From assembly GCA_921293015.1 (NCBI GenBank), contig OV121088.1:31471645-31535644 (forward strand): a stretch of DNA of 64,000 nt, given 5' to 3'. The notes beneath the pieces were generated by a model. The model saw only the letters and a list, made by a program, of their open reading frames with translations, was not told the DNA's origin and made no database searches. This DNA is from Phorcus lineatus. Lineage: Eukaryota; Mollusca; Gastropoda; Trochida; Trochidae. Every line of letters starts with the position of its first letter. The stretch's first letter is position 1. This document shows, in pieces, positions 1-64,000 of this stretch. The position numbers were made by a program, and so were the translations under genes.

Positions 1-628
1 TTTTGATGATCTATTCTAAAAGTTCGTCTAATGTAGTTGACCAGCACGGATTAGTATTTGCCATTTTTAAGAAATCACACCTTAAAGGGGCAGTAGCACG
101 TTTTATGATAAATAAAGTGTATTCACACGTTAAATATTCCTATCATTCACACATAAATCCAATTCGCAATGCTGTTTTTAGGTATGGAAACTATCTATAT
201 AGTTTAACTTTTATGTTAACGTCGGCTATTGAGTTTGAATAACATAACTCACGTAGGTAGTTTAGAACGAACATCTTGACAGTTTTGATCACTTTCAACC
301 AACTAACATTTGATCTGCCAGGCTGGTCTTGGTAGCAAGCACTTCCAAATACACATAACATTTGTTATTTGATTCAACCGTTTTTATGTTTAACAAGATG
401 GCGATTTCACTAGATATAAAGTAGGACGAAAGAAAGATAACATCAAAACCAAGATCGAATCAAAATATGAATATGCAGAATTAATTCATATGTGATAAAA
501 CCCCATGCAGTTATCTAAACTTTGAGATAGTTTTGCAAGACAAAGAAGACATTATTCAAATTATACAATCTATAATTCTATTATCTAGCTGCTTTATTTT
601 TAAAATTTGTTTCTTTTGAAATTTACAC
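1..628. other. AT-rich, no gene seen
   Basis: The only item is a MITE-like end TTAAAGGGGCAGTAGCACG at about 82-100. The 79-codon frame near the start has no protein-like features. Confidence 0.5.
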
Positions 629-654
629 TTACAGTACACCCATAAATAAACATA

Positions 655-812
655 CCCCGTATCTAGAAACACACTAGAAACACACTAGATACGCACTAGA
701 TACGCACTAGAAACTTTCTAGAACGTATCTAGAAACTTTCTAGAACGTATCTAGAAACTTTCTAGAACGTATCTAGAAACTTTCTAGAAATTTCTAGAAA
801 TTTCGAGTTTTC
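655..812 (+). repeat. 22-bp minisatellite with TTCTAGAA motifs (left arm)
   Basis: Perfect TTCTAGAA boxes start at 716, 738, 760, 782 and 792. The first four are exactly 22 bases apart. Distal (left) units are degenerate ACTAGAAAC/ACTAGATACGC versions. Confidence 0.9.
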
Positions 813-3129
813 ACTCTTTTCAAAATATTCAAAAATTATAATCTTAATTAAAATCCTCATGTTTTCTTTGCCTATTGTGAAATTTTGAACAAGATTGCAT
901 CAATAGAAAGAGAGATAATTAATATTGAACTTTAAATCTTCCTCGTTTTAACGCGTCTCTTTCCGCGGCACAAGAAGCAGTCTATTTATAGCGCACGTCC
1001 TTTATTAGCTTCACAGCGATAGGCGTCTTCAAGATGTTCCGACGCATGTAGTTTGGTTTTGTTGTCGTTATATTATAACAATTATATGTAATATAAAACT
1101 TTGCAATAAAGCATTAATAAAAGAAGTAATTATAGTTGACATAACGTATATACATTGCGATTGCCTTTTTATAGATAATTTATGCAAGCTTATGAAGAAA
1201 GAGGCTTTGGGGACATGTATTAATCTGTCACTACATGAATTATATTGTAGTTTAAACATATTTTATTTCATTATATAGCGCTTCTTAACGAATATACTAT
1301 TACATAAAAAGTGACGTATATATGGACGAATGAAGACATACATACAGTAAACAGGACGGAATAGATGCATGATTATGTTGGACACTTTTCAATGAAACAA
1401 TTAATGTTTACAAACTTATTTCATACCGCTGATAACTACATGTTCTTTGATATGTGCAGGGCACATAGGACAACGATTGATGAATTCCGAAAATCTCTTT
1501 GATAAAGTGATAAAATTATTAACAGATTTCAGTAGTCCTTGGTTAACCTCTTGTGATGAGCCCGGGTGACAAAATTGAATTGACGACAGATTAAACCTTT
1601 TTTGAAAGAAATATGCCTTAAGTCTTATGTCATTAACATTTGGACAGGTGATGAAGGAACTTAAGGCGTCTTCAAAGTGATAGCCACTATCACATACAGG
1701 TCTATTAGATATAAATCTAGTGAACCGATCTCTATCAAGATCACTACACCCAACTCGAATATGAAAAGATTATATAATGAAAGAGAATCCTAGTTGTTAT
1801 TACTTCTATGCAATCCTTTTGAAGTCCTAAAGCCTTAAGAAAACTGCTTAACATATGATGTTTTGATCATTCAATACTAAAAGGAAAATGCTGACGCTTA
1901 CCAACTTATAAATGCGAGGTTTTGTAAAAGAAGCATGAAATGCAAGTGTGCTTACAAAAATCGTTTTTTATGCGAAGTAGAACAATCGTTCCTCAATATA
2001 ACATTATCACTTGATGGATAAACATTTTATTACATATAAAAACGGCATCGGAATGGTGAACAAGCTTGTTATATATCAATACATCTCTCAAGACAATGTA
2101 TTGCAAGTGGTCAAATCAAAATAGTGACGTAAATGATGTTAGCTATTACGCTAAATTAATCATGTTTATGTTATGTCAACAACATTAAGGCGTACATATA
2201 TACAAAGTTATCTTTAACATGTTTTAAAGACAGGTGTTATGAAAGGTCTGGTTCAGTGTGTCTTACAACGCTGTGTATAAAATCGCATTTAAGTTAAATA
2301 TTTGTCTGTGAAATTTTAAGGATAATCTTATGATGATACAATCGGAGATTGATTTAAAATTTTCATTATTTCATTACTTTCGACAGGGGATTCACCTCGC
2401 ACGACATGCGTTCCGATATGGGTTTCTGATCATCAATGGATAGGAATCAGAATGACTTGACAAATGATATTTACAAACCTGGTAGTGTCGGTTAACGAAA
2501 TTACCACTCTTACAGAGAAAGGGACACCAACGGTCTGTGCCATCATTAATGATAGATTCACTTCAGTAAAAGTACAATAAAAATTATCTCGTCCTAATGC
2601 TGGATTGATATCGTTATTTTTTTCTCGTCAATTCAGAGTAGATGGATACATAATATTGACATTAAAAGATAATGAAATTAAAATATATAGTTGGATTAAG
2701 ATTGAACATAATGAAAACAGCATACTTTACATTTTGTCATAGATATTATATCATATTCCACCCAGTGATTCAGACACTCTACCCATGCATGAACGAACCG
2801 GTTAAGCTTCATTCAACAATGATGTTATCTAATTAATCAACCAGCCAGCGAGGCATACAGCAATAAAACACAGCTGTCTCGGAATAGGAAATGATAATAA
2901 AGATATTATGTAAGAGATCGCCGACATACTTTATTAATTAAGGATTCCGTCAGGCCGGATTATTGTGATGATTGTGTTTGCACAATAAACAACGTGCATA
3001 TCGGCGTACACGCTTGTGAGAGCTCTAATTAGTGACTCGTCATTAATGAACACACCAAACAATCCTGTGAGTAATAAAATGTGTCAACCAAATTATTTGT
3101 CTGTTATTGGTTTTCTTCACGTTCATGAC

Positions 3130-3213
3130 CATAATATTTCGCGATGTTTTATTATTCGCGCATTATGACTTAACGCGAAAAGCGCGAAAATTAAACCCCC
3201 GCGAAATATTATG
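3130..3213. repeat. Small inverted-repeat element with 14-bp arms
   Basis: CATAATATTTCGCG at 3130-3143 is repeated exactly as reverse complement at 3200-3213. The interior holds further CGCGAAAA motifs. It resembles short GCGAAAAT-type interspersed repeats that I recall from bivalve genomes (recollection, unverified). Confidence 0.6.
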
Positions 3214-3655
3214 ATTTTACAGTACGTAGTTTATAGCACTTCAAGGAAGTTATTTAGTACTTGGAAAGTCTGGTCGAAATAGTAACTGTAATCTCGCTCT
3301 TCTCCTGTGTCATCAGTCAGAGATCGTATAGACATGTGCGGTGGAGCTTGACCTGCTAATGAGCGAGACGAGTTGTGTAACCCCCGGGTAGCAGTAATGT
3401 AGTACAGTCAGTTATTTGTTTCATATCCCTGTCTATACGATACCTGCTTCAGTTGACGAGCTGGAATAAACATTGTCAATACACTTCCTCTCTAAGTCTG
3501 TTTAATTTGTTTATGAGTGTAAGAGGAAAACTTTTAGGTGCCCAGTTAAAAAATAACGTCTTCTCACAACCCGCTTACCGCTCGTTATTGAACTAAGCTT
3601 TTCCCAGTGTTTATATATTCCACCGATCGGCACAAAATCACACAAGTGCAATTCG

Positions 3656-4090
3656 ATGGATCGCCAAACAGTATTTATAACCAAACTTATTAAAACCTGT
3701 CGGAACGTAGATATGTCTAAATTGACAACGTTCTTTAAAAGTAAGAATAATCCCGCGCCTGAATATCAATGTAACCTTCTACCTACAACAACTAACAATA
3801 ACGACAGAGAAAATTCATCTGTTCGAACAGTAAAATGTAGGACAGCGTTAAATGCAAGAACGTTTTTCCTGACACAATAAAACTATGGAATTATTTAACT
3901 CCTGGCAATAAAATTGTTAATTCAAATGAATTAGCTAGATTATCAACTCTCGCCCGCTGTGGTGACTTGAACGCTGATCAGTTAAACAGACATAACATAG
4001 AAAGCCAGACCTGTTCCTGCATGTGGTCACCCAGTCGATAACGCTGTTCACTATTTCTTCACATGCCAAAAGTACGATCCAGGTTACAGG
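3656..4090 (+). pseudogene. LINE (non-LTR retrotransposon) ORF2 tail, decayed
   Basis: The translated plus strand shows the C-terminal part of a jockey/CR1-like reverse-transcriptase protein, broken by frameshifts. A frame at 3656-3867 contains the 'SSVRTVKCRTALNARTFF' stretch. It shifts to FPDTIKLWNYL (3865-3897), the usual FxPxTIxxWN block, and shifts again to CGHPVDNAVHYFFTC at 4022-4066, the Cys/His knuckle near the end of such proteins. The catalytic FADD region is absent, so this is a 5'-truncated fossil. It meets an oppositely oriented LINE fragment at about 4090. Confidence 0.7.
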
Positions 4091-4499
4091 TGACATAATT
4101 ATCTGCTTGCAACACATTCTTAAAACGACGGTAAGTCCGCAATTTGTTACCATTGATCAAACCTTTATCATTCCATAATTCAGCATGCCAACTGTCATTG
4201 TCTAAGAGTAACAACCACTGTTTTGCAGCCTCAAAGTCAACATTTGAGACATTTAAAATATCTACAAGTGGTAAATTCCAATTTGAAATCAAATTGAAAA
4301 CATGATTATACCAGGAAGTTCTAAAATTGCGTGACCATGCATTAATGATTGATACAATGTTACACTGCGACGTTTGTATACGACGCCAGAATCTTAGTAT
4401 TTCGATATTCTGTTTTGTCAGACAAGATGCCCAGCCCATTTCACCACGGACTGTTAGACTGCATATGTAATTGCTTTGAAGTGGCCTTAAAATAAGCAC
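4059..4499 (-). pseudogene. LINE ORF2 post-RT fragment, opposite orientation
   Basis: A 146-codon frame on the minus strand has GEMGWASCLTKQNIEILRFW, then a region ending SWHAELWNDKGL and KLRTYRRFKNVLQADNYV. This order (GE-GW block, then KLRTY-FK-NY block) is typical of the linker between the RT domain and the terminal Cys/His knuckle in mollusc LINEs. It stops where the opposed plus-strand fragment begins, so the two 3' parts face each other. Confidence 0.6.
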
Positions 4500-5739
4500 C
4501 TTGGAGCTTGTTGGACAATCATTTCATGAATTGTACATTTTCATGAATAAAAATGTTTCAATAAAAACAAGCATCTCATCTTCAACACAGTCGATACAGC
4601 TAAAACACTCTCTCATTAAACGAGAAGATTTTCATAACGCTAACGTTGTTTCAAGTGCAACACCGCTTATGATCAAAACTAACGATCGTCTTTATCGCTA
4701 ACGGCTTTTGGATACATATTTCTATGCTGTAGTCTTTCATGACTTTGTTTAGGCAACATTTATCAACTCCCCTGCCACTCACGCTGACACCCTCTGATAT
4801 CGTCCACACCGTTATATGCAACACCATTTGACGCTGGATACACTGAACGGAGTCTTGTCCGTAGTGAACCTACACGGTTATAAGAAAATTATTCATTTGA
4901 TGTATTTGTATGTTTCGATATTAGTAACCGTTTTAAAAATGTCGAAGATAAACATGACAGCTATGAAAGTTCAACAACTGTTCATTCATCGTTCCAAGTA
5001 ACTTTGTATGGTTTGATTTTGTAGAGAGTCAAATACACCGTGCGTTCATTAATTTTGATTTCTTATAGCATTAAAGTAGTGAAAATAGTAACCGTATATG
5101 TATATTTCGAGGCGAGATATAACATTCATATTTATATATAGCGAATTTAATTACTTTGAATATGATAAATGTGTTTAAAACTGTGACCTCTACCGTCCCA
5201 CGGTAATAAATATGTCCCCTTTCGTTGACTGAATTGCGTAACACAGTCGCAGTCGTCTTCAGCAAAAGATGAGCATTCTTCCGTCTATGTCTGGACAGCC
5301 CGGTTGTGTATTGTAGAATACACAGTTAATTCACTTTGAAATTTCGACATGTTCTTTCCAGGTTACGGTTCTCCGTACACTTGCCTGTTCGGGAGATACG
5401 GTTCACTGAGTAAATTGCACGTAAAACAGTAATTATTATTGCAGTTACTCATTCATTTAAAAACCTTTCGTATTTGAAAGAGTGAAAGAGATAGTAAGCC
5501 TTGATAAATCCCGTTAAGCATTTTATGACTTTACATGTTTGTTTTTCGCCATATCTTACACAGTCGAACAAACTTCAACTTAAACTCACAAGTTACATGA
5601 TAGTACTGACGCTATGTCTTGTTGATTTCTTTTTTGGTTAAAGGGGCAAAAAAAATGTTGTTGGGGTCAAGTATGTCAAACTTTATGAATGGTGTTATTT
5701 TTATCGATAAGTAGTGGTGGTTTATGAAATTCAGCATCC

Positions 5740-6900
5740 CGATTTTTACCAGTAAAGTATAGCGACAATAAGAAATTTTCAGTCGTAATGTGTGATAAAA
5801 AAACGGACAATGACTTGCGACATTGAGCAAAACGTTATTTTGGAAACTTAATTACAGCAGACAAAAATACAAATATGGTTTTGTAGTGTTTAATAAGTGT
5901 TGAGTAATGAACATGTAAATGTGACCAAATAGTTTAAACTCTTAAAAATACATTTCCGTTTCCAAATTTAGAAAACAGGAAAACATGTCTTGATTTTGGC
6001 ATTTAGAGATAAAACTGAATGTTTAGGGAGACAATTAGAACCTCACTAAGGACCCATGGTCTTTGAGCTATTATCTGTGTAATATGAAAAATCAGAATGC
6101 ATACTCTGTGTCACTTTAAAATGACTGCAAACTTATAAAACATTCTAATGTTGATTACTAACACCGACGTTACCAGTAAAGCGGTTATACATCTGAATCC
6201 ATTTTTCTACATAAAATCGTAAGGGGAAAAGGAATGTAATTTCTACTTTGTTCCTATCAATACGCAGAATCCATCGACAGTAAATGGATTATCCCTTTGT
6301 TGTTTTCTTACATAATTAAATGCATACAAAAATATGTGAATAGCATAACTTTGCGTACATGTCATTATGACTGAGTTGTTACTAAATTATGATACAAATT
6401 GATATGTATCTTTGGACATAAAATACCGTTATCGTTGAAAACATTATTGATTTATAACATTTTAATTATGATTGTGTATAAGGTTTCAATCAGCAACTCG
6501 GGAGTTTACGGTTTAAGGGAATCTTGGAGGATACCTCCTCAGTTTTTAATCAAATTAGGAAACGGTTATTAAACGGGTACATGTTATCAATGTCAGATGG
6601 AAATTAATTAAGTTTTCTCTCTCTTCGTGCTTATGAGTTCAGTATAGTGACAATAAAACAGGTTAAAGTCTCGGTTGGTGTTCGAAAACCGGACAGTGAC
6701 GCGCGTCAATGACTCAAACGTGATTTTTAAAACCTATTTACATCAAGCACAAATGTAAATATTGATTGGCAGGATTAATTAGGACTTTTAACTGGTACAC
6801 ATGTAAAATGTATGCAGATTTTCGACGTCCTTACATTTATATGGCCGTTTTTCATGTATCAATGAAAAATAAAAATAGCAAAATTTGGGAATTTGGGAGA
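5740..6900. repeat. Diverged internal duplication
   Basis: The stretch from about 5750 (AGTATAGCGACAATAA ... CGGACAATGAC ... AAACG) resembles that from about 6640 (AGTATAGTGACAATAA ... CGGACAGTGAC ... AAACG) in the same order. Limits are approximate. Confidence 0.45.
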
Positions 6901-8433
6901 TTTACTGCATTCATAGAATATGAACACCTCAAATATGATGTACTTAAAACAGCGAAATATATTGTTCGCTATTTAGACTAGTTTGATCATTTATAAAAGT
7001 TTACACATAAATATATAGTTTTCATACTAAAGATCAATTGTTTTATCCAAATGTATGTTGTTCCAATCCGTTACTACTCAGTATTACTAACAAACATGTA
7101 CAGCATGGAGGAAATCTAATATACCGTCTCTCAAGAAAAAGTTTATGAAGCAAACACAGTTCTGGAATAAAAATATTTTAAACCTTTAAACCATACCATG
7201 GATAATGAAACAATTCTACATTATTTTGATCGAATATTGAATATGTTGTCACAGTGTTTCACTACTCAGTATATAAACATACACCTTGGAGAATTACTGT
7301 GACGCTCTACTCACTGTGTGAGTGGACATCGGCATGGCTCTTATAATTATGTTGTCAGATAATACGACGCGACAAGGATGAGCGTACCTTCATCTTCCAC
7401 AAATTAAAAGATACTTCCTAAGATTATCCGCAGAAAGACATGCACATAATTTGTTTGAACAAATTAGTAACGGTGTTTCAACAGTCTGAATATAGTTCGA
7501 GTTTACTATTGTCAGGCCCAAAGCATTGTAGTCGTACATGTATAGTAAGCGCGCACACTATAAAAAAAGATGACGGCGAGGGAAAATAAAAGCTTAAGAC
7601 AAACTAGAACAGCGACAAGTTGATGTGACCGACGACAATTGCTTAGTTAAAACTGCGAATGCTTTCATGATTGAATAAAACGTCAAAAGCGCATGCTTGC
7701 TTACACCTAGAAAACCCTTTTTTCTCAACATTCCGATAAGTCATTATAACGTGTAAATGATGCCTTCATATTTTCATGTAGAGACAGAGAACTAACTCTC
7801 ACAATCTTTTCATTTCCTGAAAAGCAAGCAGAGGTTCTTTGCATTAGTCAATCCCCCTATAACCAATTCAATTATAATATGTAAGTCTTTGAAGAAACGA
7901 GGGTATTTTTTATTTGCATTTTTACTTCAAATATGTCCTTATTAAACCAACAAGAATGGGTTTTTTTTTTATCTCATTCACCTATTTATTTAAAACGTTT
8001 CTTTGCACTTATGTTAAGTTTACAGATTGAATATTACGAACTGAGAGAGAAACGTAATTTACTAATTCCTTTTGCATATAAGAAAGATCAATGCATTTGA
8101 CGTACATGAAATAAAAATAGAAGACTTAGATAGATAGTACGTACGTTTTCTCTGAGGTGATAAAGGGCTTTGATTATAAACCTAATCAAAACCATTTTGA
8201 AGGCAAAGCTGTACGCTGACTTAAGTTGTTGACCAGACGCGTTACAGCTCATTAGCGCGTAAGCAATGCGTAGCGTTATAATGAGGATGCGTTGTAGAGG
8301 AGGGAAACTTTAACATTGAATATCTTCTTTCCTAATTAACACAAGCAGTTCATCTTTTCAAATTGTGCAAAAGATAACATAATGTTTCAGAAAAAAATAA
8401 AATTATTTGAATATCTCTCAAAAAATAAAAACT

Positions 8434-8580
8434 CGAAATTTCTAGAAATTTCTAGAAAGTTTCTAGATACGTTCTAGAAAGTTTCTAGAAAGTTTCTAGA
8501 TCCGTTCTAGAAAGTTTCTAGATCCGTTCTAGAAAGTTTCTAGATACGTTCTAGATACGTTCTAGAAATTTCTAGAAAGG
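8434..8580 (-). repeat. 22-bp minisatellite with TTCTAGAA motifs (right arm)
   Basis: Reverse-complement counterpart of the left array. Perfect TTCTAGAA boxes start at 8440, 8450, 8472, 8483, 8505, 8527, 8560 and 8570. Spacings are 10, 22, 11, 22, 22, 33 and 10, near multiples of 11. Confidence 0.9.
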
Positions 8581-8608
8581 GGGTAGTTTGTTTATGGTTG
8601 TAGTGTAA

Positions 8609-9447
8609 GAATTTTGTTAAGCCTTCCCCTCATCAACAGCTTTATGATTTATGAACGAATTATGAATTAAAAGAAAATAAACAATCTTTTAAGATTTAAC
8701 ATCAAATATCCAATGTAAACAGAGCTTATTTTGATTAAAAAGTTGTTATCTTGATTAAACTCGCTTATCTTTACAAATCATCATTAGAAAACGAAAAATT
8801 GTTTTGTTCAGAGGTAGTTAATAAGTTCATAGTCGGTAGACAACTGTTCAGTAGTGAACAATTACATAGTGAATAGAACTTTGTTATACGTACTGAACAA
8901 TTATATATTGAATGGATATCTGTGATATGTAATAACAGAAAATGATTATTGTACAAGAGTATATGTCTTTATCATTATTACGAAGATGAAATAAGATCAA
9001 AAGAAAATTATTTCTAATACTGGATATATTGAATTCACTACTCTTCTAATAACATTTTATTACATTATGGTACTGTCATTAATGAGTGTATTTCATAGGA
9101 AGCATAATTTGTTGTTTGATATCTCTACAAATAATGAAAACCATATTGACACTATAACAATGCTTCTTGTGACAGGCACATTTGTTGAAATGGTCTCGCG
9201 GTATAAAAGCCCAAAGGCACAGTGGTGATACGTGTTTGCACAGCATAAATGTCCTCCATATTTGCAGTAATTAGGTAACAATAGAAATAAGTTTTGTTCT
9301 AGTAAGTGTGGTCATTGGCTATTTTCTATTACTTAGGTACTTATATATGTTTGATTGCATTGTCACACCCTCAACATCCAACATAGAAAATAAAAATATG
9401 TTTTTTAATTCTCACGTTGGTAATTACGTCTTGCTGTACACACCCAT
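8609..9447. other. AT-rich, no gene supported
   Basis: Intronic or intergenic sequence. A short minus-strand frame near 9180-9281 has several cysteines but does not fit neurophysin spacing. Confidence 0.5.
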
Positions 9448-9541
9448 CTTCCTACGCAAAGCTTAACTACTGCCAGTCTCGAACTGTCCAAGTTAACTTG
9501 GACAGTTCGAGACTGGCAGTAGTTAAGCTTTGCGTAGGAAG
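9448..9541. repeat. Perfect 94-bp palindrome (47-bp arms, no loop)
   Basis: The bases 9448-9494 are the exact reverse complement of 9495-9541, centred on AGTTAACT. Checked base by base; no mismatch was found. Confidence 0.95.
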
Positions 9542-9590
9542 TTAACTTGGACAGTTCGAGACTGGCAATAGTTAAGCTTTGCGTAGGAAG
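9541..9590 (+). repeat. Third copy of the palindrome arm in tandem
   Basis: This repeats the right arm (9492-9540) at a 49-base period with a single difference (GGCAGT to GGCAAT). The GAAGATGG that follows also mirrors the CCATCTTC at 9444-9451 before the left arm. Confidence 0.9.
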
Positions 9591-10841
9591 ATGGTACACA
9601 CCCTGTACATGAATAGTATATTTACATTTAAAATAAAAGACTTATGATATTTGATTTAATTTGTTAACATTGTATTTCTATCTAAGCCAATTCGATGGGA
9701 TACACTGAATTCTGAATATTTAAGAGGCGAGATGAAAATGGCAAATAGAGTGATACAAAATGTGAATAAATCACTGACAATTAGTTATGTCTCCAAGCGT
9801 TTCCTTGAACTGGAAACCGGTAAGAATATCAATTTAAATTTGGCTGAAAAGAAATGACCAGTTTTCAAAGATGTGATGACTCAGCATTGAGTGATGACAG
9901 ATTCTATTTTCATGGTTGATTTGTTCTTACTGAAGAGAGAAAATTGACATACCAACCTTTTTCTTTCCATCGTTAAGCTAACAAAGGCTTCCTTTACAGC
10001 ATTTCAACTAGCGTTGAGGAAAGGACAAGTTTAGAATTTGATGATAGATCAACTGTTTATAAAGTAAATGCCAATTTTATATAACTCGACAACTCAATTT
10101 CAGCACTCATATTCTCACTGCATCTTCATGAGTGATATTTCGGAAATATATCTTCATATTTATTACAGGCTTATCTTAATGTTAGAATAGGTCATTATCA
10201 GGGAATGAAGAATGCTTGAAAGACCATTGGTTTTATTCTTTAAAAGTGCAGACAAAAACATCAAAATCAAAAGTGCCGAGCCGAAATATAAAAGTTGCCT
10301 AATTAAAATATTTAAAATTGCCACTCATAAAGGTCATTCTGGTAAAACAAAAGTCATAATAGTAAAAAAAAACAGTCGTCAAAATGATGACATAAACATT
10401 GGAAGTTTAAAATTGTACACAAAATAAATGTTGAATCAGATATAGAATTTGTGAAAATGGGTTGAAAAAAATTTTGATGAAGAAATTCGTTTTCATGAAT
10501 GAACCAATTCTGTCTGGTTTCCATTACATTGCTTTATTTCTTATGAATATATTTTCTTCTAAATTGACAAACACTTTCATGTTATTTCTTGAGATCCAAC
10601 GACAACGGTATGATTTGCAAAGTTAGCCACACTCTTTATTCTCGATTACATTCTCTAGAAGGCAACGTTTTACATAAAAACCCAAAAGAAGGATATAATT
10701 AGGGCTGATATTATGTATGAGAGTGAGTTCACTGAGACTGATTTCTGCTTGACATTTATCATGACCGACTGAAAGAATTTTTCCAAAGTCAAGTTTAACA
10801 TCCTATAGGATTCTGTACCTAGTTACTGCATCCCCTTGCTA

Positions 10842-11176
10842 TTGAGGGGCAGTAACACGTTTTTGAAAATTTATTTCTAAAATTTTCCTTCATAAAAATC
10901 AGTTTATGCCAATGTATTAATAATCAGAGGTTAAAAATAGTATTTCTCAAACTTATGAAAATGTATAAAAAATAAACACTAGCCGCCATTTCAGTGTGAA
11001 CATCTTTTAATCTTTTACGTTGGTAAAAACAGATTCGCATAGCTTAACTAAACATGGTATGGTCGTCAGAGAACTGCTTCTTTTATTTAAAAACGATTGT
11101 CTTGCAATCGGTAGAATCAATTTTCGTTTCTGTGAGATCACTTTGTTTACCTAAAAACGTGCTACTGGCACTTTAA
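10842..11176. mobile_element. Candidate 335-bp MITE
   Basis: Imperfect terminal inverted repeats of about 23 bases: TTGAGGGGCAGTAACACG at the left, TTAAAGTGCCAGTAGCACG read inward from the right, both followed by TTTTT. Similar single ends (TTAAAGG-GCAGTAGCACG) occur near 81-105 and, more diverged, near 46118. There is no coding capacity. TTAA-like outer bases are seen but no clear target duplication. Confidence 0.4.
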
Positions 11177-12067
11177 AGAAAAAATAAGTCACCAAGAGTG
11201 TAGATGTTTATATGTTTTTTGAATTTATATCTTATCCAAAACTTAAACATTTGTGATATGAATGTACAACCTATTAACAAGGCATATCAATTTCATGATC
11301 GAACGATATTAAATTACATTTGACGTTTTGTTAAAGAAGCGATCCTGTGTCTCGGAAGACACAATTGAATTCCTTATCACTCCGTGAAACACTTATATAT
11401 GATACTTGACATTGTTAACATCAAATCTTTGCTCAATTCCACCTTCGATGATATGAGCTACTTATGTACCGTCTTCTGGTGAGTTATGTAGCTAAAACAA
11501 ACATTTGGTGACTTTAACCGTTTACATGCACTCATGTATTACACTAATTGCGTTTTAATCTAGAAATCTTCATCTAACCAAAAAAACATATTATCTTAAT
11601 AGAAAATAAATAACAATAATAAAACATCGTAAGTCTTAATACAACTAAGAAAACCAAACGGATTGTTGTCAGATTCTGATTGAAACTGTATCAATAAAAC
11701 GTTTAAAATTATCTTTGTATCCTGTCATGATCATTAAAGTAGTTAAAACATATTCCAAATAATCAACTTTCTCCTACATATATGTAAATAGTGATTTCCC
11801 ATTTGTCTTCTCTTTGTTATAAAAACGTAAAAACGCTGATTCCTAAACAGCAATCAATATACTATGCTGTATGTATATGAAAAATGACAAATGTCTGTAA
11901 AAGGGACTCTAATGACATTAACATCATGGCTTTTCAGAACCCGAAAATCCTTATATAACGACCACCTGAGGAATAGCGTTCAATTGTGTAGCTGTAACTA
12001 CGTTGATAATTTGACTAAATATTACCAAGTTTACACTACGCAGGTATATAAACCAAACATCGTTGTA

Positions 12068-12378
12068 TCAACACAATGTTAACGAATGTTTATCAGAGAT
12101 AATATAAGAGATATCACTTTGAGGCTCTAACAGGGCTTGGCATTTGTTCGAGGGCTCTTTCTTACGAAATCTCTTCCTCGGAAATGAAATACTGTTAACT
12201 GCAATGCCTAGATCTTCTGTCATACTTGACCTCAGGTCTTTCATGTTCCGAAATACGTGATCTTCCGGGAAACGAATGAATAACGTTAGAAACTTGATAA
12301 CATGAATGCATAGTAAGAGTCGGCCAGTACTTGCCACTTCACGTTGATAGAGGTTTAAAGTATCTTCATATAACTCGT
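12068..12378 (-). other. Unassigned open frame with protein-like composition
   Basis: The minus strand is open from about 12378 to a TGA at 12068-12070, starting YELYEDTLNLYQREVASTG and including FPRKRFRKKEPSNKCQ and a C-terminal SDKHSLTLC. Codon use looks coding (mixed GC third positions) compared with the AT-rich surroundings. It lies about 1 kb downstream of the neuropeptide exon on the same strand, inside its presumed first intron. It has no neurophysin cysteine pattern, so it is not the next exon of that gene. I do not recognise the family. It could be a terminal exon of another gene, a transposon remnant or chance. Confidence 0.25.
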
Positions 12379-13346
12379 ATCATTAGGTTTTAGCATGGTT
12401 TGAGTAAGTAAAAAGTGAACTCAATCCCAAAGATTTACAGAAAGTGTATAAAATAAGGAAAATGCAAACTGGAAGTAAGTTTGGTATGTGTGCATTGCGC
12501 AAGAATTACTATCATGTATTTTTGGCCTACCTTTGTCATGAAGACAATCGAAACCAGCAACAATAGTGCAGTATTTTTGCAAACTTTGAAAATAATATAT
12601 TACAAGCAATTAAGAACATCGAAATCATTTTAGTGGCAAAGCTGTTCGGTAAGAGTTACTTTTGGACTATTTTGAGGCAGCTAATAATGAACAGAACTTT
12701 ATTAACCTTAAGGTCCTAATCCTATAGGAAACACTTTTGGGGACGTCCCTTAAAAACACATAATCAAAAGAAAAGAGAAGGATAGCAAAACATTATAATC
12801 TAAGGCACATATGCAGTCTAACCATTCAGCTACGAATGTTTAGGCGAATATAACGGCTATTGGTTAACCAAGTTGTTTTAAAAGTCAGTTACTGTAGCAC
12901 ATATTTCAGTTTGAAATTACTACTTGTTCAAGATGCACAGTGGCTTAGATAACTAGATTCAAGATAGATTTTCACTTAAAACACGCAAATATGTACAAGT
13001 TCAGCCTTGCTTCAACTTTTCAATGCAATTATTTGAAGTCGGATATCTGATATCACATGAATCGCGTTGTCCAATCTGATGGCACATAACTATCATAACA
13101 CTATACAAGTTGAGTTCAACAAATACCCACAAATAAGTGTCATTATGGTAAACATGCAATATAAAAACAGGCTCGCCTGGACATGCTTCTGAAAAGTTCT
13201 CTATTGCTTATATTACTGAAAACTTCACAAAGTGCATATTTACATAACCTAGGGGTCAAAACCAAGAACTAAGCTTTCGCCAGGTTGACATCCGATACCC
13301 TCTCTAACTACGTGAGATATAGGGGTATAAGGCAGGGTGAACTCAC

Positions 13347-13490
13347 CTCACGTTGATTGTCCGATTTCATATCAAGGCCCCTTTTTCCACCCGGTGGACA
13401 ATTTCGGATAAAACAGCCCAAGGTGCCGGGTAAAACACAGACAAACACTACGACAAGAGCGAAACCTTTCACACACCCGGCGGCCATCAT
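13347..13490 (-). CDS. Exon 1 of an oxytocin/vasopressin (conopressin-type) neuropeptide precursor
   Basis: This exon encodes the start of a secreted neuropeptide precursor. Seen directly: 48 codons from a double Met; a hydrophobic signal peptide at residues 1-25 (core FALVVVFVCVL, likely cut after Gly25); the nonapeptide CFIRNCPPG at residues 26-34, with Cys26-Cys31 able to form the ring disulfide; Gly35 as amide donor; KR at 36-37 for prohormone convertase; then 11 residues (GLDMKSDNQRE). The minus strand continues with GTGAGT (plus 13341-13346), so the exon ends GAG|GTGAGT in phase 0. Known of the family: precursors are signal-hormone-GKR-neurophysin, and vertebrate intron 1 lies just before the first neurophysin Cys, which fits here. 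The first Met is taken as start; the second would serve equally well. The neurophysin exons were not found towards lower coordinates, so they are probably outside the window. The peptide would act as a circulating or synaptic hormone on GPCRs. The family call is secure; the species ortholog name is not. Confidence 0.93.
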
Positions 13491-13588
13491 TTCGGAGTTG
13501 TAAGAAGAAAGTTTTTGCTCTGTCGTTGGCCTTTAATCCCGCCGGTTGTTCTGCTTTTCGATCAATAACTGCGATTTGATCCTCCGCG

Positions 13589-13595
13589 TTTTATG
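13589..13595 (-). promoter_or_regulatory. Candidate TATA-like box of the neuropeptide gene
   Basis: The minus strand reads CATAAAA here, about 100 bases upstream of the start codon. Transcription would then begin near 13560-13565 with a 5' UTR of roughly 70 bases. A CACGTG E-box lies just upstream at 13615-13620. The local base composition is clearly more GC-rich (13330-13720) than the flanks, as expected of a promoter and first exon. The position is inferred from spacing only. Confidence 0.4.
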
Positions 13596-13720
13596 TACGC
13601 GCTTGACGCTATATCACGTGACTCTTACAACATCGTGTGGTGAAATCGTGGAGGGTGATAAGGGGGATACTAAATCCGCCCACGGTGAGGGGTGTTCTGG
13701 GTTTGAGAAGGTTTGAGATG

Positions 13721-16700
13721 GACAGACGGTGAATAATAGTTATTTCAGAATTTGATTTTTTTATGGAAGTGACCATTGCATTGAATTTGAAGAGATGAAT
13801 CATTGCTATTTGTGTTTCATGTTTTCAAATATCTAATTGCAGTTTTGTCTAACGATAAATAATGCTTTTGAGATATTAAATGTGTTAAAAAGGTCAAATA
13901 TAAAAAGATACAGATTAGGAAGCTAACAGTATTGAAGTCAGGCTTAGAAAAATGTTTTATATATGGATATGGCTGATATGGTAATCTATTGAATAATTGT
14001 GCTGATCAAATTGCATTTCGAATCTCCGAAATAAATATAATTAAAGATGATGCAAACAGATTATCTGGTTAAGAGTCTGGTGTGAATGATCAAACAGAAA
14101 AAAAGATATTTCTTAGTAATTTTATCTTTAAAAAGTCAGCTTACATTGTTAGAGAATAAACAATAATAACTTCAAATTTCAAAAAGACAATTAGTTTGTT
14201 ATTGCAGTAATGGATAATGTTTCCCTTACGTTTTGTAAAAACGTTTTTTTTGAATTTCTATTAAAATGGGGTTATTGCTCTCATAATTAGACTTTGGTTC
14301 ATTGTTATTTTATAAGTTAGATTTGTACAAATCATGGTAAAGGCAACTTATGTTGTCAGACTTTTGATAATCAGAGGGTTTGATAAAATATTTGCTTTTG
14401 ATGTATACGTTTTCTTGAATGACGTTCACATGTCATAATAGTCAGATTTTAAAATATTAAATTTCAGTTTTAATTGAACTGGTAAAGGTTATGGCTTACC
14501 GATCTGATGTGGAAATAACAAAAATATTCAAAAAGGGTTAAATGATTCATTGACAAACAGTATAAAGAAACTGCAAGCGATGAATGATAGTAAAAACAAG
14601 ATATATTATTAATTTTTTTTTGAGGAATTCATTTAGCAATGCCCCCTTCTGGATCTAAAAACGAACAATTGAGTTAAGTAAACATTTGTATGATTAGAAT
14701 AGCAAATCAACAGAGTACATTTTGGTGTGCCAAGAAAAATCTTAAGTTAACTGAATAACTTAATTTGGAATGAGTATTGCTAGTTTTTGTTTTAGAAAAG
14801 AAATTAAAACTAAATATTCATATGGTTAAATGTTGTTATATCGAACACAGCACTTACGAAAATATTGATAACGATAGAGAGATAAAATCACTATTCAGAA
14901 TATAATCAAGAAAAAAGTTTTCATTTACATAGCAGGGTTAAATGGTTTAATATTAAGAAGTTCTTAACAGAAAACATCGTTCTGAATGAAAGAGATAAAT
15001 AGGAAAAGTCACGTTGATATGAACGGCTGAGGTCAACGCAAGCAATATCTGGTATAATCACGGGGACCCAACTTCCCTTGGATCATAATGGACTGGCTCT
15101 ATTTTGTTTTATCGGACACCCCCTACGCGGGTGAATTGTGAAATACGAATGTGACAAGTTCCTGCGTGATTTTATCAAGAATGATCGAAAATAGATGAAA
15201 GTGCTTTTAAATGCGCTTACATCATGAACAATTATAGTAACAGTGGAAAAAATTAATAGAGATTAATGTTCCTTTTTTATAGATTGAAATGGTTTAATGA
15301 GGAAAGGTATGACAATGATAGTACTAATAAATATGATTTTTTTCATATTCATGCAATGGAGGAGATTCTGGTCAATATCTGCGGTTGTATATCGTGAGTT
15401 ATTTTTTAAATTCAAAATTGTTTGAATAAAAATATGGAGTCTCAGTGATGCATAGAAAAATGCTGTTAGAAAATAAAACACAAAATATTTAAGAGTTTTT
15501 ATATTATATCATTTCATATTATTCACATTAGTTTTACAGATTTGGTCCATTTGATTTTTAAAAAAACCATCTTATCATTCGGGAGCTTATTAATTTAAAC
15601 AGGAGCATTACATGTGTAATTATGTAAACTCCAAAAAATAATTTAAATTTTGGAATAACATGTATCCTTGTTAGAGATTAGGAAGATATTTAGATTATTT
15701 CTTACTATTTTTAAAGTCAATTTTGATTTATTATTAAGTTATTCAAAATTGTTATCACACTTGAAGATCATCGACACATTATATACTTATAAGTATTTAT
15801 GCTGATACTGTCGTCGGCAATTTACAGTTCTCATACCAATTCTATTTATTGGAATTAAAGGCGTTTGTTATGAATAAAGTTAAAATGAAATAAATTTCAA
15901 TCACATAGGAGATTATATAAAGTTCATGTTTTTTTAATTAAAGACAAAAACTTTGATCAAGAACTTTTTTTTAAAAAAAAAACGACCTTCCACCGTGTGT
16001 GAGTTCAATTTTGATTCCACTTTAATCTGAACTACACTCGTTACTGTTCGTACGCTCGTACACTCGTACACTCGCAACCGAATTTTTCAGCATAGCATGA
16101 ACCGTATCTTCACAAATGCAAACCTGTCAACCACAGGTTGGGTTTCCTCAGAAATCTTTTCATTGAAAACCAAGTGAAAGTGAATCAACACTACTTCCAA
16201 TCCTCAAATAATCGCCACATTACATTAATCTTTTTCTCTTTAACAAGGTATGCTTTTTTCAAATCTCTGGCAAGTATTGTTGGGCACTAATTCTCTCATT
16301 CTCCTTCTTCTATAGCAACTTCTTAAATCTTTTGACAGATACAATATCTGTCAAAACTTTTTTGTCAAAACAACCAATTTATTGTAAAAAATACAAAAAA
16401 ATGTATTCCTCAACATAGTAAAGCTGGCACTTACTATTTGTGGAAAGCGAGCGCTACTGGTTAAGCAGGGCATGTTTCGTTTTTTTTATCTTGTATCTTT
16501 ATTTATGTGACGATTGTTTGATTAAACATATTCTTTAATTTGCCTGTAACACAGAATATGGGAAAAAGTTTTTTTCACAATTTGACTTTTGTACCATATT
16601 TATGCAGTGATTCATTCATATCTATTGATAATGATATTGACACACTTAACTCTTTGGAATCTGTCGTACCAGAAAGTTGATGTCTACAAAATGTGTACGT

Positions 16701-19376
16701 TAAACCATTTCAGCTTCTTTGCCAACAGTACCAAATAATGAACTATCATTGTCTGAAACATTGGAGTGAAAATCATGATTGAAAACTCACTTAAATAGAC
16801 ATTGTGAAACGTTTCGACAATGAAAACATTTAGTTTTCAAATCAAAGTTTCAGTGCTATCCATCACCACAGATTAAAGTTTTGCTGATTTAAATAGAAAT
16901 GGAGTACCTGTCGTCACAATTACATCACTGTGCACGGAAAGTGCACTGACTTTTAACCCAAATTGGGTTGTTTACGTTCATGGCTATTTCAGTGAATATA
17001 GACTTCCTTCTTCGAGCATGAAATATGATTAGTAATGTCATAATAATGATTTTCCTTTTAAAATCAATTTGAATATCACGATAAGAAAAGAAAACAGGAC
17101 GCAGTACATGTTCACAGTAAAGTGATATTTTTCAAAAGACATCTTACTTAGACATTTACGCTCATTCTAAATGCTTTAAAACCAAAATTTGATGCATGTG
17201 TGAAATAAATTTCATCTTGTTAAATATTATCTAAGCATGAGAGAAATAAAGAAAAACCAAAGTAATTATGAATATAGGAATAACTGCCTAGTTGTTGTTC
17301 GACCTACATGATAAGTAAACATGTCCTTCCCAAACCGTCCAATTCACAAAAGAAATGGGTCTTGACTCAGCTGGTTTGATTAAGGTAGCCTAAGCTGTAC
17401 CTTTTTTCATCACTATGAAAATAGTAAATGCCTTTTGAAAACCCGAATTTGTCTGGGAAATTTCCTCGGTTGTTGAAAATATTCTTCATTTGTGAGTTTT
17501 AAATGCACTTAAGCACGTTCATGCCATTTTATTTGGAACAATGTTCCCAACTTCATATCAGTGTATGCAAAATGAATTTTTTCATTTAAGAACAAGATCA
17601 AAACATGCTAAAATGTCTATTAATGTATTTATTTAAGCATCAAAGCATTAAAACGAAACTTTTATATTTACCTCAAGGATTTAAAGATATTTCTTCAATA
17701 AGCTGTCGTTTACGTTATTGCTGGATGATGTTTTAATGACAAATTCCATTTCATATTTGATGTCATTTACATCATATCTATTCCATAACATTTATTTCAA
17801 TATGAATTTTGATTTATTTCAAGACTTTCAAGATACTCCGACCTTTCTTCTGCAAGACATTTTATTTGTCAGTATACTTAAATTCTAAAATACTTCCTAA
17901 TATACTGCAAGAGTCGATTTTAGTCTTGATGGTTTAAACTAACAAAAGGATAAAAGTGAAGATTTTAACCCTATAAACCTAGCTTCAACTCCCTATATAA
18001 TCTCAAAACATTTGTCTAAAGATCCTTTCGCTTTTCAGCAAAGTTTCTTTGAAACCCCATGCCTATTGAACTCAGAACTATTTATTTTTGGGGCCTTTTT
18101 TGAAAGCAAACTCAAAACAAAGCCTTGTTACATGTTTATAGTGTATGTATTGAGGTTATGCGCAAGACATTAAGACATCATTATCACATTATTCATATAG
18201 TTAAAGTTTAATTTCATTTGAATGATGATAGGTTTGCTTTTAACCTTTTTCGTACGTCATTCCAGTCTAGAAGCATCATAATTATGAAGGTATCTACATC
18301 AACAAAGAGCTTCCATACAGAAAAAGGCTAATCGACTTACATAAAATATAATATTTTAACATATGTTAATGATATATTCTCGAGTTAGATTCTTATCATT
18401 TAGAAAATAATTTATATTAGGTGTCGCTCATCCAAATGTTTTGTTTAATATGGTAGAGTTTTACACATAAAGAGGGGTTTCTATAGGGGTATTTCATATT
18501 CTAACGTTTAACTCTTTGTGTATCATTAATACTATTGTAAGAAATGTAAAAAAATTGGTGTTTTCTTTCGCGTGGTTTGATGGAGTCGTTTTACAATTCT
18601 AAATTCACACCTTGCACCATTGAACAGTACGCCCTAAGATGATTATTGGATAGTGTACATATCGTAAAAAGTAGAATATTTAGCTCGTTTTGTTTTTATT
18701 TAATATCAAGCGAGCAATTATATAGGGTTTATATTTTGATATGATACCATATCCCGTTTTTATTGTGACGTCACATTGTTAGGCAGGCTACTTATGGGAT
18801 ACCCATGTAATGTAATTGACGACACGTGAGATGCGAAAGAGTTCACGCAATTTCAAAGTGTGAAAATACACATAATGGACAATTTTAAACCGAATACTTA
18901 CTTACAGTTATGAAATGAGGAAAATTAAGTCAGAAGGCATGGTAAATTGTATAAGAAAATGTTAGTGCTAATCAAAAGGATAAACATGTACTTGTGGACC
19001 TTCTGAAGTCGACGTATTGATAAACTATTGATTTGAATCTGGCCAAAAAAAAATTCATCTAATTTGTTCCAAACTAAGAACTCAAATAAAATCATTATTT
19101 GCAAAAAGTAACAAACATAAATTGATTCAACACGATTCAGTAAACAGATATTAAATTCTTTTTAAAAAAGTAATTGGTTCCAATTTAAAGTCATTTTAAC
19201 TTTTAAAACATGATTCAAATTCCTTAGCTTCACATGTACTTAGTAGATTTTAAAATTCGCCCTAATCGCTACAAACAATTCAAAGAGAATTGGTTTATTA
19301 GCTACCGTTCTAGTTTAGACGTTTTCATTTTTTGTAGTTAACAATTGTCTAAATAATATCCATGGCCTGGACTAGG
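13721..19376. other. Long featureless AT-rich stretch
   Basis: No frame above chance, no transposon motif. Only poly-A/T runs (15965-15983) and a short CGTAC-ACT direct repeat near 16047-16075 stand out. Confidence 0.5.
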
Positions 19377-20214
19377 TTTTAGCTGAAGGGTGCGATAAGT
19401 TTATGGCTTGGCTTCCGTCCGTCCGTCCGTTCGTCTGTCTGTAAACTTTTCACTATTTCAACTTCTTCTCCAGAACCAGTGACTTTAGAAATCTGAAATC
19501 TTGTGTAGAGACTCCTTGACTAATGAGATGTTTGATTTAAAGATATGGTGTTCCTGTGGCCCTTGAATAAGGACCTAAGGGGCCATGGCCTAAAAAAAAC
19601 TTTTTTCACCTCCTCCCCAGAAGCAAAAGGCCTAGAAAATTGAACCTTTTATACAGACTCCTTAGCTCTAATCTATAGAATTGGTGACCTTTGACCTCTA
19701 AATGGGGCCACAAGGGCCAAGCCCTAAAAACCTATTTAAATTCTTCTTTTCCAGACCCAAGAGAAAGCTGAAACCTTGTGAACAGGATTCTTAGCTGAAG
19801 GGGATTCGAAATCTTAAAATGGTTTATCCTTATTTGACGATCCTGTCAAACCTAATAGGAGCACATCCTATACCTTGTTTGGTCATTTTTCCAAAGAAAA
19901 AGGCCTAGAAAGCTAGAATCTTGTGTACAAACTCTCTTTAGTGGATGGTTATTTTAATTTATAAATTTGGTGACCCTGTGACACCTCATTAGGGCCTCAG
20001 GGGCTACATTATTTTTCCCTTTATTCCTTAGCTGAATGAAAATATGAGTTTTGAATTTAATTTAAGTGACGCTGTGACCTCTGGTAAACTTAACTGATCA
20101 TATCTTTGGTGTTTTTTTTACAAAAAGGAAATTCCTAGAATTCTTAAATCTTGTGTACAGTCTTGTAAAATTATAGATAGCCTGATGAGCTACATAGCCA
20201 ATGGCTGTATTTTA
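19377..20214 (+). mobile_element. Degraded pearl-like non-autonomous element
   Basis: It begins TTTTAGCTGAAGGG, carries a GTCCGTCC tract (19414-19440), then several diverged ~120-150-bp units ('CTTCTCCAGAACC...', 'ACTCCTTAGCT', 'GGTGACC'), and ends CTGATGAGCTACATAGCC..ATGGCTGTATTTTA. The same start, microsatellite, tandem core and end order is found at 27511-28620, where the copy is much better preserved. Confidence 0.65.
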
Positions 20215-20625
20215 CAATCTATCATACAGGCAAAAACTTATCAAATAATTTCATTCTCATAATGAAAAATAAGTCCTTCTTACAAAAGCACGCAAAATAG
20301 ACTCTACTGTTTACTCATGTTTATACATGTAGATATCATTTATGTCAAATGTATTGTCATCAAATGGTAAAAATCAAATGAAAACAGCATTTGGTCATTT
20401 CGGTCATTAAATTTTCAGTATTCACTCAGAGGATATGGAATACAATGTTCAGAAACGCTTGAAATGGATTCGTCCTTGTACGTGCATTGTCATTCTCTAC
20501 ACCCAGATGCGATTGTCAGACACGCAATTCAAGTATTTGAATCATGAAATCCATGTTTTGCACGTGTATCAACCGTCAAATGAAAACACTGGTTTCGTAC
20601 TGACAAACTAACTCTCACCTCAAGC

Positions 20626-20697
20626 CATCCCTCCGTAGCACATTGGATCAAAACGCTGGTTTTTACATTCTCAGAATTGCATGTTCGATTCATCCCG
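20626..20697 (+). other. tRNA-like remnant, possibly a SINE head
   Basis: An A-box-like TAGCACATTGGAT is followed about 40 bases later by a B-box-like GTTCGATTC with a partly paired T arm (GCATG/CATCC). The anticodon stem does not fold well, so this is not a functional tRNA. No clear SINE body or A/T tail was defined. Confidence 0.3.
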
Positions 20698-23600
20698 TAC
20701 ATACTTTCAGAACCTAATTGTCATATTTGAAACGATTAGATTTTTCATACCTGAAGCTTTAAGACCACGCTCCCCTGTGATCAATCCTTTTACCTAAGGC
20801 ATCAAAGTTATTAATGATAGATTATGATTTTTCACAATAAATAATCATATTTCAGACGGACGTTAACTTTCCACTTTAAAGTTTGAAATATGAAGTTAAT
20901 TTCCTGTTCATACTGTACCACTACAAAGATCGTTACAATTATAACCTGATACAAAGTTCATGAGTTGAGAATAATTTCCTATCAACACTTATGGCCAGAA
21001 AACTGATTAACTACCTTGTTTTTCTTCGTTGCAGGTAAAGTTTATAGCAGGTATCTTATTGACGATGAGGGCAGATCAGATTCTAATAGTTGAATGAAAT
21101 GTTTGCTAATTAACAAAGAGACTTGATTTATCCTCAGATAAGAGTTTCACCTTACAAAAATGATGATGAACAAATGTGATGTTTGGAAAATAAATTCAGT
21201 GATAAGAAGCTTAATGAGCAAAATTGTTAAAGTTTTCTTGTTTATTGTATGAACCTTGTCCTGAACTCATTACATTACTTTCGCTCCTAGGGTATACCAC
21301 TTCTATTATCTCTTATGTGACGTGAATACGTTAGCAATTACAATGTTGTTAATGTAGAAATAGCTTCGTTTTTTGGTCACAAGGCTGTTTAATTATAAAA
21401 ACACTTTTTGACAATATCGAACATTTTTTGCAGATTAATCAAATAATTATTAGAATAATGTAAAAAGTTTCATTTCCAAACGTCAATTCGGTTGATGCTA
21501 TAGTCAACCATTTATACATAATGAATGGGTATTAAAGTTAATTACTTAAAAACAAATCTCGGAGAACTTTGAAAACGTTACCATGACAACTGCTTTACTG
21601 GAGTATGTACGAAACATGTGAACAATATAAACTAAGTGTCGTTAAGTTTATGAATAAAATAAAAAGACAATAAATTGTTACTTCATTAACAGTAACATTT
21701 ATGATATGAATACATTTCGTGTCTATTAACTTTGAATATTTCATATATAGTGATGAAGGTTAGAAACTAACAAACGGTATCATAAAAAATACAAAGTATA
21801 CTAAATAAAATGAGTATTTCAAATCGCCTGCCGTTCATGCAGGTTCTTAAACATAAATACTAAACCTTTATAATAAATTCATTTTGTATGTACATAAACG
21901 CCATTGATACAATACAATGTAATACATGTTGAAAATATATCCTTTATAAGTGTAATATAAATCAGAATATAATAAACGTTATATTCATGTGAATTATCTC
22001 AATAATGTATAATTGCCATACGGTTATATCGAAGTTAGGAATGAGGATAAATCGATTACCTATTTGGATTATCAACAACAAATAAGGATGTTCCTAATTC
22101 ATATCAGATTTATGATATAGTGATTACTAATTGGTGAAATGATGATGGAGTCAGCACAGCATGTGGTTGATGTTCTTTAAGTCCAATAGATGGTGCGTTC
22201 AGAGCAGTTATGTTAATTGAATTCCATAAATAGGCTTTAGCAACGTTGAAATGGACCAAGTCTCCAGGGTAATATCTCTCTATCAAGTTGTGCAGGACTT
22301 CTATTGTCTTCCTTCTGTTATCATGACTACTGGTAATTATTCATTTGAGATTGTAATGAAAATGATGACATTAAGAATGGGTATGTTATTTCATTCGCAA
22401 ACACGGTTCTGACACTGTGCAAATAGACTGGACATCATGGAACATGATTATTGCTAAATGAAACAACTCTATTTGTTTAGCGTTTTTGTTTCCATTTGTC
22501 GGACAAGTATTTTAGAGTGTTAAAGTGTCATATTGTTCACAAAGTATATCCTTAAGGGACACGAGCTTTCGGCTAATGAATATAAAAAACATTCTGTCCA
22601 AAAAATTTAACGCGTGATGAAATTAATTAAACTTACCCGTAAGGTGTAAAGTCATTGAATACATGTTCCTAAGCTTGTTTGTAATATTATCAAGAAAGAA
22701 AAGAAACTTAATCATTAAAGACATAAAGGTTAAAATGACTTGATTATCACCGCAGAATATAAAAGATAAACTTTATCACAACGTCCTTCAATTTGTCATG
22801 GAGAAGGACTGTTCCAAATCGAATAATTCGGTTTATTTATCAATTGATATTATTTCAGGATGCGTGATGTAAAACTCAAAGAACATTTACATTAATATTT
22901 ATGACTGTATAGACAGGCAAAACCACTAATCAACAGTAATGATTATGATTCTTGGTATTAGCCTTACAAATAAAAGCTGATCTTTGATATGCTCACGTAA
23001 TTTTTCATATTTTCCAAATTGAACTCTGTTTGACTTCATTCACTTTAAATGAGGTCGTAGTTGACAACGTGAGTTTTAGCAGTCTAAACAAGATTATAGG
23101 ATTATATTTAGTATTTCATAACTTTTAATAGTCATTGATAGATATTTTGTATTCATTTGTCATTATCATTTTCTAATATTCGAAATGCTATTCCTTTTAA
23201 TATCTTTTCACGTTGAATATTGTTTAATATTTTCTGAATCTAAAGCTCTGCATAATCATCTTACAGGTATTCATTCACGACATAGAAGGATTGAGTCATT
23301 TTTACTGAACCCTGGCCGATCCCTCCGCTCCTAATGTGACCACATTACCATTTTAAACGGATATGTGATTTTTTTAAAGTGTAGGGTTTGTATTGCACAC
23401 AGATATTTATGACATGAATGTCTGTAAATACCCATGTCTGTTTGGTTTCCCAAGGCATTTGATAAGAAGCTGTACGTAATGGAAATGCATTCGGGTTGTG
23501 AAATAGCGAAAAAATAAACGATCCCAGTAGCGTTGCAGGAAACAATAATATCTGCATGCTATAATGAGCGAAGAGTTTATTTTGCATATAATTTTCTATT

Positions 23601-24364
23601 TTCAAACTAAAATAATCTTGCCAAACGTTATTAACACAAATCTATAAATGGTTTTTTTTACTCAGCTTCTCCTCAACATTTTTGAATGGACTGGCAATCG
23701 TATCCCAAAAACATATAAATCTCAAGATATTAATTAAAAGAAATTTAAGTTCGTGATAAATTCCACTCTTCACCCAATAGTTTATCACATCTTTAAAAAC
23801 GCTTTGAGACTACTGTTCACTTCAAAATGCATCAATGTAAGTCCTTAAGTTATTGAGTTTATTATTAGTTTTGAATATTTCATGATTCCATATTCACATA
23901 TTTATCAATGACAGTACATAGAATTTATATAAAGAATTCTATTCAACACTGAAGCATGGTTTTTGGACATTTCTTTACCACATTTTCGCTTAACAAATTT
24001 CAGCTGATGCAAAATGTCTTAACTTCAGAGGATCAAACGTTTCACTACTCAACCTGGTTATCCGTAGTCTTAGAAAAAATTGTCATATTCAGAAAACTGG
24101 ATTCGCATTTATCTTAATAGTATATGGCATGTTCGTCAACTCCTTATATTGATTAAGAATGGCTTACAATTGATTATACTTGTTTTACTTACATAGTAAC
24201 TTAATTTGCCTTAAAACGTTTTAAGTGCCTTTTAGAAGCTCATAGTTTTCCCACTATGCCATTGGTCAATAATCAATCTGTTGTTGTAACTTGGCGTTCT
24301 TGAGCAAAGATGTTTGGTTTTAGGTACGACAACGGCAAATTATCAGCAAATTATTTTTTACTTA
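20698..24364. other. AT-rich, nothing recognised
   Basis: I see no coding segment, inverted repeat or tandem array. It may be intergenic or intronic. Confidence 0.45.
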
Positions 24365-25560
24365 TTAGTCACGTGACTTTAAGTTGAATTGTACATGCAA
24401 TTTCATTAAATTCATCAATTGTTTTATAAATTTGGCAACATTTTGAATAACATCAGGATTAGAGGCATTAAGCAGATTGTACATCATTTGTGGATTGACA
24501 TTTTTACATTTCAAGAATTTGTTTCTACATGGGGGAAAAGTTTCACAAACTAACAGAATATGGAATTCATCTTCAGTTTGACCTCAAAACAGTAAGAACA
24601 TGACAAATCTTTCAAGATTAAATTATCTTTCATCAAATGTTGTATCTTTAAGGCATGCAGGGATAATCTATATTTACAAAAACTTCTCAGGAGGGATTTA
24701 TCATTTAGAACAGTGATACATTTTTCAGCCCCAAACACTGATTTACAGTGGGAATAATGATTCAGAAAGGTGGATGAGTGAAGTGATTCATACCACTTTT
24801 GAATAAATATATCCTTTAAACGTTGCTTGAACATTGATAGAAATATATGTTTGTCACCAACATCTTGGTTTATCCATACATAGGATAATCCACTAGAGAA
24901 TAACATATTTTATCACATCAGCAGCCTATGTGTACTTCCCACGATTATCTAAAGATAATAACATTTGATAACATTGATACGATATCCTGTACTCTGGCAT
25001 TCGTATCAGTTTAATACAAAATTTGATAACTCTCAATTGGCTTTCAATATGCATTTTGTAGCGGCCAGATTCACCATGTATGGCCTTATTAGAAGCAAAT
25101 TTTCCGACTGATAAAAATCTTTTGAAATAAGATGTATGGACATTTTCAATAACTTCAAAATAATTTGCTCCCCAAATTTCTGCACCATACAAAAGAATCG
25201 GTGATATTTTTGAGTCAAAAAGTGTACAGGCAATATCAAAAGAAATAAACTTATTTACTTTAAAAAGTTCAAAGATAGAAAAGAGTGCCTTTTTGGCTTG
25301 TGCGGCAAGGGTCTTGCATGCCATGGGCATTGACCAGTTTAATCGACTTGAAACTAAAAGACCCAAATATTTGTAGTAAGTAACAACCTTCAATAGTTTG
25401 CCTCGAAATGTCCACTTCTCATTTTTAGCCACGATTCATCCATTTCTAAATACAATAATATTGATTCATTCATGTTTAATTCCAAAACGTTTTTAAAATA
25501 TTCAGTTGACGCTGTAGACCCTTAACCATAAATGAAAACATTACTATATCGTGTGCAAAT
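24365..25560 (-). pseudogene. LINE reverse transcriptase, 3' half, frameshifted
   Basis: This is the best preserved LINE remnant in the window. On the minus strand a degenerate FADD box reads FAHD (25548-25559) followed by a VKGLQRQLNIL block. A 168-codon frame (25432-24926) then holds YYKYLGLLVSSRLNW, SPILLYGAEIWG and HGESGRYKMHIES, all standard post-catalytic RT blocks. After a frameshift near 24915, the next frame (24906-24372) carries the QKWYESL linker and, past an internal TGA, the terminal EDEFHILLVC knuckle, ending at TAA 24365-24367. The 5' part (endonuclease and most of the RT fingers/palm) is missing. At least three disabling changes make it non-functional. Confidence 0.85.
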
Positions 25561-25990
25561 TGTTAGGGCCACTATGTAACTCTGAGACCCCGTTTAGGTA
25601 ATAAAGTATAATTTTGCCCTGAACTACTTGATTATCAGGTTGACGGTATTACATTTTACCTGGTAGCGACGGTTGACGTGAACCAACGTCACAGTGCCAC
25701 TTGAAACAACGCGATCACTCGACAGTCGACAAACATTTGCTTTCCATACTTCTTTCCGTTAGATAGAACTCGATGATTCGAAACTAATCTCCGTTAAAAG
25801 AAACATTATCGTCAAAATCGTCAATACGATATATATTGATAGGGATAAGACATGTTGATCGATTGAACTGAGGTGATAGGTTACCATGGACGCTTGATCA
25901 CGAGGGGGCAGCGGGGAAGAGCGGAAAAAGTCATTCAATTGTTACGTCATGAAAAAACTATACCTTTATTGTCTATAAAGTACTTATATA

Positions 25991-26008
25991 GACAGACAGA
26001 CAGACAGA

Positions 26009-26044
<36 letters not shown>
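25991..26044. repeat. (GACA)n(TA)n microsatellite
   Basis: Five GACA units run into about 15 TA dinucleotides with one TATGTA interruption. Confidence 0.95.
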
Positions 26045-26047
<3 letters not shown>

Positions 26048-26139
26048 CGATATGTGTATTGTTTATGCCTTAAAAAAAATTCATAAACTATGATAATATG
26101 TTCATAAAGTGTGATAGCATAAAAATGATTCCATTGTGA

Positions 26140-27290
26140 AATACGTGAATGTCTCCACTGCATTTGAAGATAATGTTGAACATTGCGTCAATTGTATTAT
26201 TAGAAGACGATATTACTTGACTGTAACACGATCAGAAGTATTTATTTTCTAAGGGTGAAAGCTTAGCGCACCTTAAGTAAAATAAGGTGTGCCACAATGA
26301 TTTGCATAGTTTCGAAGTCCAGGGTTTTTCTTTATCTCTCGAATCATAAGTCAGCAGTGTGTTCTCATAACTTATCTAATCTTATCGAAAAACATTTCCA
26401 ACAGTAACAGTTGTTTAAGACATTAACTTTTAACAAAGAACCACAAATGATGCATGAATATGGTTGTTTTATTTAATCCTTTCTAAATCTCTTACGTATT
26501 ACAATCTTTATATTTCCTTTCTCAAAATGTTAAGAACGAATTTCCCCTGTTTGTGTATTTATGAAATACTCATACAACAGAACGACAAATGTATTCGGGA
26601 GTGCCTGACTTACAATCTCGAGATTATTTCAGATATATAGTCTATGATATGTCTCGATGTTGTAATCTTGATTTCAATGTATTTATTGAAAAATATGATA
26701 ATCATACACAACCGTTATCAGGGTAACTTACAATGTATGATGTTTTTTTTATCAAAGGAAAGAATTTCGTCCTCTGACAGATAGGTATACACTAAGAAAG
26801 TTTATCAAAGATGAACAAGATAAATTAGTAAAGATCAGTTTTCAAGGACTACTGGCACAAAAGGAAGGCTTACGAAGTCAGAGCACACTCAGGAGGAGTT
26901 CTGACTTGTTTCACCAAAGTAGTTGATTGTAGCCAAGGAGAACTTAAAATGGTTTGCATAGGTATTTTCAACCACGTCTTTCATTAATGGTCAGGGCCTC
27001 CTTTCACAAAGCCCTAAGGTGATCGTAAGTCCTTAAGGTAACCTTAGTGCAATGTTAAAGTATGGGAGTTAAGGTTAACCTTAGTTAAGGTTGCTTTGTG
27101 AAAGCGGGCCCAGATGTTCAATCTCATTCTGAATTAAATTTCGACTTAAGTAGTCTTTAAGTTAGAAAATAAGAAATGATTGTCTTAAGCTCTGCAGTTG
27201 CTAGATGAAATTAAAAGTAAAGGACATTAAATGCCGCAGTATATTCGTAACTGTGTCATTAATGTTAATGATAATCTATTTCGACAGGCA
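26140..27290 (+). repeat. Paralogous segment, copy 1 (partner 40195-41345)
   Basis: It shares an ordered series of blocks with 40195-41345: CCTCCACTGCAT, AGATAATGTTGAAC, TTGACTGTAAC..ATCAG, a 'GGTGTG.CACAAT' block, GGTTCTGACTTGTT and AGCCAAG.A. Both copies are about 1.15 kb. A foldback element interrupts copy 1. Confidence 0.6.
26994..27111. mobile_element. Foldback MITE of the GGGCC-TTTCACAAAG type, copy 1
   Basis: The ends are inverted repeats: GGGCCTCCTTTCACAAAG at the left against GGGCCCGCTTTCACAAAG read inward from the right. The inner part is rich in CTTAAGG motifs, and CCTTAGTGCAATGTTAAAG (27042-27060) is shared exactly with 44881-44899. Confidence 0.75.
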
Positions 27291-27510
27291 TTCACTGTTT
27301 TGATGAAGTCTTTACATCACGGGTGATACTAATAGGAAAGTCAGGTTTGTCCCTTTGGATAACGCATGCTCACAAGGGATGTTCAATTATTCATTCACAT
27401 TCTTTTAACTATATTTGCGTTTTTATTTCACTTTGAATCATTATTGAATGAGTGATGATGTTTAATGCTTCTTTGTATATTGTTTAACTTGGCTGAAAGT
27501 TACATTTACT

Positions 27511-28620
27511 TTTTAGCTCATCAGGTCTGAAAGACCAGATGGGCTTATGGCATGGCAAGGCGTCCGGCGTCCGTCCATCCGTCCGTCCATCCGTCCATCC
27601 GTCCGTCCATCCGTCCATCCGTAAACTTTTCACTTTTTCGACTTCTTCTCCAGAACCAATGACTCTAGAGAGCTGAAATTTTATGTGCATACTCCTTGGC
27701 AAATGGGAATTCTAAATTGTAGATTTCGTGACCCCATGACCCCAAATGGGGTCACAAGGGTCAAAAACTTAAAAATCTATTTTAATCTTCATCTCCAGTT
27801 CCAAAAGGTCCAGAGAGCTGAAAAGTTGTGTGTAGACTCCTTGGGAACTGGAGATTCTAAATTGTAGGTTTGGTGACCCCATGACCCCAAATGGGGTCAC
27901 AAGGGTCAAAACTTAAAAAACCTAATTTAATCTTTTTCCCTAGTTCCAAAAGGTCCAGAGAGCTGAATAGTTGTTTGTAGACTCCTTGGGCACTGGAGAT
28001 TCTAAATTGTAGGTTTGGTGACCCCATGACCCCAAATGGGGTCACAGGGGTCAAAACCTGAAAAACCTAATTTCATCTTCTTCTCCAGTTCCAAAAGGTC
28101 TAGAGAGCTGAAAAGGTGTGTGTAGACTCCTTGGCCAACGGGGATTCTAAATTGTAGGTTTGGTGACCCCATGACCCCAAATGGGGTCACAGGGGTCAAA
28201 ACCTAAAAAACCTAATTTAATCTTTTTCCCTAGTTCCAAAAGGTCTAGAGAGCTGAAAAATTGTGTGAAGACTCCTTGGACACCGGGAATTCTAAATTGT
28301 AGGTTTGGTGACCACTTGACCCCAAATGGGGTCACAGGGGTCAAAACCTTAAAATCCTACTTTCATCTTCTTCTCCAGTTCGAAAAGGTCTTGATAGCTT
28401 AATAGTTGTGTGTAGACTCCTTGGACAATGGGGATTCTGAATTGTAGGTTCGGTGACCCCTTGACCCCAAATGGGCAATGGGCCTTTTTTATTTGATTGT
28501 GAATAACTCGGACGTTGGGACAGGCTATCTTTCCTACACTGCCCATGACCCCATGGTCTAAACCACAACACCTATTTCTATCAAAAGTCTGATGAGCTAC
28601 AGAGCCCATGGCTCTATTTT
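27511..28620 (+). mobile_element. Pearl-like element with a 145-bp tandem core
   Basis: It starts TTTTAGCTCATCAGG with a short hairpin (AGCTCATC..GGTCT / AGACC..GATG.GCT), then a (GTCC/ATCC)n tract at 27569-27622, then tandem units, and ends CTGATGAGCTACAGAGCC..ATGGCTCTATTTT with a second hairpin. There are no intact ORFs of its own. The order subterminal hairpin, microsatellite, ~150-bp tandem core matches the 'pearl' elements described in oysters and ark clams, thought to be non-autonomous Helentrons; that link is by architecture only. Confidence 0.7.
27640..28490 (+). repeat. Tandem array, exact 145-bp period
   Basis: GTGACC at the head of the conserved palindromic block starts at 27728, 27873, 28018, 28163, 28308 and 28453, each exactly 145 bases apart. 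The block itself (GTGACCCC...GGGGTCAC) can form a hairpin. Short minus-strand frames of about 65 codons recur at the same period and are by-products of the repeat. Confidence 0.95.
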
Positions 28621-29480
28621 TTTAAGAGTCCTACCGTGGGGAACCGTTTGAGTGACACTATCGTTCAAGCAAAAACATTTAATAGAGCATTCGCACAAAC
28701 AAACTACGGTAAGGTTGATCTTCTAGAAAAATCTATACAGCTATTGAAATTAGGTGTATCGAAATTGATATCTCAATGGTTTGCAGTTATAATCGTTGTG
28801 ACCACCCTTTGTTAGTATCACAGTATCGGACTCATTGACCTCCTACCTTATATTTATCATACTGTTAGCTATTATGCTTGAATTTATTTGGCGAGTAATT
28901 TACAGAATATTACAAGTCATCGTGGTCAATACCATTTCATTAACTTATTAATGGTTTCGAATCAAACTATATTTTGTTTGTTAAAGTTAGAAGGTAGTTA
29001 AATACCTTTTATTTTTAATTTGTTTTTATTGAACTTGTAACCTCTGCATTTTTGACTGATTGATGTCTGAATTAATCTATTCGAGTAAATTAACTAATGA
29101 TTTTTAAAAGAGCAAACGCTTATAAGTTACATGAATGATGGTGTTTTAGGAACAAACAGCCTTATACAAGAAGTTGTTTTTTTATTATCTATATTGTTTA
29201 CTTGAAAATGAAGTAAATAGACGATTCAATTCAATACACATGTTTGTAACATAACAGCAATATATTGTAGTTGATTAAGTTACATAAACGACGTTCATTG
29301 ATAAGATTCAACACTAAATATCTTCATGGTAACAGTTGAATTGTATCTGCCGATTTAATGTGAAAGTAAATGCTATGGAACAAGATGCTTAACGTCATTA
29401 GTCTCCTTACAATTAGCTTTCTTCTGTCTTTGATGGAGTTTACCTAATTATTCCCCGTTGTTACAGTAAGAATAATATAA

Positions 29481-29619
29481 GTTATAACATTCCGTCGAGG
29501 GTGACATAGGGATATATTATTCCCGCGAAAGGTTTTATGCAACGAGCGGAACGCGAGTTGCATAAAACCTTTCAAGGGAATAATATATCCCTATGTTACC
29601 CGGGACGGAATGTTATAAC
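29481..29619. mobile_element. Foldback element, 63-bp arms, 13-base loop
   Basis: Bases 29481-29543 pair with 29557-29619 with about five mismatches. The loop is GAGCGGAACGCGA. Confidence 0.9.
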
Positions 29620-29910
29620 GAATTTATCATACCGAATGTCTTAATGTATTATTCAAAACTTGCTCTCTATTAGTAAAAAGACAAACAGAAATGAACAACA
29701 CCTATGACCTGATCACGTGACTTTGGTTGATTGACGTGGAAGCACGCTTTACTCATGTAGCGGGGTATAAGGGATTTATCATCCCTCGGCGGCGGTGAAT
29801 ATGGATATTTGTTTAGGGTCACGTGGACCAATCAGAGATCGGCATTCTTACATGAGGTATGATAAATGTCATTGCAATTTCCTTCAGGTATTTCATTCTG
29901 GTGTTTTTTT

Positions 29911-29986
29911 CATTTTAGGACAGAACATGTTTTAGCACATGTTTTTTTCATTTTAGGACATAACATGTTTTAGCACATGTTTTTTC
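29911..29986 (+). repeat. Two-copy 38-bp tandem repeat
   Basis: CATTTTAGGACA.AACATG and the following TTTTAGCACATG..T tract occur twice at a 38-base period. Confidence 0.9.
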
Positions 29987-30429
29987 ATTAACTGTTATAT
30001 GTGAGTAGATAATTAATTTAGAAAATGCGTTCTTTGCACGAGTTATTTTGATGTCTTTAGGTAAATATCATTGCATATGATGTATTTTACTATTTCATCA
30101 TCAACGGTTATACTTTTTTTTGGACATAAAGTCAGGATAGAAAGCAACATGTACATGTAACTGGCATGTGTACCTTTTATTTGCATAAACATTTTCCACT
30201 TTCAGTCTGTGTCAGTATTTATCATAACCTTGATCATTCAAGAGGAGTCTTTTTGTTAAGTTCATTTGAAAAAGTAAATACTCATGTGTTAAATATACAA
30301 TATGGACAAATATAATGTGTTAAATTTCCAAAATTCAAAATGGATTTAAGCAAGGTTATTAAGTTACCGACCATATGTTTACTTTAAACGCTATTATAAA
30401 AAAAACTCTATGCAAATGAAAACGGAAAT

Positions 30430-31100
30430 TGTATGTTGCATTGATAGATTAAGAAAACAGATTTTTTTCGTAAATTGGAGCAAACTTTTATAACTTGTAT
30501 CATTCTACGGATTAAATGGCAAGATATTGCAAGCACTAATAGATATATATAAACCAGAACAATCATGTTTTAGACCATGCTCAGGGATGACTATTTTGAG
30601 TTTCCGTTTGGACTCCGACAAGGATGTATGTTGAGTCCAATTGTATTTTCACTTTTTATTAATGAGCTTTCTGCAGAGATCATTAAATACGGTAAACATT
30701 GTGTGAAATTGTTTCCAGACATTTGTGGAATATCTATGTTGTTATTTGCAGATGATGTCATTCTTGTTTAAGATAATATCATTGGACTACAGTGTCAGTT
30801 AGACTTTCTGAAATCATATGCTGATAATTGTAAAAAAGTGTAAAGTTTGATGAATCAAAGGTTGTGGTTTTTTTAGACGAGGGGGGATTGTGTCGATGAA
30901 GGATAAATGGCTTTATAATGAAAAAAACTTTCAAGTTGTGGAAAGCTGTGAAAATCTTCGTTTAGTATTTAATAGCTCATGCAACTTAAAAAATTGATCT
31001 AGCACTGCACATTTAATTGAATTGATAACAAACCTACGTAAATTAGGAACAGTTCCTTTAGAAGTGCTTATTAAGATTTGCCAAATACAACCACTATGTA
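30430..31100 (+). pseudogene. LINE reverse transcriptase palm fragment
   Basis: The plus strand carries the RT active-site neighbourhood. An upstream frame has YDIYK-like remnants (about 30500-30575); then FEFPFGLRQGCMLSPIVFSL leads to LLFADDVILV with the catalytic FADD at 30745-30756. A TAA follows at once. The sequence then continues in the same frame with an IIGLQCQLDFLKSYADNCKK block and, after a frameshift, FRRGGIV and VVESCENLRLVF, as in CR1/L2-type elements. The thumb end and terminal knuckle are missing. It belongs to a related but distinct lineage from the 24.4-kb copy, judging by the FADD and spacing. Confidence 0.85.
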
Positions 31101-31158
31101 ATAAAACCTATGACTAAAGAAAGAAGAAGAAGATGTACACGATGATGATTATGATGAT

Positions 31159-31990
31159 TGTCACGGTGTAACGATATCTAAACTCAGACGAGACCCGTTT
31201 ATCCGACAGAAAGATAAGAAAAAAATAATCAAGCCAATAATAACTAGAGAGAAGCAAATCAGTGAATCAAGTGATTTATTTGCAGTCTAAACAAGACGAT
31301 ATCCGGATACAGCAACAAGCTACCCGTAATCCACTCAAAAGGAGTTAAAAACTAATTAAGGGAGTCAACAACCCATGAATAAACAAATAGACAAACTGTA
31401 GAGAATCACTCTAGCATACCCCTAGACGTTGTAACAACAAGATAAGCTAATGGCCGTCTTAACGAGATAGCATCAATAAGACAAATCAACACTTGGCTTG
31501 AATATACGACGGGACACGGGTGGACTAAAAATAGGGATGAATAACAACTAGCACACAGTACTTTAGATGATCCCTAATCACTACTTGAGTTAGTAAATGA
31601 ATAAGAACACTAGTTTAGGTATAGTAGAACTTATAAAATAATGGGAGGGAAGGTAAGGTTAAAACTGTAAGTTCTTAAAGGAAGTGATCACATACTCCAG
31701 AAAGGTACAGAGAAAAATAATGGAATATCAACCTCACCAATTTACTTCCAACGTCCCAGGTCCACCCGTGACCTCTCCCCGCAAGGATCAAGTCAAGACT
31801 GCTGGTACCAGAGCTTAGCCCGCTATTTATGGGCTTCGTTCGGGCGTCGGTGAAAACCAGCCGAGCTCCAAGAGGAGATGGTAGCTTATCATAAGGATAT
31901 CGCGAAGCTGTGTTTCTTTGCGAAACTAAATTATCCCTAGCTCCATAAATATTTAAGTTATGGAGCCCTACAATGGCTTATTGTAAAGGG
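31159..31990. other. Higher-GC unassigned stretch
   Basis: From TGTCACGGTG at 31159 to about 31990 the composition is noticeably richer in GC and lacks the AT monotony of the flanks. It includes GCCCGCTATTTATGGGCTTC (imperfect hairpin). No frame of note. A solo LTR or another transposon fragment is possible; no terminal repeats were established. Confidence 0.25.
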
Positions 31991-32707
31991 CACAAACTCC
32001 TCTACAAGTAGATATAAATATATATAACATGCGCAGTGGCATATTCGTTAATGCTACATGTAAAAAGGCTGATAAATGGAGCATGAAAATGACATTTGAA
32101 CATATAAAAATAGCCACAGTCGGCGAATAAAGACATGAATGATAAAAATAGATACATGAATGTAAAGTACATAATATGTACTTTCGATATATACAATAAT
32201 CGGTGACATTTTACAAAAGTACATTAGAGGAGAGGCGGGAAAAAGGTCGCACGCTCGAACTGCGTGACAATGATCATGAAATTGAATCATGCATCTAAGA
32301 CTATAGACAGCGTATCATTGGAAAAATATACCTCTTGCCGTATTATTTCCTGATACAACAGAATGCCGCATAGCTTTAAGCACTGTGCTTGTTGCCAAAT
32401 CTATAAGAGTAACCTAGCTTGAAAATAACAGCATTACACAATCGCCAAAAGCCCTAAGGCTTGTGGATGGTGATTGGCATGATATCTCGTTTCTTGTGGA
32501 AATGTCGTGTATATCTAATTCGTAAGGATACCTAATTGTACCTGTCTTATGCTATTTGATGAAAATTATAATGTTTGTAACGAAACCAACAGCTATAAGT
32601 ATTGTTTAAAGAGATGGAGCATAGTAACAGCAATAAAATTGTTTTAAATTTTACTCATCATCCATTGAAATAGAATGTCCCACTTTACTACACATATGTG
32701 CAGTGAC

Positions 32708-32843
32708 CTTAATCATTTGAACAATGGGTGTTCATAATTTTATGAACATTTTATGCTCCAATCAATGATTTTCGTCTTAATCATTTGAACAATGGGTGTT
32801 CATAATTTTATGCACATTTTATGCTCTAATGAATTATTTTCGT
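32708..32843 (+). repeat. Two-copy 68-bp tandem duplication
   Basis: CTTAATCATTTGAACAATGG begins at 32708 and again at 32776. The copies differ at only a few bases. Confidence 0.9.
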
Positions 32844-34833
32844 ACCATTTTAGATGGTATCGTAGTAGCCATAAAAGACACTGGATGGAGGTGAAAGCTG
32901 ATCGTTAGAATCTTTCCTCAGTAACTTCGTTTTACAATCCGTTTCCGACGATGATAGCATGGATTTCTGTGGATTATAGCTTAAAAGTTGAGTTATGAAG
33001 GCAGTTGAAATAAAAAGGCAGAGCATTTTAGTAAGAACACTTTCTTTCTTAAATTAAATTTTTTAAATTGAACAGGAACCTGATGAAGACGAGATTGAAA
33101 ATATATTAAAGGACCTGCCATGAAGATTAGCTTTCGATGAAACCCATTTAATTTTGTATTAGGTTCGACTTCATAGACATTAACCTTTAGTGATTGTGTA
33201 GTTCTTTCCATAATATGTGACATACAACTTCGGTTGCGCAAAGGTTATTAAATTCATCTTAAATGTTTTTTTGCAATAAAAATAACAATTCTTCTGAGTA
33301 TCATAAAGTTCCATATCTATGTTTAGAGATGTCTACTGAATTAATAAAATGATGAAATTAAAATCCTTTGTCGTTACTTACTTTTGCGATCAAAATCAAT
33401 ATTGATGTTTGAGAAAAGAACGTAATAATTAAAACATTAGTCGTACAAAACTGAAGTCCAAATGAAATTTCACCTAAGAAATTAAACCATTTTAAGGATT
33501 CAAGGAGACACGATAAAGGTTTGCAGTAAACGATCTCTTATAATTCCAACCTCTTAAAACCAAAAATGACATAACTAATTTTGCACTGAAGAAATATTTT
33601 GTGAGCAAGGGTCAAACGTTTATCAAAGACGTTTGTTTTCTTGACTGTTTCATCCAAACCGTAAAATGTGTATATAAAACTGGATTGGACCTAGCTCATT
33701 ATTGGTGAAACCGGTGACACTGTCTAACACCTTTAGAAAAATCTATGAGTTTTAAATCGTTGACTGGCTGTGATAGCTTAGCAATCATTCTGAGACCTTA
33801 AAAGATTATGCGACTTCCGATGTTAGCACCTTAGGTGACAACAACAATGTGCCACAGTTAAGTGGTCAGTGGCTGTTTATTGGCCGATCCTAAAGCCTTG
33901 ACTACACCGACCAAAGTCACAATGGTACATGTTATCCGACCTTTGCTAAGTACCATTCATGACGTCACTTAAATAGTTAGTCTTTGCATTGGTTCAACGT
34001 AAGCAGATATAGACCTTCATATAGGGGGGTGACAACTGCATTATGTGTTCCAGCTTGTCACATAACCCAACACTCTGTCTGCATTATGACGACGAGTTAA
34101 CAATTAAAATGCAGGAATAATTAGGACTCTTCTACTGAACAAGGTTTTTTTCTTCAAAATATTCATGCAATAACATTTTAAGATTTTGAGTTGATTTTTT
34201 CACAAAGGTCCCAAACGGATAGACAACTTTTGTATTACGTGACTCACCAAGAGCAATGTCGCGTGATTTTAATTTTTAATAATTTTTAAAACAAAGTGCA
34301 TAAATGTTCCCCAAAGTTAATTTAAACACTCTCTTTAATAAGTATTCTGGTATTCAGTTATGTTGTTTCAAACTTCATTGGCAAGATTAATACCACAGAA
34401 CTTTCGTTCAATATTTCAGTTTGAAACGTGGGAAGTATTTGTTGGAAGTCAGTTATAGAAAGAGGAATAGAGGAACATTCAACCATCATGCAACATGCTT
34501 AAGTATTGTTGCTAATGGATTTCAGTCCTCTGTAAATCGTTAATTGACAAGCTTGTCGATGTTCGTGTTTTGAAAAATGCTTTGTTTGATCTGGACTTTA
34601 TGTAAGTAACGACAAATCTGCAATATGGTTCAATATCGTGATCCTGGTGCATGTCAGTCCTCCAAGTTAACCTAATATAGAAACAATTGTAATTTACAGA
34701 CGTCTGTCTTACATTAAGAGAATTCATTATTGACATTTGGTTGATGGCAAAGAGATAAGAGAAAGAATTCTTGGTAATTTGAATAGTTATATTACTGTTT
34801 ATAATAAATCTATATTATGTTGGAAACAATAAT
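32844..34833. other. AT-rich, nothing recognised
   Basis: No supported gene or repeat. Frames up to 82 codons have no protein-like pattern. Confidence 0.45.
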
Positions 34834-34870
34834 AATAATGATGATGATGTTTAACATCATCATCATTATT
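34834..34870. repeat. Perfect ATC/GAT palindrome, 18-bp arms
   Basis: AATAATGATGATGATGTT is followed by one T and its exact reverse complement. It sits in the position occupied by ATC/GAT tracts in the other duplicated units. Confidence 0.9.
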
Positions 34871-35179
34871 TATAGACAATAATGATGAAATGAACAATTA
34901 ACACTTATTTCGGAATTTCAGATTAAACTTTTAAAGTTTGTTTAACATGTATTAATTATTATCAGGTAAAACTTAAATGATATTTACCGAAAATATTTAT
35001 ATGGTAATGCACTGAGGAATGATCACAAGACAAAGCATGACACGCAGCTTGGATTCGTTGTTAATTTATTTGTTGAGGGGACATATTTTTGGTGTAAAAG
35101 AGTTCATTTGTATATAGCTGAAATATCGACATTTACCAAAATCATCAATGTTATGATACATATTCACGGTCAAAAATAC

Positions 35180-35460
35180 TTTATAATTATAAAAGATTAC
35201 TTAAGTCAATTATTTTTTAAGATTGTTTTAATATATTGCCAGTTGCCTGAACAACATGACATCAAATCTTTAACAATAAATCAAATATTTTGGAACTTTG
35301 AATATACTATTCATTGCCATTCATTTAAAATTTTATTTTGGAAATAGATGTTCCCACTCTTTATAGACACTATTGTATTGCAAAACTATAAAACTATAAC
35401 ATAATTTTACACTGGGTGGTCAAAGTATAAGTTGTAACATTACCTATCTTGAAACGTTTA
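35180..35460 (+). repeat. Duplicated-unit landmark D/E, copy 1
   Basis: It contains TTTGAATATACTATTCATTG and AGACACTATTGTATTGCAAA, matching the blocks at 42378-42520, 48392-48620 and 51838-51930. Confidence 0.5.
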
Positions 35461-36790
35461 TATCAAAAGCATTAACCTACTTAAGTTAGTTTTAGTGAAC
35501 AAGAATATAAAAATTTCTCGAAAAACGGTCACATTTCCCCAAGACACTTTTCTTAACAATACACTAAAGTTACCTTTTACCACCTTCAAGACCAGAAGCC
35601 TCAAACTCACAAAATTCAACGATACTTTAACAGGGATCAATACAAAAAATGAACTGCAGCATTATAGTTTCTCTTTGTCTTAAATGTTGAGCATATGTGA
35701 CACAAAATTACACCAATACGAACATAATGACGAGATAAATCAACAAAGATATTGGTCTTTACGCTGTCTCTCACAATGATAATTTATATCAGTTAGATGA
35801 CTCTACCATGTAGATCTGTATAAAGCATTAGCCGCATGATAGCGATGAATTCTTCTGTACATGTAAGTAACATTTACCAATGTAGTTTCAAATGGTTTAT
35901 TTTTTTATCATTAGTGTCATATAAGTTTTAATTGTGATGCAAAAATAAATAATTAACGCAATTAATGAGTTACTCGAACGGGTATGATACATCGAGACAA
36001 CAGTTGAAATTTAGAAGTTGTTAGTATTCAAGAGGTTTGTTATGTGTTAATTTATATTCAGCAAAATAAAATGAACACGATATGGTATACCTCTTTAAAT
36101 TGGAATATCATAAAACGTTGTGAGCAGAGAGTGACTTGGTTTGTTGTGTTTTAACATCCCATAAGTTTAATTCTTTATGCTTAAATGATAGTCTTGAAAA
36201 TTTACTATCTACTATGTCTTGTTAACCGTCGCCCTGTTATCATAGGTGGGATCAATTGTCCTATTTTCATTCATAGAAAAAGGGATGGGGAAAATTTTAG
36301 GTAAAAGGTAAGAAAGTGAGCCAAATTTTTTTTTCCTTTTTTGATAATGCATGCAAGTTTGTTAAACATGAAATCAGTTACGTGTTGGATAACATTTATT
36401 CGTGACCATGACAAAATACTGAGATTTGTAATGTTCCTTTTCTAAATATAATTCTCCAATTTTAAGGTAAAGGTTTTCGTCTACATGTTTTGCGACTATT
36501 TAAGGTGTTTCCAAATCAATGGGAACATGAATAAAATATTCATGTATGTGATCGGAACATGATGTTTCTTCATCTCCTAAACAAATCATAACATTTGGCT
36601 GTAAAATGACTGAATGGTTTGAATTCAAGTGTACACTTATGACATGATATTTGCAAGTTGAAGTTGGCAAGTAATGTAACAAACTTTTGTTCAGCAACTG
36701 TATTGTCGATTCATATTTCCTTCAGATTCAGTCTAACAGCTTAACTTATTTCACAAATCATCAAATCGTTGAAAAGGTTAACAAACTGTA

Positions 36791-37860
36791 CAGTTGCATG
36801 CCAGGTTTGTTCACATACCTGAATATACTAGTGCAAATATCATGTAGTTTGAGATACCTTTGCCAAAGCACGTGCAGCATGGGATCATGAAGGTTTACAT
36901 GCAGACATGTCTGCTTTGACATGTCTGCTTTAGGGGTATAAAAAGCCATATAAGCCGCTGTTCATTCAGACTACACAACATCGGTACAGCGACCTGAAGA
37001 ATGCCAAGACTGAACAGAGCGCAACGCAACAACGCTATTAGCGGACTGCAAGCAGGAGCGACGCAGCGAGATGTTGCAACACACTTTGGCGTGTCCAGAC
37101 AGACAATTTCCGTCCAAACGGTCCGCAACAGGCTGAGAGAGGCTGGATTTTTTCCACGACGACCGGTTCGACGTCCCATTTTAACGTAACGTCATCTGGC
37201 GGAACGTCTCCAGTGGTGTCAACAGAGGATGAGATGGGCAGGTGGAGAACCGTTCTCTTCACTGATGAGTCCCGTTTCTGCTTCGACGAAGTGATGGACG
37301 AGCACGTGTATACCGACGTCGTGGAGAACGTTATGATGCCAACTGTGTTCAGGAGGTTGTCCCATTTGGAGGTGGGACTGTCATGGTGTGGGCCGGTATT
37401 CGTCACGGTGTAAGGACACCCCTTGTGCATGTTGTGGGTAACCTCACAGGAGTACGGTATAGGGACTTGATCCTACAGCCTTCCTCACGTCAACGTCCAT
37501 AGTGGTCTCTTTCAGCAGGACAATGCTCGACCACATGTTGCACGTGTTTGTCAAGACTTTTTACAGCGTAACAATGTCCAGACATTGCCATGGCCAGCCA
37601 GGTCACCAGATTTGTCACCAATTGAGCATCTCTAGGACGAACTGGATCGACGCGTGCGCAGTAGGAATCCACCACCCCAAACACTTCCAGGTCTTCTTGC
37701 AGCACTTCAGCACGAATGGCAGAACATTTCACAGGCTGTGATTGACAATTTGATTGCATCCATGGGTCGTCGGTGCCAAGCAATAATCAATGCCAATAGT
37801 GTTGAAACACTTGTGCACCTGTGCACTAACATCATGCTTATTCTGAATAAAATTTACTGA
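36791..37860 (+). mobile_element. Tc1-like transposon remnant with left terminal repeat
   Basis: A TA dinucleotide (36789-36790) precedes CAGTTGCATGCC and about 60 bases resembling the terminal repeats of the 45.2-kb MITE. The transposase pseudogene follows. No matching right terminal repeat was recognised after 37860, so the right end is probably lost. Confidence 0.65.
37001..37859 (+). pseudogene. Tc1-like DDE transposase, internally deleted and broken
   Basis: The product would cut and paste DNA at TA sites. Seen: Met at 37001 and an N-terminal helix-turn-helix (GATQRDVATHFGVSRQTIS). The next residues are VQTVRNRLREAG, which in this family lie well downstream, so a short internal block appears deleted in frame. 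A TAA follows at PILT. The first catalytic Asp box FTDESRF (37258-37278) is in another frame, the second box QQDNARPH is at 37513-37536, and the third PIEHL is followed by a stop in place of Trp (near 37633). The C-terminal frame ends at TGA 37858-37860. At least two frameshifts and two stops make it inactive. Confidence 0.9.
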
Positions 37861-38439
37861 ACAGAGATCTTCAAACAGCGTTTTAGTTTTCATTTCAATG
37901 TTTAACTTGCATCTGTGGTCTTTATATTGAAAGTCATTGTCAAGTTTCTTTTTTTGAAGAATTTATAACAATGATTTTGACATCGGATACATTGGTAATG
38001 GATGGGAATGCATAGATTTTCAAGGAAACCAGTCAGAAATGGAAAGAACTGTTTCTCCAATGAAAGAAAACACAGCTTTATAGCGAAACAAAGAAGACAA
38101 CCCTTAGGCTGTTCCCGACTGGCGGGTTTTATTTTAAACAAAATCTGTCTTTAATCTAACACAAGAAAACGATTTCATAAATGATAAGTACGACAGGTGA
38201 ATGTTATTATGTACACGACCGTGATTTCGACTGATCGGCGAGGGGAGCGCACCGGTGCCCTGCACGTTCTCATGCCGTTCACGCGAGCTGCATTCACTTT
38301 CAATCTCGTGAATAAACAAAGGGGTTCCTACTGACAAACAGTCATTTGCAAGAATGTCATCGTGGGCCGTAGCTGTCAAGTTGGTAATACTGCTGATAAA
38401 GCAAGCGTTTCGATTAAAAAAATCAAATCCGGGAAAAGT

Positions 38440-38730
38440 TCACTCATCACATTTTATATTTGTTAAATTATCATTCAAAATGAAATCCTTAGATATATTC
38501 CGGGAAACCTGACTGTGGAGGTTTATCATGCTTTGTTTTAAGTTTTTAACACTTTTAATGTGATCATTAATTGTTTGACTTTGAATGTCAAGGTCACCAT
38601 ATTCCTTAGGGCAATCTTCCCAGTTAAATTTTTTTCTGAGCAAGAGTCGGCTAAAACGAAAACATACCATATCGAAAAACATATTCTGCGACGTCTGTAC
38701 TGTTTAGCGAGGAGGGGCAACTCAACCATG
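38440..38730 (-). other. Unassigned decayed frame
   Basis: The minus strand shows an 80-codon frame with KFNWEDCPKEYGDLDIQSQ and a leucine/lysine-rich helical stretch ending NISKDFILND. The amino acid mix is protein-like, but no family is recognised and no start or splice context supports it. Confidence 0.2.
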
Positions 38731-39479
38731 ATAAGACCATTCGAGTGGTAGGCTGAACCACCCAGCGTTTACCATGATTGGATAAATGACAGCAAGGGCA
38801 GATTATAAAATATATGCGTTTACACTGAATTATCCAAGATGTGTCGTCCCCTTCTAATGAGTAACATTTTGTAGGTTTGATGATGACAAGTGATGTGAAA
38901 ATTTCATTTCTTAAAAGAATGTGATAAAGATTTTGATTGATCTCTGTGTAAACGCTGTTAACGATAACAAACTACCATCAAACAGAAATATTATTAAAAT
39001 GTTCACACCGTATTCTGAATGCCTTCAAAACGAATTGACATATTTCAAACGATTTAATTAAAATTCGTACATGTTTATCAAAACTACTCAATGTATTTTA
39101 TCAACGAAAATATAATACCTATTTATTGTATTCAAAGTAGATTTTAAGATAATAAAACATAACGAAACTTCCCAAATCGATCTCTCTAACATTAGCTTGA
39201 TTTCTACAAGTGAACATGATAGCTAGAATCTTAGCCAAATTTTTAAGACATTAGATTGACGTCATTCATTCATTCATATAAATGCTTAAAATTGTTTCTA
39301 GCATTATTTTATCCTTGATGTAAGCTTGAGGGAAGGGGTTCAATTTGTCACATTGTGAAAATATTTTAAATTAATAATTTCAAACTATTTTAAAATACAT
39401 GAAATGACATTGCAGTGAATAGAAAACTTATATTTCGATACAGCGGACCAAAAGTTGTTTCGTCTTCAATCACATTTCA

Positions 39480-39665
39480 ATTAGTAAGGATTAGATGAGG
39501 TATAATAACTTTGATAACGCACCTGTGAGATTAACGTCTCAAAATTATCAAGAGGTCAGCAAACAAGAAATAATAATATTTGATCCATGCAAAGATGGCA
39601 TAACGCTTTGTAGTTGCTATCGATATAACAATGTGTTGGCATTTTGCATTGATGGAACATTTATC
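39480..39665 (+). repeat. Duplicated-unit landmark A, copy 1
   Basis: ATAACTTTGATAACGCACCT ... GAGGTCAGCAAACAAG.AATAAT ... AACAATGTGTTG. The same series is at 42898-43120, 49634-49850 and 55145-55330. Confidence 0.6.
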
Positions 39666-40194
39666 ATTTTAACTAAAAGGACTGTCAATTGAACATTTAT
39701 CATTTTAACAAAGGACTGTCACTTAGATACAGGTGCCACACACCCAACGTTGAAAGAAACAACACAGCATAAAAATCTGCGAATCAATTAAAAAAACACT
39801 TCAAAAATGCTTGTTTATGCTTGATTTAACTTTTATGGGAATCATTTAACGCTTTGTTATGATAGGTTCACAATTACTAAAATTGTATGTTCGTAATAAT
39901 GAGAAATTTAACTGTGATTAAGAGCTTAAACTGTTAGCAAAAAGGTCAAAACTTTTTGTGTTTATGGTGATCGTGATACAGTTAGGCCAATCTCTGAATC
40001 GTGCCAAAAATTATAAACTGTGTGCAAAATATGACATATTACTAAGATTTATTTCATTTTGATAAATAAAATCTGTTTGCCTTATCTTGAGAAAATTCAT
40101 TTTCTACGTTAGCTTACGGTAATACGTGACAGTAATATGACCCCTGTTCAAAAGTATTCAAACATCCAAAGGTGAAAACGTGTTATTAAATAAA

Positions 40195-41345
40195 ACACGT
40201 CATACGTGTGTGCCTCCACTGCATATAGTCCAGGTGTTAAGATAATGTTGAACTATTCGTCAGTTGTATTTAAGAATTCGATATCACATGACTGTAACTC
40301 AATCAGTGTGCAGAAGCATGTTATATTCCAAGGATGAAAGCGAGGCGCACCTAAAGTAAAAGAAGGTGTGTCACAATCAAAACGTTGTTTCGTAGTCCAG
40401 GACTTTTCCTTTTCACTCCAACCACAATTCAATATTGTATGACTTTGCCAGTCCAATGGAAAACAAACACATTAACGTTTCAGTGATATAAAGCTGTTAT
40501 ATAAGGAGCTGTTGAATTATACAAATAATTTCATTTTTAATTCATTACATATCTGGAGGCATTGCAAGATTTGGTATTATCTTATAGGATATAAGTTAAT
40601 CATCAGTAAATTGAAGACATACACCTTGTCGTACACCCACCTTAACATGATCGTTGAGAATAAGTTTGTTGACTGAGGGAGCACATATTGAAAGAATGGA
40701 AACACCAAATTTTCAATCAAAATACACAACATTCAAAGGTATTAACAGAGAACTGCACAATCAACCATGTAAATAACTTGATGAAACAGTCACACCGATT
40801 AAGAAACTAGATTAGTGTTTTATAATCGATGTTATCCAACATGTTATTTTTTTATGATGAGATTAAATTATTTTTCATTTTTAAATTGAATTCTTTTTAA
40901 AAGTTTGTTAAAAAATCTCAATTTAAGATTTGGTGATAATTAAAATATAGAGAATTATTTTTAGGGTACACAACTAATACATCTCTCATCTTGGCGATCA
41001 ATCGTTCGTACATTATGTTGTCCGATGAGTAAACTTTAAAGATTGTTAACGATCATTACCAAGATGCTTTTGAATAATGATTAGTTTCAGTGAGCACAAT
41101 AGGAAAGCTAGATACGACTCTGTAGGGGTTCTGACTTGTTCAAATGTAATAGTTATTTTAGCCAAGAAAATTTCTAATAAAGGTTTTGCAGCGTCTTTTA
41201 TAAATGGACATTTCGAGTACATTAGATATTAAATCCCATTTTGAATTTGATATTGGAGGTAGTTTTTAGTTTCTACAAGAGGAAATGATGGTGCTGATAG
41301 CTGTGCAGGTTATAAGATGATATTTCATGTAGCGACTTAGTAGTT
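40195..41345 (+). repeat. Paralogous segment, copy 2 (partner 26140-27290)
   Basis: See the partner entry for shared blocks. This copy lacks the foldback element. Confidence 0.6.
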
Positions 41346-42377
41346 TTACCATTCATAATGATATCCTCTTTATTTTTCACAATAAATTTCATAAAGATGA
41401 AAAATAAATAACCTAATCATTCACAGACTTTTCAAAAATCTAAAAAAATTTTTTAAATATGATGGGAACTTTACAAAAAAAGAAAATGAGCTCACTTGTT
41501 GATAACTCAATTTCCTTAAAACTATTTTATTTCACTCGTTTATCCTCAATTTTTTCACTATTGATACCATTTAATGACCGGAGAGGACAACGTATTTCAT
41601 TGATATCTATCTAATCATCGCATCAATGTATTGAGCTATAAAAATACACCTTTAATCTTCAATACTAATATTACAACACTAGTACTTGAATCATCCTGTC
41701 CATACTTTATTTTCAAATGTTTCAAATAATTTCTATTTTACTCCCCGTTAAAGACTTGACATAAAATCTTTAATGTGTCCGTATAAGACTCGGCGTGATA
41801 TTTTACCACCTTAGATGCTATTCCTAGCAAACATTAGCAAATGTAACCCTTCCATTGAATGCTGAGTGCCGTGACTGATTTGATTGCTCTGCATGATGTT
41901 TACGTTTTTTTCAGACTTAAGCATAAATATATTATATTTCTACATTTGAAAACAAAATTTTGTCCCTCAATTTACTTTTTGTAACAATAAACAATTTTTT
42001 TCGAGTGTATCGTAACTAAATAGGGTTTTGGGTTGTCTCAGTCATTCAAGGAAAATGATATCAGAGCCACACTGACGTAATCTGTACATGTAACCGTGTG
42101 TTACTTCAACATAATCTCTTTAGCGAGAAGCATCTTTTTTCCAAAACTAATATTAGTCATAATACTATTAAAATGGTAATTTGGAATCAATTGTTTACAT
42201 AAATTGTTCTGTTTCACTGTATTTGCTCGTGTCCATTTTCTTTTTGCAAAGCGAATACATTTGTATATCAAGTTTTAATGTAAGAAAATCATAATTTAAT
42301 ATTTTTATTTTTACATTGATAATTTCGGTTTATTTTTTCTTCTGCTTCATTTAAATGTCATTGTCAAAAACACTTCA

Positions 42378-42520
42378 TCATTATGAAATATTACGAAGGT
42401 CAGTCAATATATATAAATCTGAAATACATGGATCAGCACTTTCATTATAATTTTGATTATTTGTCTGGACATTAAAAAAAGATTTTTATTGTATTTTGAG
42501 CCAAGTTTATACTATCAATT
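42378..42520 (+). repeat. Duplicated-unit landmark D/E, copy 2
   Basis: TTCATCATTATGAAATATTA ... GTCAGTCAAT matches 48392 onward, and GAGCCAAGTTTATACTATC matches the 48.5-kb GAGCCATGAATATACCATC. Confidence 0.5.
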
Positions 42521-42897
42521 GATACTCATGTGGCATGGAAAATTGTACTATTTATTTCCACTTATATGCCATGAAATGATAGGAAGGCTGCTATGGTTTG
42601 ACTACTGACTTGGTCAGGAGTGATATAGTCTTACTACAACACTGAATGACACTGAGGCCTTTAACAAAACAATCAGATCTAATTACACCTGCGATTCATT
42701 ATATCTATTATCAATTAAGATAATGAAAATTGTGCATTTTTAACCACAGGAAATGTAAGCATTATTTTATCACTGTATTTAAAATTCAGTAGAAACGTCA
42801 TCACCTGGGATCAATGACATCATCATTCGCTTTGCATAATTTTACAGTGACAAGAAGACAATTAGTAACTTTATTACTTTGTCCAAAACAAAATCAT

Positions 42898-43120
42898 CCA
42901 ATGCTTCATCTTCAATAAACACCTCTTTAACTCAGGATAGATTAAACATGGGATGGTCTGATAACTTTGAAAAGGCACCTGTGAGATTTACATCATGGAG
43001 TATCTGTTTTAGTCAAGAGGTCAGCAAACAAGGAATAATTTCCAACACGATCTGTATAAAGACTGGATAAAGCCTTGGTGTCGGTGTGTCGATATAACAA
43101 TTTGATGCTTCTTTGCATTT
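42898..43120 (+). repeat. Duplicated-unit landmark A, copy 2
   Basis: Closest to copy 3: the match starts at TGCTTCATCTTCA.TAA.CACC and runs through GTGAGATTTACATCATGGA and GATCTGTATAAA.A.TGGAT. Confidence 0.75.
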
Positions 43121-43465
43121 ATGGTTCGTTTTACAAGTCCGTGGGCGATTAATAATCAGAAACATGTGTTACATATTAAACTTTGAAACTAACATAACAC
43201 AATGTTATACAAATTATCGTTAGGGTTATCTTATGTTTATATAACTTTATCATTGGAAAGTTATGAAAACGTTTGGTATTCAAGGGTCGGTTATGTTTGT
43301 TTATGTTTATCACAGTATTAAAGTTCAAATGAGCTTTAATGTAATTTCTTGACACTATATCTAAAGAATTTTGCAAATAACCCTTCTACGAAAAACACCT
43401 TTGACAACATGGCTGAAAGTTAAACAATAACAATTTCGAAAGTGAAGCAGCATTTGAATGGAAAT

Positions 43466-43830
43466 AAAGGCTTAGAGACATTCAAGTTGGAGCTCAAGAG
43501 ACTATCAATGGTGAATATTCATTGATTGTAGGGTGATTTTAGATGAATGGTTGTCTATTGAGAGTAAGACTTGTGTTAAAATGAGATTAACAAAACACGA
43601 TTGACATGGTAATGTCATGAATAAATATTAGATGCCACATGAACAATATGAATTCCAACTAACGTGCTACATGCATGACCATTACTGTGAATAAATTCCT
43701 CTGTAATTCTTAAACATGATGATGGGGTTTTTTTTAAAATTTAAAATTAAAATGTTTTTAAAAATGTGGTTTGAAGAGGACAGTATCCTATTGCCCTACG
43801 TAGTAAGAGATGTGATTATGAGATGTTGGT
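43466..43830 (+). repeat. Duplicated-unit landmark C, copy 1 (partner 50845-51200)
   Basis: Shared order: AAGTTG.AG, ATCAATGGTGA.ATTCATT, GTTAAAATGAGAT, GAACAATATGAA, CAAACTAACGTGC or CCAACTAACGTGC, and TTTGAAGAGGA. Confidence 0.75.
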
Positions 43831-44832
43831 GTTTTATTCTTTTAAAAATAGATTGTTTTGGATATCGATGCAATGCCTGTAAATGGTAATGTATATTAAT
43901 TGCATTTGAAAATGGGGATAATAGTAATAAATCATATCATATCTAAAATTTATACCACCATAGTTATTAGTTTTAAAGTTTTAAAGAATAATAACCAATT
44001 ACAACGAATGATGTATCGGAGCAATAACAAGTGAACAAATTTTGGAGTACTCAAGAGTTATCTCCCTTTTCCCTTTATGGACCTGTTGCTGCTACTACTA
44101 CAATGACGATGACGTTTTTTGTTTCAGTCCCCGATTTGCGTAATTATGCAGATTTTCTCTGTTCCACCATCAAATTGTTCCTTTCATAACTCATATACTA
44201 ATTGCTGGAATGTCATGTAACTTGATAAAGGTCAGCTTTCTGATGTGTCTACATACCTCTTGTATGTTTCAGTCCCTTATTTGCATAATTTAATCACATT
44301 TTATAAGTTAATCTGTCAAATTTTGTTCCGCTTATAACTTGGAGATTTTCTGTTGGAATATATATTTGAATTGTGCTATTTGTGTGTTTTAGTCCCTGAT
44401 ATGTAATAATTTGTGCATCTTTTTCATTGTGTAAGCTATTAGCCAATACATATCTCATAAACTGTACATGTTAGATTCACTATACTTGATTCATATATTA
44501 ATCATGAGCCCTTAATTTGCCTGGGTTGAACATTCCCTTTTTGGTCATATTTGCAAACATGCCCAAAAAACATGCTTCAGTCAGGAAGTCATTTAACGCC
44601 CGCCCCCAAAAAGAGATAGATATTAACTTAACGAGGTTTAAACTTTGTATGAAATATGTTTCTTGCTTATGAAAGACATTTGATCTAATGCAAAATCTGT
44701 AATGTTTAATTTGAGACCATTTTGAAAAGTGGGGGTATATGAAAGAGCTTACTAACGCTCTTGCTTAATTCATATTAAAAGTCAGAGTAACTCTGATTAC
44801 AGTCTTTAATACTTTTGCAAAAATAACAACCT

Positions 44833-44950
44833 GGGTCCCGTTGCACAAAACATTAAGGTGGCCTTAAATCACTAAGGCAGCCTTAGTGCAATGTTAAAGG
44901 ATGGCACTAAGGTTATCCTTACTGTTTAGTTGTTTTGTGCTACGACCCCC
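44833..44950. mobile_element. Foldback MITE, copy 2
   Basis: Inverted ends GGGTCCCGTTGCACAAAAC / GTTTTGTGCTACGACCCCC, the same length as the 27-kb copy (118 bases) and sharing the exact 19-base core CCTTAGTGCAATGTTAAAG. Confidence 0.75.
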
Positions 44951-44959
44951 TGACGTTTA

Positions 44960-46260
44960 TTGTTACAGCGTATTTTGGAGTTTTCTAATTTCTTGTGATT
45001 ACTACTGAAAAATGTATATATGAACTTTTAAATTTGCTTGATGAAAGTGTAAGTCGATAATTCTGTTACAGACTTATCGAGAGAAGTCTGGTCATGAAAT
45101 GCTAGCACGGGAATAAAATGATTCTCCAATTCTCCCACCGTGTGCTATATGGACAAATTAATCACCAGTTATTTTCAAACCATACAGCTGCATACCTAAA
45201 GTTTGTTCACTTACCTGCGTATCGTAGTGCAAATATCATATCATTTGGCATGTGTTTGAGGCATCGTAGCATTGCGATAAAGAAACGGATAATTTTAAAT
45301 TTTCAGTACAGAGGAGATAATCCATTGCACCTTAACGCAACCGTATGCCATACCCAACAGTTAACTGCATTTTGGCAGGTCACTGAAGTGACCAGGGGTC
45401 AAAATTTCGAAATCAATCAATTTTATTTTCCCCTCCAAAATCCTTTAAAAGTGATCAACAGCCTTAAAAACAAGTTATGTTTGTTAGTTTGAATCAGGTT
45501 AATATGAAATTGCTGATATTTTTCTCAGAAAGTCGAAATTGAATATTTTAATCGAAATTTAAGGAAATCGGAATTTCGAAAATGTAATCCCTTTTGTCTA
45601 TTTAATCATGCCAAAATTCGAATTTTAGCACGAAAGGCCAGACAATCCCACAATAATTTAAAAAATGGCTATTTTACACATTGACAATTAGAGATCCTAT
45701 GTCAGTTCTGCTGGAGTTATTTTATTGACGTTTAAACCAAAACCAAATTACATGATATTTGCACTAAGATACAGTAGTAAGTGAACAAACTTTTGATATG
45801 CAGCTGTATATGAAATGAATATAACTCCTTATAATGACTTTCGTTACTTCTAAAAGTATCTCATTAACAATAAATACGTCTAGAAAAGAAAAATAAAGCA
45901 TCTTCTTCATATAGATTTAAAGATAATAAAACTAAATGAAAATTTCCATCACATCTAAATTAGATTGATATATTAAGTGCAACATTTGCTTGATTTCAAT
46001 AAAGCAATACGATTTTGGAAAACGAATGAGCAATTGTTGATAAAAGAATGAACCTTAATTAATAGTTTTTAAAAACAAAAGCCTAAAAGTGCAGAGAAAA
46101 AGGAACACAGCTGGCCTTAAAGGCACTACAGCACGCTTTTTTGCGCTCAATTTTATTCTATACTTTGTTTAAGGACATATTAGGACAAACAAGCATTCCA
46201 TCGATAAATTAATAGCTATAAGTCTTATCCACCTTGAGATCATCATTACGTGAAAATATT
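44960..46260 (+). repeat. Paralogous segment F/G, copy 1 (partner 53730-54410)
   Basis: Shared blocks in order: CTTTTAAATTTGCTT, TGCTAGCACGGG (CCTAGCACGGG in the partner), then TATATGAAAT, AACAATAAATACGTCT (AGCAATAAACACGTCT), CATTTGCTTGATTTCAATAA, GAATGAAC and GCCTTAAAGG. The 622-bp MITE accounts for most of the length difference. Confidence 0.8.
45185..45806. mobile_element. 622-bp Tc1/mariner-type MITE with TA target duplication
   Basis: Terminal inverted repeats of about 60 bases (CAGCTGCATA.C, then AAAGTTTGTTCACTTAC, then AGTGCAAATATCAT) are flanked by TA on both sides. There is no transposase. The paralogous segment has the uninterrupted site at 53927-53928, which fixes both ends. The left repeat resembles that of the Tc1 remnant at 36791. 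Confidence 0.92.
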
Positions 46261-46968
46261 TATCAAAATGAAAATATTTTGTTTACGACTTATGCTCTTC
46301 GGAAATAAATTTTTATTTCTATTTTCGTTTTAAAGAAACCTAGCGACAAAAATATTAAACCATTGTAATAATTATTGAAGGCATGAAAGAAAAAAATCGA
46401 AAATCCAACCTTCGTTCTACACTTTTGGTTATGCTGTGAATTTATTTAAAACTTCACATGATAAGCTTGTCATTGGCCCCTGCTTTGAGTTACGTTTTGT
46501 ATGAAGGGCACTTTATTACACACGTGTTCTGAATATCTTTATGAGATAATTTTGGTTATTTGAAACAAGTGTTGTGTAACCAGTTGAAAGTTATTCAACG
46601 AATGTTGTGTAACCCAAACAGGTTATTCAACGATAGTGACGTCATAATGCCGAACTACTTTAACAATCGAGCGAGTACAAGTGATCTTTCCGTTGCCACC
46701 TCAATATTTCAGATTAACATCACACCTATATTCAAGCAGTTATCAGCAACAAAACACAACCAAACATCACATTAAATTTGTGAATGATAAAATATTGACG
46801 TAGGTTATTTTTTGAAAAAGTATTATTTGTGTTCAAAGTAATTCTTAAGTGTTAATTTCGTCGATGAAGCAATCGCGGCAGAGTTATCTCCCTTTAACGC
46901 TTTGTTTACATCCTGAACATAGAGTGCATAAACAACTACAGTACGCTGTCGATGAACCGCCACAATGA

Positions 46969-47214
46969 CTTGAGTCATATTTTAAGTCACCAATCTACTT
47001 TTCGTTCTCTCGCACTTGTCAATCATGTCAAAATGAGAGTAGTCTCCCTTCCAACTCTGTTGTCAACCTCGCTTCTCAGAGCAATCAAGACAACCAGTTA
47101 CAGGAGTACCGAGCTCTTCAGTCCATCTTCTCAGCCCCAATATATGGTGGTACCCCAAAAAATTATAATTTCTTTGGACCAGAAATCAAGAAAATGAGAC
47201 TTGATGACCAGTAA
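46969..47214 (+). other. Unassigned open frame, possible terminal exon or processed remnant
   Basis: The frame is open for 81 codons and ends with TAA at 47212-47214. It has unusually complex, low-AT composition for this region: Ser/Gln/Asn-rich in the middle, then IFSAPIYGGTPKNYNFFG and a charged tail EIKKMRLDDQ. A TGA closes the frame just upstream at 46966-46968, so it is either an exon entered by splicing or a broken copy. An alternative frame across the same DNA starts with ATG at 46952 but looks less protein-like. The family is unknown to me. Confidence 0.25.
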
Positions 47215-47589
47215 TTTCTTGTATCTAGTTTGACAGACTCGGTGTTACTTTGTTCAAAGGGAATTGCCGTTGTTTATCTATCGTTAGCAGTGACACGTCA
47301 AATTTAGCGATGACGCGTCAAGTGTTCAGTGACGGAGAATATTGTAATTGCGTTTTGATCTGTCAAGTTGTTTGTCCGTCACTGTTTATCAAATCTTCGT
47401 ACATTAAACCATATGAACAAATATAAACTCAATTCTGTTACGTATGGCTTTTTGATTCTTTTACAACTATAAGGTGGCCTATGTTTCAGACAAAAGAGGC
47501 AGTGTATTATTGAGCACAATGTATTCATGCGCGCTAACGTCTTTCAGTGAACATTTTGAGGTCTTCGAAGAACAATTTTCCTGTGTGTA

Positions 47590-47770
47590 ATAAATAGATC
47601 ACAAAACTCGTGGGTGTTGAATATGGAAAATATTCCAACTCAATATTTTTAAACATTTCGATTTATTCACTCGCTTTCGCTCGTGAATAAATCAAAACGT
47701 TTAAAAATATCTCGTTGGAATATTTTCCATATTCAACACCCACACGTTTTGTAATCTCTATTTATCTAAA
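47590..47770. mobile_element. Foldback element, ~80-bp arms
   Basis: AATAAATAGA.CACAAAAC ... GGGTGTTGAATATGGAAAAT ... GATTTATTCAC is mirrored on the right side. The centre is TCGCTTTCGCTCG, the complement of a GAGCGAAAGCGA loop. Confidence 0.9.
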
Positions 47771-47935
47771 CGGGTTGAAATCGTTGAAATAAAGATGATG
47801 AAATCGGAGAGAACATAACGTAGATGTATAGGAGATTTAATTCACAGACGTCAATGTGAGTAGCTTTACGAGTAATTCTTATTGCATATTGATTTAATGG
47901 CAAAGAAGAAAAATACCTTTATAATACTGATAATC

Positions 47936-47936
<1 letters not shown>

Positions 47937-47970
<34 letters not shown>

Positions 47971-48222
47971 ATGATGAAGATGATGATGAAGATGTTAATA
48001 ATGAAGATGATGATGCTGATGACGAAGATGATGAAAATTATGATGAAGATGAAGATGATGAAGATGTAGATGATGATGATGATTACGATGATGCGGATGA
48101 TTTCGACGATGATGATGATGATGTAAAAGATGATGGAGACGATGATGGATATGATAAAGATAATGATGAAGGTGATGTAGACGATGATGATGATGGCGAT
48201 GATGCGGATGATTATGATGCTG
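47937..48222. repeat. (GAT)n-rich low-complexity tract
   Basis: About 285 bases of imperfect GAT/GAA/TAT triplets. The frames open on its reverse strand (poly-Ile and poly-His) are artefacts. Confidence 0.97.
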
Positions 48223-48391
48223 TTCATGGGATTTCACAAAATTTTAAATTATTCAATCAACAATTTGCTAAACCTATTTAATTAGATAGAAAACAGGTTC
48301 TCGAATAACAAAATAATTATTTTCTTGAATTAATATTATGAATATAAATGTGAAATAAGTTCGTTTAAATACCGTGGTCAAAGACAAAGTT

Positions 48392-48760
48392 CATCATTAT
48401 AAGATATTTTAAAAGTCAGTCAATGTTTATAATTAAAAACACTTATCAGCAGTGTCGTTGTTATTCTGTTAAGTTGCCTGAATACTCAAACGAAAAAAAA
48501 CTTGGAGCCATGAATATACCATCTATTCAGATTTCTCTACATTGTATGTTCTGAACATTTATGTGTGAAAACAATCTAGCAGACACTATTGTGATGCAAA
48601 ACTTCAACTTGAAGCCCAATTCAATACTTCATTGTTTAAGTATGATTTTTAACAATTTCTGTCTGGAAAAATGTATTCTAAAAAAACATAACGGATTATC
48701 AAAATAGTTTCAAGTGCTCTGAAATTGAATGACTTTTGTATAAAAAGTGAACCTTTTTTA
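48392..48760 (+). repeat. Duplicated-unit landmark D/E, copy 3
   Basis: AGACACTATTGTGATGCAAAACTTCA and TCTGTCTGGAAA are shared with copy 4 at 51908-51990 (GACGCTATTGTGATGCAAGACT, TCTGTCTGGAAACG). Confidence 0.75.
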
Positions 48761-49439
48761 AAACATTCTTGGATGTAAGTTGAACCTCACAGTCCTTCAT
48801 ATCAGACTCGATTTACCTTGAAGACTTGAAGACTACCAAACGTTCATGTTTAATAAAAATCCTTGATGTTCAGGTTTTATCGTATTTCCATTGATATAAT
48901 GTCGATCGTAAGGAACATAAAACGTCAAATGATGAATTAAAGTAAAATTTGTCTGGTTCTTTATCTTTCTCCATGGTGATTATAGAAATTCACAAAGAAG
49001 TTATATATCAAGATAAGTAAATGATGGCGATAGTGAGTCTTTTTAGTGGCATTTAGCAGTTGATAATACACAGCCGATTCGTATAGTCATATAATAAATC
49101 GTTGTAAAGGTAGAATGGAGATATATAGACTGTGTTTGGAAGTAAGATGCAAATACGGATTAACAATAGCTCTAAATAGAATAATAGTTTAGTAGCAAAG
49201 ACAAAATATTAGAATAACCAAGTAGTAATGGCACAACTTCACTACTTGATCTAATTAAATACCAAGTCTCATAAAACATAGCGGAGATAGCGGATGGAAA
49301 AAGATCATTACCATATGCACGAAGCTCAACTTTTTTCAAGAAGGGAAAAAAATTCAGAATAACCGAAATTGCAAAGATTCACTTCACAAAAGTTCTAAAC
49401 ACAAACCGAGTTTCGGTGAATGATGTTGAATGTTTTTGA

Positions 49440-49650
49440 GATATAGCCTGGAAACAAAAGCATATCGAAATTACGTAATTAGGGATGGCAGCAAAAACTT
49501 GTGTCTCTCGCAAAGCTTTGCGTCTTGCCCTAATAATACTGCTCCGAAGTATCTGGCTGATTTAGTCACAAGAAGTCATAGATCTGAACCTCTTGGTCAT
49601 CTTGCTCTCTCACATTTGAAGTTTTTTCAGAGGTTGCTTCATCTTCACTA
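49440..49650 (+). pseudogene. Possible LINE fragment
   Basis: The frame contains NNTAPKYLADLVTRSHRSEP, resembling the 'N.LAP.Y..DL' block found in the RT C-terminal region of jockey/CR1-like elements. No other RT motif is seen nearby. Its right edge overlaps the start of landmark A copy 3. Confidence 0.3.
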
Positions 49651-49850
49651 ACCACCTCTGCTACTCAGGGTACAACATGGGGTGGATTGATAACTTTGAT
49701 AAGCCACCTGTGAGATTTACATCATGGAATATCTGTTCTAGTCAAGAGGTCAGCAAACAATAAATAAAATCCCACATGATCTGTATAAAAATTGGATAAA
49801 GCCTTCGTGTCAGTGTCCATGAAACAATGTGTTGCTACTTTTATCTCTTT
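49634..49850 (+). repeat. Duplicated-unit landmark A, copy 3
   Basis: Matches copy 2 over about 200 bases with mostly point differences. Confidence 0.75.
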
Positions 49851-50844
49851 GCTTCGTTCCTCGAGTCAATGGGATATTGATAATTGGAGACACGTATTAC
49901 AAATCGAACTTTTGAACCAGCAATGCATTTTGTTAATCCAATGTAATAAGAATTAAGTTTTGGAGGTATCTCATGTTTTCTTAACAGCACTAGTGCACAC
50001 CGATATTTCGTATATACAACAATTGCACAGATCATGCATGTCTCTCGATTTTACTTACGACCCACACTCAGATACTCTAGCTCGTAAGTTATTTAACAAA
50101 TATTAACGTTTTCAGGTTATAAAGTTGATTTTTAAGACCGGAAGCATTTAATGCAACGTTGTATTGAATTAGCATATTCATATTCAAAATTGGCTTACAG
50201 CCAGAAAAGCGAAAACGGCAGCCGCTATCGTAATTCAAAAACAATGCTTATAGCAAATTTATCAAATTGGCTGAATTACAAGGTTCCTATACAGCATTTT
50301 TTAAATTACAAGATTGCTTTAATAACAATGTTTCATCCTTTATTCTCAATATCTTAAACCGGCTGTTTTAGCTTTTTCATCTTTGATTACAGGTGAAATG
50401 TAAACGATAAAATTACCATTTCATTGCAACGGTAGAAAAACTGAAGTGAGTGCCAACAACCTAATATGCCTTGAAATAGCCAATTTGAACCGAAAAAGCG
50501 TGCAACAGTGCAACATCATCGGCATTCTCCCAACAGAAATTTATTTACAACATACGCGATCGTTTCTCGTGTACACGCCGGATTGCATGCAACCAAAGTT
50601 GTGCAATCATGATCAGCGACGCCGTTTCAAAGATATTATTCTAAACTCCTCAGTTATTTTTTTATGCTTTCGCAAAGCTTAACAAAGACCCACAGACATC
50701 TATTTTGTTTCCCAATTGGTCGAAATGTCATGAAATTTTGATATTCACATTGACGGTCATCCAGACATTGATTTGTCTTTTGTACTTTTGGTGGTTGTGA
50801 ATAACCTAAATAGCCTCCTCTGTTGTTCATATGGCCTAAGAATC

Positions 50845-51200
50845 TTAAATGGAGAGATCAAGTTGAGACCAAGAGAGCATCAATGGTGACCATTCATTCA
50901 TTGGTACTAGATGCATGATTGTAAGATTAATGTTTATGTTAAAATGAGATGTAAAAAAACACGAGTAACATAGTAATTGCTTGAATAAATACAATATGAC
51001 ATATGAACAATATGAAAATCAAACTAACGTGCGACATACAAGTACATGACTGTTGCTGTTATTTGAATACAGTCGTCTTTAAATCTTCCAGTGATAAACC
51101 TGCCAATGGTTCGTGTTTTGAAACATGTTATTTGAAGAGGAATTCAGATATGATGACTTATTGCACTTCATAATAACAGATGTAATTTAGAGACGTTGAT
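50845..51200 (+). repeat. Duplicated-unit landmark C, copy 2
   Basis: Partner of 43466-43830; listed blocks recur in the same order and spacing. Confidence 0.75.
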
Positions 51201-51353
51201 GTTTGATAGTTATAAGTGTAGTTTATGTTTGGGACATTGATTCAATGGCAAAAATAAAAAATAATCACAAGTGATATCAAGTGCTGCCTCAGAAAAATGT
51301 TGGAAATAAATGTTATCATTAACGATGATGACGTTTTGATTTATTTTTATATT

Positions 51354-51405
51354 TATCATCATTATTACAAATATCATCATCTTCATCATCATCATCATCA
51401 TCATG
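51354..51405. repeat. (ATC)n microsatellite
   Basis: ATCATC triplets with TTC and ATT interruptions, about 0.45 kb before landmark E copy 4. Confidence 0.95.
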
Positions 51406-51837
51406 ATTGTAATGAAATGAAGGACGATTTCGTGACCTTTCACTCTGAATTATTCATCAGGTTTTGGAGCAACATTGTTTTCACCTCCCTTTGATTGAAA
51501 AAAAAGAAGGAGATTATCTTAACAACTGATTTATTTGTAACATATACACCTGTATAGGATGCAGCCTGAAGAAGAATGTTTTCTATATTTTTTTTATCAT
51601 GATTACAATCGTTTTAAATGCATTTTTAAAATATTTTTATTTATATTATTTTTTTTATAAGTATTAAGTGTTATTCAAGCGTCCTTTTCTTACATATTGG
51701 TAATATAAAAATACACGATCATAATAACAGATTTCGAAATTTATTTCTTTTTACAATTTAAATATTTGTAGGAGCATTTTCATTTATCTCTGAATAGTTG
51801 TTGGAAGGGCATGCCGGTAAAATGACAATAAATCAAA

Positions 51838-52060
51838 AGTCTTGGAGTTTTGAACAAACCATCTATTGACACCTAATTACATACTACGTTCTAGAAACTT
51901 AAATGCAGACGCTATTGTGATGCAAGACTACAGTTCAATAGTTAATGGTTAAAGTACGAGCATTAATTTTTAAGAGTCTCTGTCTGGAAACGTTTGTCCT
52001 AAAATAAATATCAGCGTCGTTAAAACGATATAAGTGCTCAAAAGTTGTATTAATACTTAT
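51838..52060 (+). repeat. Duplicated-unit landmark E, copy 4
   Basis: CTTGGAGTTTTGAACAAACC onwards matches 48500-48720 through AAGTGCTC. Confidence 0.7.
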
Positions 52061-52671
52061 GCAATAATTTTCCCCTTTGAAGAAATTGTTTGGGGCTAAT
52101 TTCACAAATATTCTTTTAAATAAGCTTTAACTGAGGTTTCCTATGATCACCTCGGTTTTTAATGAAAGCCGGCCAAGAAGCCTACAACTGATAAAAAATG
52201 ATGTTCCTTTACCATATGGCTCACGAGATGATTATTAGCGACGTGTTATCTAGCAGTTATATCGGTAATATTTTAGAAATTGATATACATAAATGGATAT
52301 GATATGTATAAAATAGATCAACTGTCACTTTAAAAAACCTGGACCGTATGGTGATTTTACCCCTTACGAAGCATGCAACGTACGAGAGAAATTGGCGAAA
52401 GTTTGTCTTTCAGCAGCTTATGGAAGTTGTGCTAATAGCATGGGAGAAAAAAAGACCTCATATATATTGACATTTTATTTAGGTTTTCTTTATCAATATC
52501 AACATAGTTTATTTTTATTTTGCAAATTTGACTCCCAATTATAAAGAATGAGGGATTTATGTTGTACCAAGTGATCGTGATTATCAGTTAATGCTTTAAA
52601 CACTCTGAACTTGGGTCAATGACACAGCATTGTTGTTTTCAGGATAATTCTACTTCTATCATTAATACCTG

Positions 52672-52733
52672 CTACTACTGCTGCTTCTACTACTACTACT
52701 ACTACTACTTATAATGACAACACTACTAAAACA

Positions 52734-52775
<42 letters not shown>

Positions 52776-52955
52776 GCTACTACTGCTACTACTACTACTA
52801 CTACTACTACTTATAATGACAACACTACTACAACAACAACAACTACTACTACTACTACTGCTACTACTACTACTACTACTACTGCTACTACTACTACTAC
52901 TACTACTGCTGCTGCTTCTACTACTACTACTACTACTACTACTGCTACTAATAGA
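52672..52955. repeat. (CTA)n microsatellite
   Basis: About 280 bases of CTA triplets with GCTACT, AACAAC and two ATAATGACAACACTACTA inserts. Both strands stay open (poly-Leu, poly-Ser), which has no coding meaning. Confidence 0.97.
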
Positions 52956-53035
52956 GGATACTAAACGACCTTCCATTTAATACTATTTTTATTAAACGAG
53001 TTAATGATTAAGTATAAAACGAGCGAAAGCGAGGG

Positions 53036-53600
53036 GAATGACCTTGACCCGAGAACATCGGATCAACAGATTGAGGTAGGCTCGCACTGTACATCGCTGG
53101 CAAAGACGAAACTGGTACGAAGTGCAATTTACCGACTAGAGTAGGTTTTAGGTGTTTAGTGCTGACGGCCGCTTGCGGCATACCGACGCAGAAGTGAACG
53201 TACGTCAGGTTCCTGCGTTCAAGAGATGCAACCCCACTGCAGTGGCAGTGTCATGATTTGGAGCGGTATTTGTGGATACACCAAGAGCGACCTAGTGGTA
53301 ATTAATTGTACTCTCAACGCTAACAACCATATCAACCAGGTCCTGCAGAACAATCCAAGAACGCTGCTTCAACAGGATAACGCCACCCCACACAAGAGAC
53401 TTTTTCAATGCCAACAACATGCATATCCGATCCCCTGACCTGAATCCAGTTAAACACCTCTTGGACCACCTCTTGCACAGATGCTGACGTATGCACTGCT
53501 AGAAGAGTAGCGCCAAATCACCCATGTCATCCTTAGGAGACTGATTACGCCTGTACGACGTCGTGTCAGGGAGTACACACTCGATATTGACATTTTAATG
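53036..53600 (+). pseudogene. Second Tc1-like transposase, degraded
   Basis: Encodes the catalytic half of a Tc1-type DDE transposase. LTREHRINRLR leads to a first box FTD*SRF with a stop in the motif (53128-53148). After frameshifts a frame at 53226-53438 carries SGSVMIWSGI and the second Asp box QQDNATPH (53370-53393). The third region reads RSPDLNPVKHLLDHL (53427 on), where the usual catalytic Glu after Pro-Ile/Val is Lys. The N-terminal HTH half and recognisable terminal repeats are missing. It is a different lineage from the 37-kb copy. Confidence 0.85.
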
Positions 53601-53729
53601 TGACTCTCTACTTCGTAAGAGTGTACGTCAGATTAACTTTGGTTAAGTTCATAATAATTTTTTATGAGCACTCTTGCGATAAATAAGTCAGACATTTATT
53701 GTTGCAGTTGTTTTTTGAAAATTGCTGAT

Positions 53730-54410
53730 TTCATGTGGTGGTCACTAAAATATATAAAGGTATGCACTTTTAAATTTGCTTTTAGTAAAGTATAAGTCAA
53801 CCATTTGGTTAAATCACTGATGAGACAAGTCAGGTGCCGAAATCCTAGCACGGGTTTAAATATTTTCTTCAAATCTTCGATCGTATGTATAATTAACAAA
53901 ATGACTTACCACTTTTTTTCTTAACATATATGAAATATAACTCGTCTTACGTCACCCCTCAAACGATCGTTAGCAATAAACACGTCTGGAGCGAAAGTTA
54001 TAGCATCTACGTCAGGAACACTTAAATATGATAAGTATATAAAAATATGATATAAGATATAAAATAAAACTTCCCTTTATGTCTAAATTATATTAATATA
54101 TTGTGTGAAACATTTGCTTGATTTCAATAAGGTAATACAATACGAAATCAATCGATAAATTGACGAAAGAGGAATGAACTTTAATAGTTTTTACCCACAT
54201 AAACCCTAAGTGTTCGTTGTTTCATGAATAAGCAGAAAAAGGCACACAGCTTGCCTTAAAGGAGCCGTAGTTAATGTTCGTTCAAATATATCTTTTTGCT
54301 GTACTTTAAGGCATATGATGATATGTAAGATTTTATCGATGCAAACATGTTATTGTTTTAATCACAATTGGCTAACGTTCAGAGTCTTTAAGAGCCATCA
54401 TCAGACTTCA
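53730..54410 (+). repeat. Paralogous segment F/G, copy 2 (empty-site copy)
   Basis: Partner of 44960-46260. It preserves the unoccupied TA at 53927-53928 where the MITE sits in the other copy. Confidence 0.8.
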
Positions 54411-55144
54411 ATACAGCTGTAGAGGAGTACCACTGGGAGCCCGGACCAGTTTTAAACAATTATTAGCGTAATATTTCATAAACCGTTGCAACTAGAGCGT
54501 TCACGTTTTGCCACTAGACTCCAATAGGTGGGATTCACCTGTCGATTTAGGAGAACTTGACCGCATTTTTAAGGTCACTTCGACACTTTGACCAGTTTTT
54601 GAATTTTTTATATATGTATCTGTTTGTTTCTGTTTTCTTTTGATACCAAAAATTTATTTACGTGTACTTGTTCTCGGTGTATTTAGGTTACATTGATGTG
54701 ATATTCTTTTTTTGTTTTCTTCATACTTAACGTATTTTAGGAAAAAGATACCCAATTTTTTAGGGTACGTGGTAACTTTGAAATTCAACATTGAAATTAT
54801 TGCAAGAGCAACCCCACAGCTTTTGCTGTATGCTATCTAAGTGTTGAGTGCCTTTTAAATATAAGAATAATTACGAATCAAACGTGAAAAGCTTCCTACT
54901 TTGCAGAAATTCTTAAGTGTGCCATCATTTATTGATTGTGATGGGAGACAGTGTCACGTTTGATGCAAATACGTGTTGTAAATACATTTTATACCTACAA
55001 ACTTTTACTTTCGATGAATTTGTCATTGACATTTTAACATGCATATCATAACTTGATAATTGTAATTTCATGTTTATGCGAACTATATCAGTTTATTAAC
55101 TTAACTTAACTTTACTGAACACACCCATAATTGAGAAAACGATA

Positions 55145-55335
55145 AATTGTAGGGATTAATAACTTTGATAAGGCACCTGATATCGCGAAATATCTGTTTT
55201 AGTCAAGCGTTCAGCAAACAAGGAATAATTTCCCACACGATTTGTGTAAAGATTGGATAAATCCTTGGTGTCGGTGTGGATGAAAGAATGTGCTGCTTCC
55301 TTGTATTGATAAATCGTTATCCTGTTACGACTCAT
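55145..55335 (+). repeat. Duplicated-unit landmark A, copy 4
   Basis: ATAACTTTGATAAGGCACCTG ... TATCTGTTTTAGTCAAG ... TTCAGCAAACAAGGAATAAT ... CCTTGGTGTCGGTGTG. Closest to copy 2. Confidence 0.7.
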
Positions 55336-57763
55336 AACGAAAGCCACGTGTTACACGCCTACATTTTAGATTGACTTTTGAGTGAGTTTGATTTTAACGT
55401 GTTTTGAACAATATTTCAGTTATTAAACACATGGATGACAAGCGTTAAAAAGAGTGGACAGATAAGGAAGGAGGGGATGAGGAAAAAGACGAAAAGAAAG
55501 GCAAAGTGAGAGAAAGACAGCAGGTTTTAGAACGACTCAAACTTTCCTTGTTTCTACCCGTCGACCTATCCAGATTGAGTGTCCCTAACAGGAGCGTGTC
55601 AGCTCCGGCTTGCATAGCTCTGTGGTCTCTGAAGCAGGTTAATCTATTATATTCATTGTCTCAGATAGATCGATAAACGCTTGAAGTAGGAGTTGTTTTA
55701 CAATGAAGAACTGTTATCCCCAAATTAAAAGTAGAACTTTAAATCCAGGGCCGTATATAACATCAAATATTTTAATTGCATTATTCAAAAGGTTTTGGGA
55801 AGAGATAATATCGCTAGTCAGGAAATATCATTCTAAGATTGGAATGCAGACCGTTCGTATTTGCAAACACACTCATTGCATCATGTGATATGTGCATTAC
55901 TGACACATAATTATATCTCATGTGTAATATTCCACACAGATGTGTCCAAATACTGTGGGAGGAGTTGATATTTGAAATATGCCTGTGACACATGGCAAAA
56001 ATAACGATTATTTACCTGAGCTTTGTATAGATTTGATTTCAAATATCCACCAATTGATCATAGCCTTCTCGTAAGTCATACTGATTTCTTTATCTCCTGT
56101 TTATTTTAGAAACTTAGTTCAACCCATTTTCACAATAATTATTGCCTTCTCTAGCAGATCACTATGGTCATAACGTTGTTTGTTTTGTCTCCTGTCAATA
56201 TTTAAGTATTTTGTTTGTAATTATAGACATATCTTTATTATTCATCTGCAAAATACTTTGTACTTTTTCATCAAACAAATTAAATTACTTTCTTTACTAA
56301 ACAATGAAGTATATCTATTACACGTAATCTTTAAACTTTAGTAATAAATGTGGTATTTCGTTCTAAGATTTAAAAGTTTTAATTACAGCTCTATATCTCC
56401 TACGCAAATTTTAATGTCTGAAAAAGTTTATATTTTGAAAACAAAAGCATGACTCAAAAACATAAAGTCTAACATTTAAGAGAAAGATAGATCTGACCGA
56501 GATAAAAGAGAAAGAGAATTGGTAATATGAAAACAGAATGACTTTAACTCGATGAATGTAAAAGAGTTTGACATGAAGCGTTCGACATGACAAAGATTAA
56601 TAACAAATATTGACATGTTCTAAACATTGAAAATTTTATATCAGAGATATCTAGATGAACACCGTTGATAACTGTATATAAATCTTAATTGACTGATAAA
56701 CGATATCAATTTATGCAATTAACATTGATAAAGGTTGAATCAGCAACGATATATGATAATAGGAACTACAACTTCGTCATTGGAAGCTTTTGGGTAAACT
56801 AAAATGTAGCGATATGTACATGAATGAATTTAATGATTAGAATTACAGTCGTGAAAAAAGTTTTTACCTTTAACTATTTACTCTGTAAGCTCTATTATCT
56901 GTGGCTATGAAGCTGCTGTAATGAAGTGTGGCCACTAACGCCTTGTTGATATGACGTAAGGCTAATGAAGTCTTCGCCGGAAGACAGCAATTCAAGAGCA
57001 GAATTAAGAATACAGAAATGTGGCTAATACAAACGCATTGGATTTTAATCTGAAGATAAGTCAAGTAAATAGTTTAATTACAAAAAGACTTTGGGTGCCA
57101 CATTACAGGTGTTTGGCGCAGACATGGATTCAAACAATGTGATTTTTGAATGAACAATATGCAGTCTTGACGTCGTTTCTCCGCCATGCTTTTTAAAGGT
57201 AATGTCTGTGTTTTTATGTGAACGTATAATGTCGTTAACTGTGCAATTAACAATATTCGCGTCGTTTTACATATACGTTTTATTTGATATTTATTTACAC
57301 AAAAGTTAATGTGAAGATCTAAGAATATGACTACTTCAAAAAAAGAATTAGTGATTAGAAAGAGAAAGTATATGTACATTAACAGACTGTACTGTACTAA
57401 ACATATGTTGTACATCTTATACTGCTTGCCGTGCAGTGCACCACGTGACCTGCAAGCGTATGGTTTGGTGAGATGAGGTTGTATTTGAACGCCGCTTTGA
57501 AGAGTATTTGAAGAGTAGACTATTTATTGCGATAAAACCTGCGAGCATAAGCTGGAACTAGAGAACCATGGGTGGTATTGCGTTTAGTTTTCAGGCGTAT
57601 AATTTGGCACTACTCGTATGTCGTGTTGTCTCTTAAGCCTGAACCAAATAGAGACACTACACAGAATATATAGAAAACTTATCTCCCAATAAACATGTAA
57701 GAAAAAACAAACTGCATAATTGCAAGTCCAACTTTATCATTAAAGATGCTTAAGGCTGGATGT
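55336..57763. other. Mostly AT-rich; one purine-rich and GC-richer patch
   Basis: 55440-55530 is purine-rich (GGAAGGAGGGGATGAGG) and runs into a GC-richer patch to 55640. A 113-codon minus-strand frame at 57074-57415 is hydrophobic and unassigned; it could lie in the 3' part of the ADAM-like gene, but no expected cysteine motif is visible. Confidence 0.4.
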
Positions 57764-57814
57764 TCATCGGAGTGGTGCACGGTTGTCATAGACACACTGT
57801 CCTTCAACACACCA
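57764..57814 (-). CDS. Exon-like segment, ADAM/ADAMTS cysteine-rich 'WC..G.CV' motif
   Basis: After a good acceptor on the minus strand (TTTTTGTTTCCAG), the frame reads WCVEGQCVYDNRAP and two more codons, then TGA at 57764-57766. The Trp-Cys-x-x-Gly-x-Cys-Val motif is the end of the ADAM/ADAMTS cysteine-rich region. It normally follows a 'DGTxC..GK' stretch, which I could not locate between this segment and the 61.9-kb one. The family usually continues for many residues; here the frame closes after 16 codons. Either a donor lies inside the segment (for example near the CCGTGCAC), or this is a truncated terminal exon, or the copy is decayed. The acceptor and the first ten or so exon bases are present twice in tandem (57805-57934). 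Strand and order agree with the 61.9-kb segment. Confidence 0.55.
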   Translation of the reverse strand, partial: WCVEGQCVYDNRAPLR

Positions 57815-57934
57815 CTGGAAACAAAAAGATAAGAAAAATTGAAATTCATTGAGATTCTTGTCCCAAACACAACACACCACTGGAAACAAAAAGATAAGAA
57901 AAATTGAAATTCATTGAAATCCTTGTCCTAAATA
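57805..57934. repeat. Two-copy 65-bp tandem duplication covering a splice acceptor
   Basis: Copies at 57805-57869 and 57870-57934 are almost identical. Each carries, on the minus strand, the pyrimidine tract, the CAG acceptor and the first bases of the WC-motif exon. Only the copy at lower coordinates runs into the full coding segment. Confidence 0.9.
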
Positions 57935-60900
57935 ATATTAAATATGAAAAAAGGATTGACAATATTTTCCGAGTTTCATTAATATCATACGGCACAATTT
58001 CTAATTGTAACATGACTTCGTTGTATTCTCGATTCTGATTGGTTATTTGAAAAAAGTACCCAATGACAATGATTTAAATTCAGATTAGCTAAGGTGAATT
58101 ACCGATCATGATACAACATGTTCACGCCGTCGGTGTTAAACTAATTTTGCGGGTGTTGAATAACAATAAATTACGGAAATTTTACAAACGCAACCATTTA
58201 TCTTCAAAATGTATCATTTATTTATTACCCATTTCATTACCTTTCAATCGCATGAAAATATTCAGAATATGACCTACTTTCAACGGTTTGTTACAGCGAC
58301 GTCACGAACAAATATATTATGGCGTTGCAGACGAAAACAATAAGAAGCACTGTTGTTTCCACATGGAATATTTGTCAAAAACGTCCATTACAAAATTAGG
58401 GATAATTTTGTATCAGGTGATTGATGGATATTTCCTCAGGTGTATCGGTGGATCTTCAGTATAAAGGGACCCAATTTTCAATATCAAAGAACCACTAAGA
58501 ATGAAGTTTCTCTTTAAGCCCATACCTTGTTTAGGTAATATATGCTAAAACCTTATCAATTTGGTATTTCTTGTTAAAGTACTGATGATTGACCCCAAGC
58601 ACATTAATTAACACTGTAACGATCGGTACATACATGTAGGTAACGTCAAGCTATACGTCTTGATTTGTCAATAGAAAATGAAATGTGTCGGTGCGCGTCA
58701 AATATCAAATATCATTATGATTTCAATGATGAAATATACCATTTATCGGTGAAAATAAAATATGTTTTTTTCACAAATTTAAATAACAATGCAATTTACT
58801 CAGTCAAAGAACCCTTCAATTATATGACGTCATCTTTGACCATATGAAACGATCTTGGCTTCTCCACTGATAAAAGCTAAATAATTTGAGACAGATTGGG
58901 GTATATAAAAAGTAGAACATTTGAGATATCTCGTTGAATAACATTTACATCTCATCTCGTGAAGTAGCTGCGCCACTAGTGATAATAAACATTTCTACCT
59001 GCTTCGATGAGGTAATCGACAAGAACTATCAAACTCCTCTATGTAATTTAAGTCTTTTCTGAAGCACATATATAAACGATAGTGTTTCACATTATACATC
59101 TTTACGCATACAAAATCTTTTATTCCGATTTCCAATGACCTGTTGCATAATATTGACAACAACAATAATTTAGGAATTAAAATTAAATCATATTGATGTG
59201 GTTTGCATTGAAATAAAGAAATATGCGATTTTTTAAAATATCAATGAGGAACTATTAAATCAATACGAAATTTAAAACGCCGGGTGTCCCTTTCATCAAG
59301 AAATATTTCATTTACAATTATGAGCGACCTCTTTACAAAAATACTCTTGTTGCTCTGTTTCTAACTAGTTCCGAATATCAAAACTAGAGTCACAGAAATG
59401 AAAGCTGTTTTGGTTTATTTGCATAACTGCAACTTGTGTATAAAATTTAAGGCTGGCTGGAATATCAAGTTTATTTATATGTTGAAGGAATTTACCTCCA
59501 AAGGAGTGACTTTAAATGTTTTGATGTTAGCTTAAATTGTGTTCTAACGAAACCTATTCAGGTAGAGCCCAATTAAATATCTTCTGACGTCAAAGGTTTT
59601 ATGTAAACTGCTTTGACTTTGTAATCATTGAAAAGATCAATTAAGGATAAGTTAAAGAGTTTATATTCTCGGAGAGTTGAAACGAGCTTTTAATGGAATT
59701 TCTGGATGTCATCAGTTTTTTTAAAACAACTGACCATTTTTTTTGCTGTATACCTTCTTGCAAAAGATTAGTTTTTGCGTCGTTTCTATCACATAAACAA
59801 ATTACACTGGATACTTAACAAAGGTTTTTACTTTTTTGTATGAATTATAAAGTGTAATCTTAATGGTAAACGCGTTTTTCCTAATAATGAAATTCGTATA
59901 AAAAATTCGATATATGTTGTTATTTTACAAATTTATCAAAGGCAGATACGTCAATAAAAGCAATAGGGGTAGAAGGGAAAATCATTTAAACAAAACATCA
60001 GAATAATTTGCAAGGAACGTCAATTGGTACATTCATATTTGTGAACTTTCTTTCTGACAGAGAGCCGAGAAAATCAAAAGCATTGAGGCAACTTTGTTTC
60101 CGATCGTAGCACCTGATAAATCAAGAAGAAAAGGGATTTAGCAACTGGAAACTGTCTTTTTATATTGCATTCCAACATGTTCATACATTTTGATCAAATA
60201 ATGGTAACTTCATGTATTTAGCCGATATTGCTGATAGGGTTTGCATAATAAACTGTCAAGCTGAAGTGGCCATATTAGTTTTATAGTTTTCATTCTAAAT
60301 AAATATATCAATGATATGGGAACGTTTTGCATATGTGATAGAAGTAAGGGCACAACACCCATTATTGCCCTCGGGTTTATATGGGGTGTTTAGAATTAAC
60401 ATTGAAATCTGCTACTTGCGTTATCAAAGTTTACATATATTGCCAGCTAAATGGACTACCTGTTTGAATCCACAACTCGTACCCAAAGCAGCAGCTGACT
60501 TTGTAGAACATACATTGTCTAACATTGGATCCCAGCAGTACATCTTGTGACATATATCTTCAAGCTTTGTACCAACACTCTGGAATTAGGAGGGGGAAGA
60601 CATAGTTCTAATTCCATGTTCCATGTTCATCATTTACATTTCATTTCATGACATTTTTTGGATACTTTACATTGAAGAAAAATAAACATTAAATAGTCAA
60701 CAGATCATACACGTCTGAGTTTTCTAAAAGTGTTCAGGGTCCTGTCGAATACTAAAGTTGAGTGGCAATAAAAAGTCGAGATATTAAAATCACTCAACCG
60801 AACACATTGTAGAAAATTTATACTGAATGCAACTCTTGGGAAAATAAGTCTCTTTCTAAAACTAATGTCTAGATCCGCTAAATCCATTTGTCATTCATTA

Positions 60901-61734
60901 TAATATAAAAACAACTGATGATCGAGTTCGGTAACAGATGATTTGGTCCCCCAGAGATAATGAAATTAGCATAAAATTGGGGAAAATTGAAGAAATGAAT
61001 CTTTCAAAAGACGTGCTTCAGCCCCTTAAATAGTATACCAAAGCCCAAACGAATCGCGTATCAACATAAGATAAAAATTAAAATTTGCCCATTGTTGGCC
61101 TTCCACTGCTGTGTTCCGGTTCTGTGTTTAAATGGTAAGAAATGAAATGATAATTGACCATAATACTTAAAACAAACAAACTTTATTCAATTTATCACCT
61201 AACCCTTTACTGTTCTGTTCTTAAAAAAAAGTTCGACAACGTTATAGAAAATGTTTATATGATATGTATATTCAAAAAAAGGTAACAAATTTTAAGTGAT
61301 TCTTCCCATCCACATTTCTTGGAATATTCGACATTACCATCTGGACGTAGGCTGCGTATGCCGACTTTTCGAACAAACAGGTTCCGCCGATCATTCATTC
61401 CGTGCAGCATTAGAGAAATAAATTCTATCTAATGTTTCATCACGTTTTTCATGTATACGTAAATTATCTATCCTAGTCTATGTTAACTGTTTTGGCATGA
61501 ATTAACTTTAACATTATGTTATTAGTTGTCATCATATTTCTGGAGAATTGTAATTATGCAAAACAAATTTCCCTTTTTATCTTATCTTATCTTATCTTAT
61601 ACATCTTGAAGTTGTATTGCAGATAACCCAAACACTACCAAGAAGGATTCATAATATCAAGGGATATATATTTCCCCTTGGGTCTACATTTATTCCAGGG
61701 GCAAGGATCAAAGTCTACAGAAACCTGAAATCGT
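57935..61734. other. Presumed intron between the two ADAM-like segments
   Basis: AT-rich. I looked on the minus strand for the expected DGTxC exon and did not find it. The plus-strand frame at 60311-60550 is unassigned. Confidence 0.4.
61577..61600 (+). repeat. (CTTAT)n microsatellite
   Basis: Four to five CTTAT units. Confidence 0.9.
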
Positions 61735-61938
61735 CAAACTGATGCTAGCTTCCCAGAGGAGCTGTTCGACCTACAGAATGTATACGACAAGTAATACACT
61801 ACCATACAAAACCTGGTTCCATAGATGGCCTTGCATTGTTCTGTTACGTTGTACACCTGGCCGGGCATAGTTGATGTCAGGGATTGGTAAAGATGGTTTT
61901 TAGGAGGAATGTCATGGATACAAGAGGCAGTGGGCTTT
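61735..61938 (-). CDS. Exon-like segment of an ADAM/ADAMTS-type metalloproteinase (start of cysteine-rich region)
   Basis: On the minus strand a splice acceptor (ATTCTTTTCAG) is followed by an open frame beginning KPTASCIHDIPPKNHLYQ and containing MPGQVYNVTEQCKAIYG, then Cys. The pattern Cys...Leu/Met-Pro-Gly-x-x-Tyr...Gln-Cys-x-x-x-(Phe/Tyr)-Gly...Cys is what follows the catalytic domain of ADAMTS and mig-17-like ADAM proteases, secreted zinc endopeptidases of the extracellular matrix. The exon enters with one base completing a codon. Its 3' end is uncertain: the frame stays open to a TGA after GKLASV (61735), and weak donors exist after Cys-Met and near 61771. The catalytic HExxHxxGxxH exon was not found at higher coordinates in the window. 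A second segment of the same region lies 3.9 kb downstream on the same strand in the expected order. It could be a gene fragment or pseudogene; the family call is by motif only. Confidence 0.58.
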
Positions 61939-62234
61939 CTGAAAAGAATTTTCGATTCTTCCATAAATATTCACCATGTCAGATTCAATGAAAAAAATAT
62001 TATTAATAGATAGTGAAACTTTTTTAACAATTTTATATTTGGAATCACACTATTTGCTAAAGACAAAAATTAGCTGGTGCTGGCGGATTTGACTGAATTT
62101 GAGGATGTGGATTTTGAATCCGATTAGTAATGACCCACGTGACGAGGGACCAGTGGGCTTGATTCTTTAAAATGTATGTGGATATTTGTGTTGATTGTCG
62201 GTGGCTGGATGTGTATGAAGTTATAAATGTTGTT

Positions 62235-62620
62235 TCAAACCAACCATTTAAAGATCAGTGTTCTATAAGAAGGGCCGTGAATGAATGTGTAGATTTCGTA
62301 AATTTGCTTTATATCTTTTCTCAATTCTGGGAAATATATATGTATTTCTCCGTTTTTACACTTGTAAATAAACATTCTAATAATGATTGCTTGGATAACA
62401 GATTTATATATCTTTAATTTCGTTTTTGTTTTTTCTTCTAACCATATTTGAAATTGTATTATGATTTTGTACAGTTTTTCTACAAACATAGAAGAGATGC
62501 TTAAGTGTTTCAGGTTCTTCTGCGCAGCAGTAGCAATTGCTACTGTCTGATAAACCTATCTTGTAAACAAAATTTATTGTTAAAATGCGATGAAATTTCT
62601 TGTCTTATTATCAATACAGC
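62235..62620 (-). pseudogene. LINE ORF2 terminal region
   Basis: The minus strand shows FVYKIGLSDSSNCYCC, then CAEEPETLKHLFYVC (62481-62528), the Cys/His knuckle typical of the C-terminus of LINE proteins. After a frameshift comes VIQAIIIRMFIYKCKNGEI with a downstream ELRKDIKQIYEI block, the usual helical tail. The type differs from the 24- and 30-kb copies (RTE- or L1-like tail arrangement). No RT catalytic region is present. Confidence 0.75.
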
Positions 62621-62949
62621 TGTTATAAATACTATGAAAGCATTTTGACATGAAGTCTGTAAAGTAAAAAAGTAATACGTAGTATTAATTGTTTTTTTAG
62701 TTTGTTTTTAAATAGGTGTAGATGGCTTAGATAAACAGAACTATGGCTATTTTAAAACTGAATTAGTCGAATGTCATACATATTGTAAACACATTATTAT
62801 AATTACATGTCATTGCATCTTGTGAGTTGAGGATTCTTGTGCCCTTTCATCATCAAACATAAATAAAATAAATAAATAGTCCATTTTTAGAGCGCTTTTC
62901 TCCATGAGGTCATGCTTGAAGCGCTTGGAAATTAGTAAGCCAGTTTAAA

Positions 62950-63290
62950 AAGATGAGTTTTAAGAAGACCCTTGAACATTGAGAGTGTGTTTGCAGTTTT
63001 GATTTCAATAGGGAGTTCATTCCACATCGAAGCAGCACAGAAAGCAAAAGATCTCTCTCCAAATGTTCTCATCTTTGTAAGAGGGACACAAAGCAACTCT
63101 TTTGATTGTGATCTGAGGGACTTAGCTGGAACATATGGCGTTATGAGGTTCTGGAGATACAGTGGGGCAGTGGCATCAATACACTGATAGGTAATGCAAA
63201 GAACCTTGAACGTAACCCTTTCGTTAATGGGCAGCCAGTGCAGAGACTGCAGAACAGGGGTGATATGATCCCATCAAGGAGTTCATGTCC
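62950..63290 (+). repeat. Unclassified interspersed repeat
   Basis: The stretch with GGGAGTTCATTCCACATCG, GAAAGCAAAAGATCT, GGGCAGCCAGTGCAGAG and GGGGTGATATGATCCCATC is clearly more GC-rich. It resembles a repeat phrase I recall from many aquatic animal genomes (recollection only). The single 71-codon frame in it looks incidental. Confidence 0.4.
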
Positions 63291-63516
63291 TGAAGCCACA
63301 AACCAATTTTCGTCATCCTATTTAAAGCGAAATCTGTCCCATTTAATTCGCATGGACGCACCCACCAATAGTTAAGGAATGTTGACAATATGTTCATCTG
63401 TCTACTTACAGTAGATTCATCTTCATGGAATCAATGGAACACTGCGAGAAGTAGAAGCCGTTCTGTACAAGAGGAGACAGAGCTGACATTATGTAACCAT
63501 CGTTCGCATTGCAGGA

Positions 63517-63714
63517 CTGACTTCTTCCCCACCCGTCATGGTCACTACCGAGGCTGAAATACGATTTGGTCAATTTGATAATTCATATTCTGTTTTTGAA
63601 CATTTAGAAACTTATATTGTGACATTGTCTCATCATGGCCCTCATGGTTTCTACTGGCCATCATGCGATGTTAAATTTCGGGCGTGTGGTTTGATTAACG
63701 TTCAGCATTTCAAG
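63517..63714 (+). other. Weak candidate exon, unassigned
   Basis: A TTGCAG acceptor is followed by an open frame (LTSSPPVMVTTEAEIRFG...) that runs to a possible donor AAG|GTAGTT at 63714. It stays open past the donor to 63891. It contains HHGPHGFYWPSC. No family is recognised and no partner exon is seen. Confidence 0.18.
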
Positions 63715-64000
63715 GTAGTTACATATAGGATATATATTCTCTACTGTGTCATTTTGATCACAAGAATAAATCATATCAGAAAATATCCGACAACGTTTTG
63801 CGATCAGTGTTTCCTTACTTGCTTGACAACGACATTAGAATATATGTCGAAACGTCGCTTCCACAGAATTAAAGAAGTTGTTTATCCATAAAAATTGTAT
63901 TTAACCTTCATATCATCATCTTCTAGAATGCCTATCATAGAGGTCAGTGTTTCGTTTCCCATTAGAAGTAATTAGAACGAACACTGTATAATCAAATAAA

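Follow-up and report, generated by a model that had tools for sequence, protein, structure and literature searches.

A predicted vasopressin/oxytocin-type (conopressin) gene of three exons, apparently intact and single-copy, with a 39.8-kb first intron

The closest described precursors include those of the pearl oyster Pinctada fucata and the Pacific oyster Crassostrea gigas, in which conopressin, CFIRNCPPG-NH2, is reported to follow the signal peptide directly and to be succeeded by a 14-cysteine neurophysin and then an uncleaved copeptin-like region, with a Q/P polymorphism at position 8 of the C. gigas peptide (PMC4200219). The nonapeptide CFIRNCPPG has also been given for the Yesso scallop, Mizuhopecten/Patinopecten yessoensis (PMC5996578; PMC7181382, citing GenBank OWF51696.1), and the Lys-conopressin of Lymnaea stagnalis is given as CFIRNCPKG (PMC7181382). 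Gene structure has been described for more distant members, with the octopus octopressin and cephalotocin genes reported as single coding exons (PMC7181382) and the deuterostome vasopressin/oxytocin genes analysed in a sea cucumber paper having three exons, divided by a phase 0 and then a phase 1 intron (PMC10532012). Intron lengths quoted for vertebrate genes of the family run from 75 bp to 5.57 kb (PMC2656470, PMC2315648). As to function, the related Lymnaea peptide is described as triggering contractions of the vas deferens and inhibiting the caudodorsal cells, which govern egg laying, and the 2020 review describing these effects states that, to its authors' knowledge, the function of the peptide in bivalves was unknown (PMC7181382). 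For Saccostrea echinata, a 2025 oyster transcriptome paper counts conopressin among the neuropeptides and describes higher levels of mesotocin and oxytocin receptors in male gonads at the pre-spawn stage (PMC12564202).

We analysed a stretch of 64,000 nucleotides (the window, C13:31471645-31535644) together with its own genome (957.8 Mb, 74 contigs). A segment on the minus strand of the window, read as sequence, is almost certainly the first coding exon of a vasopressin/oxytocin-type (conopressin) gene that has three exons and is apparently intact and present as a single copy. From 13490 to 13347 the minus strand encodes MMAAGCVKGFALVVVFVCVLPGTLG-CFIRNCPPG-GKR-GLDMKSDNQRE, followed by GTGAGT, and the exon (13347..13490; C13:31485134-31484991; 144 bases) holds 48 codons and ends in phase 0. 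The start ATG lies at 13490, where there are two tandem ATGs, of which the second has A at -3 and G at +4. A predicted N-terminal signal peptide of 25 residues (13416..13490, minus strand) has a hydrophobic core with a top 9-residue mean Kyte-Doolittle value of 3.77, hydrophobicity being the basis of the assignment, and from the position of the nonapeptide it is probably cut after ...TLG. The nonapeptide CFIRNCPPG (13389..13415), identical to the published bivalve peptides, follows directly, with Cys1-Cys6 and CPxG in place, and its mature form is presumably amidated. Directly after it come GKR, an amidation glycine with a dibasic cleavage site (13380..13388), and the first 11 residues of the neurophysin part, GLDMKSDNQRE (13347..13379), which exon 2 continues with a Cys. 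Intron 1 begins with the phase 0 splice donor GTGAGT (13341..13346), also on the minus strand.

The elements named in the original prediction (signal peptide, CFIRNCPPG and GKR) were all present on the minus strand at the predicted positions, and it was exact in counting 11 residues between KR and the donor. The donor that it called perfect is fully consensus on the intron side (6/6 bases), but the base at -3 is G rather than A or C, so that GAG/GTGAGT matches 8/9 overall; the sole 9/9 MAG/GTRAGT site counted in the window, on the minus strand, therefore lies elsewhere. Under a first-order Markov model of the window, both strands included, 4.4e-8 copies of CFIRNCPPG and 3.7e-12 copies of CFIRNCPPGGKR would be expected by chance, and for a looser family motif that includes the amidation and dibasic sites the window model gave 1e-5.

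The region upstream of the exon (13491..13700, minus strand) is a probable promoter and 5' UTR, as suggested by a GC-rich patch and several motifs. GC content was 48.5% across 13301-13700, which takes in exon 1 and the adjoining upstream bases, a value reached by about 1.3% of 400-base windows. The CpG observed/expected ratio of the same patch was 1.11, compared to 0.84 for the window as a whole, with 20% of windows equally high; taken alone this ratio is unremarkable. The motifs CATAAA (13595), CGTCA (13608) and CACGTG (13620) may act as promoter elements.

Searched alone, exon 1 gave no Pfam match at E<=10 and just three unrelated PDB chains (E 0.32-1.1), as expected of a 47-residue query. 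No neurophysin was detected by regular expressions in six frames across the whole window, or by Pfam in the three minus-strand frames of 1-13500. A piece of human neurophysin served as a positive control and was recognised by the same Pfam scan (E 3.4e-25), so the absence of neurophysin inside the window is believable. Across the genome (958 Mb), the neurophysin profile PF00184 gave one match at E<=0.1, at C13:31444947-31445159 on the minus strand, with 78.8 bits against a cut-off of 27.2 (5/5 candidates scored). A human neurophysin query led to this one locus alone at E<=1, with 50% identity to exon 2. This places exon 2 about 26.5 kb past the window edge, on the minus strand of the flanking contig, where the original prediction had proposed to look; its author could not see the other two exons because these are about 40 kb distant and fall beyond the window.

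Exon 2 (C13:31445156-31444949, 208 bases) has the acceptor TTTTTGTTTCAG/TGC and the donor TTCGG/GTTAGT, and exon 3 (C13:31444246-31444140, 107 bases) has the acceptor TTTTTTCAG/AGGC and the stop codon at its end. The three coding exons lie in order on one strand, the minus, of one contig, with canonical GT-AG splice sites. They are separated by intron 1 (C13:31445157-31484990; 39,834 bases), which is in phase 0 and precedes the first neurophysin Cys, and by intron 2 (702 bases), in phase 1 near the end of the neurophysin. The splice had been forecast to fall just before that Cys, and exon 2 does open TTTCAG/TGC in phase 0, on the same strand and contig and 39,834 bases farther downstream; with exons 2 and 3 joining in frame, the claim of a real gene exon as opposed to a chance frame was borne out. 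The coding sequence of 459 bases yields 152 residues with no internal stop and with 14 cysteines after GKR, and the gene is intact at the sequence level. The first downstream AATAAA occurs about 467 bases beyond the stop codon. No N was present in the eight fetched loci or in the window part of intron 1, which comprises its first 13,346 bases (1..13346, minus strand), gave no neurophysin match in three frames, and runs on to exon 2.

The 152-residue product matched PF00184, the 14-cysteine neurophysin domain, over profile positions 1-79 of 79 (E 7.9e-23). From CFIRNCPPG onward it matched neurophysin II (PDB 1npo, E 6.2e-20) across residues 20-102 of the query, and the cysteines line up. We take PDB 1npo, 1l5c, 2hnu and others to be mammalian neurophysins I and II, and the cysteine framework of these, together with the CGPGG...C.GP.ICCG core, is in register with the product here, which has two extra residues in its second half. 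The precursor tail, at the end of exon 3, is LMQLVQQLLRSKNYD, short and leucine-rich and ending SKNYD; judged by eye, it resembles the leucine-rich core of copeptin. The string FIRNCPPGGKR was not found in the full-text literature, where precursor sequences often appear in figures.

Exon 1 had a single match in its own genome at E<=0.001, with 100% identity (E 5.7e-27). This exon might be an orphan or decayed duplicate, with another first exon serving the working precursor; in favour of that stand the 39.8 kb that separate it from exon 2 and a linkage of the exons that is drawn from sequence. We consider this very unlikely: nothing is broken in the frame, start, signal peptide, amidation site or donor, and the genome searches gave one exon-1 and one neurophysin match, on the same strand and in the right order, with agreeing phases. 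A second copy was not seen in the genome, in searches whose counts for repeats and large families are lower bounds. More improbable still is a venom or secretory-gland peptide like the cone snail conopressins in place of a neurohormone; related peptides have indeed been purified from cone snail venom (PMC7181382), but the peptide here is identical to those in the bivalve reports and the genome search reported a single exon-1 match. An open frame that by chance resembles an oxytocin-type peptide has only its shortness (74 residues stop to stop) to recommend it and is hardly credible, given the expectation for CFIRNCPPGGKR above and the correctly placed neurophysin exon with its matching phase, and exons 2 and 3 rule it out.

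For the conopressin gene, the biology of the family suggests how the product would be made and used. The precursor would enter the secretory pathway and lose its signal peptide, and the neurophysin would bind the nonapeptide and aid its sorting into granules. A proprotein convertase would cut after KR, a carboxypeptidase would trim KR, and PAM would convert the glycine into the C-terminal amide, which with a Cys1-Cys6 disulfide would give cyclic CFIRNCPPG-NH2. The target of this peptide, once released by neurons, would be a vasopressin/oxytocin-type G-protein-coupled receptor, with probable roles in reproduction and in the control of smooth muscle. The pre-spawn gonad receptor data reported for S. 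echinata (PMC12564202) fit a reproductive role, without testing it.

The gene itself is ordinary, with nothing novel about it except perhaps the long first intron, its sole unusual feature, which may be normal for bivalves. From the length of this 39.8-kb intron one might suppose a lineage-specific regulatory region within it, setting the place and time of expression of the hormone gene, an idea we regard as doubtful. Beyond the window, one minus-strand frame of each of three intron 1 loci was compared with Pfam and gave one weak match below the cut-off (DUF3915, E 0.012).

Exon 1 had been described as the only segment of the 64 kb that is confidently coding, and this did not hold, as two exons of an ADAMTS-like metalloprotease gene, identified from their sequence, are also found in the window. 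Detected by the Pfam scan and by a scan for the pattern WC..G.C, they lie at 60460-60579 (120 bases, flanked by TTCCAG and GTAGTC) and at 57764-57814 (starting at 57814, with the stop codon ending at 57764), both on the minus strand. The first of these, searched alone, scored 26.2 bits against ADAMTS_CR_2 (PF17771; E 1.1e-5), just below the cut-off of 27.3, and had no PDB match at E<=10. Joined, the two exons reached 42.6 bits against PF17771 (E 8.1e-11), above the cut-off, and matched ADAMTS13 in the PDB (E 0.0029). They are consecutive and in frame, with canonical splice sites, and the gene shares the strand of the hormone gene and lies about 44 kb upstream of it. A 65-base tandem duplication was also observed at 57805-57932, which repeats the acceptor and opening codons of the last ADAMTS-like exon. 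The same WCV start is therefore preceded by two acceptors (exon starts 57879 and 57814), with only the downstream one running directly to the WCVEGQC... end.

The window was also called repeat-rich, a description that we checked in part: 27 tandem-repeat rows were recorded, and 8.5% of the window was similar to another part of it. A tandem array with a 145-base unit in 5.8 copies occupies 27642-28475, and the stretches 19414-19741 and 27594-27931 share 70% identity. The part of the window with the highest GC content holds the remains of a Tc-type transposase (36902-37600, plus strand; PF01498 HTH_Tnp_Tc3_2, E 9.3e-12), and a fragment at about 62470-62592 on the minus strand matched the reverse transcriptase zinc-binding domain PF13966 with 27.7 bits (cut-off 27.5). 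No tRNA was found in the window by ARAGORN with the bacterial code, and no Rfam family reached its gathering score. The Pfam scan covered the whole window in three frames on the minus strand, in overlapping pieces, and on the plus strand 49601-64000 and 36900-37600 in three frames plus three single open frames; with this partial plus-strand coverage, plus-strand genes in 1-49600 could have escaped.

A lone exon spotted by a reader in raw sequence has thus been confirmed as part of a true gene. Full coding-exon coordinates can now be given for a vasopressin/oxytocin-type gene that appears to be single-copy and whose intron phases are those reported from deuterostomes, and the gene model should be useful for expression and knock-down work. 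Compared over the nonapeptide, the peptide here is identical to those reported for the pearl oyster, the Pacific oyster and the Yesso scallop, while the peptide given for Lymnaea stagnalis, of the same family, differs at one residue, with Lys at position 8 there and Pro here. Going by the published peptide sequences, the source would be a mollusc, most likely a bivalve. The octopus octopressin and cephalotocin genes belong to the same family and are reported with a single coding exon, in contrast to the three found here. Both intron phases agree with those of the deuterostome genes analysed (PMC10532012). The first intron is much longer than in mammalian genes and, at 39.8 kb, far exceeds the quoted introns of the family, in a comparison drawn with vertebrate genes only.
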